A stretch of DNA of 64,000 bases from Aminipila luticellarii (GTDB lineage: Bacteria > Bacillota > Clostridia > Peptostreptococcales > Anaerovoracaceae): the NCBI RefSeq assembly GCF_004103735.1, contig NZ_CP035281.1:2356001-2420000 (forward strand). Direction: 5' to 3'. How positions within the stretch are numbered: position 1 is the stretch's first letter; each line of letters opens with the position of its first letter. Below the pieces are notes generated by a model. The model saw only the letters and a list, made by a program, of their open reading frames with translations. It searched no databases and was not told the origin of the DNA. Made by a program: the position numbers and the translations under genes. Shown piece by piece: positions 1 through 64,000 of the stretch.

Positions 1-98
1 CTGAAAATCTCTTTGACCGCCGCTGATTCTGTGGGACAACACTGCAGCTCACCCCTTTTCATGGTGTACCCGAAGGGGATTTTTCTCTGCCATGCCAT
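1..98 (-). CDS. Recombinase-family protein, N-terminal fragment
   Basis: Start of a gene cut by the window edge. The first residues read MAWQRKIPFGYTMKRGEL, followed by a segment with PTESAAVKEIF, which resembles the opening of the recombinase (DNA-binding) domain that follows the catalytic domain in large serine recombinases. Short catalytic-domain-less partners of this type often sit directly downstream of the main recombinase in Clostridia elements. The ATG at 98-96 lies one base after the stop of the upstream recombinase, so translation is probably coupled. Only 32 residues are visible, so the assignment rests on that opening and on position. Confidence 0.6.
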   Translation of the reverse strand, partial: MAWQRKIPFGYTMKRGELQCCPTESAAVKEIF

Positions 99-99
99 A

Positions 100-1680
100 T
101 TACCGCACCGTCCTTTCCATGGTTTCTTTCAGCATCAGACCGTTGTGAAGGCTGATATTCATTGCTGTTTCCGATGAGATGAAGATGCTCTCCACCAGCG
201 TTTCAAACACTTCCTCCGTGAGCGCCTCCAAATATTCGGGGCTGTCCTCCAGATAATCCAGCATGGCTTGGGTCGCTTTAATCTGACTGTCCTCGCCGTT
301 GGCCTCCATGATGCGGCGGCGTTGACGGCGCAGCTCCCGGAGCTTAAAGTCAATTTCGCCGGTTTGGGATAAATAAAGAGCAGAATCTACGTATCCCTTC
401 GACTTGAGTCGAACAAGAACGAGATTCTGCTCGGTGAGCTGGGCGATTTCCTTGTCGATATCATTGATTCTGCGGTTGGAGCGAAGCTCCTTTTCCCGAA
501 GCTCGGTCAGCTGAGATAAGACCGGGGACAGGATTTGCGCGCGATGCCGTTTCAGCTTGTGGTACATGCGGAGGATTGCCGTGACAATCTGTTCCTCCGG
601 TATCTGTGAGGTGGGGCAAAGGTCTTTATCACGGTCATGCCTCCGGCAAGTCCAGTAGACCTTGTTATTGACGATTTTTCTGCGGAACAGGGTTCCGCAG
701 CCTTCACAGCGGATTTTCTTTGCCAGCAGTGCGGAGGAAACCGTTCCGTTTGTCTGCCTCCGTCGGCTTTCCATCAGTGCCTGTACCCGCTGAAAGTCCT
801 CCTTGGAAATAATCGCCTCATGGCAGTTCTCTACAAAATATTTCGGCTTTTCGCCCTTGTTGCGCACTTGCCGGAAGGGGATTTCGTTGGTGGCGAAGCT
901 CTTTTGCCAGAGCATATCTCCGGTGTAGGCGATGTTGGTGAGGATATATGCCACTGTGCTTGGGTGCCAGACGGTTCGCCCTTTCGTGCGGGGGATGCCT
1001 GCTTTGTTCAGCTTGTCTGCGATGTCATCCTTTCCCTGACCGCTGAGATAAGCGGCATAAATGCGGCGCACCACCTCGGCCTGTTCGGGAATAATCATCA
1101 GGGTGCGCCCCTCCAGCCTGTAGCCGTAAGGCTCGGACGGCGAGAGGTAGTCGCCTTTTTCCATACGGATGCGGACGCTGATCCGCATATTGTTTGAGTG
1201 GTTCTGTGACTCCATCTGTGAAAAAGCGCCGTAAATGGTGGCGATCTGCTCCGACGTCATTTTGCCGGTGTCGATGTTCTCCTTTTCAAAGTGGATAGAG
1301 ATGCCCAGCCGAAGAAGCTCCCGCACATACTGGATATATTCTTTGGTGTTTCTTGCGAAGCGGGAGATGGATTTGACGAGGACGCGGTCGATCTTTCCGT
1401 CCCGGCAATCCTGAATCATGCGGTTGAATTCATCCCGCTTGCTTGCCACAAGGCCGGAAATTCCCTCGTCGGCATAAATGTCCGCCAACTCCCAGCTGTC
1501 CTGTGCGGCGATGTGCCGGGTGTAATAATCCACCTGTGCGATGTAGGAGTTCTGCTGATCCTCTGAATCGCTGCTCACACGGGCGTATGCCGCCACACGG
1601 AGCTTTGCAATTTCCGGCTTTCTCGCCTGTATCAATGTGATTTTCGGCGCTACCGCCGATGTTGAATTGGATTGATACAT
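100..1680 (-). CDS. Large serine recombinase (site-specific integrase)
   Basis: A 526-residue large serine recombinase, the likely integrase/excisionase of the ICE. The N-terminal resolvase domain (about residues 27-175) has YARVSS with the probable nucleophile Ser36 and the downstream arginine-rich segment DRVLVKSISRFARN. A recombinase domain follows (about 185-300), then a zinc beta ribbon with CEGCG and a paired Cys/His cluster near 340-370, and a coiled-coil region rich in Glu/Arg/Leu (about 390-470). Length is normal for the TndX/Tn1549 class. The ATG follows GGAGGG at a good distance. It is the only complete recombinase gene in the window, so it is also a candidate for acting in trans on the maff2 cassette array, though nothing in the sequence proves this. 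Confidence 0.95.
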   Translation of the reverse strand: MYQSNSTSAVAPKITLIQARKPEIAKLRVAAYARVSSDSEDQQNSYIAQVDYYTRHIAAQDSWELADIYADEGISGLVASKRDEFNRMIQDCRDGKIDRVLVKSISRFARNTKEYIQYVRELLRLGISIHFEKENIDTGKMTSEQIATIYGAFSQMESQNHSNNMRISVRIRMEKGDYLSPSEPYGYRLEGRTLMIIPEQAEVVRRIYAAYLSGQGKDDIADKLNKAGIPRTKGRTVWHPSTVAYILTNIAYTGDMLWQKSFATNEIPFRQVRNKGEKPKYFVENCHEAIISKEDFQRVQALMESRRRQTNGTVSSALLAKKIRCEGCGTLFRRKIVNNKVYWTCRRHDRDKDLCPTSQIPEEQIVTAILRMYHKLKRHRAQILSPVLSQLTELREKELRSNRRINDIDKEIAQLTEQNLVLVRLKSKGYVDSALYLSQTGEIDFKLRELRRQRRRIMEANGEDSQIKATQAMLDYLEDSPEYLEALTEEVFETLVESIFISSETAMNISLHNGLMLKETMERTVR

Positions 1681-1772
1681 CTTTTTTCCCTCCTTTCAAC
1701 GACATACACTACCACACCTCCGGGCATATAGCTACTGAATAGTTGATAATATTCAGAAAACAATTCCGGGAC

Positions 1773-1931
1773 TCAGCAGAGCGCGATGATGGTGGGGCGC
1801 AGCCTGCGTTCCAAGTCTTTTTTAACCTGTTCAAGTTCCTTGTCCGTCATGCCCTTGACGGCTGCAAGCCGTTCGAGCTGCTGCAGGGCGGCAGCGTACA
1901 TCAGATTATCGGATACCTGTGAATGTGTCAT
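1773..1931 (-). CDS. Small SHOCT-like protein downstream of mazF
   Basis: A 52-residue protein. The start at 1931 is chosen because GGGAGG lies seven bases upstream. The C-terminal half (MTDKELEQVKKDLERRL) resembles the short helical SHOCT motif often found at protein ends. It overlaps the end of the MazF-type gene by 26 bases in another frame, so it is probably co-translated with it. It is too short and too unlike known MazE antitoxins to be called an antitoxin, although the position right after a toxin gene makes that possible. Function unknown. Confidence 0.6.
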   Translation of the reverse strand: MTHSQVSDNLMYAAALQQLERLAAVKGMTDKELEQVKKDLERRLRPTIIALC

Positions 1932-2313
1932 GGTGTATTCCTCCCTCATAAAAAAACGCCGGTTCAAGTCCGACGCTGATTGCCAGTGCTTCGTCAATTT
2001 TTTTCATTTCCCGCATATCCAGCCTGCCAATCCGTTCCTTGAGCCTTACCCGGTCGATGGTGCGTATCTGCTCCAGAAGTGCAAATGACTCTCTGGATAA
2101 TCCGCCTGTTCCTGCGATGGCCGTGTGGGTGGGCAGAGGCTTTTTGGGCTTGCCAGTGATGGCGCAGACGATGGTGGTGGGGCTATGGCGGTTGCCTACA
2201 TCGTTTTGCAGGATAAGTACGGGACGGATGCCCCCTTGTTCCGAGCCGATAACGGGGCTTAAATCGGCATAAAAAATATCGCCTCGGCTGATGGTTTGCA
2301 TGTTAGCGTTCAA
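1906..2313 (-). CDS. MazF/PemK-family toxin (endoribonuclease)
   Basis: A MazF/PemK-family protein. The diagnostic opening RGDIFYADLSPVIGSEQGG is followed by RPVLILQNDVGN, then ITGKPKKPLPTH, ending in the conserved LKERIGRLDMREM helix. Family members are mRNA interferases paired with an antitoxin. The preferred start is the TTG at 2313, which has GGAGG seven bases upstream; an ATG at 2337 in the same frame has no comparable site. No MazE-like gene precedes it, which is common for the solitary mazF genes of Clostridia elements. It may instead help maintain or regulate the element. Confidence 0.85.
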   Translation of the reverse strand: MNANMQTISRGDIFYADLSPVIGSEQGGIRPVLILQNDVGNRHSPTTIVCAITGKPKKPLPTHTAIAGTGGLSRESFALLEQIRTIDRVRLKERIGRLDMREMKKIDEALAISVGLEPAFFYEGGIHHDTFTGIR

Positions 2314-2915
2314 ATTTGCACCTCCCTTGTTTGACATTATTTGGTTTCTTAATGGCACAAAAATAGGGACCGCCCTGTATGATCTGCTTCGCTGTGAGAG
2401 CCTCCGCAGGCAGGGCGATCCCCATTGCTTCTGACATTAAGATTTCTTGCTGTGCTTAATTTGACACTACTCCCCAAGCACCAGAATCCTGCTGCGCAGG
2501 ACTCAAAAGGCGACGGCCTGAACTGCGGCTGGCTTCACCGCATCATAGGAATCTCACCTCCACCGGGATCTCCGCTGGCTGCCCTCATTGCGTGGTCCCC
2601 CGGTCAAGGGGGGGCTGTGACTGGACAGAAGTATCAATATAGGCTGACGGGATCATTGCGAGACAGGCTGCCACAGCCCGCTTTTCGGTCGGATGGGTAC
2701 CGCTCTGCACCTTATTTGGCCGTCTTTGATAGGTTGGAAAATGAGAAACCATGAACAGAATAAAAGGAATATGGTCGCTTTCATGTTCTCATCGCCGTCC
2801 TACAGGTGGTCTTGGCGCATCCTCCGAAGTCGCTTTCCCTTTTGGGGTCCGTCAGCTAACGTATTCAGGTCGTCGGATATGAAATTTTCAAAGAGCAATG
2901 AGGGTGAATAGAAAA
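2314..2915. other. Non-coding stretch between sigma factor and mazF
   Basis: About 600 bases with no open frame showing a ribosome binding site or a recognisable family. It contains several short GC-rich inverted segments, for example around 2595-2625, and could hold an untranslated RNA, but I see no named RNA family. It lies downstream of the sigma-factor terminator, so the mazF gene must have its own promoter here. Confidence 0.5.
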
Positions 2916-2950
2916 ACCCCCTCACTACTAAGCCGATTTCGTGAGGGGGT
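2916..2950 (-). terminator. Rho-independent terminator of the sigma-factor gene
   Basis: A ten-base-pair perfect stem (ACCCCCTCAC / GTGAGGGGGT) is followed on the minus strand by a run of T. It sits 15 bases past the stop of the leftward sigma-factor gene. Confidence 0.85.
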
Positions 2951-2965
2951 CTACAAAAAATATTT

Positions 2966-3385
2966 TTACTTTTCTATCATTTTTTTGAGCTTCAGCCGAA
3001 TCTGTCGTTCACGGTAGCTGATAGTTTGTTGCTTGATACCGGTTTCCCGCTCCAATTCCGACTGAGATTTTCCTTGAAAGTACAGGGCAAAGATTAAAGC
3101 CTGTTCCTCCTTAGAAAGCTGTGCGAGGCACCTGTGGAGCTCTTCCGTTATGAGCTTGTCCATGACCACATCCTCCACACGGGGAGAGACAAGGTCCGGA
3201 ATCCCATCCTCACCTGTAGTTTCCGCCGTATCCATGGCACTGTAATAAAAGACGCCGTTTGCCGTATCCCTTTCCTCCAGATAGGTTTCACGACGCTTCA
3301 TGCGGTGATAGGTAAAATAGACTTCTTCACTAACCGGTACAAGCTGACCCTGCACCTTGATTCGATACTCTTTTTTCTCTGCCAT
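2966..3385 (-). CDS. RNA polymerase sigma factor, sigma-70 region 4 type
   Basis: A 139-residue regulator. The start at 3385 has GGAGG nine bases upstream. The N-terminal part has the segment VPVSEEVYFTYHRMKRRE, common in Clostridia ICE sigma-like proteins. The C-terminal part is a sigma-70 region 4 helix-turn-helix (LSKEEQALIFALYFQGKSQ, then ERETGIKQQTISYRERQI) that would contact a -35 element. It lacks region 2, so it is either an unusual compact sigma factor or an RNA polymerase-binding activator of element promoters. Such genes usually lie near the integrase, as here. Confidence 0.85.
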   Translation of the reverse strand: MAEKKEYRIKVQGQLVPVSEEVYFTYHRMKRRETYLEERDTANGVFYYSAMDTAETTGEDGIPDLVSPRVEDVVMDKLITEELHRCLAQLSKEEQALIFALYFQGKSQSELERETGIKQQTISYRERQIRLKLKKMIEK

Positions 3386-3905
3386 ATGGCTTGTCCTCCG
3401 TTTTCTGAAATTTTGATGGTGAGTCAAAATGTCAGAAGCGGAGGGGAACGGCAGCGTGGAACGATAGCTGTTATATATAAAAACAGATTGTTAAATTCTG
3501 TAAATTCACGTCGCTGTAGCGGTTTTCTTGTCGAATAAAAAAAGTCAGTAGATTGCCCTTGGCAAAATACTGACTTTTTTAAAGTAGACTTATGAAATTG
3601 TGTATGTAGAGTAAGGAATAGATAGATTGCGCCGTCTTTATCTACACCTCCGTGCGGGAGGGTAGCTGTTATTACTCATAGAGATACCTCTTTCTTCCGT
3701 GGCAGGCGAAAGCCGGTATCCCGATATCCAAATAATCCGTCAAAAGCCGTAAAAGGGAGCAAGGGCGTGCCCTCTGTTGGAGAGGGCACGCCCTGCGCGG
3801 TTTTTGGCAGCCAGGCTATCATAACGTTCCAAAACGTCTTAGACCCTCGGCTTTGCGCCCCCGGTTTTCAGCGGGTTTGCCCTTGGCTTTATTTATTTGT
3901 TGTTC
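3386..3905. other. Non-coding junction region left of the cadmium island
   Basis: No supported gene. It holds a terminator-like hairpin at 3535-3580 and a 13-base-pair perfect inverted repeat at 3762-3794 (AGGGCGTGCCCTC and its complement) with no T run. This probably contains the left junction of the metal-resistance island, but I see no direct repeat or recombinase gene that would define it. Confidence 0.5.
3535..3580. terminator. Bidirectional terminator-like hairpin
   Basis: AAAAAAAGTCAGTA and TACTGACTTTTTT form a stem with A/T tracts on both sides, so it could terminate transcription from either direction. It separates the sigma-factor region from the metal island. Confidence 0.7.
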
Positions 3906-4114
3906 TTACTTTGTTGTTCTTACGCCTTTTTCATCCACCTCATAACTATCGATTTAATACCACTTACCTTCGCTCAGAAGCCACTTGCCGGATATCATCA
4001 CGGCGTTTGCGTCAAAGTAATACCGTTTTTTGCTGGTTTCACTGCCGATGTCCTGCTAGCCCGTCAGTGCTTTGTTGCCGGAGTAATATCGCCAGGTACT
4101 GATGTTCGGCGATC
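3906..4114 (-). pseudogene. Remnant of a cell-wall-binding repeat protein
   Basis: Reading leftward, the translation gives TWRYYSGNKALTG, stop, QDIGSETSKKRYYFDANAVM, ISGKWLLSEGKWY, stop, IDSYEVDEKGVRTTK, stop. The spacing of W, YYF, D and TG/SG matches the choline-binding or CW_binding repeats of Gram-positive surface proteins. The first internal stop (TAG) stands where a Trp (TGG) is usual in the TGW motif. A second stop (TAA) interrupts the last repeat. No start or signal peptide remains. This is the 3' end of a decayed surface protein, not previously joined to the metal genes in any obvious way. Confidence 0.65.
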
Positions 4115-4258
4115 AGCGTCTGAAACACCTACAAGCGCACTACCATCTGCACGAATACCCGCCGGATGCTGCGAAAGTATGTTGTTGTCTGCTGTCCAGC
4201 GTGACAGCGAACCGTTTTGTTTTGTCCTCGCCCTCCATTTAACAGGCTTTCGTCCTGA

Positions 4259-6109
4259 TTATAAATTCTTTGTATTCAACGCGCGGAAGGAGTTCAGCAC
4301 TGCAATGATCGTCACGCCAACATCCGCAAACACGGCTTCCCACATAGTAGCGATCCCAACCGCGCTGAGTACAAGCACAATGGATTTTATCGACAAAGCA
4401 AGCCATATGTTTTGCTTTGCGATTCGGAGCGTCTTCTGAGATATCTTCATTGCTGTTGCCAGCTTGGACGGCTCGTCGGTCATAATTACGACGTCGGCGG
4501 CTTCGATGGCCGCGTCGGAACCCAATCCGCCCATCGCAATGCCTATGTCGGCACGGGCTAAAACAGGCGCGTCGTTAATGCCGTCGCCTACAAAAGCCAG
4601 CTTTCCATTTGCCGATTTTTTCGCCTGCGCCAGCAGTTCCTCCACCTTTTCCACTTTATCTCCGGGAAGCAGTTCTGTGTAGACCTTATCCAGCCCTAAT
4701 TCTTTGCCGACCTTCTCACCCACGCTTTTCGCATCGCCCGTCAGCATCACAGTCTGATGGATGTTTGCTTTTTTGAGCAGCCTTATCGCTTCTGCCGCAT
4801 CTTCCTTAACCTCATCGGCAATTACGATATATCCGGCATATTGACCGTCAATGGCAACGTGTACGGTTGTTCCTATAATCTCATCCCGCGAATATTCAAC
4901 ACCGATTTTTTGCATTAACTTGACGTTACCGGCAAAAACTTTACGGCCATGAACCGTTGCGCTGACGCCGTGGCCCGCGATTTCCTCAACATCAATAATT
5001 TTTTCATTGTCGATATCTTTCCCGTAGGCCGCTTTCAACGAGAGCGAAATGGGATGATTGGAATAACTCTCAACATAAGCGGTAAGCTCCAGCAATTCTT
5101 CTTCGGAAATGCCGACAGCGTTTATCTTTTGAACCTTGAACACACCTTTTGTAAGGGTTCCTGTTTTGTCAAACACAACGATTTCAGTCTGCGCCAATGC
5201 TTCCAAATAGTTACTGCCTTTGACAAGAACACCGCGCCTTGACGCACCGCCAATGCCGCCAAAGAAGGAGAGCGGTATGGAAACAACCAACGCGCATGGG
5301 CAGGAAACAACCAAGAATGTCAATGCCCTGTATATCCAGTCGCCAAAGGTAGCGTCGGATATTACCAGCGGCGGGATGATCGCAATTAGAAGCGCGGCAG
5401 CCATAACGATTGGGGTATAAACCCGCGCAAATTTTGTAATGAAGTTTTCGGTGTTTGCCTTTTTGCTGCTGGCGTTTTCAACGAGGTCAAGTATTTTACT
5501 GACAGTCGATTCGCCAAATTCTTTTGTGACCTCAATCGTCAGAACACCGTTCACATTGATACAGCCGCTTAAAACATCCGAGCCGACGCCGGCTTCGCGC
5601 GGAACGGATTCTCCGGTCAGCGCAGAGGTGTCGATCATTGAATTGCCGTCCAGCACTTTGCCATCCAACGGGATTCTTTCACCTGCGCGGACAACGATAG
5701 TATCGCCAATCGCCACCTCGTCCGGGTCGGTCTTGATCAATTCGTCGCCCTTTTTCACATTTGCGTAATCGGGGCGTATATCCATCAGGCTTGCGATAGA
5801 CTTCCGGGACTTAGCAACGGCATAGCTTTGAAAATACTCGCCAACCTGATAAAACAGCATAACGGCAACAGCTTCGGGATATTCCCCAATAATAAGCGCG
5901 CCAACGGTCGCTACAGTCATTAAAAAGCTTTCCTGAAAAACCTGGCCTTGAAAGATATTCTTGATAGCCTTTACCACTACATCGGTTCCGACTACGATAT
6001 AGCTGGCAATAAAGATAGCGGGTTTAAGCCAAAGGATGTCTGTTTTAACCAGCAGCCCGATTGCAAAAATGACTGCGGCTATGATAATTTTTACAAGTTT
6101 CTTGTTCAT
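4259..6109 (-). CDS. cadA: Heavy-metal P1B-type ATPase (Cd/Zn/Pb class), no HMA domain
   Basis: A 616-residue P1B-type metal-exporting ATPase. Start at 6109 with AAGGAG upstream. It has the actuator motif TGES, the CPC motif in VVSCPCALVVSIP (metal-binding transmembrane helix), DKTGTLT (phosphorylated Asp), an HP dipeptide (SNHPIS) in the nucleotide domain and GDGINDAPVLARADIGIAMG. The CPC plus the CadC-type regulator point to Cd/Zn/Pb rather than Cu. Unlike typical CadA or ZntA, the polypeptide begins directly with membrane helices; the usual N-terminal HMA domain is encoded by the separate gene just upstream. It would pump metal out across the plasma membrane. Confidence 0.95.
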   Translation of the reverse strand: MNKKLVKIIIAAVIFAIGLLVKTDILWLKPAIFIASYIVVGTDVVVKAIKNIFQGQVFQESFLMTVATVGALIIGEYPEAVAVMLFYQVGEYFQSYAVAKSRKSIASLMDIRPDYANVKKGDELIKTDPDEVAIGDTIVVRAGERIPLDGKVLDGNSMIDTSALTGESVPREAGVGSDVLSGCINVNGVLTIEVTKEFGESTVSKILDLVENASSKKANTENFITKFARVYTPIVMAAALLIAIIPPLVISDATFGDWIYRALTFLVVSCPCALVVSIPLSFFGGIGGASRRGVLVKGSNYLEALAQTEIVVFDKTGTLTKGVFKVQKINAVGISEEELLELTAYVESYSNHPISLSLKAAYGKDIDNEKIIDVEEIAGHGVSATVHGRKVFAGNVKLMQKIGVEYSRDEIIGTTVHVAIDGQYAGYIVIADEVKEDAAEAIRLLKKANIHQTVMLTGDAKSVGEKVGKELGLDKVYTELLPGDKVEKVEELLAQAKKSANGKLAFVGDGINDAPVLARADIGIAMGGLGSDAAIEAADVVIMTDEPSKLATAMKISQKTLRIAKQNIWLALSIKSIVLVLSAVGIATMWEAVFADVGVTIIAVLNSFRALNTKNL

Positions 6110-6151
6110 GTTGAACTCCTTTCTCCTCCTTAGATAAGGGGACGAGCATGA

Positions 6152-6167
6152 TTGAGCATGCACTCAA
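6152..6167 (-). promoter_or_regulatory. CadC-type operator copy upstream of the ATPase
   Basis: TTGAGCATGCACTCAA is a dyad closely matching the two operators at the cadC promoter (TTGAGTATTGACTCAA and its complement). It lies 43 bases before the ATPase start, between the HMA and ATPase genes, and may give internal repressor control. Confidence 0.55.
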
Positions 6168-6206
6168 CTGTTAATGCAAAAAAATTTAGTTCTCTGAAAT
6201 ACCTTT

Positions 6207-6244
6207 GCTTTTGGCATAACGACTCGTTGCGTTATGCCAAAAGC
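6207..6244 (-). other. Strong hairpin between HMA and ATPase genes
   Basis: A 14-base-pair perfect inverted repeat (GCTTTTGGCATAAC / GTTATGCCAAAAGC) with a ten-base loop and no T run. It probably acts on mRNA stability or partial termination within the operon rather than as a full terminator. Confidence 0.6.
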
Positions 6245-6266
6245 CGGAAATGCTTGGTCGTGAGTG

Positions 6267-6488
6267 TTACGCCTTTTTCATGACAACATGAGGTTCATGC
6301 TTCTTGACGATTTTTTCGGCGGTCTTAATAATTTCGTCCATTTTCCCGTCGTCAGCCTCAAGAACCATCTTAGCCGTCATAGCGTTTACTGTTACGTCCG
6401 TTACACCGTCCAACGCCTTGACTTCCTTTTCGATTTTCGCCGCGCAGTTCGCGCAGTCCAACCCTTCCAATCTGAATGACTTTTTCAT
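6267..6488 (-). CDS. Stand-alone heavy-metal-associated (HMA) domain protein
   Basis: A 73-residue protein made of one HMA domain with the metal-binding CANC in DCANCAAKIEKEV and the ferredoxin-like beta-alpha-beta pattern. Such domains bind Cu, Zn or Cd through the two cysteines and hand the ion to an ATPase. Its placement between the repressor gene and the ATPase, and the absence of an HMA domain on that ATPase, suggest it is the split-off metal-binding domain acting as a chaperone. An HVV tail with extra histidine (KKHEPHVVMKKA) may add ligands. Confidence 0.9.
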   Translation of the reverse strand: MKKSFRLEGLDCANCAAKIEKEVKALDGVTDVTVNAMTAKMVLEADDGKMDEIIKTAEKIVKKHEPHVVMKKA

Positions 6489-6514
6489 CGTAGTTTTCCT
6501 CCTGTAATTAAATT

Positions 6515-6871
6515 TTATTCTGTTACATGGCTTATGCTTTGTTCCAAAACGATTTTCACATGATCATCTGTGAGAGAATAATAAGCAATCTTGCCGTCTT
6601 TCCTGAATTTTACAAGATTTTCTCTTCTCAATGTGCGTAACTGATGTGATATAGCAGATTTTGTCATGCCAAGCAAAACAGCTAAGTCACAGACACACAT
6701 TTCATTGGCATCTAATGCCCATAAAATTCTAACCCTTGTGCTATCCCCCACGACTTTCAAAAATTTTGTCAAAGTATTAAAAGTGTCATCTGAAAGCATT
6801 TTTATTTTAACTGCGTTTACGATTTCTTCATGTATAACATCACAATCGCAAACATCGCTTCTGACAGACAT
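6515..6871 (-). CDS. cadC: ArsR/SmtB-family metal-sensing repressor, CadC-like
   Basis: A 118-residue winged-helix repressor that would release DNA on metal binding. Start at 6871 after GGGAGGG. The N-terminal CDCDVIHEE and the alpha-3 motif ANEMCVCDLA supply the cysteines used by CadC for Cd/Pb/Zn. The recognition helix is in GMTKSAISHQLRTLR. It leads the operon cadC-HMA-ATPase, and its promoter is flanked by two perfect inverted operators, consistent with autoregulation. Confidence 0.92.
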   Translation of the reverse strand: MSVRSDVCDCDVIHEEIVNAVKIKMLSDDTFNTLTKFLKVVGDSTRVRILWALDANEMCVCDLAVLLGMTKSAISHQLRTLRRENLVKFRKDGKIAYYSLTDDHVKIVLEQSISHVTE

Positions 6872-6895
6872 AAATAACCCTCCCTTCGAAATCTT

Positions 6896-6954
6896 AATTG
6901 AGTATTGACTCAACTATATTCTTATTATAATTGAGTCAATACTCAATTGTCAAT
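6896..6954 (-). promoter_or_regulatory. cadC promoter with paired operators
   Basis: On the minus strand TTGACA (6954-6949) and TATAAT (6929-6924) are separated by 19 bases. Two 18-base arms, 6896-6913 and 6931-6948, are exact reverse complements of each other, and each contains a TTGAG/CTCAA dyad of the SmtB/CadC type. One arm lies in the -35/-10 spacer and the other just past -10, so bound repressor would block polymerase. Confidence 0.85.
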
Positions 6955-7189
6955 GATAATTTGAAATTTGGTTATTTTTTATAAACCTTGAATCTTCACC
7001 ATCTGTCCAGAAGTTTTGCTTCGGGATAGGCGCAGCAAAACGGGATTATCGCAGCACTGTCTTTGAGCAAGTTTTGTCGGGGCGCATATAGCTGCTCTGT
7101 CTATAGACATAGGCCTTTACTTTGTTCAAGCTGCTATTGCCTTTGTCCCTTTTACCTCCGCGAATGTACTAATTGATCATCATCCTTTT

Positions 7190-7372
7190 TCATAAAACTG
7201 TGATCTGTATTTTAAATGCTCCTGTTCTAACTGCTTCCATCTGCGGCGAATCGTAGGGTATGTTTCTCTCTGCCAACCGCCGCAGCTTTTCTCTGCGCTT
7301 TTCCACGGTCAATCCCAGGGTATAGAGCTTTCCTGCCTGTTTAATCAGCTTGGTTTTTTCTTTTGTTGTCAT
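7190..7372 (-). pseudogene. Small ICE helical protein with internal deletion and frameshift
   Basis: The gene starts at 7372 (AAGGAG nine bases upstream) and opens MTTKEKTKLIKQAGKLYTLG, then VEKRREKLRRLAERNIPYDSPQM, which is the usual beginning of a roughly 80-90 residue helical protein common in Clostridia conjugative elements. After SPQM the present frame reads EAVRTGAFKIQITVL and stops. In the next frame the same DNA encodes WKQLEQEHLKYRSQFYEKG, which is the expected C-terminal end of that family. A deletion therefore removed the middle and shifted the frame. It is probably inactive. Function of the intact family is not known to me. Confidence 0.7.
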
Positions 7373-7472
7373 GATCATCTTCTCCTTGCTTTTTGTAGGT
7401 ATATAGCATATACAAATATATTCTACAACCTTACGAATAGCAAGGGGAAAGAACCGACACTTCATCGAACAG

Positions 7473-7505
7473 AAAAAAAGAACCTCATCACTGAGATTCT
7501 TTTTC
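7473..7505. terminator. Terminator between XRE gene and the truncated gene
   Basis: AAAAAAGAACCTCA and TGAGATTCTTTTT form an imperfect stem around a TCAC loop, with T runs on either strand. It lies just past the stop of the leftward XRE regulator. Confidence 0.75.
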
Positions 7506-7512
7506 TACCTTG

Positions 7513-7842
7513 TCAGGATTTCTTTTCAGGCTCATACATTGCGTCTATCATCCGCTCCACCATTTTGATCTGTTCAGGATTTAGGTGCTTACACTTTTCA
7601 GCAATTCCAGTCAGTGTATTCAGCTCATTCCACTCTATGCTGTCCTGCACAAAATAATCAAGGGAGCGGTGAAGGACATTCCCGAATTTAATCAGTGTTG
7701 AAATGCTGGGCTGATATTTCCCAGCCTCAATCTGCCTGATATATACGGCGCTGATATCGCACTCCTGAGCCAGTCTTTCCGAGGTATAATCGGACTCTTT
7801 TCTCACGGCGGCCAATCGCATACCAAGTGCCTTTCGATCCAT
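7513..7842 (-). CDS. XRE-family transcriptional regulator
   Basis: A 109-residue regulator with an N-terminal lambda-repressor-like HTH (GMRLAAVRKESDYTSERLAQ, then DISAVYIRQIEAGKYQPSI) and a C-terminal helical segment with no catalytic residues. Start at 7842 after GGAGGTGAGAAG. It resembles the small repressors that keep ICE transfer or recombinase genes off. The palindrome upstream and a matching nine-base half site before the neighbouring gene suggest autoregulation and control of a divergent or adjacent promoter. Confidence 0.85.
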   Translation of the reverse strand: MDRKALGMRLAAVRKESDYTSERLAQECDISAVYIRQIEAGKYQPSISTLIKFGNVLHRSLDYFVQDSIEWNELNTLTGIAEKCKHLNPEQIKMVERMIDAMYEPEKKS

Positions 7843-7924
7843 CTTCTCACCTCCGACCGTGGGCAATACACTACAAGAATATATGTTATTATATTACTCC
7901 GATGTTGTTTTTTAATAGCGAGCA

Positions 7925-7948
7925 ATAGCATATTTTTATATATGCTAT
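7925..7948. promoter_or_regulatory. Inverted repeat upstream of the XRE gene, possible operator
   Basis: ATAGCATA and TATGCTAT form a perfect eight-base inverted repeat. The nonamer ATAGCATAT occurs again at 7403-7411, upstream of the truncated small gene, so the XRE protein may bind both. No binding data are implied. Confidence 0.45.
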
Positions 7949-8099
7949 AACCCTACAATGAGTTTGTTCTTTTTCTGTAATAAATATTCTTAGAGTGAGA
8001 GGTTCTGGTGGGTCCATCATGAACCGCACCTCGGTTCAGCTCGCAGACGGAGTATCCCCTTGGCGGGAAATCCGTCTTTTCGCCTTTTTTACAGTTGGG

Positions 8100-8366
8100 C
8101 TATTTTTTCAGAATCAGCCGGTTGCTGGTATTGCTGCCATTCTCCCGGTAGCGAGATTCCTTTTCAATAAGCCCTTCCTTCACCAAATCATTCAGGGCGC
8201 GCTTGACGGTGCTGCGGGAGAGCTGCAAGTCGGCGGCTATGGTCTTGACCGCAGGCCAGCAATCCGAACCTTTTCCCGCACGGTCACGGAGGTAAATATA
8301 AACCGCCCTCGCCCGATGGGGGAGCTCATCGGGCGGGGCAGAATAAATGTGGTTAAAGTAGCTCAT
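8100..8366 (-). CDS. Winged-helix DNA-binding protein (helix_turn_helix_36-like)
   Basis: An 88-residue protein with a winged helix-turn-helix: RARAVYIYLRDRAG, then WPAVKTIAADLQLSRSTVKR and ALNDLVKEGLIEKESRYREN. This is the replication-initiator or plasmid-regulator type HTH found in Firmicutes mobile elements. It starts 15 bases after the VirD4 stop and AAGGAG lies upstream, so it is the last gene of the mobilisation operon. It may regulate transfer genes; no direct evidence of target. Confidence 0.8.
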   Translation of the reverse strand: MSYFNHIYSAPPDELPHRARAVYIYLRDRAGKGSDCWPAVKTIAADLQLSRSTVKRALNDLVKEGLIEKESRYRENGSNTSNRLILKK

Positions 8367-8381
8367 GGTTCATCGGCTCCT

Positions 8382-10205
8382 TTACGTTCTGAGGTGGCTG
8401 CGCCGCTTCTGTGGCTCTGCGGGCGGTTCCGCCACGGGTGTATGGAGTGCTCCGGTGCCGGTGGGCAGTTCAAGGAGCTCCCCGGTTTCCTCATCCACCA
8501 TCAGGCAGGCTGTGTGCTTGCGGACGATGTTTTCCTCCAGCGTCTGCTTGTCGGCGTACACTACTTTGCGGTTCGCCTTTTCCGCCACGGTATAGGGCTT
8601 TCCGAAGCGGATGCCCCAATCCAGAAACAGCCGCAGTCTTGTCCTCATGGGATGAGTACCGGTTTTCATGACGACAAAGTTTCCTTTGGGAATGGATTTC
8701 AGTTCGTCCGGCGTCATGAGAGGACGCTCCATCATCTGTAAGGACTGGCTGGGATCATTTTTGCCACGGCTGATACTGCCACTCATAACGGTACGGCTGC
8801 CCAGCGCCTTACTCAGCACCTCGGCAGTCTGGCTGTTTGGCGCGAATCCGCCGAAGATGGTATCCTGGCAGTTGTCCACGATAATTTCCGAACCCTCCTT
8901 GCCGTAATTTTTTTCAAGCTGACCAAAGGACTGGATAATGGGGATCATGGAAAGACGGCGGGATCGGCTGGCCGAAAAAATCAGCTCCAGCGATTCAATG
9001 GCAGGCAGTGTACCCAGCTCGTCACAGTAGAACATCACCCGGTTTTTCAGCTTACCGCCGTTTTCATCCGCCACAGCGAGGATTTCCCGGTAGAGCTGCT
9101 GAATCATTAAGCTGACCATAAAATATTTGGTCAAATCTTCTTCGGGCAGGACCACAAACAGCGCGGATTTTTCATTGCAGAATTTCTCCGCATCAATGGC
9201 TGTATCAAAGCAGAGTATCTGCTCCATTTCAGAGTCGAGAAAGGCATTCAGGCGGGACAGCACGGTAGAGAGTACCGACGCCATGGCCTGTTCCGCGGAA
9301 TTGAGGGCGGCTCCCGCAAACCAGCGGGCCTTGTGGTCGGGCGGCAGCTTTTCCATGAGGAGCTGGAACTGACTTTTGCCCTTTACCTTACTGGGGGCCA
9401 GCAAATCCTGCACCAGCTTGAACACGCTGATGATATGGCGGCAGTCCACCTTTTTCCCGTCTACTTTGGTGGGCGGCAGATATTCCGCAACCAGCAGAAT
9501 GATGGAGGACAGAAGTCCCTCGGCGGCATCATAGAAAAACTGATTTTGCCCATAGTTCTCGCCGCTGGCGTTGATGATGGTTTTGGAGATGATTTTTGCG
9601 TATTTCTCCGCTTTGGCCTTTGCCACAAGGTTGTTTTCATCGGCAAGGTAGGCATCCATGTAGGTGTTGACCAGCTGGAGCATATTGTTGCCGTCGGAAC
9701 GGGTGGGATTTCGAAGGTCAATGACAGCCACATGGTAGCCGTAATAGTCACGGGCAATGCCGCCGTAGTTGCGGAACAGGTCCCCCTTGGTGTCGGTGGT
9801 CAGAAAGCTCATGCCGCTGGCGCAGGCATATTCCAGATTGGGGTACAGGAAAAACGCTGTCTTACCCACGCCGGATGCGCCGATCATGAGGCAGTGAACA
9901 TCGTCGGTATCCACCAGCGCCGTGACCTTGTTCTTTGCTCCCATGCTGCCGAGGATGATACCCTGCTCATCTGTGGCAGGGAGGCATTGACCCTTCCGCC
10001 ACAGCTCCGCCTGAAAGGGAATGTGTTTGTAAATGCTTTTGATTTCCTGCTTGGTGGCAAAGCGCGCCGTTCCATGTTGGCCGTCGCCCACTGTGCGGGA
10101 TTTGATCCCATTGAGTGTGTAATAATGAGCCAAAAGAGAAAGGCCGCCGATGATGAGAAACATCACGGCGGCCGCTGCGATTAAGATGTAGACTTGGGAT
10201 TGCAT
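8382..10205 (-). CDS. virD4: VirD4/TraG-family coupling protein
   Basis: A 607-residue type IV coupling protein. Two membrane helices lie within residues 5-30. Walker A GASGVGKT is at 109-116 and the Walker B-type segment MFYCDELGTL is near 390. The family is a hexameric ATPase at the inner membrane that docks the relaxase-DNA complex to the secretion channel. The C-terminal tail is Pro/Glu rich and ends in RRSHLRT. It lies downstream of the relaxase and Toprim genes, separated only by an opposite-strand gene at 10286-10831. Length and motifs are normal. Confidence 0.95.
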   Translation of the reverse strand: MQSQVYILIAAAAVMFLIIGGLSLLAHYYTLNGIKSRTVGDGQHGTARFATKQEIKSIYKHIPFQAELWRKGQCLPATDEQGIILGSMGAKNKVTALVDTDDVHCLMIGASGVGKTAFFLYPNLEYACASGMSFLTTDTKGDLFRNYGGIARDYYGYHVAVIDLRNPTRSDGNNMLQLVNTYMDAYLADENNLVAKAKAEKYAKIISKTIINASGENYGQNQFFYDAAEGLLSSIILLVAEYLPPTKVDGKKVDCRHIISVFKLVQDLLAPSKVKGKSQFQLLMEKLPPDHKARWFAGAALNSAEQAMASVLSTVLSRLNAFLDSEMEQILCFDTAIDAEKFCNEKSALFVVLPEEDLTKYFMVSLMIQQLYREILAVADENGGKLKNRVMFYCDELGTLPAIESLELIFSASRSRRLSMIPIIQSFGQLEKNYGKEGSEIIVDNCQDTIFGGFAPNSQTAEVLSKALGSRTVMSGSISRGKNDPSQSLQMMERPLMTPDELKSIPKGNFVVMKTGTHPMRTRLRLFLDWGIRFGKPYTVAEKANRKVVYADKQTLEENIVRKHTACLMVDEETGELLELPTGTGALHTPVAEPPAEPQKRRSHLRT

Positions 10206-10285
10206 GGGAAACTCCTTTCTTCACAGTCAATTTAGTGGTAAAATAAATCCATAAAAACCATGTTTATCGATAAAGGGGACATATA

Positions 10286-10831
10286 ATGGACAAGGAATTA
10301 TTACTGCTTGACAGCAAATTGGATTATCATCTGTTTCTCTATAAACAGCTCACGGAGCAGCTATCCTCCATTCAAAAATGTGCGGCTCAAGGCAGCATCG
10401 AAAGCTATGAGTCAATGCTGGCGGATGAAACGCTTCGGGATGCGCTGCTGCTGAAATTTATTCTTTTCCAGCGCACCATTAAAAAGGTTGGATTCTCAAC
10501 AATGGCAAGCCGCTACAAGATGCGGTTGGAAAAATTTCCGTGGCTGGAAGCGGAATACTTTGACCAGAACTGCGTGGTGCATTATGATTGCGTGTGGTCG
10601 CTTCTGCAGGACATAAGGCCGCTGAAACGACAAATAGAGCGTATCAAAAAATATGATGACGCCCGGTATGAAGAGCATGGCGAGGATATTCACTGCAGCT
10701 TCTGCGGCAAGGGTCAGCAGGAGGTTGAACGCATCATTGCCGGTACCCATGAAGCAATCTGCAATGAGTGCGTCGGGCTCTGCTCCGAGATACTGGAGGA
10801 AATAACGGAAGATGAAAACGGGAAAAAATAG
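10286..10831 (+). CDS. Helical protein ending in a ClpX-type zinc-binding domain
   Basis: A 181-residue protein and the only backbone gene of the transfer region on the plus strand. The first 130 residues are mostly helical with no family I recognise. Residues 135-170 ([17 protein letters not shown], then [13 protein letters not shown]) are a near-perfect copy of the zf-C4 domain that begins ClpX, with Cys137, 140, 159 and 162 as zinc ligands. In ClpX this domain dimerises and binds adaptors and substrates. No AAA+ module follows. It may therefore mimic or sequester ClpX adaptors, or deliver substrates, but that is inference. It has its own terminator. Confidence 0.8.
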
Positions 10832-10834
10832 TTT

Positions 10835-10864
10835 AGGCAGTGCCATTTAGAACTGCCTTTTTTC
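10835..10864 (+). terminator. Terminator of the zinc-finger gene
   Basis: AGGCAGT and ACTGCCT stem followed by TTTTTT, four bases after the stop codon of the plus-strand gene. It also separates that gene from the convergent Toprim gene. Confidence 0.85.
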
Positions 10865-11808
10865 TAAGCCATCCGCATTTCAAAACCGCTCTGCATTTGT
10901 TGCACCGCTTCCGTTAAATCATCATTCCAGTCCTTCCCTTGAGACATGAGTCGCTTCGATTCATAGCCCTGTTCCGCAAGCTGCTGGTTCAGCCGCTCGC
11001 TGGCCTTGTGCCCGGCTTCATCGTTGTCCAGACATAGCGACACTTGTCGGAGATGCGGATACTGCTCCAGCATCCACACCATCGCCTGACCGCCGATACC
11101 GCAGAGGGACACATAGCTGTGCCGCTGCCAGTCCTGCGGATGCAGGGTGATAAACGATAGTAGATCCACCGGCGCTTCAAAAACATACAGATGCTCACTT
11201 TCGCCAAGCCAGTGAAAGCTGTGGCGGGGATTGCAACCGTCTACATTCCCTTTGTACGCCTGCCCCAAGGTGTAAATTCCGCGCTTGTGGGCATGGCGGG
11301 CAACACCGTTTTCATCCAAGCCCACAAACACCGCGTTGTGGTATTCCTTTGTCCCATCCTGAGATTTTTCGCAGCTTTCGTAGAGAAGTTTCTGCTTTGC
11401 AAAGAAGCTGACCACCTCCCGGCCGATGCGCCGGGTTTTTACCAGATAGGCATAGACACGGCGCATATCCGTGTGGGCCGGTGGGAGCGCAAAGGGCTTT
11501 TTCGGTTCCTCTTTCTTTGCCTGCGCCGGTCTGTAGATCTCGCTCTGCTCACCGCCCAGCAGCAGGGTCACGGCTTCGGGGTAAGAGCAGCCGTAGAACT
11601 TCCGCACGAAATCAATGGCATAGCCGCCGCTCTCTGCGGAGTGGTCGTACCACTCGTTTCCCCGGACGGTGATGCTGTGGTCGGAGGCCAGCCGCTTATC
11701 CCGTCCGCTGGGCAGGAGCTTTTCCCCGCGCCGCTGGAGAAAGTCTGCCAGCTCCACATTGTTGGCACGGTATTTCTGTTCATCCGTAAAATGCACATAC
11801 ACACCCAT
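10864..11808 (-). CDS. DUF3991 / Toprim-domain protein (primase-like)
   Basis: A 314-residue protein. Residues 1-95 resemble the zinc-finger-less primase front end (LADFLQRRGEKLLPSGRDKR, then EWYDHSAESGGYAIDFVRKF). The middle is DUF3991. Residues about 210-300 form a Toprim fold with VFEAPVDLLSF and SLCLDNDEAGHKAS, the acidic cluster that binds metal. Such proteins accompany relaxases in Clostridia ICEs and may prime second-strand synthesis in the recipient. Start after AGGAGG. The C terminus is MQSGFEMRMA, one of the Met-X-Met tails shared across this element. Confidence 0.9.
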   Translation of the reverse strand: MGVYVHFTDEQKYRANNVELADFLQRRGEKLLPSGRDKRLASDHSITVRGNEWYDHSAESGGYAIDFVRKFYGCSYPEAVTLLLGGEQSEIYRPAQAKKEEPKKPFALPPAHTDMRRVYAYLVKTRRIGREVVSFFAKQKLLYESCEKSQDGTKEYHNAVFVGLDENGVARHAHKRGIYTLGQAYKGNVDGCNPRHSFHWLGESEHLYVFEAPVDLLSFITLHPQDWQRHSYVSLCGIGGQAMVWMLEQYPHLRQVSLCLDNDEAGHKASERLNQQLAEQGYESKRLMSQGKDWNDDLTEAVQQMQSGFEMRMA

Positions 11809-11957
11809 AGAGCACCTCCTAACTATGGCGATTGCCGATTTGATGAAAAAATGCCGCCCTTTTTACAGGACGGCATTGCTTTGGGTACCGGTTTTTCTGA
11901 ATAGGTATCCGCCCGGTTTTCTTTTTCTGCTTTTTCACGGGTATCCTCCAATCATTT

Positions 11958-14840
11958 TTAGAGTGACATGGTCTGTTCGTAGTCGTCCCGCGCATGGCCC
12001 TGCGCCTGCTTCTTCTCCCGGAGTTTGCGCAGGAGCTTGCGGTCGGCGCGCTGTCCGGGCGGTTTCAGAGGCGGCGCGTTGTCTGCAAACACACGGCTCA
12101 TGTGATGCAGGAGCCGTGTGCCCGCCAGCAGGACGGAGGGGTCTTTGAACTCATCTATATGGTCAAGGAAAAACTGCGCGTAAACATTGCCCTGCGCCGC
12201 CGAGAGGGTAAACCACCGGACAGCGGCTTCCTTGTCCTTGGGAATGTCTTTTTCCATCAGGTACAGTTTTCCGAGAGTGTACTGCGCATATTGATTGCCC
12301 TGTTCAGCGGCAGCCGTCAGAAATTGCAGGGCGGCCGTAATGTCCTTTTGCACATCTTCTCCCATGAGGTAAACCTTGCCCAACCGGTATTGTGCGAACT
12401 GATTTCCCTGTGCGGCGGAGCGTTTCAGGTATTCCAATGCCTTGGACACATTCTTCGGAACATCCTCTCCCTTGAGATAGAGAATGCCGAGGGCATATTC
12501 GGCAAATGGATTCTTTCGGTCGGCGGCAAAGGTCAGCCAGCGGATTGCGGCTTCCACATCTTTGAGGACGCCCTCGCCGCCAAGGTACAGCTTGCCGAGC
12601 CGGTATGCGGCAAAATCGTTGTCCCACTCTGCCGACAGGGTATAGAGCCGTACTGCCTCGGAGATGTTTTTCGGAACGTGCTCTCCCTTTTCATAGAGCT
12701 TGCCGAGAAAGTATGCGGCATAGGGGTTTTCAGCCTCCACCGCTTTCCTGAGATAGCCAAGGGCCTTTTCTACCTCTTGCGGTTGTATTTTTTCATCGGA
12801 GAGAATGAGCTTGGCAAGCTGGTAGCAGGCAAAGGGATTTCCCACCGTTGCCGCCTTTTCAAAGTATTCCTTTGCTTTTGTCTCATTCATTTCCGTGCCG
12901 ACGCCGTTCAGAAGCATCCATCCCAGCCGGTACTGGAGCTTATCGTCGTGCCCTTTTTCCTCCAGAAAGACAAAGCCGAGAAAGGCTTCCTTGAAACGCC
13001 GGTCAGCTTCCACACTGTTTTTTTCGCAACCGATGCCGTCCCGCAGCATTTTACCAAGCTCAAAGTTGGCATAGGGAAAGCTCTGGTCCGCCGAGCGGGT
13101 GTAGAGGGCAAAGGCGATTTCATGATTCTGCTCCACGCCCTTGCCGTGGTAATACAGACCGCCGAGGGAATACTGCGCATATTTGTACTTCTCGTTTGCA
13201 GAAAGAGTGAGCCAGTCCGCCGCTTGTAAATAGTCCTGCTCTGTGCCAAGCCCTGCGGCGACCATTTTGCCGATGCGGTACTCGGTGTACTTCCAAGGCT
13301 TTTCTTCCTCGGCAGCATGAAACACCGCAAGGGCTTTTTCGTACCAGCCATAGGCTGCATCGGCGTTCGCTTCGCACCCAAGCCCGTCGGCGGTCATACG
13401 ACCAAGATCATAGAGTGCCAGGGGATTCTCTTTATCCGCTTCTGCGAGGAAAAGTTCACGGGCTTTTTCAAAATTCTGCGGGATTCCGGCATCCTCATCG
13501 CCATGCAGATGTTGCTTTGCCAGCTTGTATTCCTCCGTCCACCATGAGGTGGGGGCTTTCTCCCCACTGCTGAAGGACTGAGCGGGCGGCGGTTCGGAAG
13601 CATCCTCCGGTTCGGCGGGTGTGTTATCCGGGGCAGACTCCACGGCGGGTGTATCGTCATCCGGGGTGGCGTCCGGCAGAGCGGTTTCCACAGAGGCCGG
13701 TTCCTCAAAGGTCATCGTACCGCTGCCAAGGTTTAATGCCTCCTGAATGACCCTATTGCGGATGGGTTTGAAATCCTCGCAGCGGGAAAGGGGCGGCGGC
13801 TCGGAGGGTGTTTCGGTGTAGACGGACTCAATCCTGCCCCTGACCTCCCACCACAGGCGGTAGGCTTCGGCAATGCGGCTGTCCTTGGCAAGCTCATCCA
13901 CGATTTCATCCACCACATTTTTCAGGTCAGCTTTCAGGTAGCCGTACCGTTTTTTGCCGCTGACCGTTTTCAGACGCTCCGCCAGATGGGTGAGGAGCTG
14001 TTCCATGCGCTCACTGACCAACGCGCCGCCCTTCATCTGGCGAATCAGCTCTCCCATGGCTTCGGCGGCCTGCTGCTTTACATCATCCCGCCGCTGGGAC
14101 TTTTCTCCGTAGAGCGGAATCAGCTCCTGCCGGAAAATCTCATTTGCCAGAGCGGATTTCATTTTACGGATGCCCTGCTTGGTAAGGTAGCCCTCCTGCG
14201 GATTTGTACTGTAGCAGACCATGTGAACATGCGGGTGGTGCGATTCATTATGAAATGCGGCGTACCATTTCAGGTGGTCCGGATGTATTTTCAGATTCTC
14301 CGCAAGTTCCATCGCTTTGGAGGAAAGCAGCGCTTTCCATGCACGGGCGTTGTCATAGCCCAGCCGGGTGGCATCCTCACGGCGCAGGGAAATAATCGGC
14401 GCCCAGACATTGCCGGTGTGGGAGGCCACTTCGTCAGCAACCTGCGCTAAGACCAGCGGCGCATCCCCGGCGGTGAACAGACCATGACTGTCGAACTTTT
14501 CGACGCGGGGACGGTTTGCGATGTAATCCAGATATTTTTCCCGGCCGCTGATTTGATCAAGGTTCTGTTCCAGCGCAATGGAGATAAACTCCGAGGCATT
14601 TCCACGGTTAGGATTCTTACAGTAATCCTCGTATTCAAATAAATCCTTGGTATCAGGAAACTCCCGTAGTATCTGCGCGATCAGCTCCTGTTGCTTTTTG
14701 GTGGAATGCCAGAGCCGGTGGGCACTCTCCATTTTTTCCACACCGTCACGGGTGGCAATGTATTTGACGAGGTTATTTAAATGGGCGGCGGTCTTTTCCC
14801 CGCCCTTGAGATAGGGAACCTTGAGAATGATCCGCGCCAT
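11958..14840 (-). CDS. MobP3-like relaxase with C-terminal Sel1 repeats
   Basis: A 960-residue DNA-nicking relaxase. The N-terminal domain (about 1-260) opens MARIILKVPYLKGG and carries the HUH-type histidine motif HNESHHPHVHMV at residues 197-208. A helical and Pro/Glu-rich linker follows. Residues about 450-890 hold roughly twelve Sel1-type TPR units (for example YAQYSLGGLYYHGKGVEQN, YAAYFLGKLYEKGEHVPKN, FAQYRLGKVYLMGEDVQKD). The end is basic (RKLLRKLREKKQ) and closes with DYEQTMSL. The relaxase would bind oriT and pass through VirD4 attached to DNA. Its ATG overlaps the stop of the RHH gene (TAATG), showing coupling. Sel1 repeats are scaffolds for protein contacts. Confidence 0.93.
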   Translation of the reverse strand: MARIILKVPYLKGGEKTAAHLNNLVKYIATRDGVEKMESAHRLWHSTKKQQELIAQILREFPDTKDLFEYEDYCKNPNRGNASEFISIALEQNLDQISGREKYLDYIANRPRVEKFDSHGLFTAGDAPLVLAQVADEVASHTGNVWAPIISLRREDATRLGYDNARAWKALLSSKAMELAENLKIHPDHLKWYAAFHNESHHPHVHMVCYSTNPQEGYLTKQGIRKMKSALANEIFRQELIPLYGEKSQRRDDVKQQAAEAMGELIRQMKGGALVSERMEQLLTHLAERLKTVSGKKRYGYLKADLKNVVDEIVDELAKDSRIAEAYRLWWEVRGRIESVYTETPSEPPPLSRCEDFKPIRNRVIQEALNLGSGTMTFEEPASVETALPDATPDDDTPAVESAPDNTPAEPEDASEPPPAQSFSSGEKAPTSWWTEEYKLAKQHLHGDEDAGIPQNFEKARELFLAEADKENPLALYDLGRMTADGLGCEANADAAYGWYEKALAVFHAAEEEKPWKYTEYRIGKMVAAGLGTEQDYLQAADWLTLSANEKYKYAQYSLGGLYYHGKGVEQNHEIAFALYTRSADQSFPYANFELGKMLRDGIGCEKNSVEADRRFKEAFLGFVFLEEKGHDDKLQYRLGWMLLNGVGTEMNETKAKEYFEKAATVGNPFACYQLAKLILSDEKIQPQEVEKALGYLRKAVEAENPYAAYFLGKLYEKGEHVPKNISEAVRLYTLSAEWDNDFAAYRLGKLYLGGEGVLKDVEAAIRWLTFAADRKNPFAEYALGILYLKGEDVPKNVSKALEYLKRSAAQGNQFAQYRLGKVYLMGEDVQKDITAALQFLTAAAEQGNQYAQYTLGKLYLMEKDIPKDKEAAVRWFTLSAAQGNVYAQFFLDHIDEFKDPSVLLAGTRLLHHMSRVFADNAPPLKPPGQRADRKLLRKLREKKQAQGHARDDYEQTMSL

Positions 14841-15256
14841 TATTCTTCAGCCTCGGCGCCGTTCTGGAACTCCACCGCATCATCCAGACGAATTTTCCCT
14901 TTGGTCTTTTTCACCTCGGCAACGCACCGGCCGCGAAGCCGGTGCAGTTCCTCATCGGTAACCTCCAGCGTAGTTGCCAGCAGATGCATCATCATACTAA
15001 TTTCCACCGAGAGGCGAAACAGATTGCTTGCCACCCGGTTCTCGGTTTTCTGCAGCGTTCCCTCCATGGAAGAAAGCAGGGCCTTGGAAAGATAGGAGGA
15101 GGTGTCCTCCGTTCCAAGGTAGCCCATGTAAAAGCAGAGCGCCTTTTCGATAAACTCACTGCGACTTTTGCAGTTGTCCTGATTCAGCCAGCCGTCCAGC
15201 CGTTCCATGGTTTCGGGGTACAGCCAGACCGCCGTTCGTTCCTTGTTGTTTTTCAT
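14840..15256 (-). CDS. Relaxosome accessory protein, ribbon-helix-helix type
   Basis: A 138-residue protein. Residues 6-40 (RTAVWLYPETMERLDGWL, then CKSRSEFIEKAL) form a ribbon-helix-helix DNA-binding fold like MobC-type nicking accessories, and the rest is helical. Start at 15256 after GGAGG. Its stop overlaps the relaxase start by one base. The candidate oriT lies just upstream. It would bind oriT and help the relaxase nick; family knowledge, not shown here. Confidence 0.85.
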   Translation of the reverse strand: MKNNKERTAVWLYPETMERLDGWLNQDNCKSRSEFIEKALCFYMGYLGTEDTSSYLSKALLSSMEGTLQKTENRVASNLFRLSVEISMMMHLLATTLEVTDEELHRLRGRCVAEVKKTKGKIRLDDAVEFQNGAEAEE

Positions 15257-15279
15257 GGTAAAACCTCCATTTTTGTGGG

Positions 15280-15480
15280 TGTTCACCTGTGAGGTGACCG
15301 TATAAAATCCTTTGTGTCACTGCGTTTTCGCAGATTCCGACCACCCTGACCGTGACAATTCCCCAATCCGACCACCTCACGGGAAGGTGTAAAAAACGTC
15401 CAGCACTGCTGGGCGAAGTGGACGGCGGGAGGGCGCTTGCGACCACCCGCCTTTATCCTGCTCTTTTTTCGACCGTGGAG
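15280..15480. other. oriT: Candidate origin of transfer (oriT)
   Basis: The region between the RHH gene and DUF6103 is non-coding and rich in inverted repeats: TCACCTGTGAGGTGA (15283-15297), CTGCGTTTTCGCAG (15320-15333) and further GC-rich arms. The motif CCGACCACC occurs twice (near 15337 and 15370) and CGACCACCC once more near 15440, like short iterons. Position directly before the relaxosome genes is where oriT usually lies. The nick site cannot be read from sequence alone. Confidence 0.6.
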
Positions 15481-15636
15481 ACTGCTGGATTTGGGGTGCA
15501 GAGAGCCTTTTCCCAACGCTCGCACAAAGCCCTCACGTTGCCGTTTAGAGTGGGATGGGTGCATGGATGCCACACCGCCTGTCAAAGCGGCACACAGGGG
15601 CGAACAGGGGGCAACGCTGGGGGACGGGCATGCGCC

Positions 15637-15903
15637 TTAATGTGCCGCCCTGTCCTGTGTGCCATCAGCGGCAGGAGCAGATTTCTCTTTTTCTTTTTGC
15701 TTTTTGGGCGAAGCGGTGGCGGGAGCATCCTCGCAGCCCTCGTCAATATATTCCCGGACGGAAGACGGAACGTATTTTTCATAGAGCTTCTGCAAGGAAT
15801 CGCAGAGCTCCTGTGTGAGATCCGCATCCTTTTTCTCCATGTAGCGTTTCACCGCACGGAGCTTTTCGCCGTCCATTTGCACGGTAATGCTTTCTTTTTT
15901 CAT
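15637..15903 (-). CDS. DUF6103-family small protein
   Basis: An 88-residue protein beginning MKKESITVQMDGEKLRAVKR, with a central helix (LTQELCDSLQKLYEKYVPSSVREYI) that is typical of DUF6103 proteins in Clostridia conjugative elements. Start after AGGAGG. The tail is Lys/Glu/Ala rich. The ribbon-helix-like opening suggests a small DNA-binding or relaxosome-associated protein, but its function is not established. Confidence 0.75.
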   Translation of the reverse strand: MKKESITVQMDGEKLRAVKRYMEKKDADLTQELCDSLQKLYEKYVPSSVREYIDEGCEDAPATASPKKQKEKEKSAPAADGTQDRAAH

Positions 15904-15917
15904 GCTGAGTGTCCTCC

Positions 15918-16292
15918 TTAAAATCGAAATCCCATAAAGGTGAAGCCGGGTTCCAGCTCCGGTTCCTGCCCGGTGAATTCGGGAATGTCAGCAAAAAGCT
16001 GGCTGTATTCCGCGACCTTACTCTTGCCGAGCGAGGTAAAGTTGCCGTCATAGGTGGTGTCGCAGACAAAAAACGGACCGCAGATAATGTCCGCGCCCAG
16101 CCGCCTGTTGGGCGGCATTCCGTTTATTTTGCCTTCCTCATTGCAGACGGCAACGCAGCCGTTGGGAAAGCTGATGCATTCAATCAGGCCGCCCACCTCC
16201 GCCTGCAGGCTGGCAAGGTCATTTTGAATTTCCTTGACATGGGGCGCCTGCCCCGGCTCAATTTTGAGTACCTTAATCTTGTTCTCACGCAT
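15918..16292 (-). CDS. DUF3846-domain protein
   Basis: A 124-residue protein that fits DUF3846: KIKVLKIEPGQAPHVKEI, then LQAEVGGLIECISF and a segment with AVCNEEGKINGMPPNR followed by DIICGPFFVC. The family is common on ICEs and phages and has no assigned activity. It sits between the wall hydrolase and DUF6103, close to the candidate oriT, so it belongs to the same operon. Confidence 0.85.
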   Translation of the reverse strand: MRENKIKVLKIEPGQAPHVKEIQNDLASLQAEVGGLIECISFPNGCVAVCNEEGKINGMPPNRRLGADIICGPFFVCDTTYDGNFTSLGKSKVAEYSQLFADIPEFTGQEPELEPGFTFMGFRF

Positions 16293-16316
16293 AAAATCAG
16301 CCCTTCCTTCTTAAAT

Positions 16317-17825
16317 TTATGGTAGATAATTTCTCGGATTTTGCTTCACACCGTTCACCCGCACCTCAAAGTGCAGATGGTTTCCGGTGCTGCGCCCGGT
16401 GGAACCCACCTTGGCAACGGTTTCCCCGGCTTTCACGGTTTGCCCCTCACGGACGAGAATCTCAGAGCAGTGACCGTATAAGGTGACCAGCCCGCCGCCG
16501 TGGTCAATGGTGAGATAATAGCCGTAGCCGGTGCTGCCATAGACTACGGTTTTCACTGTTCCCGCCTGTGCCGCACGGATGGAGGTGCCTTTCGATGCGC
16601 CGAGATCAATACCGGAATGCCCCGCCCACTCGCCGGTGAGCGGGTCCGTCCTGCCGCCGAATTCAGAGGTCACCATGGAGCGCCAGTTCTTACCCAGCGG
16701 AGAAATCAAGCCGGAGGCGGAGGCTTCCGGCGCTTCCGCGTAGGGTCTTGCGTACAGCACCTGCTTGCCGGAATCGAACAAATCCCGGTAGACGACCTGT
16801 CCTTTCGAGGAGGATGCGTCCACCACCTTGCCGTCCCCGGCGTAGATGCCAACGTGGGTAATGTTCATGAAGCGGTCGTTGGGCTTGTGGCTCCAGAACA
16901 CCAAATCTCCGGGAGCAAGGCTGGATTTTGGAATCGTCAGCCCGTTGTCCACGCAGTATTTGCCCTGCGCCGCAGCCGTGCCAGGCAGATTTACCCCCAG
17001 CTTTTTGTACACCCACTGTACAAGATAGCTGCAGTCGGTGTAGCTGCCCTGTCCTCGAAGCTCCTGCGAATACGGGTCTCCAAGGCGGGAAAGCCCCAGC
17101 CGGACAGCCTGTGCACCCGCTTCTCCGACAGGCAAATCGGAATAAAAACCGTCCATCTGATCCGGCGTCCAGTCCTCCCACAGCCCGGAATTGTCATCTT
17201 CCATGGGCGCGCCGGTGCCATATCGGGCGCGGTAATAGATTTCATTGGCGTTGGCCTGATCCTCATAAGTGACGGCTCTGCCGAACAGCGCGCGGATGTT
17301 GTTGTAGACAGCGGGCAGAGAGGTGATGGGTACGGCTACGGTATAGGTTTCTTCCGAGGTGGTGCCGTCGCCGTTCTCCACGGTGCGGGTGCGTTCCTCA
17401 TACGTCACAAAGCAGTCCACATAGCGCCGGTGTTCCAGTCGGGAGGGGGACGCTGCGCCGAAGAACAGAGAATAAAAAATTGCCTTGACCCGGTAATTGT
17501 CAAGGCTGTCGCCGTCCTCCATCTCTGCGTTCACGTTATCGATGGCATTGTCTATGAGGGTGAAGCTCTGGCGCATATCCCCGATGTATTCCCGGTACTC
17601 CGCAGGCATACTCGCCGGAATGACACCGCCGTGAAAGCACAGCTCCACGGCGGTGTTGTTGTGGTTTGTGGTGCCGGAAAGCAAGGAGCAGACCAGCACG
17701 ACGACCAAAATCAGCGGGGACAGGACGGCGGCAATGATCCAGCAGATGGTTTTCCGGGTGCGTTCATCCGAGAGCGCGGTAGCGGCGGCTTTTACAACAG
17801 CTGCGATGGTTGCGGGATCTGCCAT
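16317..17825 (-). CDS. Bifunctional cell-wall hydrolase, NlpC/P60 plus M23 peptidase
   Basis: A 502-residue VirB1-type hydrolase that would open the peptidoglycan for the conjugation channel. One membrane helix lies at about residues 27-50. The NlpC/P60 domain (about 235-360) has the catalytic Cys in YTDCSYLVQWVYKKLG and the His in THVGIYAGDG. The LytM/M23 domain (about 385-502) has HSGIDLG and HLHFEV, giving the H-x3-D and H-x-H zinc ligands. Both active sites appear intact. It starts four bases after the stop of the cyclotransferase gene. Confidence 0.93.
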   Translation of the reverse strand: MADPATIAAVVKAAATALSDERTRKTICWIIAAVLSPLILVVVLVCSLLSGTTNHNNTAVELCFHGGVIPASMPAEYREYIGDMRQSFTLIDNAIDNVNAEMEDGDSLDNYRVKAIFYSLFFGAASPSRLEHRRYVDCFVTYEERTRTVENGDGTTSEETYTVAVPITSLPAVYNNIRALFGRAVTYEDQANANEIYYRARYGTGAPMEDDNSGLWEDWTPDQMDGFYSDLPVGEAGAQAVRLGLSRLGDPYSQELRGQGSYTDCSYLVQWVYKKLGVNLPGTAAAQGKYCVDNGLTIPKSSLAPGDLVFWSHKPNDRFMNITHVGIYAGDGKVVDASSSKGQVVYRDLFDSGKQVLYARPYAEAPEASASGLISPLGKNWRSMVTSEFGGRTDPLTGEWAGHSGIDLGASKGTSIRAAQAGTVKTVVYGSTGYGYYLTIDHGGGLVTLYGHCSEILVREGQTVKAGETVAKVGSTGRSTGNHLHFEVRVNGVKQNPRNYLP

Positions 17826-17829
17826 GCCG

Positions 17830-18333
17830 TCACCACCATTTCAGACCGCCAAAGCCGAATAGACTCTGCTGTTCCGGCTCCGGCTCACTTGCCATGAGCT
17901 GCTCGGTATAGTCCACCGCCTGCTCCAGAACAGCGGTGTCAAAGCCCGCGGTTTTGTAGCCCTCACGGATGGTGTTGTAGTAATAGTCCGAGGGATACCC
18001 CAAGCGATGCCCCGGCGTCATCACATAGACCATGGCGGACACCGACTGTCCATCCAGTGGCAGTTCCATCAGTTCCTTGTCATAGAACCGGGGAAAGCCC
18101 TCATAAACATCCAGCGCCGCTTCATCCTTCGGCGTGATCTTCCACAGCAAAACAGGGACGGAGGAACCCTCGCAGGGCTCAATGGTGGCAACGGCTCCGT
18201 TTCGGCCGCCCCGGAACACAAGGGCATAATCCTTGATTTCGGATGCCCCCACCACCTTGGCGGATGGGCACCGGTGCGCCATCTGCGGCAGATTAAGATT
18301 GCTGCCATAGGCGATATACAGTTTGCTTTTCAT
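17830..18333 (-). CDS. Gamma-glutamylcyclotransferase-family protein
   Basis: A 167-residue GGCT/AIG2-like protein. It has the substrate-loop YIAYGSNLN near the start, a central LDVYEGFPRFYDKE with the catalytic-type Glu, and the usual beta-barrel length. Family enzymes release gamma-glutamyl groups as 5-oxoproline. It is paired with an amidoligase immediately upstream, a combination known from comparative work on peptide-modifying systems of mobile elements. The C-terminal EQQSLFGFGG resembles a sliding-clamp binding motif. Substrate unknown. Confidence 0.85.
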   Translation of the reverse strand: MKSKLYIAYGSNLNLPQMAHRCPSAKVVGASEIKDYALVFRGGRNGAVATIEPCEGSSVPVLLWKITPKDEAALDVYEGFPRFYDKELMELPLDGQSVSAMVYVMTPGHRLGYPSDYYYNTIREGYKTAGFDTAVLEQAVDYTEQLMASEPEPEQQSLFGFGGLKWW

Positions 18334-18345
18334 ACGTTCTCCCTT

Positions 18346-19383
18346 CTACATGGACATAGTAAAAGCGGGGGACTGCTCGTCCTCCGCTTCCATAATAGGT
18401 TCCGGCACCGCTTCTTCCGGGGGAGCCTGTGTCTGCTGACGCTCCGCCTCCCGCTTCTGACGCAGCCGTTCCTTTTGCCTTTGGGCCTGTGCCGGGTCTT
18501 TCCACGCGATGCAGCCCTCCAGATGATCCAGCAGATGCTTACGGGCGGTTTTAAACTCGTCCCCGATCATACCGAGGCGCAGAAGCCAAACACGGAAAGT
18601 ATATTTTTCATTGCTGGACTGTGTTTTCGTAGGACTTGCCGACCGCTGGTTGAGCGCCTGCGCGGTCATGGCAAGACAGAACTGGATGTACGCCTTGATT
18701 TTTCCGGCGTGCAGCTCTCCGTTGAACGCCCGGAATTCCACCGTACCCTTTTGGAACACACTGTGCAGATTCAGGCAGTGGTAGCGGCTATGGTGGTAAT
18801 GCTCCCGGCTGCCGTCCCCGCCGTTATACCAGAGGCTTTTCAGCCGGTCGAGGGTGGCGGGCTTCTGCCGGTTGAGCCGCTCTAAAAAAGCGGGGTCAAT
18901 CTTCTGGCAGTAGTGGCTTTCCCTCCCACGCGAGACCTTCAGCGCCTTGTAAATCATATCCTCCTTGGCCGCCATGATGTTGACCAGATTACGGAGGTGG
19001 GGTGCGTCAAAGGGCGCGGCATTGATATGAATGTGGATGCCACAGGAGGAATTCACAAACGCACCGGCCTCCCGGAGCCTGCGGATCAGCTCCTGCACCG
19101 TTTCGATATCCCCGTACTGGCAGATGGGGCTGACCAGCTCCACGCTGTAGTTCCGGTCGGCGCTGACCTTCCTGCGGCCCTCCTTCCGCTGGCAGTCCAG
19201 ACTGCCGTCGCTCATGACCTTCCATTTGCGGCCGGTGGTATCCCTTGCGAAATAGGTGTCATAGAAGCTGCCCTCATATTCTTTTGTGGTGCCGAAATAT
19301 TCGGCAATGACCTCGGCAGCGCGGCTTCTGGTAAGCCCGGTCATTTCAATTTCAATCCCGAAATCCTGACCCTGTATCTCCAT
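18346..19383 (-). CDS. Amidoligase-family enzyme
   Basis: A 345-residue member of the amidoligase (COOH-NH2 ligase) family. It has FGIEIEMTGL with the metal-binding acidic pair, SDGSLDC, YSVELVSPI, the CGIHIHINAAPF histidine cluster and KGTVEFRAFNGEL. The fold is related to glutamine synthetase and joins a carboxyl to an amine using ATP. The cyclotransferase next to it may undo or trim gamma-glutamyl links, and the wall hydrolase follows, so a wall or protein tag is possible. The end EQSPAFTMSM is a shared Met-X-Met tail. Confidence 0.88.
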   Translation of the reverse strand: MEIQGQDFGIEIEMTGLTRSRAAEVIAEYFGTTKEYEGSFYDTYFARDTTGRKWKVMSDGSLDCQRKEGRRKVSADRNYSVELVSPICQYGDIETVQELIRRLREAGAFVNSSCGIHIHINAAPFDAPHLRNLVNIMAAKEDMIYKALKVSRGRESHYCQKIDPAFLERLNRQKPATLDRLKSLWYNGGDGSREHYHHSRYHCLNLHSVFQKGTVEFRAFNGELHAGKIKAYIQFCLAMTAQALNQRSASPTKTQSSNEKYTFRVWLLRLGMIGDEFKTARKHLLDHLEGCIAWKDPAQAQRQKERLRQKREAERQQTQAPPEEAVPEPIMEAEDEQSPAFTMSM

Positions 19384-19396
19384 TTACTCACCGCCT

Positions 19397-19876
19397 TTAC
19401 CATATCCTGTGCTGCAGGGTCAGGTCTTTTTCCTGAGACAGCCCCGCCAGCTCCGCCGCAGAGTTGATGAAGCCGCACAGCCGTTCCCTGCGCCAGGTAT
19501 CAATGAGATACCGCCCGCATTCCTCGTTGAGCGCATTGATTTTCAGCACCGTATCCCGCACACACTCTGAAACGGCGGCGGGATCACCCTGCGCCAAGGT
19601 GAGGTCGTCAATGTAGTCATCCAGAATCTGCCCCATGACAGACACATCCTCCGGGGTATAGTGGTAGCTCCCGGCGTAGGGATCGGGGTATTCCTTGCCA
19701 TCCATGCAGCACCGGAGCTGCTCCAAAATGGCGGGGCGCTCGTCGCAATCCGCTTTCTGGTATTTCTCCATAAACGCTAAAAGATCCGCCTCCCGATTGG
19801 GTGTGTAGCGGATGAAGGACAGCATATCTTCGAGGAGTCCTGATTTGTTTTCTTTCTGCTGTTGCAGTCTGTTCAT
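19397..19876 (-). CDS. Uncharacterised ICE protein between VirB4 and amidoligase
   Basis: A 159-residue soluble, helical protein that I do not recognise. Start at 19876 after AAGGAG. It has MLSFIRYTPNREADLLAFME, a central YHYTPEDVSVMGQILDDYID and a C-terminal helix with LIDTWRRERLCGF. No signal peptide or membrane segment. It is co-oriented and tightly packed between virB4 and the amidoligase, so it is probably expressed with the transfer genes. Confidence 0.7.
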   Translation of the reverse strand: MNRLQQQKENKSGLLEDMLSFIRYTPNREADLLAFMEKYQKADCDERPAILEQLRCCMDGKEYPDPYAGSYHYTPEDVSVMGQILDDYIDDLTLAQGDPAAVSECVRDTVLKINALNEECGRYLIDTWRRERLCGFINSAAELAGLSQEKDLTLQHRIW

Positions 19877-19895
19877 GATTTTTCTCCTTTCCATG

Positions 19896-21728
19896 TTATC
19901 TGCCGCCCGCCGTTCCGAACAATTTCTCCTTATATGCCGGAGCGTGAACCGCGAGGTTATACCGCTCAATGCCGCATTTGTAGAGGCAGACACCGCGCTG
20001 GGGAAAGCGGATCAGGTTGTATTCGCTTTCTTCCAGCTGGAGGGAGTCGATATAGAACCGCTTGTCGATGTTGCCTGCGTTGAACAGAAACGCATGAGAC
20101 GGAATGGAAAACAGCGGCTTGGTCAATTCGCGGATGTGCTCAATATTGAAGTCCTCCAAGTTCTGTGACGAAAGAATAACCGCCGATTCCTTCTTGCGCA
20201 CACGCTTCATGAAATTGCGGATGTATTCAATGGCTGTCAGGTTCGTGAGGAACAGATACAACTCGTCAATGGAGGCGGCGGTGTTCCCCTCGGTCAGAAG
20301 CTTGTCGCTCATGAAGGACAGAACATTGAACAGCAGGGCGTTTTTCACGTTCCGACTGGCCTGGAGCAAGCCTTTTACTCCGAACACAATAAAGCGGTCG
20401 GAGGTTACGTTGGTGTGGCCGTTGAAAAACTGACTTTCCGCGCCCATGCACATGGAGTGAAGCCCCAGCAGGATTTCCTGCAAAAGCTCCGGCGGGTAGA
20501 GCTGGTATTTGGTTTTGTCGTAGCCCTTGTACTCGGCTTCAATCAGGGCATAGAGGTCGGACAAAATGGGGTAGTCCGTGGCGGCAAGGCTCTTGAAATC
20601 GGTGCGGTCGCTGATTCCGAACTGTTCGTACAGCTTGCCCAGCATGATTTCAATGGCGTCAATGTGGCGGTCGGAAAAATCTTTGTAGCACCGGAAGAAA
20701 TCCTTGAGAAAGCTGATGTGCTGACTGAGCTTGGTGGACTGGCGGAACGCCTGGGGCGCGTCGGTGTCCTCCGGGCTGCCGCCCTCGTCCCATGTTTTCG
20801 GCTCCAGCGGGTTGATCCGGTACCGGCCCGACATGAGATCAATGAAACAGCCGCCGAGGTTTTCCGCCAGCTCCACATATTCGTGCTCTGGATCAAGGCA
20901 CAGAACCGACTTGCCCGATTCGAGGATATTGCAGAGAATGAGCTTTAACAGGTAGCTCTTGCCTTGGCCGGAGTTACCGAGTATCAGGACATTGGCGTTG
21001 GTTTTGTCATCGTCGCGCTTGTCAAAATCCGCAATGATATTGGAGCCGAACTTATCCCTGCCGAGGTAAAAGCCGTGAGGGTCGGTCTTACCGCTGTAGT
21101 TGAAAGGATAGAGGTTTGCCACGGAGCTTGCGGGCAGCACCCGTTCAAACTGGCTGGCGAACACATTCCAGCCAGCGGGGCCTACGGCGAGAAAACCCTC
21201 CCGCTGGCGCAGCATGAGCCGGTCCACATTGAGCTTGGAGCGCACCAGCTCGGTGAGCACATCGGTCTGGAGCAGCTTCAGCGCATCGGAATCGTGAGCG
21301 GTCAGCTCGATAAAAACAGCGCAGTGCAGAAGCGGCTCCCGATTCCGGTGCATGGAGGAGACCAGCGTCACTACATCCTGCAGATTGCTTTCGGCGGTGA
21401 CGGTCTGCTGGAGATCGTTGGTACTGCTCTTATCCATGCGATTTTTGTTGGCGGCATTGTGGATGATCTTCTTTTCCTCGGCCGCCGTTACCTGACGGGT
21501 GTAGATGCGCAGGGTCACGCCGTCCTTTTCTCCGAGGTGGCGCAGGATGGCCTGTTCCTCGGTAGCTGTGGGATATTCCCGCAGCACCCACACACAGCGG
21601 TAGGTGTTGCCGCATATGAAGTGGTCGGTGTTGAATTTGATGATGCCCGGAGCGATCATGTCAAGGAAATCCTTGATTTTTGCATCCTCCTGCGGCACTG
21701 ATTTTTCTCTTTTTCTGTTTTTACTCAC
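19896..21728 (-). CDS. virB4: VirB4-family conjugation ATPase
   Basis: A 610-residue ATPase that energises assembly of the conjugation channel. Walker A GNSGQGKS lies near residue 252, and the Walker B region reads ASIDELYLFL, with RKKESAVILSSQN as the sensor strand and a final FLFNAGNIDKRFY. Sequence before residue 200 is the VirB4 N-terminal domain. It starts inside the end of the upstream gene (overlap of 8 bases), showing coupling. Length matches TrsE/VirB4 of Gram-positive ICEs. Confidence 0.95.
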   Translation of the reverse strand: MSKNRKREKSVPQEDAKIKDFLDMIAPGIIKFNTDHFICGNTYRCVWVLREYPTATEEQAILRHLGEKDGVTLRIYTRQVTAAEEKKIIHNAANKNRMDKSSTNDLQQTVTAESNLQDVVTLVSSMHRNREPLLHCAVFIELTAHDSDALKLLQTDVLTELVRSKLNVDRLMLRQREGFLAVGPAGWNVFASQFERVLPASSVANLYPFNYSGKTDPHGFYLGRDKFGSNIIADFDKRDDDKTNANVLILGNSGQGKSYLLKLILCNILESGKSVLCLDPEHEYVELAENLGGCFIDLMSGRYRINPLEPKTWDEGGSPEDTDAPQAFRQSTKLSQHISFLKDFFRCYKDFSDRHIDAIEIMLGKLYEQFGISDRTDFKSLAATDYPILSDLYALIEAEYKGYDKTKYQLYPPELLQEILLGLHSMCMGAESQFFNGHTNVTSDRFIVFGVKGLLQASRNVKNALLFNVLSFMSDKLLTEGNTAASIDELYLFLTNLTAIEYIRNFMKRVRKKESAVILSSQNLEDFNIEHIRELTKPLFSIPSHAFLFNAGNIDKRFYIDSLQLEESEYNLIRFPQRGVCLYKCGIERYNLAVHAPAYKEKLFGTAGGR

Positions 21729-22308
21729 CGAAAATCACCCACCTTTCTCCGTCATAATCCTCGTATTGTTCCGTTGTGACATTCTGCTCATAATAGACAC
21801 CCAGCAGGCGCTTGATGTCCGATTCACCCGCCTTGCGCACCGTGAAGCCCTGATCCTTAAGGCTCTTTTCGATGCGGGAGAGGTAGGGCTGAACATCGCG
21901 TTCCTTTTCATTTCTCAGCCGGATGATGATTAGAAATTCCCTTGCCGTTGCCATCTGCACCTGCATACGGTCAAGGGCGGTCTGATCCTGTGCCAGCAGT
22001 TTTCGGATGACAGGATTCTGCTCGGCATCCATTCTTGCTTTGAGATAACTCTTATTGTCCTCGAAGTTTTCCCGGCTGTTCAGGCACAGCATTTCAATTT
22101 CAGCAATGCCCTTGAGAACATTCATAAGAGCGTAGATTCTTGCCCCCACGCTGCTCTCAGACAAAACACTGATATTGGTCGGTTTAATCATAAAAAACAC
22201 CAGCTCACCGTGGGGCGTTACAAGGCTGTGGGCGGTGATGCCATCAATGCCCATGAGCTGGCGGGTGGAGGCTTTTTCTCTGGCCTCCTGTTTCTTTTTT
22301 CTGTTCAT
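21721..22308 (-). CDS. Conjugation protein between VirB3-like and VirB4, function unknown
   Basis: A 195-residue protein. Start at 22308 (second ATG) with GGAGG eight bases upstream; the nearer ATG is too close to the site. It has a basic front (RKKKQEAREK), a GIDGITAHSLVTPHGELVFF segment and a C-terminal QPYLSRIEKSLKDQGFTVRK. Proteins of this kind lie between PrgI and VirB4 in Tn1549-like elements, and the strands resemble the start of VirB4, so it may be a split VirB4 N-terminal module. No catalytic motif is visible. Confidence 0.75.
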   Translation of the reverse strand: MNRKKKQEAREKASTRQLMGIDGITAHSLVTPHGELVFFMIKPTNISVLSESSVGARIYALMNVLKGIAEIEMLCLNSRENFEDNKSYLKARMDAEQNPVIRKLLAQDQTALDRMQVQMATAREFLIIIRLRNEKERDVQPYLSRIEKSLKDQGFTVRKAGESDIKRLLGVYYEQNVTTEQYEDYDGERWVIFGE

Positions 22309-22310
22309 AT

Positions 22311-22568
22311 TCATCCCCTCCATTCGTAGGTCTGCTGCTTGCCAAAGAAGAAAGCGACGGCGTAGCGGATAAAGTCAAGGATGCTCACATCCTCGAAGCG
22401 GATGGATAAAAAGGCATAGACCGCCGTCAGAACAATGGGCGGCAGCCAGCCCAGCCGGGAGAGGGCAAAGACAGAAATCAGGCATTCGATGCCGATGATT
22501 CCGATGTCCCGCAGATCCCACAGCCACAGGGTCGCCTTTGATTTTAAGTTGTCGGGGTAGATGTACAT
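22311..22568 (-). CDS. PrgI/VirB3-like membrane protein
   Basis: An 85-residue inner-membrane protein with two hydrophobic segments (IGIIGIECLISVFALS and PPIVLTAVYAFLSI) and the short soluble ends expected for VirB3/PrgI. These proteins sit beside VirB4 and are needed for channel assembly. It overlaps the end of the methyltransferase gene by 25 bases and ends two bases before the next start. Confidence 0.8.
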   Translation of the reverse strand: MYIYPDNLKSKATLWLWDLRDIGIIGIECLISVFALSRLGWLPPIVLTAVYAFLSIRFEDVSILDFIRYAVAFFFGKQQTYEWRG

Positions 22569-24940
22569 CGGGGTGATCCCTCCTGTTCCTCATAGATTTT
22601 TCGTAAAAAATAAGCGATGCCTCGGAGGACAAAGTCCACGCAGGGTATCGCCACACTATTTCCAAGAGCTTTATACCGGGCGCTGTCAGATGCCCCCGGA
22701 ATTAGCGTCCAGCCATCGGGAAAACCTTGGAGCCGTTCACATTCCAGAGGGGTAAGCCTGCGGATGAGGTTGCGCCTTTCCACAATGCATTTGTTCTGAC
22801 TGACATACTGGCTGCCGATGCCTTTCTCATCTCCACGGCAAAGCGCGCCCACCACCTCTTGGTATGGCTCACACACTGCGTGCCGGTCGCTGGTTGTAAT
22901 GGTGTAGCTGATGTCCGGCTGACAGCCGAGGCCGTTGCCGCCGTTTTCCGGCTCCCGGTCGATGGTGTTTCCGGCAATGCAGATGGTTTCCTGCAAAATA
23001 GCAATGCCGCCTTGGTTCTTGCTGGGATCGGGGCTGGTTGTGTCAATGGTTCTGGCAACCTCCGTTTCCCGGCATCCCGAATGGGGATTTGCTGATTTCA
23101 TGCTGTTGGATTCCTTGGAATCCAGCGAAAAGGCAACGGCACTGCCCACCAGCGGAACATTATTGCCGCCTGTTCCCATCCGGGCGGACATGGTGGGCGC
23201 TACTGCATGGGGGCCGGTGTAGCGGCTGTCAATGCCGTGATTTTCAAATAATACCGGCTGATTATTGCCACTCATCCCGGCACTTGCCGTAATGGTCGGG
23301 CAGATGCCCTCGCCAATTTCAGCGCCGCCCTGCTGGGTCGCCATGACCAGCGGCTGATTGTTCCCGCCCTGCCCGAAGCCTGCGGATACTGTCTGCGACA
23401 CATCCACCGGTCCGGTAAAGCGGGAATCTTGTGCGTGGTTGTCAAACACCAGCGGCTGGTGTCCATGCTCCTGTGCGCGGAGGGTGCCGGTGATATCCTC
23501 GGTACAGTGCATCTGACTGCCGCCCTGATCGTTGAGGCACAGTACCGATGGGGCCGTGCCGGTTTTAATGGTGGGTGAGCACTCCGCCTGATAGCCGATT
23601 CCTCTCGCATCGGCGCTGGCATTTCCGCAGAAGCCCGCGGTAAGCACACAGGGATAGCCCTGTCCGGCCTGCCCACCGCCGCCGGTAATAGAGGTGTGTA
23701 CCTCCGGTGAGAGAAAGCAGTCGCCGTCACCCTTGCTGACAACGCCTGCCGCAAACAGAAGCCCTGCCGGGTTTCTTCCCCCGCCGCCGTCCGCACCGGC
23801 AAGAGTCGGCGCCACACCCTCCGGCGTGAACACACGGCTTTGCTGGGTATCCCAGCCGTTCAGACAGTTTGGCTGAGATACAAGGGGAGGATGCCCGCCC
23901 ATACCGGCGCGCAGCGTGGACGCCACATCCTCGGTGACATCCATCCGTTCGCCGCCCTGATCGTTTAAGCACAACAGCGGTTCTGCCACAAAGGTCTGCT
24001 GTTTCATCCCCGGCTGAGCCTGTACTGCCCCTGCAATATCGTGCAAATCCCGCACTTCATCACGTTGGTTGGCGGCGAAAGCAATGGGTATTCTTTCTTC
24101 TGTCTGAATATATCCGTGCCCACCGCCTTCACCACTATAGAGGGCGGGCCATGTTCCGGTTTCTTCAAAAATGCGGCGGCTCTGTACATCCCATGGGGTC
24201 AGGCAAGCCCCGCCTGTATCATCAGTGCGTCCCTGAGCTGGGGCGGCAGCTCCTTGCCGCGGGCCTCCGCTCTGCGCAATATCCCCAAACAGGCTGTCTT
24301 GCTTAAATAGTATTTCGGGTGCGGTCGTGCCTCCAAAATCTGCGACAAGGAAGATGCGACGGCGGCGCTGGGCGACTCCCCAGAATTGAGCGTCCATGAC
24401 TCTCCAAGCCAGGCTGAATTCATTTCCCAAAAGGACAGCCCCAGCAGATTCCCAGCGCCCGGACTCAGGTCGAGGCACATCACAGGCACTGTACTTAATG
24501 CGGACGATCTCCTCAATGACCGCCCGGAAGTCCTCCCCCTCTGCGGAGCTGAAGGCTCCGGGGACATTCTCCCAAACGAGGTATCGAGGTCGAACAAGGT
24601 GAGCTGGTACGTTTCGTTGCTCATCGGATTTTCTCATCTCCTTCGCAATGCGTGTCTGCTCCATAAACAGGCCGGAACGCTCACCCGCCAAGCCCCGGCG
24701 CTGGCCAGCGACCGATAAATCTTGACACGGGCTGCCGCCGCAAATGACGTCCACAGGCGGCAATTTCGCTCCGTCCAGCTTTGTAATATCCCCGACATGG
24801 AGCATTTCGGGGAATCGGATTTTCGTCACTTCAATGGGAAAGGCTTCGATTTCACTGGCCCATACGGGAGTGATACCGTTGCGGATAGCCGCCAATGGAA
24901 AACCTCCGATCCCATCGAAGAGGCTCCCCATCGTCATCAT
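22544..24940 (-). CDS. C5-cytosine DNA methyltransferase with large repeat insertion
   Basis: A 798-residue cytosine-5 methyltransferase. Conserved motifs are intact: SLFDGIGGFPLA (motif I), GGSPCQDLS with catalytic Cys72 (motif IV), WENVPGAF (motif VI), AQRRRRIFLVADF (motif VIII), and near the end LTPLECERLQGFPDGW and ALGNSVAIPCV (motifs IX-X). Between motif VIII and IX about 480 residues replace the usual target-recognition domain of 80-200. Roughly residues 285-700 are about ten irregular units of 30-45 residues with the theme TGP..V..T.SA..G.GGNN.PLV and twice CLNDQGG. It may protect the element from restriction. No restriction enzyme is adjacent. Confidence 0.92.
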   Translation of the reverse strand: MMTMGSLFDGIGGFPLAAIRNGITPVWASEIEAFPIEVTKIRFPEMLHVGDITKLDGAKLPPVDVICGGSPCQDLSVAGQRRGLAGERSGLFMEQTRIAKEMRKSDEQRNVPAHLVRPRYLVWENVPGAFSSAEGEDFRAVIEEIVRIKYSACDVPRPESGRWESAGAVLLGNEFSLAWRVMDAQFWGVAQRRRRIFLVADFGGTTAPEILFKQDSLFGDIAQSGGPRQGAAAPAQGRTDDTGGACLTPWDVQSRRIFEETGTWPALYSGEGGGHGYIQTEERIPIAFAANQRDEVRDLHDIAGAVQAQPGMKQQTFVAEPLLCLNDQGGERMDVTEDVASTLRAGMGGHPPLVSQPNCLNGWDTQQSRVFTPEGVAPTLAGADGGGGRNPAGLLFAAGVVSKGDGDCFLSPEVHTSITGGGGQAGQGYPCVLTAGFCGNASADARGIGYQAECSPTIKTGTAPSVLCLNDQGGSQMHCTEDITGTLRAQEHGHQPLVFDNHAQDSRFTGPVDVSQTVSAGFGQGGNNQPLVMATQQGGAEIGEGICPTITASAGMSGNNQPVLFENHGIDSRYTGPHAVAPTMSARMGTGGNNVPLVGSAVAFSLDSKESNSMKSANPHSGCRETEVARTIDTTSPDPSKNQGGIAILQETICIAGNTIDREPENGGNGLGCQPDISYTITTSDRHAVCEPYQEVVGALCRGDEKGIGSQYVSQNKCIVERRNLIRRLTPLECERLQGFPDGWTLIPGASDSARYKALGNSVAIPCVDFVLRGIAYFLRKIYEEQEGSPRCTSTPTT

Positions 24941-25323
24941 CAGGCCATCCTCATCGCCTGCTGGGGAGCTTCGGCCGGTTCGGTGCCTTTGGCTCTGCCG
25001 ATGGCAAAGCCGTTTTCCTGTTCCATCACCCGGCGAACCGGGATTCCGATTCTGACCGCTTCCTCGATTTCAAGGTGCATTCCATAGGAGATGCGGTCGC
25101 CGTAGCACCACAACTCGTCACAGCGGGGCAGCATGGCAAGTCCCATATCCAGACCCGCCTGACGCTCCTGCGGATTGGAATCATCAAGGAGCTGCGGATA
25201 TAACAGATGGGGCGCAAAAAAAGCGTGCCCCTCGTTCATCACATGGCGGCACGCTTTCCTGGCAAATGCGGTGTTCTGTTCGATGTCCCCGGCATAAGGG
25301 GACGCCACATAGATTAATTTCAT
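24940..25323 (-). CDS. DUF4406-family nucleoside deoxyribosyltransferase-like protein
   Basis: A 127-residue protein with the fold of nucleoside 2-deoxyribosyltransferases and related families (MKLIYVASPYAGDIEQNTAF, HAFFAPHLLYPQ, CDELWCYGDRISYGMHLEIE). The acidic residues at the last motif match the catalytic Glu region. The actual substrate is unknown; relatives on mobile elements may modify nucleotides. Its TGA overlaps the methyltransferase ATG. The tail ends QQAMRMA, one of the Met-X-Met tails. Confidence 0.8.
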   Translation of the reverse strand: MKLIYVASPYAGDIEQNTAFARKACRHVMNEGHAFFAPHLLYPQLLDDSNPQERQAGLDMGLAMLPRCDELWCYGDRISYGMHLEIEEAVRIGIPVRRVMEQENGFAIGRAKGTEPAEAPQQAMRMA

Positions 25324-25342
25324 AGGCTTTTCCTTTCTGTGC

Positions 25343-26248
25343 TTATTTCGGCGCTACCGCCTGTACGATGGTGCGGGTGGTGTTGACGGCAGCCTGTGCG
25401 GTATACACGGCGCTCATCACGTTGGCCTTTGTACTGGTATCCAGCCCGAAGGCTCCGGCAATTCGCGGTACTTCTCCTGCGGCCAGCATCAGACCAAGCC
25501 CCAGCAGAGCGTGGGTTCGCAGCACCATAAGCCCCGCCGCAAGGATGGTTGCCTGCAAAAATGTGGTGAGGCACAGACCGATGATCTGCTTGCACCACTG
25601 TGTAAAACCGTCGATGTAGCCGCGGGGAACGGAAAACATATACAGGCTGCCCACGGCAATCTGTATGAGCAGGATGCCGCCGCGCTTCAGGTTGGCAAAG
25701 AACACCTTAATGACCGCGTACCCCATCATGATGATCATAAAGAGCAGCAGGATGGGGCTTGTAATGACAGCCAGCCCTCCGAACACGCCGGAGCCCATGG
25801 CGCCAACCATATCCGGTGAGCTGCCAAGCTCGGAAATGATGTTCCCGGCAAGGTCGCCAAAGCTGGTTCCATAGCCGGTGATCCCCGCCGTGAGGCTGCT
25901 CTGGAGATTGACCGAGAGCTTGAACAGCTCCACCGGCACGATGGTAAAAAGGGACACCGCCATAAAGCCCTTAATGGCGTTTAAGGCGGTGTCCTTGATG
26001 CTGCCCCGGCCGTGCTGGTACTCGATGCCGGTTTCAAACGCCGACACCACCAGCCCGGTTCCATACAGCGCCCAAGCCAGATAGGAAAAAAACAGGACGA
26101 TGGACTGCACCCAGCTCATTTCGAACAGCTCCACGCCCATATTTCCCATCTGTGCAAAAAAATCGGCCAGAAAACCGACCACCTGTCCGTAGAGCCATTC
26201 GATGATCTGATCCATCACGGTTCCAAGGACAAAGTCCCATATGAACAT
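25343..26248 (-). CDS. virB6: VirB6/TrbL-like conjugation membrane protein
   Basis: A 301-residue polytopic membrane protein with about six hydrophobic segments (for example SIVLFFSYLAWALYGTGLV, PILLLFMIIMMGYAVI, LQATILAAGLMVLRTH). It has the features of TrbL/VirB6 channel proteins of Tn1549-type elements. In such elements it normally lies directly beside maff2. Here maff2 is 17.6 kb away, with the cassette array in between. Confidence 0.88.
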   Translation of the reverse strand: MFIWDFVLGTVMDQIIEWLYGQVVGFLADFFAQMGNMGVELFEMSWVQSIVLFFSYLAWALYGTGLVVSAFETGIEYQHGRGSIKDTALNAIKGFMAVSLFTIVPVELFKLSVNLQSSLTAGITGYGTSFGDLAGNIISELGSSPDMVGAMGSGVFGGLAVITSPILLLFMIIMMGYAVIKVFFANLKRGGILLIQIAVGSLYMFSVPRGYIDGFTQWCKQIIGLCLTTFLQATILAAGLMVLRTHALLGLGLMLAAGEVPRIAGAFGLDTSTKANVMSAVYTAQAAVNTTRTIVQAVAPK

Positions 26249-26269
26249 TGGATTCTCACCCCTTTCTGT

Positions 26270-26289
26270 GGAAATAAAAAAGGCACACC
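26270..26289 (+). repeat. 20-bp direct repeat, left copy
   Basis: GGAAATAAAAAAGGCACACC is found here and identically at 26692-26711. Each copy begins an imperfect hairpin (GGCACACC ... GGTGTGCC here). The pair flanks the small gene at 26449-26616, as if that gene were captured by recombination between the copies. Confidence 0.8.
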
Positions 26290-26309
26290 ATGCAATAAAA
26301 TGCGGTGTG

Positions 26310-26336
26310 CCTGCATATCTGTCTGAACGGATTTCT
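26310..26336 (+). repeat. Degenerate maff2-cassette arm beside virB6
   Basis: TGCATAT, six unmatched bases, then TGAACGGATTT matches the arm that follows the array copy at 41049 (TGCATAT, six bases, GTGAACGGATTT) in both sequence and spacing. The 22-bp core expected just to the left is missing. It could mark the leftmost, eroded boundary of the cassette array. Confidence 0.4.
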
Positions 26337-26448
26337 GACAGGGTGCTAACATTTAGAAAACTTCAGAAACGACTTGACAATCCGTCCGGTCAGAGCTTCA
26401 ATACCACACAACGGTGGCCGCCGAAATAAGGAAAAGGAGGTCTATTGT

Positions 26449-26616
26449 GTGGCAGATTACAAAAAAATGTATGATTCGCTGTTTAACGATGTGACGGATG
26501 CCATCTCGCTGCTTCAGCGTGCGCAGCAAAAGACGGAGGAGCTTTTTATCTCCGGTGATGACGGCGTTATTGTGGAACTCAAAAGAGATTCAGAGCCCGA
26601 CGGCAACGATAAATAG
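26449..26616 (+). CDS. Small ICE protein of unknown function
   Basis: A 55-residue protein starting with GTG, eight bases after AGGAGG. It opens VADYKKMYDSLFNDVTDAIS, then LLQRAQQKTEELFISGDDG. Small proteins beginning MADYKKMY are frequent in mobile elements of gut Clostridia, but I know no function. It is enclosed by the 20-bp direct repeats and runs opposite to the transfer genes. Confidence 0.75.
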   Translation: MADYKKMYDSLFNDVTDAISLLQRAQQKTEELFISGDDGVIVELKRDSEPDGNDK

Positions 26617-26691
26617 CATAGCCCGTTTACAAAAAGCAAGGAGAGCGGTTCTGCCGCCCTCCTTGTTTTGCTGCTGCAAACGTCTTTTGGG

Positions 26692-26711
26692 GGAAATAAA
26701 AAAGGCACACC
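26692..26711 (+). repeat. 20-bp direct repeat, right copy
   Basis: Exact second copy of the repeat at 26270-26289, again starting a hairpin (GGCACACC ... GGTGCGCC-like). It lies between the small plus-strand gene and the leftward PNPOx gene. Confidence 0.8.
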
Positions 26712-26774
26712 GTGGGTTCATTCACAGTGCGCCTTGGAGAATAGTTGCAACTCGCTGCCGACAGGGGTTTCAGA

Positions 26775-27194
26775 CTATACCGCAATCGTTTCCATGTGTT
26801 CAAAGTCAATGACCACATCCGCTTGGTCAAAGGTGATTTCGAACAGGATAAGCGCAGGAAGTACATCAGGGATGCTCATAATGTATTCCGGCAGCTTCAA
26901 TAGAAACTGATCCTTGATGGCTTCCACCGAAACAGAGCTTTTCCGAACAATCCCATTCCTGACCCGAACGTGTTCTTCTCCACTTTCCGGAATCGTTGTG
27001 AATGCAGCATGAGGATTTTTCTCAAACTCCGCAACCTTTTGGTTGTCGCTAAAGGTGGAGAAATACAGGGCTTTCGTCTCTGCATCATAATAAAAATTGA
27101 CGATGCGTACATTGGGCGCTCCGTCTGCCGCTGTAGCCAGCGCCATGGCTGTTTGTGTTTGCATCATGCGCTCAAATTCTTTTCTATAATCCAT
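26775..27194 (-). CDS. Pyridoxamine 5'-phosphate oxidase-like flavoprotein
   Basis: A 139-residue protein of the split-barrel flavin-binding (PNPOx-like) family. Features are MALATAADGAPNVRIVNFYYD, LYFSTFSDNQKVAEFEKNPH and AAFTTIPESG. Small members bind FMN or F420 and reduce diverse compounds. It is last in a leftward cluster with a VOC protein, a GyrI-like protein and a WYL-domain regulator, suggesting a response to toxic small molecules. Confidence 0.85.
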   Translation of the reverse strand: MDYRKEFERMMQTQTAMALATAADGAPNVRIVNFYYDAETKALYFSTFSDNQKVAEFEKNPHAAFTTIPESGEEHVRVRNGIVRKSSVSVEAIKDQFLLKLPEYIMSIPDVLPALILFEITFDQADVVIDFEHMETIAV

Positions 27195-27242
27195 TTGTTA
27201 TTTCGTCTCCTTCTTTTTAGGCATAGGCAATTGTGTAGCTGC

Positions 27243-27632
27243 TTATTTGGTAAAGGAACCAATTTCAATTAAGTTGCCCTCTGGATCTGCAACATAGCAA
27301 GTCCGCTGTCCCCACGGCTCTGTTGTAGGTTCTAAGACCGGCACGGCACCGTTTGACACAACCCGCTTAAAGGTATCATCTACTGCGGCATAGTTTTCTA
27401 CACCCATCGCAATTTCATAATGGCCATGGATGCCATTCGCATAAGAAAACGACCTTTTTGCCATCTGCTCAAAATCTGTTCTGCGATAAAGTAAAAACAA
27501 AGTGCCATCTTTCACCAGATAGACATTGCTGGAATCTTCTTCCTCCTTGATTTCAAACCCAAGAACATCACGGTAAAAACGCACCATAGTCGGCATATCT
27601 TTCACGAAAATTCCGAAGCCTTCTAATTTCAT
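27243..27632 (-). CDS. VOC-family (glyoxalase/bleomycin-resistance-like) protein
   Basis: A 129-residue single-unit vicinal-oxygen-chelate protein (KLEGFGIFVKDMPTMVRFYR, DVLGFEIKEEEDSSNVY, ending PWGQRTCYVADPEGNLIEIG). The final DPEGNLIE segment supplies the metal-binding Glu of the family. Substrate cannot be inferred. It sits in the WYL-regulated cluster. Confidence 0.85.
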   Translation of the reverse strand: MKLEGFGIFVKDMPTMVRFYRDVLGFEIKEEEDSSNVYLVKDGTLFLLYRRTDFEQMAKRSFSYANGIHGHYEIAMGVENYAAVDDTFKRVVSNGAVPVLEPTTEPWGQRTCYVADPEGNLIEIGSFTK

Positions 27633-27645
27633 ACGTTTCCCCCCC

Positions 27646-28086
27646 TTACTTCAGAGCAATGTAGATATCAATATCACAGTTTTCCGGGTCGGCATTTCGG
27701 TATTCCTCGAAATCGCCTGTAAAGCTGCGGTCTAAATCCGTCTGCCAAATCTCTCCCCATGAGTCAGAGACGGCCTTTTCCATATGCCCATGCACAGAGA
27801 ATTTTGCGTATTTTCCGGCAGGGATTGTTTTTACGGTCAGTTCAGGATTTTCTGCCTTGGAAACCTCATTACCCGCTGTTACACAGTACCCATCGGCCGT
27901 ATAATCGGAATACAGCCCAATGGCGTACTCGTTTACCTTGTTTTTTATCACGGCATTGATGCCGCCTTGGTATAACTTCTCCCAAAGCCCGCCAATGATT
28001 TTCCCCATTTCAGGGTCGCTGTTGCTGGTCGCAGCACTTACCCCAACAATAATCTTTTCCTCTAAATGCACAACTTCGTAGTTCAT
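27646..28086 (-). CDS. GyrI-like / AraC effector-binding-domain protein
   Basis: A 146-residue GyrI-like small-molecule-binding protein (NYEVVHLEEKIIVGVSAAT, then PELTVKTIPAGKYAKFSVHG, ending CDIDIYIALK). Stand-alone members bind or hydrolyse cyclic or amphipathic compounds. It directly follows a WYL-domain regulator of the YafY type, a pairing often seen in Firmicutes. A promoter probably lies in the 66-base gap upstream. Confidence 0.85.
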   Translation of the reverse strand: MNYEVVHLEEKIIVGVSAATSNSDPEMGKIIGGLWEKLYQGGINAVIKNKVNEYAIGLYSDYTADGYCVTAGNEVSKAENPELTVKTIPAGKYAKFSVHGHMEKAVSDSWGEIWQTDLDRSFTGDFEEYRNADPENCDIDIYIALK

Positions 28087-28152
28087 TTGATCGTCCTCCT
28101 TGTCTTTGATACTATCATCATAGCAAAGACCAATTGACAGCAGCGTGTCATA

Positions 28153-29046
28153 TTATAAATATTGTGCCAGTGTTTTTTGCAGCTTATCCTTGATTTGCAG
28201 GCGGATATCCTCCGGTTCTATGATCTCACAATCCTCACCAAAGGTCGCAAGATATTGATAGACCCAATCGCCTCTGGGCATGGTGAGCGTCGCAATGAAA
28301 TCACCGCTGGGAAGCGTTTTGTATTGTGAAAATTCATCATAGACACGATACGCCATTTTCTTTGACAGCTTCAGTGTGATTGTCACGAAATCATCTTGAA
28401 ATATTTTTGTGCCTTCAAATATCTTCGCGGAGGCAGTGCGTTCAAAGCGCTCGTCAAGCAGCTTCAATTCTTTCATGCGCCGCAGTTTGAAAAACCGATA
28501 ATCTTGACGCACTGTGCAGAAAGCATAAAGATACCAGCTCTGTCCCTTAAAGCAGAGTTTCATGGGTTCTGCTGTGCGCTGCGTGCTGCCCTCACTGCTG
28601 TGATACTGAAACGCCACTTTTTTCTTTCCGAGAATGGCGCTTTTCAGCAGGCTGAACAGCTGCGCTTCCTCATCGGCGTTTGCCCAGCCGGAGAAATCAA
28701 CTTCAACCCAATCGGCGCTGGTGTTTCCAAATAGGGAGGACAGCTTTTGCACCGCAGTATTGGTTTGCTCCAAGTTGACCGCATCTACTGCGTGAAGTGC
28801 AGCGAGAATATCTGACTTTTCGCCATCGGTCAGGACAGTTTTATTGAGAACGAAGTCAGGGAGCAGTGAAATTCCACCACCCTTGCCCTTGGTCATATAA
28901 ATGGGTATTCCCGCCGAGGATAGAAGCTCTACATCCCGGTAAATCGTGCGGGGTGAAACCTCAAAGTGTGTTGCGAGCTCCCCGGCGGTCATACTTTTTT
29001 TGTTCAGCAATAGATAAACCATTTCGAATAGCCTGTTAATCTGCAT
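28153..29046 (-). CDS. WYL-domain HTH regulator (YafY-like)
   Basis: A 297-residue transcription regulator. The N-terminal HTH_11 is in LLLNKKSMTAGELATHFEVS, then RTIYRDVELLSSAGIP. The WYL domain (about 140-230) contains GQSWYLYAFCTVRQDYRFFK. A WCX-like extension follows. It likely controls the three downstream genes and itself; a ten-base inverted repeat flanks its -10 box. Confidence 0.9.
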   Translation of the reverse strand: MQINRLFEMVYLLLNKKSMTAGELATHFEVSPRTIYRDVELLSSAGIPIYMTKGKGGGISLLPDFVLNKTVLTDGEKSDILAALHAVDAVNLEQTNTAVQKLSSLFGNTSADWVEVDFSGWANADEEAQLFSLLKSAILGKKKVAFQYHSSEGSTQRTAEPMKLCFKGQSWYLYAFCTVRQDYRFFKLRRMKELKLLDERFERTASAKIFEGTKIFQDDFVTITLKLSKKMAYRVYDEFSQYKTLPSGDFIATLTMPRGDWVYQYLATFGEDCEIIEPEDIRLQIKDKLQKTLAQYL

Positions 29047-29096
29047 ATTATCACCTCTACTGCTTTTATTATAAGATGATAATATGACATCTACAA
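29044..29096 (-). promoter_or_regulatory. Promoter and likely operator of the WYL regulator
   Basis: On the minus strand TTGTAG (29096-29091) and TATAAT (29073-29068) are 17 bases apart. CATATTATCA (29044-29053) and TGATAATATG (29077-29086) form a perfect ten-base inverted repeat around the -10 box, consistent with autoregulation. Confidence 0.7.
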
Positions 29097-29130
29097 GACA
29101 TATTAAAGCAACGAAACATTATTTGTTCCA

Positions 29131-29190
29131 CTACATCCCCAAAATCGTCCAGAGTATCCTTGCAAAAGGATGGCGAACGGACTTTTTCAT
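29131..29190 (-). repeat. maff2-end attachment repeat R1
   Basis: Copy of the maff2 3' end plus arm. Read on the minus strand it encodes ARILWTILGM and stop, matching the WTILGM-stop of Maff2 at 43845. The arm reads SVRHPF upstream in the same frame, and this copy even has an ATG (MKKSVRHPF). Identical to R5 at 40355. Confidence 0.85.
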
Positions 29191-29227
29191 AGTATCTGTG
29201 TCCTTTCCATTGTTCATATTTGTTTAA

Positions 29228-29256
29228 TTGAAAGTTCCGCTTTACTATGGTAAACT
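29228..29256 (+). promoter_or_regulatory. Promoter of cassette 1 gene
   Basis: TTGAAA and TAAACT separated by 17 bases. The same arrangement occurs at 40452-40480 and, with related sequence, at 41150-41178 in the last cassette, so these cassettes share a leader of about 170 bases. Confidence 0.55.
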
Positions 29257-29365
29257 CACTTTATATATCTGCCGTGTAAAACTTTTGTGAAACGGTAGCA
29301 TGGGAAATTAACGCTCGGTGAGCAAGTTTTATATAATTTATATAATGTGTGAGGTGGTGCAATAA

Positions 29366-29713
29366 ATGTTTAATGAAATTTGTATCTATGAGGCAAAGAT
29401 TGAAAAGCAAGAGGAAATTGAGCAACTTATGAAAGAGGTTGCCGCCTTTTATATGGAGCAGGATGGTGTTATTGAAGTTAGATATATCAAACGCACCCAC
29501 CGCCAAACAGATTTTAATGCCGTTAAAGAAGGGGCATTGCCTGTTCGCCTCACACGCAATGTAGGCAAAGTCACTTATGTTTTACATTGGACTGTTAGAG
29601 ATGAAGAAACTCACGCAAGGGTGTCAAAGTTAGGGTTAGAGCATTTTTACAAGCGATGGAACAGATGCTTAACCACTATGCCAAAAATTATTTTGGGTGA
29701 AAACATTGTGTAA
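29366..29713 (+). CDS. Antibiotic-biosynthesis-monooxygenase-like small protein (copy 1)
   Basis: A 115-residue protein that looks like a dimeric alpha/beta-barrel (ABM-type) member: FNEICIYEAKIEKQEEIEQL, MKEVAAFYMEQDGVIEVRYI, VTYVLHWTVRDEETHARVSK. No catalytic residue can be named, because this family binds varied ligands. It has its own promoter and a strong terminator. The protein at 40590-40937 is identical over its full length. Confidence 0.7.
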   Translation: MFNEICIYEAKIEKQEEIEQLMKEVAAFYMEQDGVIEVRYIKRTHRQTDFNAVKEGALPVRLTRNVGKVTYVLHWTVRDEETHARVSKLGLEHFYKRWNRCLTTMPKIILGENIV

Positions 29714-29783
29714 GGGTATGAGCACACCCTCTGTTAGTAGTTTAACTTCACCTACACAATAAAATCTGACTTATCACGAATTT

Positions 29784-29815
29784 GAGCCGTTGCATCTTAC
29801 TTGACGCAACGGCTC
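29784..29815 (+). terminator. Cassette 1 terminator (copy 1)
   Basis: GAGCCGTTGC and GCAACGGCTC stem followed by a short T-rich run, nine bases before repeat R2. Close relatives lie before R5 and R6. Confidence 0.85.
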
Positions 29816-29824
29816 TTGCTTTGT

Positions 29825-29888
29825 CTACATGCCAAGAATAGTCCAGAGTATCCTTGCATTAGGTCGGTGAACGGATTTTAATTTTCAT
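29825..29888 (-). repeat. maff2-end attachment repeat R2
   Basis: Core encodes WTILGM-stop on the minus strand with codons TGG ACT ATT CTT GGC ATG TAG. The arm in frame is KLKSVHRPNARIL. It marks the left end of the arsenic cassette. Confidence 0.85.
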
Positions 29889-29908
29889 AAACAGCGCTTC
29901 CTTTCATA

Positions 29909-29962
29909 TTGACATTTTTTGATGTGAAGCATATACTATATCATATCAAGATAATTTGATGT
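29909..29962 (+). promoter_or_regulatory. arsR promoter and operator
   Basis: TTGACA (29909-29914) and TATACT (29932-29937) with a 17-base spacer. ATATCAAGATAATTTGATGT (29943-29962) is a dyad of the ArsR kind lying just after -10. A stronger version occurs at 30328-30349 in the same operon. Confidence 0.85.
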
Positions 29963-29975
29963 GAGGTGATAAACG

Positions 29976-30290
29976 TTGGAGCTTACTCCGGAGAAGAACG
30001 CTAATGTATTTAAGGCATTTTGCGATGAAAAGCGGCTTGCCATTTTGGAACTGCTGCGCAGCGGTGAAAAATGCGCCTGCGTGCTCATTGATCAAATGGA
30101 AATCGGTCAGTCCTCCTTGTCCTATCACATGAAGATTTTATGTGAATCGGGTATTGTCGAAAGCAGACAGGAAGGCAAATGGACACATTATAAAATCAGT
30201 GAACAGGGCAGCCACGAGGCCATGCTCCTGTTAAAAGCAATTACCACCCCCAATGCAACCGCTGAAGATACTCGTTGTTGCAATCAATAA
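29976..30290 (+). CDS. arsR: ArsR-family arsenic-responsive repressor
   Basis: A 104-residue winged-helix repressor starting with TTG (ELTPEKNANVFKAFCDEKRL). The GEKCACVLIDQM segment carries the paired cysteines of the alpha-3 As(III) site, and GQSSLSYHMKILCESGIVE is the recognition helix. The end has a further CC pair. It heads the arsenic cassette and should repress its own promoter and, through the second operator, the following genes. Confidence 0.92.
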   Translation: MELTPEKNANVFKAFCDEKRLAILELLRSGEKCACVLIDQMEIGQSSLSYHMKILCESGIVESRQEGKWTHYKISEQGSHEAMLLLKAITTPNATAEDTRCCNQ

Positions 30291-30327
30291 CGGCCATCTG
30301 ATGGAAGATGGCTTTTATTCGGCACAA

Positions 30328-30349
30328 CATATCAAGTTTTTTTGATATG
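30328..30349 (+). promoter_or_regulatory. Second ArsR operator, between arsR and the permease
   Basis: CATATCAA, six bases, TTGATATG forms a near-perfect palindrome matching the operator before arsR. It lies in the 93-base gap before the permease gene. Confidence 0.8.
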
Positions 30350-30383
30350 ACTATTGAATTTAAGAAAGAGAGGCGCTTACCCT

Positions 30384-31397
30384 ATGGAGATCCTTCAAAA
30401 TACGTGGCTGTTCTTTCAAGACCAAGTGCTTGGAATGAAATGGCTCAACGCCCTAATCGGTAATCTGCTCTCGTTGTTCGGTCTTGATGTAACAGGACGA
30501 ATTGGTGGCAGCGTTCAATTCTTTATCTATGATGTACTAAAAATCACCGTACTGCTCTGCGTGCTGATTTTCATCATCTCGTACATTCAAAGCTACTTCC
30601 CGCCGGAACGAAGCAAGAAAATTATGAGCCGCTTTCACGGCGTGTGGGCAAATATCATGGCAGCACTGCTTGGCACGGTAACGCCTTTTTGCTCTTGCTC
30701 CTCCATACCTCTGTTCATTGGATTTACCAGTGCCGGACTGCCCCTTGGCGTGACTTTTTCCTTTCTGATTTCCTCACCCATGGTAGACCTCGGGTCGCTC
30801 GTTCTGCTCATGAGCATCTTTGGCACAAAGGTCGCTATCGTCTATGTCGTTGTGGGCCTGGTTATCGCGGTCGTTGGCGGTACGCTGATTGAAAAACTTC
30901 ACATGGAAAACTATGTGGAAGAATTCATTCGCTCGGCAAGCGGCGTAGATTTTGAATCGCCTGACTTAACCCGCAAAGAGCGTGTCATTTACGCCAAGGA
31001 TCAGGTGGTGTCAACCTTCAAAAAAGTTCTGCCGTACATTCTGGTTGGCGTGGGCATCGGAGCTATCATCCACAACTGGATTCCTGAAAGCTGGATTGAG
31101 ATGGTGCTTGGCAGCAATAATCCTTTTGGGGTAGTGCTGGCAACTCTGCTTGGCGTTCCCATGTACGCTGACATTTTCGGCACGATTCCGGTGGCCGAAG
31201 CGCTGCTCTACAAAGGCGCGCAGCTTGGTACGGTTCTCTCCTTTATGATGGCAGTCACAACGCTTTCCCTGCCCTCCATCATCATGCTGCGCAAGGCGGT
31301 AAAGCCGAAGCTGTTGGGCACATTTATTGCCATCTGCACCATCGGCATTATCATTGTTGGCTATCTGTTTAATATTTTCCAGTATCTACTGGTTTAA
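30384..31397 (+). CDS. arsP: ArsP/COG0701-type permease
   Basis: A 337-residue membrane permease with eight or so helices and the family motif TPFCSCSSIPLFIGF, the cysteine-rich helix used for metalloid contact. ArsP proteins export trivalent organoarsenicals; close relatives of the SO_0444 type handle other metals. The first ATG with GAGAGG upstream is used. The second half repeats the fold (VLPYILVGVGIGAIIHNW, GVPMYADIFGTIP). Position after arsR and before a DUF2703 protein supports an arsenic role. Confidence 0.85.
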   Translation: MEILQNTWLFFQDQVLGMKWLNALIGNLLSLFGLDVTGRIGGSVQFFIYDVLKITVLLCVLIFIISYIQSYFPPERSKKIMSRFHGVWANIMAALLGTVTPFCSCSSIPLFIGFTSAGLPLGVTFSFLISSPMVDLGSLVLLMSIFGTKVAIVYVVVGLVIAVVGGTLIEKLHMENYVEEFIRSASGVDFESPDLTRKERVIYAKDQVVSTFKKVLPYILVGVGIGAIIHNWIPESWIEMVLGSNNPFGVVLATLLGVPMYADIFGTIPVAEALLYKGAQLGTVLSFMMAVTTLSLPSIIMLRKAVKPKLLGTFIAICTIGIIIVGYLFNIFQYLLV

Positions 31398-31412
31398 TGG
31401 GAGGGAAAGAGA

Positions 31413-32186
31413 ATGGCTAAAAACTGGTATCCAGTCATCGATTATCTTGCTTGCACTGAATGCGGAACCTGCGTGGATTTTTGCTCCCACAGTGTTTATA
31501 ACAAAGCAAAAGCCCCGTCCCCTGTGGTGATGCAACCCGGAAACTGCATTGACCGTTGCCACGGCTGCGGCAACAAGTGTCCGGCAGGCGCCATCTCCTA
31601 TGTAGGCGACGATACTGGCTGGACACCGCCAAACGGCGAATGCAGTGCAAAAAAAAGCGTAGATTGCTGCCGCGGCGGGGCTTGTGAGGAGGATTCCTCC
31701 AAGGCTGTGCTTGTGGAATATCTCTATCTTGATCTCAATACCTGTGACCGCTGTATCGGCGCCGATGCGGTACTGGAAGAAGTTTTGGGCAGTATCGCGC
31801 CCGCTCTGGAGGCTGCCGGATATACCATGCGGCTTCAAAAGGTACAGATCGCCACAAAAGAACTGGCGGAGCACTACCGATTCCTTGCGTCGCCCACCAT
31901 TCGTGTAAATGGGCAGGATATCTGCGGACCTGTTGCGGAAAACACCTGCGGCTGCTGTGGTGAAATCAGCGGAACCGATGTGACCTGTCGTACCTTTGCA
32001 TACAAAGGTCAAGCCTATGAAGTACCGCCCAAAGCCATGCTGGCCGAAGGAATTCTAAGAGCTGTGCTCGGCATGGTGCAGCCCGTTTGTGACTGCGGCG
32101 AGTATTCACTTCCAGAAAATCTCAAAAACTTCTTTGAGGGAAAAGCTGTGAAGACCGGTTGCTGCCCTGAAGGTACTTGCGGATGA
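31413..32186 (+). CDS. Ferredoxin / DUF2703 fusion protein
   Basis: A 257-residue protein joining a [4Fe-4S] ferredoxin-like domain (CTECGTCVDFC, CIDRCHGCGNKCP) to a DUF2703 domain (about residues 95-200; YLDLNTCDRCIGAD, SPTIRVNGQDICG). It ends with a Cys-rich segment CCPEGTCG. DUF2703 proteins are regular members of arsenic operons in anaerobes and probably bind or reduce arsenic compounds. The fusion suggests electron delivery to the DUF2703 site. Confidence 0.85.
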   Translation: MAKNWYPVIDYLACTECGTCVDFCSHSVYNKAKAPSPVVMQPGNCIDRCHGCGNKCPAGAISYVGDDTGWTPPNGECSAKKSVDCCRGGACEEDSSKAVLVEYLYLDLNTCDRCIGADAVLEEVLGSIAPALEAAGYTMRLQKVQIATKELAEHYRFLASPTIRVNGQDICGPVAENTCGCCGEISGTDVTCRTFAYKGQAYEVPPKAMLAEGILRAVLGMVQPVCDCGEYSLPENLKNFFEGKAVKTGCCPEGTCG

Positions 32187-32197
32187 GTAAACAAAGG

Positions 32198-32488
32198 ATA
32201 TAAAAACAGTTATTCCACTTTTGATTTTCGCCGTCATTGCCGAGATTGACCTTTACGGTTTTGGGTATCCTTGCGGCCACGGCGGGCAGCCTTGTATGGA
32301 GTGTTTTGCTACTGCTGCTCTATTTCATTGGGCACGGCATTCTCGCCGTGATTGCGGAGCCTTCCATGGGCTTTGCCCAAAAGCTCTCCCAAAGCGAGAA
32401 GTATGGAAAAGCCAGCGCTATTTTGAAAATCGTCATGGGCGCGGTGATCCTGCTCATCGGTTTCTATTTGTTATATTCAGGTTTCTAA
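32198..32488 (+). pseudogene. CcdA-like membrane protein with internal deletion
   Basis: About 14 codons of a CcdA/DsbD-type start (KTVIPLLIFAVIA) are followed at once by the C-terminal 80 residues of the same family (LTFTVLGILAATAGSLVW, then FIGHGILAVIAEPSMGFAQK, ending GFYLLYSGF), in a different frame. The usual protein has about 230 residues and six helices, so some 130 residues are lost. The initiation codon reads ATA where ATG is expected. A free ORF at 32237-32488 covers the tail and is probably not a working gene. The intact family passes electrons to thioredoxin-like partners such as the next gene. Confidence 0.7.
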
Positions 32489-32513
32489 TCATGAATTTAA
32501 GGAGGTTTTTATT

Positions 32514-32957
32514 ATGGCATTGTTTGGTTTTGGTAAAAAGAAAAATGCAGAGGAAGAATTGGTGCAGTGTGGTTGCGGGGAAATGTGCAAGCCCTCCGAA
32601 ATTGCCGCAAAGAAAGCTGACGAAGAAGCAAAAGCAAAAAACTCCGGTTGCTGCTGTGGCGGTGACTGCAATACAGAAACGATTGCGGAAGCCGAAAAAG
32701 CAAAAGTGAGCGGTTCATCCGTCAAGGTGCTTGGCTCGGGCTGTGCAAAGTGCAATCAACTGGAAGCGGCTACCTTGGAAGCGCTCAAAGAGCTTGGCAT
32801 GGATGCCACCATTGACCATGTGACAGACTTTACACAGATCGCTGCTTACGGTGTGATGACAACTCCTGCATTGGTTGTGGACGGCAAGGTCGTTTCCTTT
32901 GGAAAGGTTTTAAAAAAGGACGAGGTCGTTAAAATCCTGCAAAAAGTACGGGGGTAA
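32514..32957 (+). CDS. Thioredoxin-like small redox protein with Cys-rich N terminus
   Basis: A 147-residue protein. Residues about 68-147 are a thioredoxin fold of the TM0996/MTH895 type with the active site GSGCAKCNQLE and a cis-Pro TTPALVVDG. The first 60 residues are unusual: charged with CGCGEMC and GCCCGGDC clusters, which could bind metal or metalloid. Its place between the broken CcdA-like gene and ACR3 suggests an arsenic-linked reductase. Confidence 0.85.
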   Translation: MALFGFGKKKNAEEELVQCGCGEMCKPSEIAAKKADEEAKAKNSGCCCGGDCNTETIAEAEKAKVSGSSVKVLGSGCAKCNQLEAATLEALKELGMDATIDHVTDFTQIAAYGVMTTPALVVDGKVVSFGKVLKKDEVVKILQKVRG

Positions 32958-32961
32958 ATTT

Positions 32962-34008
32962 ATGGCAAAGGAAAAATCACAAAGCATTGGCTTCTTTCAA
33001 AAATACCTGACCGTGTGGGTTGCTCTCTGTATGACGGCAGGTGTTTTAATTGGTAAACTTTTACCTGCCGTTCCTGCATTTTTAGGCCGTTTTGAGTATG
33101 CCAGAGTTTCTATTCCGGTCGCCATCCTCATTTGGGTGATGATTTATCCCATGATGATGAAGGTGAATTTCCAGAGCGTCAAAAATGTGGGGAAAAACCC
33201 AAAGGGGTTATTCGTCACATGGGTGACAAACTGGCTCATCAAGCCGTTCACCATGTACGGTATCGCCGCGCTATTTTTCTATGTGGTTTTTAAGGGCTTG
33301 ATTGCCCCTGACCTCGCCAAGGAGTATCTGGCGGGTGCAGTACTCTTGGGTGCGGCACCCTGCACAGCGATGGTGTTCGTCTGGAGCACGCTCACCAAAG
33401 GAAACCCTGCCTACACCGTAGTACAGGTAGCAACCAACGATTTGATTATTCTGGTTGCCTTTGTGCCGATTGTGAAATTCCTACTGGGCGTTTCCAACGT
33501 GTCCGTGCCATGGGACACGCTGATTTTATCGGTCATTTTATTTGTAGTCATTCCGCTTGCGGGCGGTATTCTGACCCGTGTGCTGGTGACAAATCGCAAG
33601 GGCACAGAGTATTTTGAAAACACCTTTGTCCATAAATTTGATAATGCCACCAGCATTGGTCTGCTGCTCACTTTGGTATTGCTGTTTTCCTTCCAAGGTG
33701 ATGTGATTTTGAATAATCCGCTGCACATTCTACTCATTGCTGTGCCGCTTGTTTTGCAAACTTTCCTTATTTTCTTCATCGCTTATTTTGCTTGCAAATG
33801 GCTGAAGCTGCCCCATGATATTGCCGCCCCTGCGGGGATGATTGGCGCGTCCAACTTCTTTGAACTGTCGGTCGCTGTGGCGATTGCATTGTTTGGTACT
33901 ACTTCACCGGCGGCTCTTGCCACCGTAGTTGGCGTGCTGACCGAGGTGCCGGTGATGCTGTTGCTTGTAAAAATCGCCAACAAAACGAAAGGATGGTTTC
34001 CAGTATGA
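32962..34008 (+). CDS. acr3: ACR3-type arsenite efflux permease
   Basis: A 348-residue ten-helix arsenite exporter of the ACR3 family (FLGRFEYARVSIPVAILIWV, PMMMKVNFQSVKNVGKNPK, GAAPCTAMVFVWS with the key Cys in helix 4, EVPVMLLLVKIANKT). It exports As(OH)3 using the proton gradient. Its stop overlaps the arsC start (ATGA). Confidence 0.95.
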   Translation: MAKEKSQSIGFFQKYLTVWVALCMTAGVLIGKLLPAVPAFLGRFEYARVSIPVAILIWVMIYPMMMKVNFQSVKNVGKNPKGLFVTWVTNWLIKPFTMYGIAALFFYVVFKGLIAPDLAKEYLAGAVLLGAAPCTAMVFVWSTLTKGNPAYTVVQVATNDLIILVAFVPIVKFLLGVSNVSVPWDTLILSVILFVVIPLAGGILTRVLVTNRKGTEYFENTFVHKFDNATSIGLLLTLVLLFSFQGDVILNNPLHILLIAVPLVLQTFLIFFIAYFACKWLKLPHDIAAPAGMIGASNFFELSVAVAIALFGTTSPAALATVVGVLTEVPVMLLLVKIANKTKGWFPV

Positions 34009-34412
34009 GCAAACCTAAAGTAGCATTTATCTGCGTACACAACTCCTGCCGCAGCCAAATTGCCGAAGCACTGGGCAAGTACCTTGCGTCTGATGTCTTT
34101 GAAAGCTATTCTGCCGGAACGGAAGTAAAGCCGCAAATCAATCAGGATGCTGTGCGGCTGATGAAGCAGATTTATGGCATCGACATGGAGCGAACTCAGC
34201 GCAGTAAGCTGCTGGAGGAGATTCCCCCAGTGGATATCGTGGTGACCATGGGCTGCAATGTGCAGTGTCCTTTTTTGCCCTGTATGCACAGGGAGGATTG
34301 GGGGTTAGATGACCCAACCGGCAAAAGCGATGTGGACTTTGAACGTACTATAAAAGCAATCCGCTCTAAAATTGAGAATTTGAGAGAGCGAATCGCTGAC
34401 AACAAACTATAA
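34005..34412 (+). CDS. arsC: Arsenate reductase, LMW-phosphatase type
   Basis: A 135-residue ArsC with the CX5R P-loop ICVHNSCRSQIAEA, further cysteines in TMGCNVQCPFLPCM and the DWGLDDPTGKSD segment that holds the general acid Asp. It reduces arsenate to arsenite for export by the preceding ACR3. Start at 34005 (ATGA overlap); an earlier in-frame ATG at 33993 is less likely. Confidence 0.93.
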   Translation: MSKPKVAFICVHNSCRSQIAEALGKYLASDVFESYSAGTEVKPQINQDAVRLMKQIYGIDMERTQRSKLLEEIPPVDIVVTMGCNVQCPFLPCMHREDWGLDDPTGKSDVDFERTIKAIRSKIENLRERIADNKL

Positions 34413-34414
34413 AG

Positions 34415-34445
34415 AACGAGGCTGGCGTTTGTCAGCCTCGTTTTC
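34415..34445 (+). terminator. Terminator of the arsenic operon
   Basis: AACGAGGCTG and CAGCCTCGTT stem followed by TTTT, just past the arsC stop. Confidence 0.9.
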
Positions 34446-34455
34446 CTATTCTCCG

Positions 34456-34511
34456 TTACATCCCCAGTATCGTCCAGTCAATACTTGCATAAGGACAGTG
34501 GAAATTTGCGG
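34456..34511 (-). repeat. maff2-end attachment repeat R3
   Basis: Core encodes WTILGM-stop with codons TGG ACG ATA CTG GGG ATG TAA. In frame the arm is HCPYASID. The arm diverges sooner than in the other copies. Confidence 0.8.
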
Positions 34512-34587
34512 CAACATATGGTACGATAACTTTTAACAAGTATTTGAATTGCTAATTATTTATAATCTGTACAGTAATTAAAGGCAT

Positions 34588-34650
34588 CCGTAAACTCCTG
34601 CTGCAGCCAAATTACGGAGATTATCGGCAAGCACTTTATCTCATATGTGC
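34588..34650 (+). pseudogene. Short arsC-like remnant
   Basis: The sequence encodes VNSCCSQITEIIGKHFISYV, which mirrors VHNSCRSQIAEALGKYLASD of the arsC at 34005. Only about 20 codons survive, with the P-loop Arg changed to Cys. It lies right after repeat R3, so cassette 3 may once have carried another arsC. Confidence 0.55.
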
Positions 34651-34708
34651 AACTTATATCAGGTAATTGTCTGTGAGAATTGATATACTGGAGAAAGGAG
34701 TGAAGCAA

Positions 34709-35050
34709 ATGTCTGTTCAAACAATAGAAACAATGGCAAAGTGGGTAGAAAATAACATAACAGAAAGCCCAAGCCTGCAAGATATGTCATCATATGTTGG
34801 TTATTCACCGTATTACTGCTCTACAAAGTTTCGGGAGCACATGGGTATGACATATAAACAATTTCTTGCCCAATGTAAATTAAAAGCTGCTGCTAATGAT
34901 CTTTGCATAACCAATGACAGAATAACCGATATTGCTTTTCGATATGGGTACTCGTCATCTGAAGCGTTTGCAAGAGCTTTTTCACAAGCGTTTCAATGCT
35001 CGCCACGCCAATATCGGAAAACTTCCGGTGTTTCTCTTAGCTCACCTTAG
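34709..35050 (+). CDS. AraC-family HTH protein without effector domain
   Basis: A 113-residue protein made only of the double HTH of AraC/MarA regulators (IETMAKWVENNITESPSLQD, GYSPYYCSTKFREHMGMTYK, ITDIAFRYGYSSSEAFARAF, CSPRQYRK). Start after GAAAGGAG. Relatives usually carry a C-terminal GyrI-like domain, which is absent, so it is either a MarA-like activator or a shortened gene. Confidence 0.85.
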   Translation: MSVQTIETMAKWVENNITESPSLQDMSSYVGYSPYYCSTKFREHMGMTYKQFLAQCKLKAAANDLCITNDRITDIAFRYGYSSSEAFARAFSQAFQCSPRQYRKTSGVSLSSP

Positions 35051-35099
35051 TCTATAGGGCGTATTGCTCCCTCCGAATTTGTAAATGCGAGGAGATAAA

Positions 35100-35975
35100 A
35101 TGTCTGACAAGTTTGGAAGAAATGATCTCTGCTGGTGTGGCAGCGGTCGAAAATATAAGAAATGTCATGGCCCTATTGATGAGCAAATTGAAATCTACCG
35201 CTTAAAGGGATATGAAGTGCCTTATCGAAAATTGCTTAAAACAAAACAACAGATTGAAGGTATTCGGGAAAGCAGCAAACGAAACATCGCTTTACTGGAT
35301 TTCATTGCAAATTATGCGGTTGATGGAATCACCACGGAAGAGCTTGACCGGCTTATCTTCGAAAAAACCAAGGAACTGGGAGGCGTTCCAGCAACACTCA
35401 ATTTTGACGGATACCCTAAGAGCGTGTGTATCTCAATTAATGATGTTGTATGTCATGGTATCCCCTCTGATCGTATATTCCTGCGAAACGGCGATATTGT
35501 AAATATTGATGTGTCTACAATTTATAACGGATTTTTTTCAGATTCTTCACGCATGTTTTGCATTGGTGCTGTTTCCGCTGAGAAACAAAAACTGGTTGAT
35601 GTTGCGAAAGAGTGTGTGGAGCTGGGCATTGAACAGGTAAAACCGTGGGGATTTCTTGGTGATGTTGGGCAAGCTGTTCAAGACCATGCAAGGGAAAATG
35701 GATATTCTGTCGTTCGAGAAATCGGAGGCCACGGTATTGGTCTACAATTTCATGAAGATCCTTGGGTCGGTTATGTGACAAAGCAAGGAACAGGAATGCT
35801 CTTAGTCCCAGGACTTGTTTTTACTGTAGAGCCTATGATAAATATGGGAAAATCCAATATAGTAACAGATAAATGCGATAATTGGACTATTCGCACTGCT
35901 GATGGGAAGCCTTCTGCGCAATGGGAAAAACAGGTGTTAGTAACCGAAACTGGTTATGAGGTGTTGGCATATTAA
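35100..35975 (+). CDS. map: Type I methionine aminopeptidase with SEC-C zinc motif
   Basis: A 291-residue peptidase that removes the initiator Met. Residues 6-24 are a SEC-C zinc motif (GRNDLCWCGSGRKYKKCHG). The catalytic part has VVCHGIPSD, the ligand pair in NIDVSTIYNGFFSDSSRMF, GGHGIGLQFHEDP, FTVEPMINMG and WEKQVLVTE, so all five metal ligands are present. As an accessory copy on mobile DNA it may give tolerance to an aminopeptidase inhibitor; that is inference. Confidence 0.92.
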   Translation: MSDKFGRNDLCWCGSGRKYKKCHGPIDEQIEIYRLKGYEVPYRKLLKTKQQIEGIRESSKRNIALLDFIANYAVDGITTEELDRLIFEKTKELGGVPATLNFDGYPKSVCISINDVVCHGIPSDRIFLRNGDIVNIDVSTIYNGFFSDSSRMFCIGAVSAEKQKLVDVAKECVELGIEQVKPWGFLGDVGQAVQDHARENGYSVVREIGGHGIGLQFHEDPWVGYVTKQGTGMLLVPGLVFTVEPMINMGKSNIVTDKCDNWTIRTADGKPSAQWEKQVLVTETGYEVLAY

Positions 35976-36073
35976 TGAACAGTTAGGAATAACCAGAATT
36001 TCTTATTATGAGCATAATGAGAACCTAAATGAGCAGACCCAGCTCCTTGCAGAACTGGACCTACTCATTATTA

Positions 36074-36137
36074 CTACATGCCAAGAATAGTCCAGACAAT
36101 CCTTGCATAAAGACGGTGAACGGATTTTTGTTTTCAT
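36074..36137 (-). repeat. maff2-end attachment repeat R4
   Basis: Core identical to R2 and R6 (codons TGG ACT ATT CTT GGC ATG TAG). In frame the arm reads KQKSVHRLYARIV. Left end of the ATPase cassette. Confidence 0.85.
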
Positions 36138-36248
36138 TTTAATTCTCCTTACATCTTCTATAATATTCTGGTTGACAATGATTGCAATCCTGCATATAAT
36201 ATATAGAATCTCTTTGCACTGCATTACATTCAGCATGAATGCGAGATC

Positions 36249-36361
36249 AACAGTACAAACTGAGCAGGCGATGAACCTTTTTGTAAAGGTCATGGGGCCG
36301 GGCCGCCCAATGAGCGGCAACAGATTGCAATTTGAGCACATCTGTGGGACAGTAGTATGTT
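36249..36361 (+). promoter_or_regulatory. NiCo (cobalt/nickel) riboswitch aptamer
   Basis: The four-way-junction signatures of the czcD/NiCo riboswitch are present in order: ACTGAGCAGGCGATGA, GGTCATGGGGCCGGGC, GCGGCAACAGAT, CACATCTGTGGGACAGT. The outer stem pairs AACAGTACAAACTG with CAGTAGTATGTT. A following hairpin (TGTTCCAT / ATGGAACA, 36359-36397) shares bases with the closing stem and may be the expression switch. It lies 107 bases before the P-type ATPase, which it should control in response to Co or Ni. Confidence 0.88.
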
Positions 36362-36467
36362 CCATAGGTGTGCTATTTTTTATACCCTGATGGAACACAT
36401 GACCCCGAAATGGAGTGCCATAGAGCTATCAAACGACTGCCGAAAGGCTAAAACGGAGGTAACTTTT

Positions 36468-39005
36468 ATGACAGACAAAAAGCAAAACATGGCTGGCTTA
36501 ACCGCCACCGAAGCAAAACGATTGCAGGAGCAATATGGTAAGAATGAATTGACCGCACGGAAAAAAGAAAGCTTTTTCAAAAAAATCCTGCATATTATCT
36601 GCGAACCAATGTTCTTACTGCTCATTGTTGCTGCGACCATTTATTTTATTCTGGGAGAATCCAGGGATGGTGCGATTATGCTCATTTTTGTGGTGGGCAT
36701 CATTAGCATTGATGTAATTCAAGAATGGAAAACCGATAAAGCCCTAAATGCCCTGAAAGATTTATCTGCCCCGCATGTCACTGTTATTCGTGATGGCAAG
36801 GAGCAGACCATTGCAAGTGCTGACCTTGTGCCCAGCGACTTAATGATGATTTATGAGGGGGTTAAAATCCCGGCAGACGGCATTATAATAAAATGTAACG
36901 ACCTGTGTGTCGATGAATCTTCGTTGACCGGCGAAGCGGAAGGTGTGTGGAAAATCAACACTGAGAGTGCAGATTCAACAAGCGACTATTGGCGGCGTGA
37001 TTATTGTTATGCTGGCACGCTGGTTACACAGGGCACAGCAACGGTACTGGTAGATAAAATTGGTGGCAGCACCGAATATGGAAAAATCGGTGCTAATGTT
37101 GCATCTGCACCAGAGGAACCCACACCCCTACAAAAGCAAACCGGAAGTCTTGTTAAACTATGCGCAGGAATTGCTGCAGTCTTGTTTGCCCTTGTAGGAA
37201 TATTCACATGGCTAAATATTCCTGACCACAGCTTTGGCGACAGGCTGATTGAAAGCATTTTGTCGGGCATCACCCTTGCCATGGCAATGATTCCAGAAGA
37301 GTTTCCTGTCATCCTCACGGTATTTTTATCAATGGGAGCTTGGCGACTTGCCAAAAAGCAGTCACTGGTGCGCAAGTTGCCTTCAGTGGAAACGCTTGGC
37401 GCCGTATCTGTGCTATGCGTAGATAAAACAGGTACCATCACGATGAATCAGATGACCGTGCAGGATACGTGGGCTACTGATGGCAACACCATAGCACTTT
37501 GTGAAGTAATGGGTATGGGCTGCGAGACCGATGCCTATGACCCAATGGAAAAGGCAATGCTCAAGCATTGCGAAACCCTTGGAATTTTAAAGGAAGATCT
37601 TTTTGCTGGAGAACTAATCAGCGAATATGCCTTTACAAATGAGTTGAAGATGATGGGGCATATTTGGCGCAGAGATGACGGAATTACCGTTGCCGCAAAA
37701 GGGTCCCCTGAGCGTATCTTAACTATTTGTAAGCTTACAGATTTAGAAAAACAAACAGCAGAACAGAAGATCACCGAAATGTCCAAACAAGGTTTGCGTG
37801 TAATTGCAGTTGCCACTGCAAAGCTACAAAGTGAAGCAGAAATTCCTGCACAGATCACAGACTGCCATTTAACGCTTTGCGGACTGATCGGGCTTGCCGA
37901 CCCACCCCGTGAAGGTGTAAAAGCAGACATCGCCGTTTGCAATAAAGCGGGTATTCGTGTTGTTATGATTACAGGTGATAATGGCATCACCGCCGCGTCT
38001 ATCGCAAAGAAAATCGGTATGCAAAACAGCGACCATATCATTACAGGCGATATGCTAAGCGAAATGACCGATGAAGAACTGCGTGAAAAAGTGAAGGATG
38101 TCAGCATTTTTTCTCGTGTCATTCCTGAACATAAAATGCGTATTGTAAAAGCATTCAAAGATAACGGTGAAATTGTCGCGATGACCGGTGATGGCGTGAA
38201 TGATGCACCCGCTCTCAAATATGCCGATATTGGCATTGCAATGGGTAAACGCGGCAGTGAAGTTTCCCGTGAAGCAGCAGATCTCATTCTAATGGACGAC
38301 AATTTTACTACTATTGTAGAAACGGTAAAAGACGGTCGCCGTATTTATGATAACATTCGCAAGGCTGTGGGCTATGTGTTCACCATTCATATTCCCATTG
38401 CCTTTGCCTCCTTACTTGCACCAATCCTTGGCATTGCCCCCTCAGCACTGCTTTTACTTCCTCTCCACGTTGTTCTGCTCGAGCTACTCATTGACCCTAC
38501 CTGCTCGATTGTACTAGAGCGTCAGCCTGCCGAAGCAGACATTATGGAGCGAAGCCCTCGAGATCCAAAGGAAAAACTGTTGACCGCAAAAACTCTAGCC
38601 AAAAGCATTTTGCAGGGACTTATCATTTTTGCGGCCTCCTTTGGAACGTATTACGTAATCCTCGATGGAAATGTTGATAATGCACCAGTTGCCCGGGCAA
38701 TGGGGCTTGCAATTATCATGCTATCCAACTTGTTTCTTGTACAGGTCAATAGTTCTGATCACGATTTTACCTTTCAATCGGTAAAGCGCCTTGTGAAAGA
38801 CAAAGTGATGTGGGCAGTTAACCTTGGTACACTGGCTATGCTTGGCATTATTTTGTATTCGCCACTCAATGGCTTATTAAAGTTGGCACCACTTTCTGCT
38901 TCTCTGTTATTAAAGGCTGTTATTATTGCATTTATCGCAGTGTTTTGGTTTGAGTTAGTGAAACTGGTAAAACGACAAAAACTGAAAAATGGTTCAATGC
39001 AATAA
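36468..39005 (+). CDS. Cation-transporting P-type ATPase (PEEFP type), likely Co/Ni export
   Basis: An 845-residue P-type ATPase of P2-like layout: TGEAEG actuator loop, AMIPEEFPVILT in helix 4, CVDKTGTITMNQ phosphorylation site, GDGVNDAPALKYADIGIAMG, and six C-terminal helices. PEEFP replaces the PEGLP of calcium pumps, defining a bacterial subgroup whose ion is not clear from sequence. The NiCo riboswitch directly upstream argues for cobalt or nickel. Start after GGAGG at 36468. Confidence 0.9.
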   Translation: MTDKKQNMAGLTATEAKRLQEQYGKNELTARKKESFFKKILHIICEPMFLLLIVAATIYFILGESRDGAIMLIFVVGIISIDVIQEWKTDKALNALKDLSAPHVTVIRDGKEQTIASADLVPSDLMMIYEGVKIPADGIIIKCNDLCVDESSLTGEAEGVWKINTESADSTSDYWRRDYCYAGTLVTQGTATVLVDKIGGSTEYGKIGANVASAPEEPTPLQKQTGSLVKLCAGIAAVLFALVGIFTWLNIPDHSFGDRLIESILSGITLAMAMIPEEFPVILTVFLSMGAWRLAKKQSLVRKLPSVETLGAVSVLCVDKTGTITMNQMTVQDTWATDGNTIALCEVMGMGCETDAYDPMEKAMLKHCETLGILKEDLFAGELISEYAFTNELKMMGHIWRRDDGITVAAKGSPERILTICKLTDLEKQTAEQKITEMSKQGLRVIAVATAKLQSEAEIPAQITDCHLTLCGLIGLADPPREGVKADIAVCNKAGIRVVMITGDNGITAASIAKKIGMQNSDHIITGDMLSEMTDEELREKVKDVSIFSRVIPEHKMRIVKAFKDNGEIVAMTGDGVNDAPALKYADIGIAMGKRGSEVSREAADLILMDDNFTTIVETVKDGRRIYDNIRKAVGYVFTIHIPIAFASLLAPILGIAPSALLLLPLHVVLLELLIDPTCSIVLERQPAEADIMERSPRDPKEKLLTAKTLAKSILQGLIIFAASFGTYYVILDGNVDNAPVARAMGLAIIMLSNLFLVQVNSSDHDFTFQSVKRLVKDKVMWAVNLGTLAMLGIILYSPLNGLLKLAPLSASLLLKAVIIAFIAVFWFELVKLVKRQKLKNGSMQ

Positions 39006-39063
39006 AAATAAGAGCTGCGTGAATTCTCACGTGGCTCTTACTTTTTTTACATGTATTGTGGTT

Positions 39064-39525
39064 TCAATCCCCCAATCTATCGGCATCTGCCTTAGTTTTG
39101 TGCACTGTGCCATGCGGATGATGTGGTGGTGCATAAATTGAATAGAGTTTTAAAGGGCATCGCCCTTTATTAACAACATTATGCCATGTTCCGGCAGGGA
39201 CAAAAATAACATCATCTGCTGCTATACATTGCTGGAAATCCAATTGCTCTTTGCGGTTTCCCATCAAAGCAACACCGTTTCCTTGTTCGATACGCAAAAA
39301 CTGATCAGTATCTGGATGTATCTCTAACCCAATTTCACCGCATACGGGAATACTCATCAGAGTTAACTGCAGGTGACATCCAGTCCACAATGTCGTGCGA
39401 TAGTTCTGATTCCGCCCAGTTGCTTGCGAAATGTTGGTAACATAGGGATAAGGCCCATGGTCTTGTTGGCATGACTCTACGGTCTGATTTCCGCAACCCC
39501 TTCTGTTTTCATTATATCGACTCAC
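39064..39525 (-). CDS. Cupin-domain protein
   Basis: A 153-residue single cupin (DQFLRIEQGNGVALMG for motif 1, DVIFVPAGTWHNVVNKG for motif 2). His and Glu ligands for a metal are present (IGLEIHPDTDQ). The start is GTG with AAGGAGG upstream. Many such proteins bind Fe, Mn or Ni, but the substrate is unknown. It is convergent to the ATPase gene in the same cassette. Confidence 0.85.
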   Translation of the reverse strand: MSRYNENRRGCGNQTVESCQQDHGPYPYVTNISQATGRNQNYRTTLWTGCHLQLTLMSIPVCGEIGLEIHPDTDQFLRIEQGNGVALMGNRKEQLDFQQCIAADDVIFVPAGTWHNVVNKGRCPLKLYSIYAPPHHPHGTVHKTKADADRLGD

Positions 39526-39714
39526 AAAAAAACACCTCCTTTTTCAGCTTAGGTAACATCACAAAATTATAAATTGCATAGCATTACCCTTATATATCTT
39601 ATGCGATTGGATTAATAGGGTGATTGAATCCTGAGGGTAATTACACTTAAACCCCTCTCGATGATATTAATCCTGGATACAAAGATAGGCTTACAACCTT
39701 TTTAATAAAGTAAA

Positions 39715-39750
39715 TAAGGAGCTACATCACGTTGTGATATAACTCCTTAT
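39715..39750. terminator. Hairpin terminator after the ferredoxin fragment
   Basis: ATAAGGAG..ACATCAC and GTGATAT..CTCCTTAT form a 15-base stem with AT-rich ends, just past the stop of the leftward gene. Confidence 0.7.
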
Positions 39751-39752
39751 CT

Positions 39753-40049
39753 TTATTGTTCCGAATATTCTATTGCATGAACCGGACATGCCTTTATTAC
39801 ACTTTGGAGTTTTTCATAATCAAGAGCCTGTTTATCATATGCTTTGACAACAGCTTTTTTCCCTTGCATTATAAACAGTGTGGGATAGTTCTTTGCACAA
39901 AGGGTACAGCCCATACAGGCATCCTTGTTAATATGGAGGCCGGGCTTAGCCAGCATTTCTCCCGGTAGATCCTCATCCCGAATAATTTTTGCCGAAATCC
40001 ATGAGAAGATGATTATGGCAAGTACAGTGAGCGCCCAACGAATGGCCAT
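39753..40049 (-). CDS. Membrane-anchored ferredoxin-like protein, probably truncated
   Basis: About 98 residues from the ATG at 40049: one membrane helix (MAIRWALTVLAIIIFSWISA) then a [4Fe-4S] ferredoxin domain (CMGCTLCAKNYP, CPVHAIEYSE). The ribosome binding site is weak. An upstream extension would run into the HTH fragment on the other strand, which starts within a few bases, so the true N terminus is probably lost at a recombination joint near 40055. Confidence 0.65.
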   Translation of the reverse strand: MAIRWALTVLAIIIFSWISAKIIRDEDLPGEMLAKPGLHINKDACMGCTLCAKNYPTLFIMQGKKAVVKAYDKQALDYEKLQSVIKACPVHAIEYSEQ

Positions 40050-40057
40050 GAACTTGG

Positions 40058-40279
40058 GACCTAAAAACTTTGCTTCATTACCTTCTGGCACTTTCTACCC
40101 AGCAAAAATCGGAATCTGTTTTGCTACCTATCACAAAAAAGCAGCTTGCTGACTACTTCGGTGTACAACGCCCCTCACTTTTCAGGGAACTGAAACGAAT
40201 GAAGGACGAAGGCTTAATTGAGATTGCAAACAAAAAAATATATATCAAATTTATCAGTGAGCCATGGTATTTTTCTTAA
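40058..40279 (+). pseudogene. C-terminal HTH of a Crp/Fnr-type regulator
   Basis: The translation TLLHYLLALSTQQKSESVLL, PITKKQLADYFGVQRPSLFR, ELKRMKDEGLIEIANKKIYI is the winged-helix half of a Crp/Fnr regulator. The cyclic-nucleotide-binding-like half is missing and there is no start. It abuts the ferredoxin fragment on the opposite strand. Confidence 0.75.
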
Positions 40280-40312
40280 GAAGCTTTACCCTTATTTTAG
40301 ATTATGAAATTA

Positions 40313-40344
40313 AGCCGTTGCATCTTTATCTTGATGCAACGGCT
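40313..40344 (+). terminator. Terminator at the end of the ATPase cassette
   Basis: AGCCGTTGCATC and GATGCAACGGCT stem, near copy of the hairpins at 29784 and 41008, ten bases before repeat R5. Confidence 0.8.
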
Positions 40345-40354
40345 CCTGCTTTGT

Positions 40355-40414
40355 CTACATCCCCAAAATCGTCCAGAGTATCCTTGCAAAAGGATGGCGA
40401 ACGGACTTTTTCAT
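40355..40414 (-). repeat. maff2-end attachment repeat R5
   Basis: Identical over 60 bases to R1 at 29131 (core and arm). Core encodes WTILGM-stop with TGG ACG ATT TTG GGG ATG TAG. Confidence 0.88.
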
Positions 40415-40451
40415 AGTATCTGTGTCCTTTCCATTGTTCATATTTGTTTAA

Positions 40452-40480
40452 TTGAAAGTTCCGCTTTACTATGGTAAACT
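40452..40480 (+). promoter_or_regulatory. Promoter of second cassette-1 copy
   Basis: TTGAAA-17 bases-TAAACT, identical to 29228-29256. Confidence 0.55.
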
Positions 40481-40589
40481 CACTTTATATATCTGCCGTG
40501 TAAAACTTTTGTGAAACGGTAGCATGGGAAATTAACGCTCGGTGAGCAAGTTTTATATAATTTATATAATGTGTGAGGTGGTGCAATAA

Positions 40590-40937
40590 ATGTTTAATGA
40601 AATTTGTATCTATGAGGCAAAGATTGAAAAGCAAGAGGAAATTGAGCAACTTATGAAAGAGGTTGCCGCCTTTTATATGGAGCAGGATGGTGTTATTGAA
40701 GTTAGATATATCAAACGCACCCACCGCCAAACAGATTTTAATGCCGTTAAAGAAGGGGCATTGCCTGTTCGCCTCACACGCAATGTAGGCAAAGTCACTT
40801 ATGTTTTACATTGGACTGTTAGAGATGAAGAAACTCACGCAAGGGTGTCAAAGTTAGGGTTAGAGCATTTTTACAAGCGATGGAACAGATGCTTAACCAC
40901 TATGCCAAAAATTATTTTGGGTGAAAACATTGTGTAA
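40590..40937 (+). CDS. Antibiotic-biosynthesis-monooxygenase-like small protein (copy 2)
   Basis: Protein identical to that at 29366-29713 (115 residues). See that entry for the fold. The perfect coding identity points to a recent copying event rather than an old duplication. Confidence 0.7.
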   Translation: MFNEICIYEAKIEKQEEIEQLMKEVAAFYMEQDGVIEVRYIKRTHRQTDFNAVKEGALPVRLTRNVGKVTYVLHWTVRDEETHARVSKLGLEHFYKRWNRCLTTMPKIILGENIV

Positions 40938-41007
40938 GGGTATGAGCACACCCTCTGTTAGTGGTTTAACTTCACCTACACAATAAAATCTGACTTATCA
41001 CGAATTT

Positions 41008-41039
41008 GAGCCGTTGCATCTTACTTGACGCAACGGCTC
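41008..41039 (+). terminator. Cassette 1 terminator (copy 2)
   Basis: GAGCCGTTGC / GCAACGGCTC, identical to 29784-29815, followed by repeat R6. Confidence 0.85.
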
Positions 41040-41048
41040 TTGCTTTGT

Positions 41049-41112
41049 CTACATGCCAAGAATAGTCCAGTCAATGCTTGCATATAGACGGTGAACGGAT
41101 TTTAATTTTCAT
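41049..41112 (-). repeat. maff2-end attachment repeat R6
   Basis: Core identical to R2 and R4. The in-frame arm is KLKSVHRLYASID. Left end of the AraC/VOC/DUF5131 cassette; the following 130 bases resemble the leader of cassette 1. Confidence 0.85.
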
Positions 41113-41149
41113 AGCACCGAACCCCTCCCTGTTGTCTATATTTAATTAA

Positions 41150-41178
41150 TTGAAACTTCCATTTTGCTATGGTAAACT
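41150..41178 (+). promoter_or_regulatory. Promoter of the last cassette
   Basis: TTGAAA-17 bases-TAAACT within a leader related to that of cassette 1. Confidence 0.5.
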
Positions 41179-41322
41179 TATTTTATATATTTACCGAGTA
41201 AAACTTTTTTGAAACGGTAGTGAGGAAAAATTTGCCCCGAAGGGGTGTATTTATATTTGCTTGATTCGCATTAGGCGGATAAACATAATGAAAACTTTAC
41301 TTTGAAGATGAGGGGGAATAAT

Positions 41323-42144
41323 TTGATTATAAAAGATAACAAGCAATTCAATATATTCCCCTCGCATGTGGGGCTGAGAAAATATATTCAATATTACAAC
41401 GTCGTATTTCCATCGAATAATACATTTACCGCACAATATACGCTTATGCCTAACGCTTGCGGAACATTGTCGCTTGCTTTTGACGGAAACGCAGTCATTG
41501 CTGAACTGTGGGGAGCATCTTTAACCCCGGTATTGTTAGGAATGGAACCAAATAGTTATCATGTCCTATTGCTTGTACAACTTTCTCCCTATGGTTTGTA
41601 TCAAATTACTCGTCAAAGCCAAGCGGAGTTTGCAGATAAACGACTGACGCTTGAGGATATTGACAATGAGCTGTTTTATTCGCTGCATCAGGCTTTTGTA
41701 GCATCAAAAACTGTATCCGATTTGGTGAATACTTGTGAGGAAATTTTATACCGACGCATGGAAAAGCATGTTGTTTCGGACTCTTTGGTGTTGGCAACCA
41801 AAGTGATTTCTGATAATTATGGACAAATACAAGTGAAAGAAGTTGCCAGACAATCCCATTATAGTGGGCGACAGCTAAACCGCTTGTTTCTTGTGCAAAT
41901 TGGGATGAATGTTAAGGACTTTATACGCTTAACTCGCTTTAATTATGTATTAAAGCACATTCAAAAATCGCCTTGCTTTTTTGCGGCATTGTCGCAACAA
42001 GCTGGATATTTCGACCAAGCCCATTTTGATAAAGATTTCAAGGCTATCAGTGGCGTTACCCCACAAAAGTATCTGAAAACAATGTCGGATTTTTACTATG
42101 ACGGCACAGAGATATACGATACACTATCCTCAAAGGGGGATTGA
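41323..42144 (+). CDS. AraC-family transcription regulator
   Basis: A 273-residue regulator with an N-terminal ligand-type domain (FNIFPSHVGLRKYIQYYNVV, LSLAFDGNAVIAELWGASL) and a C-terminal AraC HTH (VKEVARQSHYSGRQLNRLFL, then ALSQQAGYFDQAHFDKDFKA and GVTPQKYLK). The TTG at 41323 follows GAGGGGGAATAA and is the likely start; an upstream TTG at 41302 has no site. It ends three bases before the VOC gene and likely controls it. Confidence 0.88.
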   Translation: MIIKDNKQFNIFPSHVGLRKYIQYYNVVFPSNNTFTAQYTLMPNACGTLSLAFDGNAVIAELWGASLTPVLLGMEPNSYHVLLLVQLSPYGLYQITRQSQAEFADKRLTLEDIDNELFYSLHQAFVASKTVSDLVNTCEEILYRRMEKHVVSDSLVLATKVISDNYGQIQVKEVARQSHYSGRQLNRLFLVQIGMNVKDFIRLTRFNYVLKHIQKSPCFFAALSQQAGYFDQAHFDKDFKAISGVTPQKYLKTMSDFYYDGTEIYDTLSSKGD

Positions 42145-42147
42145 AAA

Positions 42148-42618
42148 ATGAAATATCAAGGTTGTCTTTTAGCGGTTAAGGATATAGCCGCATCGAAACA
42201 TTTTTATGAAAAGGTGCTTCATCAAAACGCGGTAATGGATATTGGCGTACATGTGACCTTTGAGGGGTTTTCTCTGCAACAAGGATATGCCGAACTCGTT
42301 GGCATATCAGTCGATAGCGTGAAAGAGCAATCGCACAACTTTCAAGTTTATTTTGAAGTGGAAGATTTAGACAAGGTATACGCCAAACTAAAAAGCATAT
42401 CCAGTTTGCAGTGGGTACACGAAATCAAAGAATACCCGTGGGGGCAGCGTGATATTCGGGTATATGACCCCGACAAGCACATTGTAGAAATTGCAGAGGA
42501 TATGACCACGGTTATCAAACGCTTTTTTAATCAAGGCATGTCGGCAGAAGAAGTTGCTACACGCACAATGTTCCCTCTTGAGGTTGTAAAACAGTATGCG
42601 TTAGGCTTTAGTATGTGA
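42148..42618 (+). CDS. VOC-family protein with C-terminal helical extension
   Basis: A 156-residue vicinal-oxygen-chelate protein (YQGCLLAVKDIAASKHFYEK, YPWGQRDIRVYDPDKHIVEI) with metal-ligand Glu in the last strand. The last 35 residues (VIKRFFNQGMSAEEVATRTM) form an HTH-like extension. Forms an operon with the AraC gene. Substrate unknown. Confidence 0.82.
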   Translation: MKYQGCLLAVKDIAASKHFYEKVLHQNAVMDIGVHVTFEGFSLQQGYAELVGISVDSVKEQSHNFQVYFEVEDLDKVYAKLKSISSLQWVHEIKEYPWGQRDIRVYDPDKHIVEIAEDMTTVIKRFFNQGMSAEEVATRTMFPLEVVKQYALGFSM

Positions 42619-42683
42619 TACACGGCGGCTTTGGTAAACCAAAGCCGCTATTTTATTCCAAACAAGATTGGAGGAGACGGACA

Positions 42684-42890
42684 ATGAGTAAATATGAGCC
42701 GCTTTGGAAGGCGATAGGTCAACGCACGGAGAACAGCTTCGCGCTGACCTATGCCGAGATTGAACAGATTCTGGGCTTTCCCATCGACCACGCCTTTTTA
42801 ACCTTCAAGAAGGAGCTGCCCGTCTACGGCTATGAGGTGGATAAGATCTCCATGAAGGCACAGACGGTGACGTTCAAACGCTGCACTTGA
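42684..42890 (+). CDS. Small conserved protein (MSKYEPLW family)
   Basis: A 68-residue protein (MSKYEPLWKAIGQRTENSFA, LTYAEIEQILGFPIDHAFLT, ending GYEVDKISMKAQTVTFKR). Short proteins of this kind are widespread in Firmicutes with no assigned role. Good ribosome binding site GGAGGA. Its richer G+C suggests a different origin from the flanking genes. Confidence 0.75.
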   Translation: MSKYEPLWKAIGQRTENSFALTYAEIEQILGFPIDHAFLTFKKELPVYGYEVDKISMKAQTVTFKRCT

Positions 42891-42944
42891 CAAGCGGTGC
42901 GTTTCTGCCATCATCGGCTTCACCCATCCAAGAGGAGGAATACT

Positions 42945-43667
42945 ATGAACTGGGAGCCATGGACAGGCTGTTACAAGATAAGTGATGGCTGTACAAATTG
43001 CTATTTTTATGGGCCGTATGCAAAACGCTATGGTCAAAGCACAATACAAAAAACAGATAAATTTGATTGGCCCGCAAGGAAAAATGCAAAGGGAGAATAC
43101 AATATCAAAGGCAACAAAATTCTTCCAACCTGTTTTGCGACTGACTTTTTCCTGCCAGAAGCAGACGAGTGGCGTAAAGACATTTGGGCTATCATCAAGG
43201 AAAGAACAGATATTGATTTCTTGATTTTAACAAAGCGAATTGACCGTTTCCCCCAATCGCTTCCGTCTGATTGGGGTACAGGCTATGACAATGTGAATAT
43301 TGGCTGTACTGCCGAAAATCAAACACTCGCCGATTACAGGCTTCCGCTCTTTTTATCCTATCCGATAAAGCGGCGCTTTATTGCCTGCGCCCCACTTTTA
43401 GAAGCGATAGATTTAACACCATATCTTGATGGCATAGACCATGTTACCGTTGGCGGCGAAACAGGACGAGAAGCCCGTATGTGCGATTATGATTGGGTAC
43501 TTAATATCCGTGAACAATGCGTAACAGCAGATGTAACCTTTTGGTTCAAGAATACAGGCTCACTTTTCAAACGTGACGGTGTAGTGGAAAAAATAAATCC
43601 ATTTAAGCAAAACAGTGTGGCAAAAGAGCTCGATATTGATATTTCAGATGGGAAAAGGTTGTTCTGA
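42945..43667 (+). CDS. DUF5131 (phage Gp37/Gp68-like) protein
   Basis: A 240-residue protein opening MNWEPWTGCYKISDGCTNCY, with the three-cysteine cluster typical of DUF5131, followed by FLILTKRIDRFPQSLPSDWG, then VNIGCTAENQ and HVTVGGETGREARMCDYDWV. The fold is radical-SAM/TIM-barrel-like, and the cysteines may bind a cluster, but no reaction is known. Start at 42945 after AGGAGGA. The family is common on phages and mobile elements. Confidence 0.85.
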   Translation: MNWEPWTGCYKISDGCTNCYFYGPYAKRYGQSTIQKTDKFDWPARKNAKGEYNIKGNKILPTCFATDFFLPEADEWRKDIWAIIKERTDIDFLILTKRIDRFPQSLPSDWGTGYDNVNIGCTAENQTLADYRLPLFLSYPIKRRFIACAPLLEAIDLTPYLDGIDHVTVGGETGREARMCDYDWVLNIREQCVTADVTFWFKNTGSLFKRDGVVEKINPFKQNSVAKELDIDISDGKRLF

Positions 43668-43797
43668 TCAAATCAATGGAGTAAAGCATTATTGCCTATT
43701 TTGTTTAACAAATATTCTGTATGAACCAAATGAGCAGACAGCTTATTGAGACTAAATCGGTTCTACCAAAACTAATCACGATTACTATGAAAATATG

Positions 43798-43842
43798 GGC
43801 AAACCTTGCTATCAGGCTCGGGTTGCCTACTTTTTGTTTTAC
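43798..43842 (+). terminator. Terminator at the end of the last cassette
   Basis: GGCAAACC and GGGTTGCC form an imperfect stem with a 14-base loop, followed by TACTTTTTGTTTT, directly before the maff2 stop. Confidence 0.7.
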
Positions 43843-43844
43843 AG

Positions 43845-43866
43845 TCACATCCCGAGTATAGTCCAG
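43845..43866 (-). repeat. maff2-end attachment site R0 (intact gene end)
   Basis: The last seven codons of maff2 including stop: TGG ACT ATA CTC GGG ATG TGA. This is the reference for the six copies R1-R6 to the left. Confidence 0.85.
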
Positions 43867-44183
43867 ATATAGGTCGGCGCCGTGAGAGTGAACACCAAGC
43901 AGGCGAACAGAATGGCGGGCGCCGCCCACTCAAACTGCCCATGTTTGCGATAATCGAAGTACGCCATCCCAAGTTTGGCAAAGAAAAACACCGCCAGAAT
44001 CAAGTCGATTGCAGGGAACACCACCTTGTTGACCACCGTCTTGATTTGCCCGGAGGCATCGTTCCACGTTCCCTCAATCGCCCCGGCCACGTCGCCGTTT
44101 GCCGCAAAAGCGGTTGTGCCAAACAGCAGGCTTACCATGAGAACGAGCGTGAGTGCCAGCGCGATTTTTTTATATCTTTTCAT
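43845..44183 (-). CDS. maff2: Maff2-family conjugation membrane protein
   Basis: A 112-residue protein with a signal-like first helix (IALALTLVLMVSLLFGTTAF) and two further hydrophobic segments (VVFPAIDLILAVFFFAKLGM, WAAPAILFACLVFTLTAP), ending WTILGM. Maff2 proteins are VirB2-like small membrane parts of Tn1549-type conjugation systems and normally sit next to virB6. Start at 44183 after AAAGGTGG. From memory of work on streptococcal elements, the 3' end of maff2 is a known target of integrating elements. Confidence 0.88.
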   Translation of the reverse strand: MKRYKKIALALTLVLMVSLLFGTTAFAANGDVAGAIEGTWNDASGQIKTVVNKVVFPAIDLILAVFFFAKLGMAYFDYRKHGQFEWAAPAILFACLVFTLTAPTYIWTILGM

Positions 44184-44253
44184 AAAGACCACCTTTCCGA
44201 AATGAGGAACAAGGCCGCAGGATCGCTCCCGCCGCCTTGTTCTTTTTCTGTTT

Positions 44254-44724
44254 TTATAGCTGCATGGTCATGTCCATGCCCGGAGTCTGTTCCTCCAAAA
44301 GCGGAGCTACCGCAAGCACTTGCGGGTTTTGGTAAAACTTCAGGTCGCCCCGAAATCCTTTTTTCAGCGCACTGAATTCCTTCGCTTGTGCAAGGAGCTC
44401 AGCGGAACAGCCGGGCGGCAGCTCCTGATTCCAGCGCACCCAATCGCCGTTCTGATAGCGCGGCTCCAGCTGGAGAATCACATAATCCTCCGGCACAAAA
44501 GCGGGGTATTTCCGCCAGAAGCCCTGCACATCCACGTAAGGATGCCCCTCCTGCATGACGGTCATTTCCATAAGCCGCAGGGTATCTGCAAGAGAGGTGC
44601 AGAACCAGCACTCCCGATCTCCGAACCGCCGGATGCGGCCATCCTTGAGAATTGCCTCCAGCCGATCCGTTTTTGTGTAGTGGTACACGCTGCCTTTTGG
44701 AGCCTCAATGCGTTCATATGCCAT
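44254..44724 (-). CDS. Possible ADP-ribosyltransferase-fold protein
   Basis: A 156-residue protein. The opening SVYHYTKTDRLEAILKDGRI, with CWFCTSLADTLRLMEM, resembles the H-Y-T and strand patterns of DarT/DUF4433 or Tpt1-like ADP-ribosyltransferases, but the later Glu motif is not clear. It is not a confirmed enzyme. It has a good ribosome binding site, lies before maff2 and ends PGMDMTMQL, one of the shared tails. Confidence 0.5.
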   Translation of the reverse strand: MAYERIEAPKGSVYHYTKTDRLEAILKDGRIRRFGDRECWFCTSLADTLRLMEMTVMQEGHPYVDVQGFWRKYPAFVPEDYVILQLEPRYQNGDWVRWNQELPPGCSAELLAQAKEFSALKKGFRGDLKFYQNPQVLAVAPLLEEQTPGMDMTMQL

Positions 44725-44737
44725 CCTCGTCCCTCCT

Positions 44738-46423
44738 TTACGGCTGGATGGGACCGGCGTGCCAATCCTGCCACAGATTGCCGCGGATAGTCAGGCTGTC
44801 GGTCAGGTTGGCGGACAGCATCCCATCGGGCGTCCACGCATCTATGAGCCATGTGTTGACGGTATAGGCGCCGTCCAGCATCCAGATGGGGCTGAAATGA
44901 GTCCGATTCTTGTAGGTGGAATAGGGATTTTTCTGAAATTCAAACCGCCCCGATCCCATACGATCCAAGAGCCGCCAGTAGGCTTCGTAGCCGAATTCAG
45001 GGAAATAGCTGACCGCATTCTGCGGCTGGGTAACCGCCGAGCTTTGGCTGGAGCTGACACTCCCGGTGACGGTCTGGTTGATACCGTATCCTGACTTCAT
45101 AACTCTTCCGCTGGCGGTGGGATTTTTATCATCGCACTGGATGCTCATGGCTGCGGTTAGACTGGCGCTGTAGCGATCCAGATCAAATTCCCACCATCCA
45201 TGGTCACACCAGTATCCGTCCTCATCATCCCCATGCCATACCCAATATTCCTGCCACCACGGGCGCCAGACACTCCAGCTTGCCGTGCTTTTCACCGCTC
45301 TGCTTGGAACAGAAGTGCGGGAGAAGCTGTCATTGCGGTCATCGGCTACGGGATTGGGCGGCGGGTTCTTATCAAGGTCAACGATTTTTACGTTGAGGGT
45401 CGTTTTCGCCGTGCTGCCGGGGCCGGACACCGTCACTTCAATGGTCATGTTCTGCTCGGTATCAGGGGTTCTCCATTTCACCCACGCAAGCTGGCTGTCG
45501 CCTTCAGGGTAATAAACATTGCCCACGTTGTAGGTCTGGCCGCCAATGTTGAAGCTGACACGGGTGGGGCTGTCAGGGTCGGACTGGCCACCGCTGATGC
45601 GCACCGCCGTGATGACGTCGGTGTTGACCCGGTACTCATAATCGTAGGCGTCAATCTGCGGTTCCTCCGGCTTTTCCTCAAAGCGGACGATGCCAAGCCC
45701 AAGGCTGGACTTGATATCCGCATTGGTGGCGGCGCTGGTTTTGCTGCCTCCCCATGCGGGATAGCCGAGATCGCTTACCTCCAGGAACATGGCCAGCGGC
45801 AGATTCTTGTGGGTTAGGGATACCATGCGCCGCCTTAACAGGCCGCTGGTCTGCTCATCATAGAGCGCCGCTTCAGTAGCGGTGGTGGCAAACATATTGC
45901 CCTCAAATTTATAAAAGGCAAAGGGTTCAAGGAGCAACTTGTACTCACCGCCAATCAGAACATCGTAGTCCATGCCAGTGTGATTTGCGATGAGTTGCAC
46001 CAAAAACTCAGAGCAAAAGTATTTCTTGAGTGCATCAATATTATTGCTGCCATTGGTACTGATAACTTTTGGAATTGCCTGAGGTGGTTTTATGGTGGTA
46101 TAACCGCCTTGGACAGCTTGCAAGTTCCTGCCATTGTTGTACTGTATTTTGCTGACCTTTCCGAAATGATAAATCGAAGATGATGGGGACTTATTGCTTA
46201 AATCAATGGGAGTAGTAACTACCGCATGGTCGCTTGCGCGAACCACCGTGACACGTACACCTTCATTACCGGGACTCCATGAATTGGTGCTGGTTCCCTG
46301 ACCCATCCCGCCGCCACCGCCGTCAATGTTTCCGCTGCCGCCGGTGTCGGCAAGCGCAGTCATCGGGCAGAGCAGACACAAAACGAGGAACAGCGGCAGG
46401 GCTCTCAAAAGTAATTTTTTCAT
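44738..46423 (-). CDS. Large exported protein of unknown function
   Basis: A 561-residue secreted protein. It has a signal peptide (LLLRALPLFLVLCLLCPMTA, cleavage near ALA-D), a Gly-rich stretch, then extended domains with no family I know. Around residues 270-360 is an Ig/PKD-like segment (TEQNMTIEVTVSGPGSTAKT, LNVKIVDLDKN). A Trp-rich block follows (WSVWRPWWQEYWVWHG, then GYWCDHGWWEFDLDRY). Placed between the Tad genes and maff2, it may be a surface adhesin or pilus-associated factor. Confidence 0.7.
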   Translation of the reverse strand: MKKLLLRALPLFLVLCLLCPMTALADTGGSGNIDGGGGGMGQGTSTNSWSPGNEGVRVTVVRASDHAVVTTPIDLSNKSPSSSIYHFGKVSKIQYNNGRNLQAVQGGYTTIKPPQAIPKVISTNGSNNIDALKKYFCSEFLVQLIANHTGMDYDVLIGGEYKLLLEPFAFYKFEGNMFATTATEAALYDEQTSGLLRRRMVSLTHKNLPLAMFLEVSDLGYPAWGGSKTSAATNADIKSSLGLGIVRFEEKPEEPQIDAYDYEYRVNTDVITAVRISGGQSDPDSPTRVSFNIGGQTYNVGNVYYPEGDSQLAWVKWRTPDTEQNMTIEVTVSGPGSTAKTTLNVKIVDLDKNPPPNPVADDRNDSFSRTSVPSRAVKSTASWSVWRPWWQEYWVWHGDDEDGYWCDHGWWEFDLDRYSASLTAAMSIQCDDKNPTASGRVMKSGYGINQTVTGSVSSSQSSAVTQPQNAVSYFPEFGYEAYWRLLDRMGSGRFEFQKNPYSTYKNRTHFSPIWMLDGAYTVNTWLIDAWTPDGMLSANLTDSLTIRGNLWQDWHAGPIQP

Positions 46424-46499
46424 TTTGCCCTCCTGTGTTTTTGCAAAATAAAAGCACGGTATTTTTCAACCGTGCTCTTGGGATATATTGTATTAAGTT

Positions 46500-47057
46500 T
46501 TAGTCCATCGTACCGACTTGCTTGTTGATGTCGCCATCGCTTTTTCCCTCAATCACTTGATTTTCGCCCAAGTTTGGCACGTTATCAAAGCCAGGAATGC
46601 TGTTTCCGCCATTGCTGGGTTTAGAGGAGGATTCCTGTTTCGGGGTTTCCTTCGGCTGTTCCACCTTGTCATGGTCGACTGCCGCGGGAGGCTCGGTGAC
46701 CTTTTCGCCGTTGGGCTTCTGTGTGGGGTCTTGAAGCTGTTCCTCGGTATATTCCGGCTTGCTCACATCGCCCTGAATGGTCTGCTCCGTGCCGCTGGAA
46801 ACCGCGCCGTTGTCGGTGCTCACCGGCTGGGTGGTATCGGGCGGAGTTACGGTGACCTCTTTTTCTTTCTCTGTGCTGTCCGGCCCGGACGGGTCTACCG
46901 TCACATCGCTCACCTCGGAGCTTTGGGACGGGAGGGGCGCATCCACCGGATTGGGTGTCTGGAACCGCTGCCCGATCAGCACCACCAGTATCACGCAGAG
47001 GGCAAGTCCCCCGGCGACAGCCAGCCACTTCTTCATTTTGGGATTCATATTTTTCAT
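46500..47057 (-). CDS. Membrane-anchored disordered protein (DUF6550-like)
   Basis: A 185-residue protein with one membrane helix (WLAVAGGLALCVILVVLIGQ) followed by about 150 Pro/Ser/Thr/Glu-rich disordered residues outside the cell. It resembles the short single-pass DUF6550 proteins of Clostridia ICEs. It could bridge the membrane and the wall near the pilus machine. No catalytic motif. Confidence 0.65.
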   Translation of the reverse strand: MKNMNPKMKKWLAVAGGLALCVILVVLIGQRFQTPNPVDAPLPSQSSEVSDVTVDPSGPDSTEKEKEVTVTPPDTTQPVSTDNGAVSSGTEQTIQGDVSKPEYTEEQLQDPTQKPNGEKVTEPPAAVDHDKVEQPKETPKQESSSKPSNGGNSIPGFDNVPNLGENQVIEGKSDGDINKQVGTMD

Positions 47058-47166
47058 AAGAGCATCCTCCTATTTACCATATTTTGATAAGCCTCTTGTT
47101 ATTTCACACCCTACCATGAACGTTTCCGGAAGTCTACTGTTATTATAGAAAACTTTTTGATAACAG

Positions 47167-47715
47167 TCAAAATTTAGGCGTGTATCCGGCGCTGGTCTTG
47201 ACCTTGATGGTCATGGGCGGCAGCAGCTTCCCGCCAAAGGATACGGGAACCTCCAGCAGAATGGTGCTGTCCGCTTCAAAACGGGCGGAAGCTTGGTCAC
47301 CCGATGCAAGAGGCGCGTTTCGGATGTCCACCTCCAGATTCCAGACCTTAAACTCCAGCTTGCCGTCCGGCGTGCGCTTTTCATGGTATCCGCTGCTATA
47401 AGAGAGTCCAAGGATGTTGTCCAGCCGGTCATAAATATCGCCGTAATCGAGACTTTCCTCGAAATCTCCGGCATAGGGCTGGTAAGCGCCCGAATAGCCC
47501 TCCCGCACACCGTGGTACACATCATCGTAATTCTCCACCACGGTGGAGATGACGGCGGCCTGCACTGCATCCCGCACACCCTGCGCCACAATCATCAGAC
47601 GGAAGTATTCTGAAATGCCCGTGAAGATCATGACCAGCGACAGGGTAATTGCGATAATGAGAGGAAAGCCCGCACCGTCTTTTCTCCGTAAAATTTGCTT
47701 GATTTTATCCGTCAT
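47167..47715 (-). CDS. TadG/TadE-like pseudopilin
   Basis: A 182-residue protein with an N-terminal basic segment and one membrane helix (GAGFPLIIAITLSLVMIFTG) followed by an extracellular domain. The G-F-P at the start of the helix fits a TadE/prepilin-like site. Its start overlaps the previous gene by four bases (ATGA). It would be a minor pilin of the Tad apparatus. Confidence 0.7.
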   Translation of the reverse strand: MTDKIKQILRRKDGAGFPLIIAITLSLVMIFTGISEYFRLMIVAQGVRDAVQAAVISTVVENYDDVYHGVREGYSGAYQPYAGDFEESLDYGDIYDRLDNILGLSYSSGYHEKRTPDGKLEFKVWNLEVDIRNAPLASGDQASARFEADSTILLEVPVSFGGKLLPPMTIKVKTSAGYTPKF

Positions 47716-48110
47716 TTCCAGTAAACCTCGCTCTTTCCCGCCGCATCTGCTCTCAGCGTAATCGGGAACGAGCCGAAGCCGCCAAACAGCCCGATGTTGG
47801 TTTGGTAGGTGACCGTTACCGTGACTTCCTCATTGAGCTGGATTCTGCCGGTTTCAGACCATTCCACGCTGGGAGAAAGCCCTGTCTTTTCCCGCAGAAG
47901 CTGCTCACGGCGGCTGGTTTCGCTGCCCACCTGTCCGGCAATTTCGGCCTCCCGGATGAGCTCCGTGGCGAAGGTGTCCAGCTGCTGCTTTTGGATGTAG
48001 ACGGGGAACACCTTCACGGCAAGGGCAATAACCAGCATGGCGCACAGCACCAGCACGGCCACGTCGATATAGCCCTCGCCGCGCTTGTTTTTCAGGATTT
48101 TTCTCAGCAC
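47712..48110 (-). CDS. DUF4320 pseudopilin
   Basis: A 132-residue protein starting with GTG and opening MLRKILKNKRGEGYIDVAVL, then LCAMLVIALAVKVFPVYIQ, the DUF4320 pattern. The G-E-G-Y-I-D motif at the start of the helix is shared with the Flp-like proteins at 54557 and 59406 and is the likely prepilin peptidase site. It overlaps the stop of the DUF3848 gene. Confidence 0.8.
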   Translation of the reverse strand: MLRKILKNKRGEGYIDVAVLVLCAMLVIALAVKVFPVYIQKQQLDTFATELIREAEIAGQVGSETSRREQLLREKTGLSPSVEWSETGRIQLNEEVTVTVTYQTNIGLFGGFGSFPITLRADAAGKSEVYWK

Positions 48111-48760
48111 ATGGTCACCCCCCGCTCAAAGGGCCCCTGCTCCTGCCGGGGTTCCGGGTTGTGGTCACTTAAGATACGCCATGCGCCCTTGCTGAAATCA
48201 GCAGTGCAAATCTCCTGCTCCAGCAGTTCATCCGCGGGGACATCTCTGGCAAATTCAGCGCTGCCGGGGTTTCCTTTCACACTCTGGCCGGAGAGCAGAA
48301 GCTGTGCAGTTTCCGGCGTCAGGTACACATAACCGCCGGGCGTCATCATGTCAAACGCTGCGTTCGGGTGCGCTTCAATAAATTCCCGCACCGTGATTCT
48401 CACTTCCTCCGCAGAAACAGGCGCATATTCCGGGTCGAGGGTATACTCTGCTTCCGATTCGCCCTTGTCCCACAGCGTCCAAAGGGCATGGGTGAGTTCC
48501 TCGCTGAAATCCACGGTCTGCTCGGATATCCACTGATCCTTTACCACCTCCAGCGGGTTTTCGAAGCGCAGGAGGTATTCCATATAGTCAGCCGAATAGC
48601 TGCTGCCGGATAATTCTCCGTACACAAACTTCACAGCGGCAATTTCACTCGCCAACTCTACCAGCTCAGAGGCCGGTTTCTGCTGCCATTCCTTTCGATA
48701 CTGCGCCATGCCTCTGTCCAGCTTTTTCCGCAGAAGCGTCATCATTTCCTGTTCTGTCAT
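48104..48760 (-). CDS. DUF3848-domain protein
   Basis: A 218-residue soluble protein whose first half (GMAQYRKEWQQKPASELVEL, then SADYMEYLLRFENPLEVVKD) matches DUF3848, a family of mobile-element proteins of unknown role. The second half (EAHPNAAFDMMTPGGYVYLT) is a short alpha/beta unit. Its position inside the Tad operon is unusual; it may be an assembly or regulatory factor. Confidence 0.7.
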   Translation of the reverse strand: MTEQEMMTLLRKKLDRGMAQYRKEWQQKPASELVELASEIAAVKFVYGELSGSSYSADYMEYLLRFENPLEVVKDQWISEQTVDFSEELTHALWTLWDKGESEAEYTLDPEYAPVSAEEVRITVREFIEAHPNAAFDMMTPGGYVYLTPETAQLLLSGQSVKGNPGSAEFARDVPADELLEQEICTADFSKGAWRILSDHNPEPRQEQGPFERGVTMC

Positions 48761-48778
48761 CTGGTTTACACCTCCCTG

Positions 48779-49651
48779 TTAGAACATCCCGGAAAGGGAT
48801 GTGATGATTTCATAGACAATAATCGCCATGTAGGTCATGAGAAAGCACATGAGCATGGCAAAGGAGAACACCCGGATTTTCGGCGGGATCTTCATGGCCT
48901 GCGCTTTCAGCCGCTGAAGCTCCAGCTGTTTCATATCGTGGGCCAGCATCTGAAAATACATCCCGCCGTCGTCCCCGCGCAGTACGCCGATCAGCCCTCT
49001 GGTAATATCCGAGAGCATGGGCGAATTGAACCTTGCCTCAAAGCGGGTTAACGCCGCCTCATAGCTGGAGGAACGCATATCCGCCGTGAGGATGTCCAGC
49101 TCCGCCGCAAAGTCCTCGCCTGCGTTTTTCTTGAAATTCTCCAGCATGGACAGCACATCCCGGCTGGCTTTCAACTCCTGAGTGACGGTCTCAACGAAAC
49201 GGGGCAGCTCCTGTTCGATTTTTCCGCGCTTGGCTGCCAGCGCCTCGTCCGCCTTGCGGATTTCCTTGAAATAGACCAGCACGGCGGTAAACAGTACAAT
49301 GGGCGCCAGCAATGGCAGAACCATCAGGCAGGGAATGATACACAGCCCGATAGCCGCCGCCTTCACAATAGCCGTTGCGGTGAACAGCTCCGGTGAGTCG
49401 GAAAGCCCCGCCGCCGACAGCACATTTGTCATCCGGCTTCTCTTGTACGCATCCATGCGGATATACCGGGAGAGCCGGACGGCGGCGTTCCGCAGCAGGG
49501 CATCGGTGGTTTTGGGCTTGGCCTTGGCCTGCTTTCCTGCTGACAGCATCGCCTTTTGGGTTGCAAGGGTGGGCAGATGCAGCAGATCGGCGGCAATGAA
49601 AAAGAGTCCCGCCGACAGGAGGACTCCAAATAAAAACAGATAGATTGTCAT
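48779..49651 (-). CDS. tadC: TadC-like pilus platform protein
   Basis: A 290-residue GspF/TadC-type membrane platform protein. Two N-terminal helices, a soluble four-helix unit with ELPRFVETVTQELKASRDVL and LIGVLRGDDGGMYFQML, then a final helix. It pairs with TadB next to it. Start after AAGGAGG. Confidence 0.82.
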   Translation of the reverse strand: MTIYLFLFGVLLSAGLFFIAADLLHLPTLATQKAMLSAGKQAKAKPKTTDALLRNAAVRLSRYIRMDAYKRSRMTNVLSAAGLSDSPELFTATAIVKAAAIGLCIIPCLMVLPLLAPIVLFTAVLVYFKEIRKADEALAAKRGKIEQELPRFVETVTQELKASRDVLSMLENFKKNAGEDFAAELDILTADMRSSSYEAALTRFEARFNSPMLSDITRGLIGVLRGDDGGMYFQMLAHDMKQLELQRLKAQAMKIPPKIRVFSFAMLMCFLMTYMAIIVYEIITSLSGMF

Positions 49652-49661
49652 GGGTTCCTCC

Positions 49662-50591
49662 TTATCTTCGATATTCGATGGGCTGGGTGAGCTTGATCAC
49701 AAACGCCGTGGAAATGAAAATCACGGCAGCGCAGATGGTCAGGATTACCTGCCCCAGCGGGGTATGCATCAGGGTGTGGTACCAGTCCTGATTCAAAAAA
49801 TACAGGAGCGGAATGTTGCCTATGACAAGGACCACCATGGTGATGAATTCCTTTCTCGGTTCGAACACCATGGTTTCCAGCTCACCGTTGACCACCCGCA
49901 TATCACTAAGCTTGCTGACAATAGGCGTCAGGGTGGTTTTCAGGCTGCGGTCGTGCTGACAGGCAATGAGGGCGTCGCACCATTCCTGAAACACCGTGTT
50001 GTCAATTCTCATTTTCACATCATGGAGCGCCGCCGTCACATCGGGGTCAACCAGCCGCACACGGGACACAAAGCTCTGAAATACCGACAGCACCGGCGGG
50101 TTCAGGTACGGGAGATTTTCCTCCACCGCCGTCAGAATGTCCTCGTTTCGGAGGTAGGCCGTGGTGATGATACTGAGCGCCGTTTCCAGCTCCGCCGCAA
50201 TGTCCTTTTTGAAGTGGCTGGCCGTGAGCTTCACCCACCAGAACGGCAGGAGCATACAGCCCGCCGCCATGACAGGAACCAGAAAAAAGTTCGAGAGCAT
50301 CACGGCCACGGACGCGCCCACGGCAAAGAACAGCAGGGACAAGGCACAGAGCATGGGAAAGCGTGCCGATCTGCCGGTGACCTTGAGGATAGACTGCACC
50401 TCGGCAAGCTCCCGGCGCAGATAGGATTTCTTTTTCCTGCGGATGGTTTCATTGACCTCATCCCGGAGGGCTTTGGGCTGATCAGTCAGCCTGCCGAAGA
50501 TGGCGGTTGTAAACGCCATGGGTGTCAGCCCAAGCAAAATAAAAGAGCCTGCAATCATTCCAATGCAGGCGATTAACAGTACCGTCATCAT
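49662..50591 (-). CDS. tadB: TadB-like pilus platform protein
   Basis: A 309-residue GspF-domain membrane protein, paralogous to its neighbour. Helices at the start (LLIACIGMIAGSFILLGLTP) and middle, with VFQSFVSRVRLVDPDVTAAL in the cytoplasmic unit. Its ATG overlaps the TadA stop (ATGA). Confidence 0.82.
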   Translation of the reverse strand: MMTVLLIACIGMIAGSFILLGLTPMAFTTAIFGRLTDQPKALRDEVNETIRRKKKSYLRRELAEVQSILKVTGRSARFPMLCALSLLFFAVGASVAVMLSNFFLVPVMAAGCMLLPFWWVKLTASHFKKDIAAELETALSIITTAYLRNEDILTAVEENLPYLNPPVLSVFQSFVSRVRLVDPDVTAALHDVKMRIDNTVFQEWCDALIACQHDRSLKTTLTPIVSKLSDMRVVNGELETMVFEPRKEFITMVVLVIGNIPLLYFLNQDWYHTLMHTPLGQVILTICAAVIFISTAFVIKLTQPIEYRR

Positions 50592-52165
50592 GCGATTTGT
50601 GCCTCCTTTCTCCTCAGGCTCTCAATGACCGCCTGCGGCATACCGTTTTCCAGAAGCCGCTTGGCAAGGCTGTCCGAGATGGTATTGACTTGCTCGTGGT
50701 GCCCCTCAATGATGAATTTGCCGTCCTCCATGCGGTTTTCGGTGATGACATACTGGAACAGCGGGCGGAAACGCCTTGTGCCGTCGGGCAGGATTTCGCA
50801 TTCCTGAATCTCCATCATGCGGCGCTGCTTGTTTTCCAGCTGCTTGCAGAACACCACAATGGGATAGGCTTCGGTGACATAGTCCATGAGGGTCGCATCG
50901 GACATATCCACGGCGCGCTTGCACAGGGACACCATGCGGCGATAGGTGGCTTCGCAGGAATTGGAGTGGATGGTGGTCAGCACCGCCACGCCGGTTCGGG
51001 CGGCCTCCTGCGCCGCGTTTGCCTCCGCGCCGCGCATCTCGCCCACCACGATGATGTCCGGGTTGAAACGGAGGGCATAGTCTAAAAGGTTGGTCTGGTC
51101 GATGCGCTGGCGGTCATTGTCGCTGTCACGAGTCAGGGTGTGGATGACCGAATTGACCACCTTTCCGTCCTTTTCTCTGACGAGAGCCAGCTCACGGGAG
51201 CCGTTTTCAATGGTATAGATTCTCTTGTTGTCCGGTACGGTGGTCAGCACCCAGCCTGCCACGGTGGTTTTACCGGAGCTGGTGGCGCCCGCCACGCAGA
51301 CCGAGATGCCGTAACGGACACAAAGGGATAAAAAGTCCAGCATAGGGTCTGTCGCCGTGCCGCTTCGGACAAAGTCCTCTTTTTTCATGCTCTGCGGGTT
51401 TACGATACGGATGGAGGCCGCCACACCCACATCCTCGTCCACAATGGGGCTTTTCAAGACGGCAATACGGATATTTTTACTGAGATGCCCCAACACGATG
51501 GGGCTGGCGTTATCCAAAACCATGCCGCTGATGTGGAGCATCCTTCGAATCACATTGACAGCGTGCTGGGGGCTTTCAAAGCGTTCCTCCAGCTTGACGG
51601 TGCGGCCGTCGGAATACTGCACCTCAATGTCTTTCCACGAATTGATGTCAATTTCCTCAATGCCGCTCCCGAAGATGTATTTGGTCAGAAATCCAAACTC
51701 CGCCATTTCGGTGTAGAGGGCGTCCGCCAGCTTGCCGCCGCTCATGCCGTTTACCGAGACACGGCGGTCCTGGACGTACTTGGTGATGTAGCGTTTGAGC
51801 TGCGCCTTGGCATCCTCGCCGCCTGCGGTGATGAGGGTGCTGTAATGTTCGGAGATGTACTCCTGCACCTCGGCAAGCACCGAGGAGAAATCCTTTCCCT
51901 CCGTTTCCGGGGTAAAGAACAGACCATGCGCACGCAGCGTGCGGTTGTCACGCAACGGCGCGGCTTCCTGCTCATCCGGCGGATTCAAAACATCCACATC
52001 GGAACCGAACTGCAAGTTTGCAAACCTCTCAGCCGTGGGTTCGGAGGTATTTCCGACTTCGGTGATCAGCTCTGGTTCTGTGGATAACGGATGACTGCCG
52101 TTTTTTTCTGTGCGTGCCGCCTTATTCTGAAATGCCGGTGCGCTTCGTTTTTTGCCCAACTTCAT
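50588..52165 (-). CDS. tadA: TadA/CpaF-type secretion ATPase
   Basis: A 525-residue ATPase that powers pilus assembly. The N-terminal part is poorly conserved and rich in Glu/Pro. The ATPase has Walker A VAGATSSGKTT, the Asp box segment TIENGSRELALVREKDGKVV, Walker B-type DIIVVGEMRGAEA and HSNSCEATYRR. It belongs to the CpaF/VirB11-like family. Start at 52165, coupled to the stop of the 49-residue gene; an in-frame extension to 52213 lacks support. Confidence 0.93.
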   Translation of the reverse strand: MKLGKKRSAPAFQNKAARTEKNGSHPLSTEPELITEVGNTSEPTAERFANLQFGSDVDVLNPPDEQEAAPLRDNRTLRAHGLFFTPETEGKDFSSVLAEVQEYISEHYSTLITAGGEDAKAQLKRYITKYVQDRRVSVNGMSGGKLADALYTEMAEFGFLTKYIFGSGIEEIDINSWKDIEVQYSDGRTVKLEERFESPQHAVNVIRRMLHISGMVLDNASPIVLGHLSKNIRIAVLKSPIVDEDVGVAASIRIVNPQSMKKEDFVRSGTATDPMLDFLSLCVRYGISVCVAGATSSGKTTVAGWVLTTVPDNKRIYTIENGSRELALVREKDGKVVNSVIHTLTRDSDNDRQRIDQTNLLDYALRFNPDIIVVGEMRGAEANAAQEAARTGVAVLTTIHSNSCEATYRRMVSLCKRAVDMSDATLMDYVTEAYPIVVFCKQLENKQRRMMEIQECEILPDGTRRFRPLFQYVITENRMEDGKFIIEGHHEQVNTISDSLAKRLLENGMPQAVIESLRRKEAQIA

Positions 52166-52311
52166 ATGCCGAACACCTCCTTTTGGCGCGCGCAGCTTTT
52201 GCGAAAGCTGCATGGTTCGCTTTGCTCACAGTGCGCCTCACGGGTGGGAACCAGTTCCCCCCGTGTGCCCCCCATGCTCTCCGAGGGGGATTTGGAACGA
52301 TAGCTTTTCAT
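52162..52311 (-). CDS. Small coupling ORF between TadZ and TadA
   Basis: A 49-residue ORF (MKSYRSKSPSESMGGTRGEL, ending RKSCARQKEVFGI) with a strong site GGGAGG. Its ATG overlaps the TadZ stop and its own stop overlaps the TadA start. Both TadZ and this ORF end in EVFGI followed by ATGA, because the ribosome binding site of the next gene is encoded in these codons. It may be a real small peptide or a relay for coupled translation. Confidence 0.5.
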   Translation of the reverse strand: MKSYRSKSPSESMGGTRGELVPTREAHCEQSEPCSFRKSCARQKEVFGI

Positions 52312-53123
52312 ATACCAAATACCTCCCTTGTAATTTTTTCTATTTCCTTGCGGAATTGGCGGCTGTCCTTTAAGGACAAATCTGCCAGCAGATTCCCGGC
52401 AAGGTACTGTTCCTCCAGCTCCGGCGAGTGGGTCAGGGTAAAGGCTACGGAGCCCAGCGCCTGTCCGATCTGCTCCCCGGCCTGCCGGGGCTTCACGTTC
52501 CCGGCAACCTTGTACTGCTTCTCCGCATCCCATTTGGAATCCCGGAGCAATGGGAGCTGACTGGAAAGATAGCTTACGGATTTCAGATCGGCGTTTGCAA
52601 GGCGCAGGACGCTGTCGGCCTCCATGAGCGCCACGGCGGAAAGGATGTCGTTGGCGATATAGCTGCCGCAGTCCGCCACCACGAAAGGGGCGATTTTTCG
52701 CAGATTATCCAGAAGTTCTTGTGCCTGAGTCTGCTCATAGGGCGGGTAGGTGTACTCGTTCTCACCCTTTTTCATGCCGAGGACGGTGAGGTATTTGTGC
52801 TTTTTCAGCGTCACCAGATTGTGCTTGATGAGCGGCTCCGTCACATGGGCGGCGGCAAGAATACTGCCCAGCGAATGCTCGCCCTGAAGCTCCGAGGGCG
52901 GGCAGATGCAGGGCAGCATGGGGGCGGTCATATCGCAGAGAAGAAGCACCACGTTTTTCTTCCGGTCGGCAAGGTGCTTTGCAAGCTTCACGGCAGTGAC
53001 GGTCTTTCCGCTGCCGGGGGAGCCCCAAACGGCAAGGATTCCTTCCTGCGGCTCCTGCTCCGGCGAGGCATCCTCCTTTGGCACTTGGCGGGTGAAGATG
53101 CCCTTTTTCTTAAAGTTCAGCAT
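52308..53123 (-). CDS. tadZ: TadZ/CpaE-like ATPase
   Basis: A 271-residue P-loop protein with GSPGSGKTVTAVKLAKHLAD, a MinD-like Walker A variant, and FVVADCGSYIANDILSAVAL. TadZ/CpaE proteins localise the Tad machine at the pole. There is no receiver domain. The ATG at 53123 overlaps the CpaB stop (TGATG). Confidence 0.85.
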   Translation of the reverse strand: MLNFKKKGIFTRQVPKEDASPEQEPQEGILAVWGSPGSGKTVTAVKLAKHLADRKKNVVLLLCDMTAPMLPCICPPSELQGEHSLGSILAAAHVTEPLIKHNLVTLKKHKYLTVLGMKKGENEYTYPPYEQTQAQELLDNLRKIAPFVVADCGSYIANDILSAVALMEADSVLRLANADLKSVSYLSSQLPLLRDSKWDAEKQYKVAGNVKPRQAGEQIGQALGSVAFTLTHSPELEEQYLAGNLLADLSLKDSRQFRKEIEKITREVFGI

Positions 53124-53953
53124 CACTGCACCTCGCTTTCCGCAGGCGCTTCGGATGCAGTGCTTTCCTCCGGTTCCTGAGATTCAGGAGCGCTGTCCTG
53201 CACCGGCTCCGCGGGATACAGTGCCGCAACGACCTTGTCCTGCGCCTCGATAAACTTGGCGCTGTTGGCGGGTGTGCCGCGGTAAACAAGGGACAGGTGG
53301 AGCTTGCCGTCCGATTCCAGCTCTGCCAGCACCTTGCTCTGTTCGGGGGATACCAGCAGGGTCACGGTTGCAGGAAGTTCTTTTTCATTCTCCGCCGAAG
53401 GCGAATCGGGTCCAGCGTCACGCTGGTTGGCGTCATAGCCGCTGCCTGCGGTGACGGCGATGACCTCCACATATTTCAGCTCGGCGGGGATCACGGTGGA
53501 GCCCTGCTTTTTGTAATCCGGGGCGATCACCGACACAATATCGCCGCTTTCCAGCTTGCCGGACAGTCCGTTGGCAAAGCTCTTGATGGTGACCGACATG
53601 GCCTGCTTGGTGCCGTCCAGGTTGTACAGATAGGTATTTTCTGCCGCCGGGGTGTCGGATAGCTTGGTGTTTAAGATATAGTCACCAACGGAAAGATCGG
53701 CGGTGGCGTACTTGCCCACAACGGATTCGCTCTGGCGAAGAACATTTTCGGGCAGTCCGAAGCCGCCCACTTCCGCGGTCTGCACCATCTCCTTGGTGAT
53801 TTCCTCGCCTGCCTTGATTTCCTTCACGACGCGGACGATTTCGGTTTTCTGGCTGACCGACTGGTTAAACAGCGGCGTCACGCCGAAGCAGATAAGCAGG
53901 GACAAAAGAATGCAGATCACTCCGACCACCGTGCGGTTTTTGAAAAGGCTCAT
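53123..53953 (-). CDS. cpaB: CpaB/RcpC-like SAF-domain pilus protein
   Basis: A 276-residue exported protein: one N-terminal helix (VVGVICILLSLLICFGVTP), then a SAF domain (VVKEIKAGEEITKEMVQTAE, TADLSVGDYILNTKLSD) and a Glu/Ser-rich tail. CpaB proteins bind peptidoglycan and support the Tad secretion channel. No outer-membrane secretin is present, in keeping with a single-membrane host. Confidence 0.85.
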   Translation of the reverse strand: MSLFKNRTVVGVICILLSLLICFGVTPLFNQSVSQKTEIVRVVKEIKAGEEITKEMVQTAEVGGFGLPENVLRQSESVVGKYATADLSVGDYILNTKLSDTPAAENTYLYNLDGTKQAMSVTIKSFANGLSGKLESGDIVSVIAPDYKKQGSTVIPAELKYVEVIAVTAGSGYDANQRDAGPDSPSAENEKELPATVTLLVSPEQSKVLAELESDGKLHLSLVYRGTPANSAKFIEAQDKVVAALYPAEPVQDSAPESQEPEESTASEAPAESEVQ

Positions 53954-53983
53954 AGATTTTTCCTCCTTGATTTCATGGTGATT

Positions 53984-54115
53984 TTAGAAACTGGAGCTGT
54001 ATCTGCGGTGTTTCACTGCTTTCACAGCCTTGGGGATCAGGGCGGCGGCCAGCGTAACGGCGGCGATACCGGCAGCGACGAGGGCCTTTTTTCTGCTGAT
54101 ATGGATTTTTTTCAT
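53984..54115 (-). CDS. Small single-pass membrane protein
   Basis: A 43-residue protein (MKKIHISRKKALVAAGIAAV, then TLAAALIPKAVKAVKHRRYS) with a basic front, one hydrophobic stretch and a basic tail. Strong AGGAGG. It is between the prepilin peptidase and CpaB. It might be a minor pilin-like factor; no family recognised. Confidence 0.6.
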   Translation of the reverse strand: MKKIHISRKKALVAAGIAAVTLAAALIPKAVKAVKHRRYSSSF

Positions 54116-54567
54116 GAGACAATTCCTCCTAAAATTTTTGAAATGGTTACGGCAAGAAAGCCGAGGGACAAAAACGGCGCCATAGGCAGAGATGCCTGTG
54201 ACGCTTTCTGCGGCTCCAGCTTGCGAAGCCGTCTGATGAGCTGGTTTATGAGATAAAAAAAGAGGGATGCCGTCAGGCCGAGCAGCAGCCCGGCCGTGCA
54301 TCCCACAAAGCCCAGCACCATGCCTGCGGCGGCTGTGAGCTTGATATCCCCGCCACCGATGCCCTCCGGCTTGTACAGGGCGGCAAGCAGCAGGGGCAGT
54401 GCCGCAAGGACGCCTAAAAGATTGACGGGGCTGAAATCAATCAGCCCCGTCAGTGCAATCAGGAGGCAGATGCTGTCCGGGATAATCCGCTTGCGGAGAT
54501 CCCACACAGAAGCCGCCAGCAGCAGACAGAAAAAAAGCACCGCCTGAAGGGTGCTATCAGCCTGCAT
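54112..54567 (-). CDS. Prepilin peptidase, A24 family
   Basis: A 151-residue membrane aspartic peptidase (TadV/CpaA-like) with the two catalytic Asp sites, SVWDLRKRIIPDSI and GIGGGDIKLTAAAGMVLG, in a five-helix protein. It would cleave the Flp-like pseudopilins. Start at 54567 overlaps the end of the upstream pilin gene. Confidence 0.88.
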   Translation of the reverse strand: MQADSTLQAVLFFCLLLAASVWDLRKRIIPDSICLLIALTGLIDFSPVNLLGVLAALPLLLAALYKPEGIGGGDIKLTAAAGMVLGFVGCTAGLLLGLTASLFFYLINQLIRRLRKLEPQKASQASLPMAPFLSLGFLAVTISKILGGIVS

Positions 54568-54787
54568 AGTTGAACATTTCCTTAATGCGCTGCACAAGGG
54601 TGGGCAGCACCGTTTCCCCGAACAGAGCATACAGCCCCGCAAGGAGCAGAGCGCCCAAGACCACGGCAATCAGGATTTTGATGGCGGTGTCAATGTATCC
54701 GTCCCCGCGGCTGCCGGAAAGGACGCGGCGGGTTCTGGCGGCGGTCATGACCGCCTTGCTTTTCAGCTTGCAAATGAGATGCTTCAT
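54557..54787 (-). CDS. Flp-like / DUF6133 pilin, copy A
   Basis: A 76-residue protein with a basic N terminus and the motif GDGYIDTAIKILIAVVLGAL, then LLAGLYALFGETVLP. The G-Y-I-D junction with a following hydrophobic helix fits a prepilin cleavage site. Nearly identical to the gene at 59406 in the helix and tail, but different in the first 25 residues. Confidence 0.78.
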   Translation of the reverse strand: MKHLICKLKSKAVMTAARTRRVLSGSRGDGYIDTAIKILIAVVLGALLLAGLYALFGETVLPTLVQRIKEMFNYAG

Positions 54788-54799
54788 GGATGTTCCCCC

Positions 54800-57700
54800 T
54801 TATTCAAAGTGGTACGTCACCGAGTAGGTGATGTTGGATTTGTTGTACATGCACGAGTGGTTGGTATAATAATAAAACTCCAGCTGCGTGTATACGCCTG
54901 CGCCGAGGGTACGGGTGAAGGTGATGCCGTTGGAGGTGGTGCCGTAGTCCAGCTGATCCCACTGGCCGGTCAGCTTGTTGTAGCCGCGCACCCTGCCGAA
55001 GTCGGAGCCGCTGTGCCCGCTGACGGGCGGCACCGTAAAGGTGTATTCGGTGATGGTGGCGCCTTCGATGCCGTTTTCCATGATCACGGAATCCGGGCCT
55101 GTGAGCGTCATGCCACCGCCGCCGTTGGAATCCGCCACAAAGAAAACGATAGCGGCCCACGGGGACTCGGCGCCTGCGGAATCCACCGCCTTGACACGCA
55201 CCACGTTCTTTCCGCGGGGGTAGGTCTGGGTTTCGGCGTTTCTGCCCTCCCAAATCAGGGTGACTGGGTCGCCGTCCGGGTCGGAGCTGGCTGCCGTGAT
55301 GGTGACCGGCGTTCCCGGTGCCACACTGTTGCCGTTCGGCGTTCGGGTAATCATCGGCGCTGTCGGGGCGGAGTTTGCCACGGTAAAGGTCTTGGATACC
55401 CAATCGGAATACAGCCCGGTAGCATCTTTGGCGCGAACACGGACGGTGTGCGTGCCAACGGCATAGTAGCCGTCCGCCGCCTTGTTGTCCCATTCCAGTG
55501 TAGTGGGATCGCCATCCGAGTCAGAGGCTGTTGCGCTGATATTCACAAGGAATTTGCCGCTTTGGGCTGTACGGGTCGGAGTGGCAGTCAAGGTAACCGT
55601 AGGCGCGGAGCTGGTGATGGTGAAGGTCTTTTCCGTCCAAGGGGAATATGCTCCGGCAATGTCCTTGGCACGGACTTTTACGGTATGGGTGCCGGGCGCA
55701 TAGTAGTTGTCTGCCGCCTTGTTATCCCATTCCAGCATGGTGGTATCGCCGTCCGCATCCGCTGCCTTTGCACTGATATTGACGAGGAATTTGCCATCTT
55801 TCACCGTGCGGGTCGGCTCGACAGTCAGGGTTACGGTGGGCGCGGCATTGGTCACGGTGAAGGTCTTTTCCGTCCATGGGGAATACGCCCCGGCGATATC
55901 CTTGGCACGAACTTTTACGGTATGGGTACCGGGCGCATAGTAGCCATCCGCCGCCTTGTTGTCCCATTCCAGCGTGGTGGCGTCACCGTCCGTATCCGCT
56001 GCCTTTGCACTGATATTGACGAGGAATTTGCCATCTTTCGCCGTGCGGGTCGGCTCGGCGGTCAGGATAACGGTTGGCGCGGCATTGGTCACGGTGAAGG
56101 TCTTTTCCGTCCACGCAGAATACGCCCCGGCAATGTCTTTGGCACGAACTTTTATGGTGTGAGTACCCGGCGCATAATAGCTGTCGGCCGCAGTATCCGC
56201 ATACTCCAAGGTCACCGCATCCCCATCGGGGTCTGTGGCACTGGCGGTGATGTTCACAAGAAACTTGCCGGCCTTGGCGGTACGGGTGGGTACGGCTTCT
56301 ACCACAGGGACATTCGGCGCGGTGTTGGTGACCGTGATGCGTTCCGAATGGGTGGTGACACGCGCTTCGCTGTCGGTGATAGAGGCGGTCAGGGTAAATG
56401 TGCCGGTGTCATGGATAGCGATTTTGCCGCCGTCATTGCCGAGGGTGCCCTGATACTGTGAGGGATTGCCGTCCTTTTGTAGTGTCCATACAACGGAATA
56501 GCTGCCGAGGTGCCGGACATCCTTTGCGGCAACTTCAAACTCCGTGCCGTAGTGAACAGCCTGCGGCATGGTAAATGCATATTGCACCACAGGGTGGATG
56601 CGAATGTTTTCGCTGTGGGAATATCTGCGTTTCAGGTAATCGGTCATGGCAGCGGTGAGAACATACTCGCCGTCGCCCTTAAAGGTAATCTTGCCGCCCT
56701 GGGGGGTGAGGCTGCCGTCAAACGCCTCGGAGAGCGGAATGCTCTTGCCGTCCTTGCTGACGGACCACTCCACCGGCAGAACCTGATTGTTGCCGTGGGT
56801 TCTGAGGTCGATGGCGGTATCGGTATAGGCAAATTCGGGAAGCTCAAAGCCGATGGTCAGCACAGGCAGAACCTCGCATTTGTCATGGCTTTCGTACAGA
56901 AATACACGGCCGGTTTCATCGGTGACTCTGGCTGCCAGCTCATAGACACCGGCCCGTTTGAAGCGGATCGTGCCGCCGCCGTTTGTGAGCGTTCCGTCCA
57001 CATAGGTCGGCCAGTCCTGAAATCCGTAGGTGTTGTCCACCAGCCATTCGACGGTGAGGCCGTCCAAATCAGTGGTTTCGGTTTTGACCGCAATATCCGT
57101 ATCGGTGTGAACATACTCCGGCAGGCTGTAGCTGACGGCAGGCACAGGATACACCTTGAAGCCCTGCTCGTAGCGGTAGGTTCTGCCACCGTCGTCGGTG
57201 AATTCCGCTTTCAGAACATAGCTGCCCTTGGCATGAAACTTCAGCTCACCGCCGCTGTTGCCCAGCGTACCCTCCACCGCATCGGTGAGGGATACTTCTT
57301 TTCCGTCACGGAGCAGCGTCCAATTTGCGGTATGGCTGCCGATTTCCCCGAACACTGCCTCCACCATCACGGTGCTGTCGGTGTGGAAGATTTCCGGCAG
57401 ATAGAAGCCCGCCGAACCTACCGGGTAGACGGTAATATGGGCGGTATCGGAAAACACTCTGCCGGTATCGTCGGTGACAGAGGCGGTCAGCGCATACACA
57501 CCTTTTTCCTTGAATCGGATGCTACCGTCAGCAGGATTTCCTTCGATCCATGTGTCGGTTTCGGCAGGCTCGCCGTTCCGGGTCAGGGTGTAGGCCACTG
57601 TGAGGCCGTCCGTTTCTTTTGTTTCTGTCTTGAGCGCCACGGTTTTATCCGTATGAGAAACGGTTGGGAGTGTCAGCTTGACCTCCGCTACCGGGTAGAC

Positions 57701-59005
57701 CGTGATGCTATCCTGTGCGGTGATAACCTTGCCCAGCTCATCCGTAATCGAGGCGGTCAGCTTGTATACGCCCTTTTCCTTGAACAGCACCGTGCCGCCG
57801 GTGGAATCCAGCGTTCCGGTGAGAGCCGTTTCGATATCGACGGCAGTGCCATCCTTTTCGAGCGACCATACCACCGCATTGGTACCGAGGTTTTCGGTCA
57901 TCAGCTTCACCGCCACGGATTTGTCGGTATGGGTGGTTTCGGGCAGAGCGAACGCCGCCGTCACAACCGGGTAGATGCTGATGGTCTGCTCATGGGTCAC
58001 CGTGACGCCCCGGCTGTTTTTGGCCGTGGCAATCAGGGTGATGCTGCCGGTCTGCATAAATTTCACTTTACCGCCGTTGTGGTCAAGGGTACCGTCTGTC
58101 AGCTCTGAAAGCTCGGCAGGCAGATCGTTTTTCAGGGCTGACCATGTCAAATCGCTTACATACCGGCTTTCCGGCTTGATTTCAATTTCATCGGCAGTAT
58201 ACGCGGTTTTGGGCAGTGTAAATGAAAACTGCGGGGCGGGAACATAGGAAGAACCGCCACCGGAACTGCTGCCGCCAGAACTGCCCCCGCCGGAATTCCC
58301 ATCGGAGGGCTTATCCTCCGGCTTGGTGGGAACAGTCGGCTTGGGCGGTTCTTCCTTCTTGATTTTTTCTTTGGCCTTTTCCGTATCCACCAGCATTTCA
58401 AAGGCTTCGGCGCGGGTGGCCTTTCCGTCCGGCTTGACCGTGCCGTCCGGGTAGCCGTCTACGATACCGTATTCCTTGCCGGTGCAGATGCTGGATTTGT
58501 CCGATTCGGAAAGCGTATCGTCGTCGGAAAAGCCGGTGACGCAGGAGCAGGAGGCGTCATGCTCGCCCTTGCCGATGGCACGCACCAGCATGCGGATCAT
58601 CTCCATGCGGGTGATGGGCTGATCCGGTAAAAACTTCGTGCCGAAATCGTCCTTTTGGATGATTCCCGCAATAATGAGCGCCTCAACATCCTGCTCCGAC
58701 CAATGTCCGGCAATGTCGGTGAAGCGAAGGGTGACCTCGCTTTCCTCCGGCTCCGGCAGCTCCATGGTTCTGGCAACCAAGGCGGCGAATTCCCCTCTGG
58801 TGATGATTTCATCCGGGTGCGCCAGCCCGTCGGGGTAGCCGCTGATGACGCCTTTTTCCGTCAGGATCTGAATGGCTTCCTCCGCCCAATGCCCCTTGGC
58901 ATCCTCAAAATACCGGTTTACCGCATAGGCGCTGCCCGCAAGCAGGGAAAGCACAAGGCAGACAGTGAGGGCAAGGCACAGCGGCCGTTTCATTTTCTTA
59001 TTCAT
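54800..59005 (-). CDS. Giant SLH-domain surface protein with Ig/PKD repeats
   Basis: A 1401-residue secreted protein. Signal peptide (LCLALTVCLVLSLLAGSAYA), then three SLH domains (about residues 32-205; FEDAKGHWAEEAIQILTEKG and VISGYPDGLAHPDEIITRGE), a Gly/Ser linker, about eight Ig-like repeats of 80-85 residues with the theme LPE..HTD..V and ending VYPV, then about five PKD-like repeats (PTRTAKDGKFLVNISAKAAD, then GTHTVKVRAKDIAGAYSPWT) and a C-terminal cap. SLH domains bind the pyruvylated wall polymer. The repeat array looks like a stalk that could project an adhesin for mating-pair contact. Confidence 0.9.
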   Translation of the reverse strand: MNKKMKRPLCLALTVCLVLSLLAGSAYAVNRYFEDAKGHWAEEAIQILTEKGVISGYPDGLAHPDEIITRGEFAALVARTMELPEPEESEVTLRFTDIAGHWSEQDVEALIIAGIIQKDDFGTKFLPDQPITRMEMIRMLVRAIGKGEHDASCSCVTGFSDDDTLSESDKSSICTGKEYGIVDGYPDGTVKPDGKATRAEAFEMLVDTEKAKEKIKKEEPPKPTVPTKPEDKPSDGNSGGGSSGGSSSGGGSSYVPAPQFSFTLPKTAYTADEIEIKPESRYVSDLTWSALKNDLPAELSELTDGTLDHNGGKVKFMQTGSITLIATAKNSRGVTVTHEQTISIYPVVTAAFALPETTHTDKSVAVKLMTENLGTNAVVWSLEKDGTAVDIETALTGTLDSTGGTVLFKEKGVYKLTASITDELGKVITAQDSITVYPVAEVKLTLPTVSHTDKTVALKTETKETDGLTVAYTLTRNGEPAETDTWIEGNPADGSIRFKEKGVYALTASVTDDTGRVFSDTAHITVYPVGSAGFYLPEIFHTDSTVMVEAVFGEIGSHTANWTLLRDGKEVSLTDAVEGTLGNSGGELKFHAKGSYVLKAEFTDDGGRTYRYEQGFKVYPVPAVSYSLPEYVHTDTDIAVKTETTDLDGLTVEWLVDNTYGFQDWPTYVDGTLTNGGGTIRFKRAGVYELAARVTDETGRVFLYESHDKCEVLPVLTIGFELPEFAYTDTAIDLRTHGNNQVLPVEWSVSKDGKSIPLSEAFDGSLTPQGGKITFKGDGEYVLTAAMTDYLKRRYSHSENIRIHPVVQYAFTMPQAVHYGTEFEVAAKDVRHLGSYSVVWTLQKDGNPSQYQGTLGNDGGKIAIHDTGTFTLTASITDSEARVTTHSERITVTNTAPNVPVVEAVPTRTAKAGKFLVNITASATDPDGDAVTLEYADTAADSYYAPGTHTIKVRAKDIAGAYSAWTEKTFTVTNAAPTVILTAEPTRTAKDGKFLVNISAKAADTDGDATTLEWDNKAADGYYAPGTHTVKVRAKDIAGAYSPWTEKTFTVTNAAPTVTLTVEPTRTVKDGKFLVNISAKAADADGDTTMLEWDNKAADNYYAPGTHTVKVRAKDIAGAYSPWTEKTFTITSSAPTVTLTATPTRTAQSGKFLVNISATASDSDGDPTTLEWDNKAADGYYAVGTHTVRVRAKDATGLYSDWVSKTFTVANSAPTAPMITRTPNGNSVAPGTPVTITAASSDPDGDPVTLIWEGRNAETQTYPRGKNVVRVKAVDSAGAESPWAAIVFFVADSNGGGGMTLTGPDSVIMENGIEGATITEYTFTVPPVSGHSGSDFGRVRGYNKLTGQWDQLDYGTTSNGITFTRTLGAGVYTQLEFYYYTNHSCMYNKSNITYSVTYHFE

Positions 59006-59014
59006 AAGCGCCTC

Positions 59015-59371
59015 CTACATTCCGCCCATGACGGGCTGACCTTGCTCCTGCTGGGCGGAGGATTCCTGTTTCTGCGCGGCGGTCTGCCCCTGGGTCAGCG
59101 TCTGCTGATAAGCGCCGAGGACCGCCTTGTCAAACTCTGCCTTGGCCTCCTTGGTGCAGGGAAAGCAGATATCCTTGTACTCGCCGTTTCCGGCCTTATA
59201 GCTTGGCATGGAGATAAACAGCCCTTTAGAGCCCTCCATAATTTTGATGCCCCGCACGGCAAAATCGCCGTAGACATTGACCGAGGCGGTGGCCTTGCAG
59301 CTGCCCTCCGGACGGATGGAGTGGATTTTCACATCGTACTTGGGTGCGGCCGGTGTCGTGTTCTTAGGCAT
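59015..59371 (-). CDS. SpoVG-family protein
   Basis: A 118-residue SpoVG-like regulator (KYDVKIHSIRPEGSCKATAS, VNVYGDFAVRGIKIMEGSKG, LFISMPSYKAGNGEYKDICF). SpoVG binds DNA or RNA and often occurs on mobile elements. Start after GGAGG. The tail QEQGQPVMGGM resembles the shared Met-rich ends. Confidence 0.9.
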   Translation of the reverse strand: MPKNTTPAAPKYDVKIHSIRPEGSCKATASVNVYGDFAVRGIKIMEGSKGLFISMPSYKAGNGEYKDICFPCTKEAKAEFDKAVLGAYQQTLTQGQTAAQKQESSAQQEQGQPVMGGM

Positions 59372-59405
59372 GGTTTTTTCCTCCTTCACAAGATTTCCGG
59401 CACAG

Positions 59406-59636
59406 TTAACCGGCGTAGTTGAACATCTCCTTGATGCGCTCGGTCAGGGTGGGGAGCACCGTTTCCCCGAACAGGGCATACAGCCCCGCGAGGAGCAAAG
59501 CGCCCAAAACCACTGCAATCAGGATTTTGATCGCGGTGTCAATGTAGCCGTCCCCGGCATTCCCTGCGAGAATGGAGCGGCTTTTCACAGCAGCCGCACC
59601 GAGCTTGTTCTTCAGCTTGCAAAATAGACTTTTCAT
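59406..59636 (-). CDS. Flp-like / DUF6133 pilin, copy B
   Basis: A 76-residue paralogue of the gene at 54557: identical GDGYIDTAIKILIAVVLGAL and nearly the same tail (LPTLTERIKEMFNYAG), different basic front. The two copies flank the giant SLH gene and its SpoVG neighbour. Start after GGAGG at 59636. Confidence 0.78.
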   Translation of the reverse strand: MKSLFCKLKNKLGAAAVKSRSILAGNAGDGYIDTAIKILIAVVLGALLLAGLYALFGETVLPTLTERIKEMFNYAG

Positions 59637-59686
59637 TTTGGCCTCCTTCATAAAATGAGGGCATGAAAAAAACAGCTTCTGGCTGT

Positions 59687-60244
59687 CTACATGCTCATGC
59701 CCATGGTTTGGGTTTGCTCCGGTTCCCCGAAGCTGATTTGTTGAAATCCGAAGCGGTCACAGTAGTGGAATTCGCTGCCCTCTGCGTCATACAGCTCCAC
59801 CACATCGGACATGGACAGGGAGTGTCCGTCATAGCCAGGCGGGTGATTCACGTTGCACCTTGTGTAGATGGCTTCGAGATCGTTGGTGTCAAGCTGCCCG
59901 TCATAGGCGACCCGGTAATGCTCCCGGGACGGCTCTCCAAACTGCCGCACCGTTTCCTCATAAGAGATAAACTTCCTATACACATCCGTTTCCGGCTTCA
60001 GCTGCCAGACGCGCACATTTTTCAGCGGTGCGGCGGACTCATTCATGCCGCCCATTCGTTCCCCCGCGGCAAGCCGTTCCATCACGCCGTCCGTCCACTG
60101 CGGGGTCAGGCTGCGGCTTTTGAGCCATGCGGTCAGCTCGTCATTTTGAAAGATGCTGTCCACCACCGCTTTTTCTTTTTCTGTATATCCGGCCGGGTTT
60201 CCGTAGTAGGAAATGAGGCCGTTCTTCAGGGTGATTCCCGGCAT
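59687..60244 (-). CDS. YodL-domain protein
   Basis: A 185-residue protein whose second half (VWQLKPETDVYRKFISYEET, NDLEAIYTRCNVNHPPGYDG, HSLSMSDVVELYDAEGSEFH) matches the YodL domain of Clostridia elements; the first half is a short helical unit also seen in such proteins. Function unknown, often beside antirestriction genes. The end is EQTQTMGMSM, the clearest of the shared tails. Confidence 0.85.
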   Translation of the reverse strand: MPGITLKNGLISYYGNPAGYTEKEKAVVDSIFQNDELTAWLKSRSLTPQWTDGVMERLAAGERMGGMNESAAPLKNVRVWQLKPETDVYRKFISYEETVRQFGEPSREHYRVAYDGQLDTNDLEAIYTRCNVNHPPGYDGHSLSMSDVVELYDAEGSEFHYCDRFGFQQISFGEPEQTQTMGMSM

Positions 60245-60285
60245 ATGCTCACCTCCCGGATTGTGTGTTGGGAATCCAAGACAGG

Positions 60286-60825
60286 TTAGTTGCCGTAGAT
60301 GATGCTGTCCAGCATAATCAGCTCATCCAGCTCCGCAAGGCACACGCCGCTTTGGGCCAGCACGGCGAGAATACCGGGCGGCACATCGGTAATATCCTGC
60401 TGGATATCGGCCTCCACCACCGTGATTTCGCCGCTGTCCTCGTCCGTATAGGCTTCCAGCTTGGCGTCGGCGGGGATACCCGCTTCCTCCAGCAGATAGC
60501 CGGGGATGCGGACAGTCTGGCTTTCATCCAGCAGATCATGGCAGAGAGAGCAAGCGGAAACGCATCCGGCAGGGCAGTCATCTGCGCAGCCCTCGCCGCA
60601 GTTGTCGCACAGTCCGCAGGCGGAGGCGAGAACGACGGTCAGATCGGCGGCAAGGGCGCTGAGACTCTGGATGGCGTTCGCCACCTCCAGCGCCGTCATT
60701 TTGTCCTTCATAAATACAAGGGCGTTCTGTCCGGCATGAAGCTCCAGCGTATCCTTATCGGTGAAGCCGGACCGTTCACAGGCATCGGCCGGTAGGCCGA
60801 TTTGGGGCATTTGATTCTTTTTCAT
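60286..60825 (-). CDS. AbrB-like protein with central Cys-rich insert
   Basis: A 179-residue protein. The first 45 residues (QIGLPADACERSGFTDKDTL, ELHAGQNALVFMK) and residues about 108-140 (TVRIPGYLLEEAGIPADAKL) look like two AbrB/SpoVT swapped-hairpin units. Between them lies CGLCDNCGEGCADDC and CVSACSLCH, eight cysteines in 29 residues, a probable zinc or cluster site. A possible dual-DNA-binding metal sensor; not a known regulator by name. Confidence 0.7.
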   Translation of the reverse strand: MKKNQMPQIGLPADACERSGFTDKDTLELHAGQNALVFMKDKMTALEVANAIQSLSALAADLTVVLASACGLCDNCGEGCADDCPAGCVSACSLCHDLLDESQTVRIPGYLLEEAGIPADAKLEAYTDEDSGEITVVEADIQQDITDVPPGILAVLAQSGVCLAELDELIMLDSIIYGN

Positions 60826-60893
60826 AAAAAAGGGTTCCTCCAATCAAGTATTAATTTTGTTTTTCACGCAAGGCTGTGCCAAGGGCGCTTTTT

Positions 60894-61736
60894 CTACTCC
60901 ATGAAGCCTCCTTCCCCAAACAGATTCAGCTGTGATGGGGCGTTTTTCTCACGCTCATGCAGATCGTAGTTGGCAATGAGGATTTCAGGAAACTGCGCCC
61001 CATTGTCATAACGCTGCTTGATGTTGTTAATGCGGGTAAAGGCTTCCGTCTGGATGCCCGGTGCGTCATAGAGGCTGCGGATAAATTCACAGTCGTTGTA
61101 GGACAGCAGAAATTTGCCGCCGATCTGCAGCAGGGCATCCCGCAGGCGGATATGGTCTTTTTCCGTGAAGCCGTCCTCGCCCACGTTTTTGTAATAGCTT
61201 TCGGTTTCAAAATACGGCGGGTCGCAGTAGAAAAAGCTGACAGGGCGGTCATACTGCCCGATGAGCTTCTCAAAGTCCTTGTTTTCGATGACCACCTTGG
61301 CAAGCCGCCGGTGGGCTTGCTCGATGAGAGGGAAATTGCTGCGGATATCATGGGGCTGGCTACCGTAGCTGGTTAGCCCCGACGCATAGCTGTAGCGGAT
61401 AAGCTGGTAAACCCACGCCGCTTTTTGCACATCCGATGCGGGAGAATCGCGGGCGAGGGCGTTTTTCACAAGCTCGAAATCCGCGCGGGAGTTGAGGCAG
61501 TAGGCAAGCGCCGCCATTAGCTCCTGCGGCTTCTCCCGCACACAGCGGTAGAGGTTCACCAGCAGACCGTTGAAGTCATTGTAGACCTCAAAATCGTTGC
61601 CGGGCAGCTTGTGGAAAAGCACCCAGCCGCCTCCGCCGAACACCTCAATGTACCGCTCATAATAGAGGGGAAACAGGGTGACAATCAGCTCACGCAAGGA
61701 TTTCTTGCCGCCGATCCAGGACATGAAGCTGTTCAG
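60894..61736 (-). CDS. D12-class adenine-N6 DNA methyltransferase (Dam-like)
   Basis: About 280 residues with FISW-type opening (FMSWIGGKKSLRELIVTL), EVFGGGGWVLF (AdoMet motif I), FFYCDPPYFETESYY (catalytic DPPY) and LLSYNDCEF. The CTG at 61736 has GGAGG nine bases upstream and overlaps the stop of the previous gene as CTGA, giving the family-typical NSF front; ATG at 61724 is the fallback. The C-terminal SQLNLFGEGG matches a sliding-clamp binding motif. It likely protects the element from restriction. Confidence 0.9.
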   Translation of the reverse strand: MNSFMSWIGGKKSLRELIVTLFPLYYERYIEVFGGGGWVLFHKLPGNDFEVYNDFNGLLVNLYRCVREKPQELMAALAYCLNSRADFELVKNALARDSPASDVQKAAWVYQLIRYSYASGLTSYGSQPHDIRSNFPLIEQAHRRLAKVVIENKDFEKLIGQYDRPVSFFYCDPPYFETESYYKNVGEDGFTEKDHIRLRDALLQIGGKFLLSYNDCEFIRSLYDAPGIQTEAFTRINNIKQRYDNGAQFPEILIANYDLHEREKNAPSQLNLFGEGGFME

Positions 61737-62065
61737 GAGTCATCACCTCCTTCCAGCGGCAGACGTATCTGCGTATCGTCAAAGGCTGCAAGGGAACGCC
61801 GAAGGCCGGTGATGGCAGCACTGATTCCGCTGATGCGGTTTCTCATATGCCGGATGGTCAGGCGTACCTCGGCTTCGGTTTTCGCGTAAAAGTACCCGTT
61901 CTGGTCGCTGGCAATGGGAACACCCTCCCGGCGCAGGGCATTGACCTGATCCCGCAGCTCCTTGCCGGAAACGTGGAAGGTACATTCCAGCTCACGGCTG
62001 ATGACCGCGTTTTCCGCACCGCGGTGATACCGGCGCAGATGCTCTGCAAGCTGTTCTTTCTGCAT
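61733..62065 (-). CDS. Winged-helix-like small protein
   Basis: A 110-residue protein with a winged-helix pattern (RELECTFHVSGKELRDQVNA, LRREGVPIASDQNGYFYAK) followed by a helical segment (VRLTIRHMRNRISGISAAIT). Start at 62065 after GGAGG. It precedes the methylase with coupled overlap, so it may regulate or target it. No family name certain. Confidence 0.7.
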   Translation of the reverse strand: MQKEQLAEHLRRYHRGAENAVISRELECTFHVSGKELRDQVNALRREGVPIASDQNGYFYAKTEAEVRLTIRHMRNRISGISAAITGLRRSLAAFDDTQIRLPLEGGDDS

Positions 62066-62115
62066 GGGTCCTCCTTTCCGGCCGTTTCCCCAGAAAGGCA
62101 AAAAAGGGCGCAAAA

Positions 62116-62154
62116 AAACAGGGCCGCCTCCTGTTGGGGAAACGGCCCTGTTTT
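62116..62154 (-). terminator. Hairpin upstream of the winged-helix gene
   Basis: AAACAGGGCCG and CGGCCCTGTTT stem, with T/A tracts on both strands. Second of two consecutive terminator-like hairpins after the 62194-62484 gene. Confidence 0.75.
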
Positions 62155-62164
62155 AATGTGGGGT

Positions 62165-62195
62165 CTAAAAAAGCGCAGGCGTCTCTGCCTGCGCT
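62165..62195 (-). terminator. Terminator of the small amber-containing gene
   Basis: GCGCAGGC and GCCTGCGC stem, followed on the minus strand by TTTTTT. It directly follows the second stop at 62194. Confidence 0.85.
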
Positions 62196-62484
62196 ACTTG
62201 ATTACGCCAAGCTCTCTTAACACTGCCACGCAGTCCTTGGCGCCCTGAATGTACAGATGCTTTTGAAACGTTACCTCTAAATCCGAATTTTGACTCAGAT
62301 ACTACTCAATTCTGTCTTTTATACCTTGACTGATTTCAAAGCTGTTCTGGATGCTGTCACTGAGCGAAATTAGTTCCTGTGCCAGTTTCTCCGCCTGAGG
62401 GTCTGATTCACGCAGGGCGGAATATACAAGCTGAAACCGCTCCGCCAGAGCCATATCCAGCAAGTCCATGAGCTTCTCGTCCAT
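62194..62484 (-). pseudogene. Small ICE protein with in-frame TAG
   Basis: From ATG 62484 (after AGGGAGG) the frame reads MDEKLMDLLDMALAERFQLV and on to FEISQGIKDRIE, then TAG at 62304-62302. The same frame goes on without shift: YLSQNSDLEVTFQKHLYIQG, AKDCVAVLRELGVIK, TAG. The second part is the expected C-terminal end of a roughly 95-residue family common in these elements. It is therefore a single nonsense change or a codon read through by an amber suppressor. As it stands, translation gives 60 residues. Confidence 0.75.
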
Positions 62485-62561
62485 CTTCTTCGCCTCCCTT
62501 CAGCACAACACAATGCCACAGCTTCATGAGAATAGCTATACCAAAACCCAACAAAGATTTG

Positions 62562-63791
62562 CTATTTCATTTCCATGCCAAGACTCTGTCCGGGGCGGTT
62601 GAGGCATTGGTCCACCGTCATGCCGTTCTGCGGCTCCAGCAGCCCGTATTCGGTTTCGGCAGTGGCACGCTGCTCCAAAAGATACCGCCCGTAGTTATCC
62701 AGATTACAGAACAGGCTCAGTCCGTTATCACCTGCCAAAGAAAGCATTCGCTGGATTTCCACTTTTGCGTACTCAGCGGGAGAGGCAGTATCAGTCAAAA
62801 GCTCAAATTCCTCTGTCATAAACGCAAGGTCAAGGGCTTCTTCCAAAGATATATCACCGGGAGCTTCCGCCAGCATTGCCTTGTAGGTCAGCAGATGGTT
62901 GTCCGTTTCAAGCTGCCGGAGCTGCTCTGCCAGCTCATTCACCAGCCCATAGCAGTCGCCCTCAGATGCATACAGAACGTCGCTGATTTTTTCAGTGAGG
63001 CTTGGCGCCATGCAGTCCTCCGCCGAAAATGCACATTCCTCCGGGGAGGCGGCTCCGACAGCATCAACCGCCTGCAAAAGCGCCGCATCCCCGGCAGGGA
63101 GCTTGAGGAAGACAACCGTTTCGTTGTCATAGGCGGGATCATTAAAATGCCCCTTGGTTACTTGGAGAAGCACGGCATAATCCGGCTTGTCAAGGGTTCT
63201 GGTATCGACGCTGTGGTATTCGGAGGCAATCTCGCCGTTCTGCACTACATAGCCATGGGGCGTGAACACGCCGCCCTCACCCTCGCGCATCTCTCTGCCG
63301 ATTTTGGCGAAGTCCAGATATTCGTAGACTTCATCCGATACCCTTTCCAGTGCCGGTACAAAATCATTATCCGCATAAAATTTGCCGAGAGACGGATCGT
63401 CATGAGCTTCATAGGCAATCTGGCAATGCTCGGTGCTGTGTGTCATATTGATGAGCCGCTCCACTGATATGGGAGCGTATTGAGTCTGAACGGCATCCAT
63501 CATCACCATGCCCTCGAAGCAGTCCAGTTCCCATGCACTTAGGGAAGACAGCCGCTGGGCGAGGTGATTCAGCTCATACAGATTGATATCGGGGGCGATA
63601 AATTGCGGCAGATAGTCCAGCTTGCAGCTTAAAACCTCCGCGGAATAGACGGTATCTCCGGTAATTCTTGCTTTTTCCAACGCATCCGCCAGCTCATAGG
63701 GTGTGGCGGGGAGTGCGATTTGTGCCGACGGATTTGCACCGGAAGGGTTCCACCGGCTGAGTTCTACTTCAAAGATTTTTCCTTTATCCAA
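62562..63791 (-). CDS. ardA: ArdA-family antirestriction protein, extended
   Basis: A 409-residue protein. The N-terminal part (PATPYELADALEKARITGDT, then INLYELNHLAQRLSSLSAWE) matches ArdA, a DNA mimic that blocks type I restriction; acidic residues are dense. The remainder (about 200-409) is an unfamiliar acidic extension (YAVLLQVTKGHFNDPAYDNE). Start is TTG at 63791, eight bases after GGGAGG. It ends GQSLGMEMK, one of the shared tails. Confidence 0.85.
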   Translation of the reverse strand: MDKGKIFEVELSRWNPSGANPSAQIALPATPYELADALEKARITGDTVYSAEVLSCKLDYLPQFIAPDINLYELNHLAQRLSSLSAWELDCFEGMVMMDAVQTQYAPISVERLINMTHSTEHCQIAYEAHDDPSLGKFYADNDFVPALERVSDEVYEYLDFAKIGREMREGEGGVFTPHGYVVQNGEIASEYHSVDTRTLDKPDYAVLLQVTKGHFNDPAYDNETVVFLKLPAGDAALLQAVDAVGAASPEECAFSAEDCMAPSLTEKISDVLYASEGDCYGLVNELAEQLRQLETDNHLLTYKAMLAEAPGDISLEEALDLAFMTEEFELLTDTASPAEYAKVEIQRMLSLAGDNGLSLFCNLDNYGRYLLEQRATAETEYGLLEPQNGMTVDQCLNRPGQSLGMEMK

Positions 63792-64000
63792 GTGTCATTC
63801 CTCCCATCTTCACGCCTGACTCATCTGGATTGGATAATTCGGATGCGAGAGTGATTTTGTGCTCATCACAGAAGTCTGCGAGAGTCAGGGACTCACCGAG
63901 GAAATTGATGTTGTCCCGCAGCCTGCGGAAACCCTCCTTGGAGATAGTGACCGGCTCCGGTGTCAAAACGGCTCCGGCGTGGTTAACGGTAACCTTATTT
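63784..64000 (-). CDS. C-terminal part of an unrecognised protein
   Basis: The frame is open to the window edge (VTVNHAGAVLTPEPVTISKE, then RDNINFLGESLTLADFCDEH, ending ESGVKMGGMTLG). I do not recognise it. Its end overlaps the ArdA start, so it is the upstream gene in that operon. The tail is Met/Gly rich like that of the SpoVG protein. Confidence 0.55.
   Translation of the reverse strand, partial: NKVTVNHAGAVLTPEPVTISKEGFRRLRDNINFLGESLTLADFCDEHKITLASELSNPDESGVKMGGMTLG

Follow-up and report, generated by a model that had tools for sequence, protein, structure and literature searches.

A NiCo riboswitch precedes a PEEFP-type P2 ATPase that likely exports the metal bound by the switch in Aminipila luticellarii

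A NiCo-class riboswitch stands directly ahead of an intact gene for a P2-type cation ATPase in the 64,000-nucleotide stretch of A. luticellarii DNA analyzed here (the window). The two probably constitute a one-gene metal-detoxification unit, in which a metal-ON switch would control a pump exporting the same metal. The pairing of this riboswitch with this ATPase type is a rule, not a one-off.

A full-length NiCo aptamer overlaps a terminator ahead of the ATPase gene

A cmscan search of the window against all of Rfam identified a NiCo aptamer (RF02683) at positions 36250 to 36354 of the forward strand, with a score of 82.2 bits (gathering score, 37 bits), an alignment spanning model positions 1 to 96 of 96, and an E value, computed for the 64-kb window, of 1.2e-17. 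An earlier note on this DNA had placed a NiCo aptamer, with a PEEFP-type ATPase after it, at 36249 to 39005; the covariance match upholds the aptamer, the intact 845-residue P2-type gene upholds the ATPase, and the coordinates agree to within 1 nt. The 2.75-Mb genome has no other NiCo match, and 14 control genomes searched in the same way have none. Its core guanines are common to the 37 other NiCo RNAs of our alignment (A3, n = 38), in which it keeps the invariant and near-invariant columns. In NiCo RNAs, the conserved guanines bind metal and metal binding leads to read-through (PMC7689651).

Upstream of the aptamer, the forward strand carries a TTGACA-TATAAT promoter with a 17-nt spacer (36172 to 36200) that matches the consensus at 12 of 12 positions. 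An intrinsic terminator, read in the leader at 36335 to 36374 (forward strand), consists of a 17-bp stem followed by ATTTTTT; the P4 3′ strand of the aptamer, GGGAC, and the P1 3′ strand all fall within its 5′ arm. Because the terminator reuses the aptamer's 3′ strand, the leader should be a metal-ON transcription switch. It shares its aptamer sequence, conserved guanines, and terminator ON-switch layout with the NiCo (czcD) riboswitch class. On inspection, the same overlap of terminator and aptamer was clear in 36 of 40 NiCo-ATPase leaders, at least 2 of the 40 being duplicates; for four loci (L138, L140, L142, and L195), a translational platform was considered. Farther downstream, a ribosome-binding site, GGAGG (36455 to 36459, forward strand, read directly from the sequence), lies 8 nt ahead of the ATG at 36468. 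A longer open reading frame from 36357 begins within the leader.

We propose that the strong constitutive promoter transcribes the aptamer and that, when metal is lacking, the P4-GGGAC-P1 strand, laid out as described above, would form the terminator and stop transcription. When a divalent transition metal is abundant, its binding by the conserved guanines would, by analogy with the class, hold that strand in the aptamer and permit read-through, and the ATPase would then pump the same metal from the cytosol.

The ATPase is of the P2 type with altered ion-site positions

The gene at 36468 to 39005 (forward strand, to the end of the stop codon) encodes an intact 845-aa PEEFP-type cation ATPase, assigned by Pfam, NCBIfam, and fold prediction. 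It is of the P2 type by its four Pfam domains (Cation_ATPase_N, E1-E2_ATPase, Hydrolase, and Cation_ATPase_C), its DKTGT and TGDGVNDAP motifs, and a predicted fold that matches LMCA1 and SPCA1; PEEFP occupies residues 276 to 280. Since a terminator read from the sequence at 39009 to 39040 (forward strand; 14 bp, then CTTTTTTT) follows the gene, the transcription unit is probably monocistronic. The best NCBIfam model was the PMR1 type, at 505 bits under a cutoff of 798; the SERCA-type model gave 404 bits against a cutoff of 703, and the Mg-ATPase model gave 331 bits, lower than the PMR1 type. The protein also falls outside the P1B heavy-metal ATPases such as PfeT and ZntA (TIGR01525, 241 bits against a cutoff of 346).

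P2 ATPases are usually viewed as transporting Ca2+, Na+/K+, and similar ions. P2A ATPases are called Ca2+ pumps in a 2023 review (PMC10654040), and PEEFP ATPases are usually labeled calcium or generic cation pumps, with "cation-translocating P-type ATPase" used on several plasmids. The P2 fold is common to the 845-aa protein and the calcium pumps LMCA1 (lmo0841) and SPCA1/PMR1, at about 30% identity, but in place of PEEFP the motif is PEAL in LMCA1 and mostly PEGL in generic P2 relatives. Two residues of the generic P2 site, Glu277 and Asp676, are retained. Three substitutions, located by sequence alignment only, accompany them: His641, Glu672, and Cys679 replace the Asn, Asn, and Pro of the calcium pumps and of generic P2 proteins. 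At these positions, His is present in 105 of 105, Glu in 101 of 105, and Cys in 103 of 105 PEEFP-family proteins, whereas 27 of 27 generic relatives have Asn, Asn, and Pro, respectively. The ion site would comprise Glu277, His641, Glu672, Asp676, and Cys679. A PMR1/SERCA-type calcium site, with Asn in TM5 and in TM6, is not found; positions 641 and 672, which by analogy with SERCA would be calcium-site positions, hold His and Glu instead. With scores below the NCBIfam equivalog cutoffs and different ion-site residues, identity as a generic calcium pump was rejected.

NiCo RNAs recur upstream of PEEFP ATPases

A survey of riboswitches upstream of PEEFP ATPases, a check that the earlier note had proposed, bore the pairing out. 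Among 398 genomes of the phylum, a NiCo RNA lies directly upstream on the same strand, 61 to 192 nt away, at 20 of 22 assessable subfamily loci, and one of the remaining two has the aptamer 5′ end and the terminator 3′ arm flanking a run of N. No NiCo RNA precedes the ATPase of genome G407 in the 234 nt of upstream DNA available. In the order (297 genomes), NiCo RNAs stand ahead of 5 of 5 subfamily loci and of 0 of 145 lower-scoring generic P2 ATPases among those listed. A search of 27 generic P2 loci with model R1 gave no match, and an ATPase with 62% identity on an Enterococcus gilvus plasmid is without a NiCo RNA. CDF exporters are the main other NiCo targets (22 of 30 loci in the order and 14 of 29 in the phylum, called by BLAST, with four calls checked by Pfam [L002, L007, L011, and L026] and L088 also checked); in one genome (G254), a CDF gene immediately follows the ATPase.

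Across 80 PEEFP loci of named genomes, 23 have a NiCo match (E up to 0.0035), always upstream and on the ATPase strand: 20 are directly upstream, one has an 80-aa open reading frame between (L138), and two have longer genes between (L134 and L195). The other 57, 4 of them with <450 nt of upstream DNA, show no NiCo match, so most of this sample would be regulated otherwise. The pairing recurs in other phyla, mostly with weak scores; most non-Bacillota matches fall under the Rfam threshold, and four were not recovered by a genome-scale scan. In three genomes, from Synergistes, Cloacimonetes, and Elusimicrobia, the sole genome-wide match equals the ATPase-upstream one in score and length. A blind scan of 149 Spirochaetota genomes is weak as confirmation, as two of its three matches lie within unrelated open reading frames; the only one that looks real precedes a short open reading frame and a CDF gene, and the scan also missed a known locus (L142). 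On the ATPase protein tree, the NiCo label changes 10 times, with at least 8 changes forced by starred branches, and the aptamer would need to have been gained or lost at least 8 times.

Control of the family by Mn, Mg, or other known riboswitches was rejected, as none of the 80 loci has another Rfam metal riboswitch, at gathering score, immediately ahead of the ATPase. One locus (L121) has molybdenum and fluoride riboswitches >1 kb from the ATPase. By eye, no iron-uptake or iron-storage gene cluster was seen near the ATPase among the clusters listed for the 80 loci and 17 wider regions, and neighbor clustering did not bear out a repeated iron-gene neighborhood as a clue to the metal. A DedA/VTT gene recurs near the ATPase in 4 of the 80 loci (Pfam-checked for one).

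Because the pairing is the rule, recurs on the tree, and is accompanied by replacement of Asn by His in all PEEFP-family proteins compared, the 845-aa ATPase likely exports the metal bound by the switch. Since the NiCo-pump pairing recurs across distant bacteria, a transition metal (iron, cobalt, or nickel, for example) is the probable export substrate of this family of pumps.

The unit lies in a repeat-bounded segment with arsenic genes

Two copies of a 759-bp direct repeat (29131 to 29889 and 40355 to 41113, both forward strand, 98.8% identical) bound an 11.2-kb segment holding ars genes, MetAP, the NiCo switch, and the pump; a 64-bp partial copy (36074 to 36137, forward strand, 89 to 92% identical) lies shortly before the promoter. 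A 101-bp probe taken from the repeat has 5 sites genome-wide, all within the window. The arsenic genes (29976 to 34412, forward strand; Pfam/NCBIfam) encode ArsR, an ArsP-like permease, ferredoxin/DUF2703, a thioredoxin-fold protein, ACR3, and an LMWPc-family ArsC-like protein. At the corresponding place, a congener (G266) carries a single full copy of the repeat, partial copies, and other content, and it lacks a NiCo RNA or matching pump there. The earlier note's picture of a riboswitch traveling in a cassette is partly supported, the repeat-bounded segment being a candidate mobile cassette. In a second organism, ArsR-ACR3 adjoins the NiCo-ATPase. Linkage to ars genes as a general rule was rejected: such genes are near the ATPase in 2 of 165 loci searched (L117, strong; L139, ACR3 alone, 33%), and among the 17 wider regions only L200 has one (an ArsC-like gene).

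Candidate metals and alternative explanations

Evidence on the metal is drawn from literature about other NiCo RNAs. A unit restricted to sensing and exporting Co(II)/Ni(II) is possible but on the unlikely side; this reading is a special case of the detoxification unit, and the two probabilities overlap. The class was originally described as Ni/Co responsive (cited in PMC7266159 and PMC7689651), and Ni, Zn, and Co are the tightest binders in buffered assays, the cited affinities being 61 nM Ni, 93 nM Zn, 120 nM Co, and 400 nM Fe(II) (PMC7689651). However, estimated cellular availabilities would let only Fe(II) and Mn(II) occupy the aptamer, and a P1B ATPase linked to a NiCo RNA in Listeria gave B. 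subtilis protection against Fe(II), not Co(II) (both cited in PMC7689651). PMC7689651 concludes that the cognate metal of the class is still unclear, and PMC11477304 enters NiCo as the Fe2+ riboswitch. The earlier note had assigned a probable Co/Ni role; the pairing does point to a substrate class, but Co/Ni no longer follows, since the class has been re-argued as an Fe(II) sensor (PMC7689651 and PMC11477304). Fe(II) is the likeliest physiological metal of the pump; Co(II) and Ni(II) would be substrates that overlap with it or take its place. Given export, we moderately favor Fe(II) as the main metal, hold Co/Ni as a tentative second choice, and consider another metal improbable. The host is probably anaerobic, judged from its relatives.

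It is improbable that an ordinary Ca2+ or Mn2+ P2A pump was merely brought under a transition-metal switch, even though a C. difficile P-type ATPase under an Mn riboswitch is known (PMC11477304), the closest relatives of known structure are the Ca2+ pump LMCA1 and SPCA1 (determined with Ca2+ and with Mn2+), and the PMR1 type is the best, if subthreshold, NCBIfam model. PEEFP proteins differ consistently from generic P2 proteins at the ion-site positions, separate NiCo pairings are repeated on the tree, and the 80 loci show no other metal riboswitch directly upstream. Import of a protective ion such as Mg2+ under toxic metal, rather than export, is very improbable: some P-type ATPases do import Mg2+ and transport direction is not readable from sequence, but the Mg-ATPase model scores well below the PMR1 type, and the other NiCo targets are mostly CDF-family proteins. 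That switch and pump are chance neighbors in a mobile segment, as the bounding repeats and the unrelated ars genes inside might suggest, is contradicted by the survey, in which the same arrangement, with the terminator between, recurs at nearly all phylum and all order loci, and we dismiss it.

Relation to known systems and implications

The NiCo (czcD) class sits upstream of CDF exporters, whereas the gene under control here encodes a P2-type ATPase. We take the Listeria system of PMC6985202 to be the same as LMO3448 of PMC7689651. On a Listeria plasmid, a NiCo aptamer likewise precedes a P-type ATPase in mobile DNA (PMC6985202), but LMO3448 is PfeT-like and called P1B (PMC7689651). Mn riboswitches paired with P-type ATPases (C. 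difficile CD2503 and L. lactis YaoB; PMC11477304) similarly drive a putative exporter of the sensed metal; they belong to another riboswitch class, and we liken them by description, not by ATPase comparison. In the literature searched, we found no description of NiCo control of a P2 ATPase, which may be listed in the founding NiCo papers.

The PEEFP family occurs across many bacterial phyla and also in archaea. We tentatively suggest, with a little less than even confidence, that the entire family may be an unrecognized class of P2-type pumps that have a His-Glu-Asp-Cys ion site and export transition metals, chiefly Fe(II), and that the NiCo aptamer may have been attached to it repeatedly in evolution. 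Should export of Fe(II), Co(II), or Ni(II) by a P2 family prove true, many genes annotated as "cation-translocating P-type ATPase" would gain a testable substrate. Moreover, because switch and pump match and can be tested together, the unit bears on whether anaerobes use "NiCo" RNAs to sense Fe(II).

Results

A search of the window with cmscan against Rfam returned three RNAs: a NiCo riboswitch (RF02683; 36250-36354, + strand), a c-di-GMP-I riboswitch (3803-3891, - strand) and a pemK RNA (2543-2640, - strand), the last two near the window's left end. With a covariance-model score of 82.2 bits (E 1.2e-17), the textbook NiCo aptamer claimed in an earlier note was borne out; it is the only NiCo RNA in the genome (2.75 Mb, one contig). 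A promoter that matches TTGACA-17-TATAAT at 12 of 12 positions is found at 36172-36200 (+), and a 17-bp terminator stem followed by ATTTTTT (36335-36374, +) shares the aptamer's last 20 nt. Folding of the naked leader favors the terminator hairpin (-54.8 kcal/mol, z -4.0). The gene for the 845-aa PEEFP-type P2 ATPase runs from an ATG at 36468, preceded by GGAGG, to 39005 (+) and is ended by a second terminator at 39009-39040 (+). From this layout, the leader is predicted to be a metal-ON transcriptional switch.

Within the order, NiCo occurred at 33 places in 32 of the 297 genomes searched. The protein search yielded at least 150 ATPase matches with E of 1e-100 or below; among those listed, 5 showed 56-100% identity and 145 showed no more than 40%, the subfamily scoring far above the rest (989 versus 482 bits). 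NiCo was located just upstream on the same strand in 5/5 of the former, while none of the 145 listed lower-identity ATPases was near a NiCo match by coordinates; in two genomes, such an ATPase and NiCo shared a contig but were >400 kb apart. At the 30 of 33 NiCo places that we read, the downstream gene was the ATPase in 5, a relative of the cation diffusion facilitator-type exporter (CDF) of L002 by BLAST in 22, with 3 places left. Pfam confirmed Cation_efflux in all four order loci checked (L002, L007, L011, and L026). The remaining three loci all scored under the Rfam cut-off; L024 and L029 had neither ATPase nor CDF downstream, and L030, at a contig end, was not assessable.

Across the phylum, NiCo was found at 111 places in 99 of 398 genomes. 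Besides the window's own, 29 places were read: 12 precede the ATPase, 14 a CDF-like protein, one (L089) a related ATPase truncated by the contig end, and two (L080 and L081) neither. The ATPase subfamily, defined by 40% identity or more at E up to 1e-140, comprised 24 loci, 22 of them assessable (G545 and G569 are cut by contig ends), and NiCo was present 61-192 nt upstream in 20 of the 22, including one (G457) scoring under the Rfam cut-off. Regarding the other two, G350 has a run of N flanked by an aptamer 5' end and a terminator 3' arm, and G407 showed no NiCo in its 234 nt of available upstream DNA. Thus, at least 20 of the 111 phylum NiCo places precede an ATPase of this subfamily. The survey upstream of PEEFP ATPases showed the pairing to recur across genomes: the earlier note was right but undersold the case, and NiCo plus ATPase is a recurrent switch-pump pair. 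At L205 (493-1609, -) and L210 (11885-13028, +), double-zinc-ribbon and protein-kinase-domain proteins lie behind the NiCo-controlled ATPase on the same strand. At L080 and L081, a short ORF separates the NiCo RNA from a kinase-like ORF, which in L080 is Pkinase by Pfam.

Named genomes were scanned through the best 80 of at least 588 relatives, a non-random sample selected by similarity in which the L118 and L119 proteins are identical to those of G589 and G175 from the order and phylum sets. At the Rfam gathering score, NiCo was directly upstream in L116 to L130 (15/15, 58-81% identity) and L140 and farther upstream in L134, and no other metal riboswitch was directly upstream of the ATPase in these 80; L121 carries molybdenum and fluoride riboswitches >1 kb from it. 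Model R1, built on 38 phylum NiCo RNAs, matched 23 of the best 80 loci at E up to 0.0035, in every case upstream and on the same strand as the ATPase; a further pair of matches at E of about 0.5, located elsewhere, resemble noise. R1 added loci from Synergistes (L133), Elusimicrobia (L188), Spirochaetes (L142 and L138), Dehalococcoidia (L151), and Omnitrophota (L195). Twenty of the 23 are directly upstream; in L138 the gap could accommodate an 80-aa ORF, and longer genes intervene in L134 and L195. The core CAG, CGGG, GCAG, and GGAC was mostly kept in the R1 alignments and was poorest in L195, whose match deviates at several consensus positions. A crisp terminator lies on the 3' strand in both L151 and L188; on inspection, L138, L140, L142, and L195 showed no clear expression platform. 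R1 matched none of the 27 loci of P2 ATPases outside the PEEFP family (generic P2) that served as the negative control. A second PEEFP family member lies directly under NiCo in Clostridium tagluense (73%) and Lentisphaeria (52%) genomes, identity being over the part read.

In genome-wide scans of 30 of these genomes, the sole reported Synergistes, Cloacimonetes, and Elusimicrobia matches had the same score and length as the ATPase-upstream places; scans at this scale, where only some candidates get scored, missed L142, L138, L151, and L195. R1 gave three matches over 149 Spirochaetota genomes, two inside unrelated ORFs and one convincing, preceding both a short ORF and a CDF that Pfam assigns to Cation_efflux; L142 was not recovered in its own genome. 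Given this outcome, we regard the 20-bit matches L138 and L195 as tentative, and the ATPase is not the sole partner of NiCo in Spirochaetota. The Spirochaetota NiCo-like RNAs of L138 (462-809) and L224 (1501-1990) place the P1 3' strand CUUCC near a purine-rich GGAG before a short ORF, a possible translational platform. A B12-binding radical SAM gene and DUF2062 separate RNA and ATPase in L134 (2401-2919), as does a DedA/VTT gene in L195 (2327-2977); DedA-like genes lie beside the ATPase in 4 of the best 80 loci.

A FastTree phylogeny of 105 PEEFP proteins and 5 outgroup ATPases, from which L125, L104, L179, and L112 (too short) and L031 (query copy) were absent, resolved two main clades of 40 and 65 rows. 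L134, L195, and L138 (genes between), gapped L090, and weak matches were labeled NiCo, and L109 none. NiCo marks 36 rows of the smaller clade, the exceptions being three Clostridiaceae and an Enterococcus plasmid copy, and 10 rows of the larger one in several separate places (L111 unscored). Explaining the distribution of the label takes 10 changes on the tree, of which starred branches force at least 8; each may be a gain or a loss. The window pump groups with L116, L117, and L090 (G350), the last from the same phylum but another family; G175, the other same-family member found, is placed elsewhere.

In the window, direct 759-bp repeats, 98.8% identical (29131-29889 and 40355-41113), bound genes for ArsR, an ArsP-like permease, a ferredoxin/DUF2703 protein, ACR3, an LMWPc-family ArsC-like protein, an AraC-type regulator, MetAP, the NiCo-ATPase, a cupin, and a ferredoxin. 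A 64-bp piece lies at 36074-36137 and further, shorter pieces elsewhere; a 101-bp repeat probe matched only within the window. The methionine aminopeptidase, with a SEC-C motif (35085-35975), immediately precedes the switch. Six intergenic copies of a 44-nt motif, by eye an imperfect palindrome, lie at 29132, 29826, 34457, 36075, 40356, and 41050. In congener G266, the repeat is present as a single full copy (95% identical) and partial copies, related ars genes are arranged differently, and MetAP lies elsewhere (84% identical), with no NiCo at the repeat, ars, or MetAP places. Neither G214 nor G266 had a NiCo match genome-wide, and their ATPases are only about 33% identical (E up to 1e-100); G693, the fourth genome of the genus, was covered by the DNA search only. 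In L117, a Clostridia MAG, ArsR (52%), ACR3 (70%), and a DUF2703-like protein (25%) come just before its own NiCo-ATPase. Horizontal gain of the NiCo-ATPase is likely. The earlier proposal of a riboswitch travelling inside a cassette is supported in part; the vehicle is putative. Elsewhere are a serine recombinase (100-1680) and conjugative-element genes (8382-26248, -): TraG/TraD coupling protein, MobL relaxase fused to Sel1 repeats, TrbL_5, DNA methylase, amidoligase, and M23/NlpC peptidase. A P1B-type ATPase (4259-6163, -) that carries a CPC motif and lies close to conjugation genes exceeds the cut-offs of heavy-metal and cadmium-family models.

The best solved relatives of the PEEFP pump are LMCA1 and SPCA1, and its structure model has a mean pLDDT of 82.6 and a pTM of 0.72. 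We aligned 105 PEEFP proteins with 27 generic P2 comparison sequences, themselves putative calcium pumps. Position 641 is His in 105/105 PEEFP proteins versus Asn in 27/27 generic ones; 672 is Glu (101/105) versus Asn (27/27), 679 Cys (103/105) versus Pro (27/27), and 644 Ile (105/105) versus Glu (24/27). Asp at 676 (102/105 and 27/27) and Glu at 277 (102/105 and 27/27) are shared. Positions 641 and 672 align with the TM5 and TM6 Asn of LMCA1 (HMMER alignment). We take five of the compared positions to be those named N768, N796, D800, E309, and E771 in SERCA.

Discussion

Judged by names, the NiCo-bearing named genomes presumably belong mostly to anaerobic lineages. We lean toward Fe(II) as the predicted metal; the earlier note had assigned a probable Co/Ni role. 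According to PMC7689651, buffered assays gave riboswitch affinities near 0.1 uM for Ni, Zn, and Co and of 0.4 uM for Fe(II), several metals triggered it in E. coli, Fe(II) and Mn(II) were the only metals judged available enough in cells, and a Listeria NiCo-linked P1B ATPase shielded B. subtilis from Fe(II), not Co(II); the cognate metal is called unclear there. Two other papers file the class under Fe2+ (PMC11477304) and place a NiCo RNA ahead of a P-type ATPase on a Listeria plasmid (PMC6985202).

As far as our searches show, the systematic tie between NiCo RNA and a P2 ATPase family that has a changed ion site is new within the literature searched, although the founding NiCo papers may list some. 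Judging from the aligned residues, a predicted site with His, an extra carboxylate, and perhaps Cys would fit a transition metal better than Ca2+. Since the changed ion site is common to family members without NiCo, we hypothesize that this substrate class may extend to the PEEFP family.
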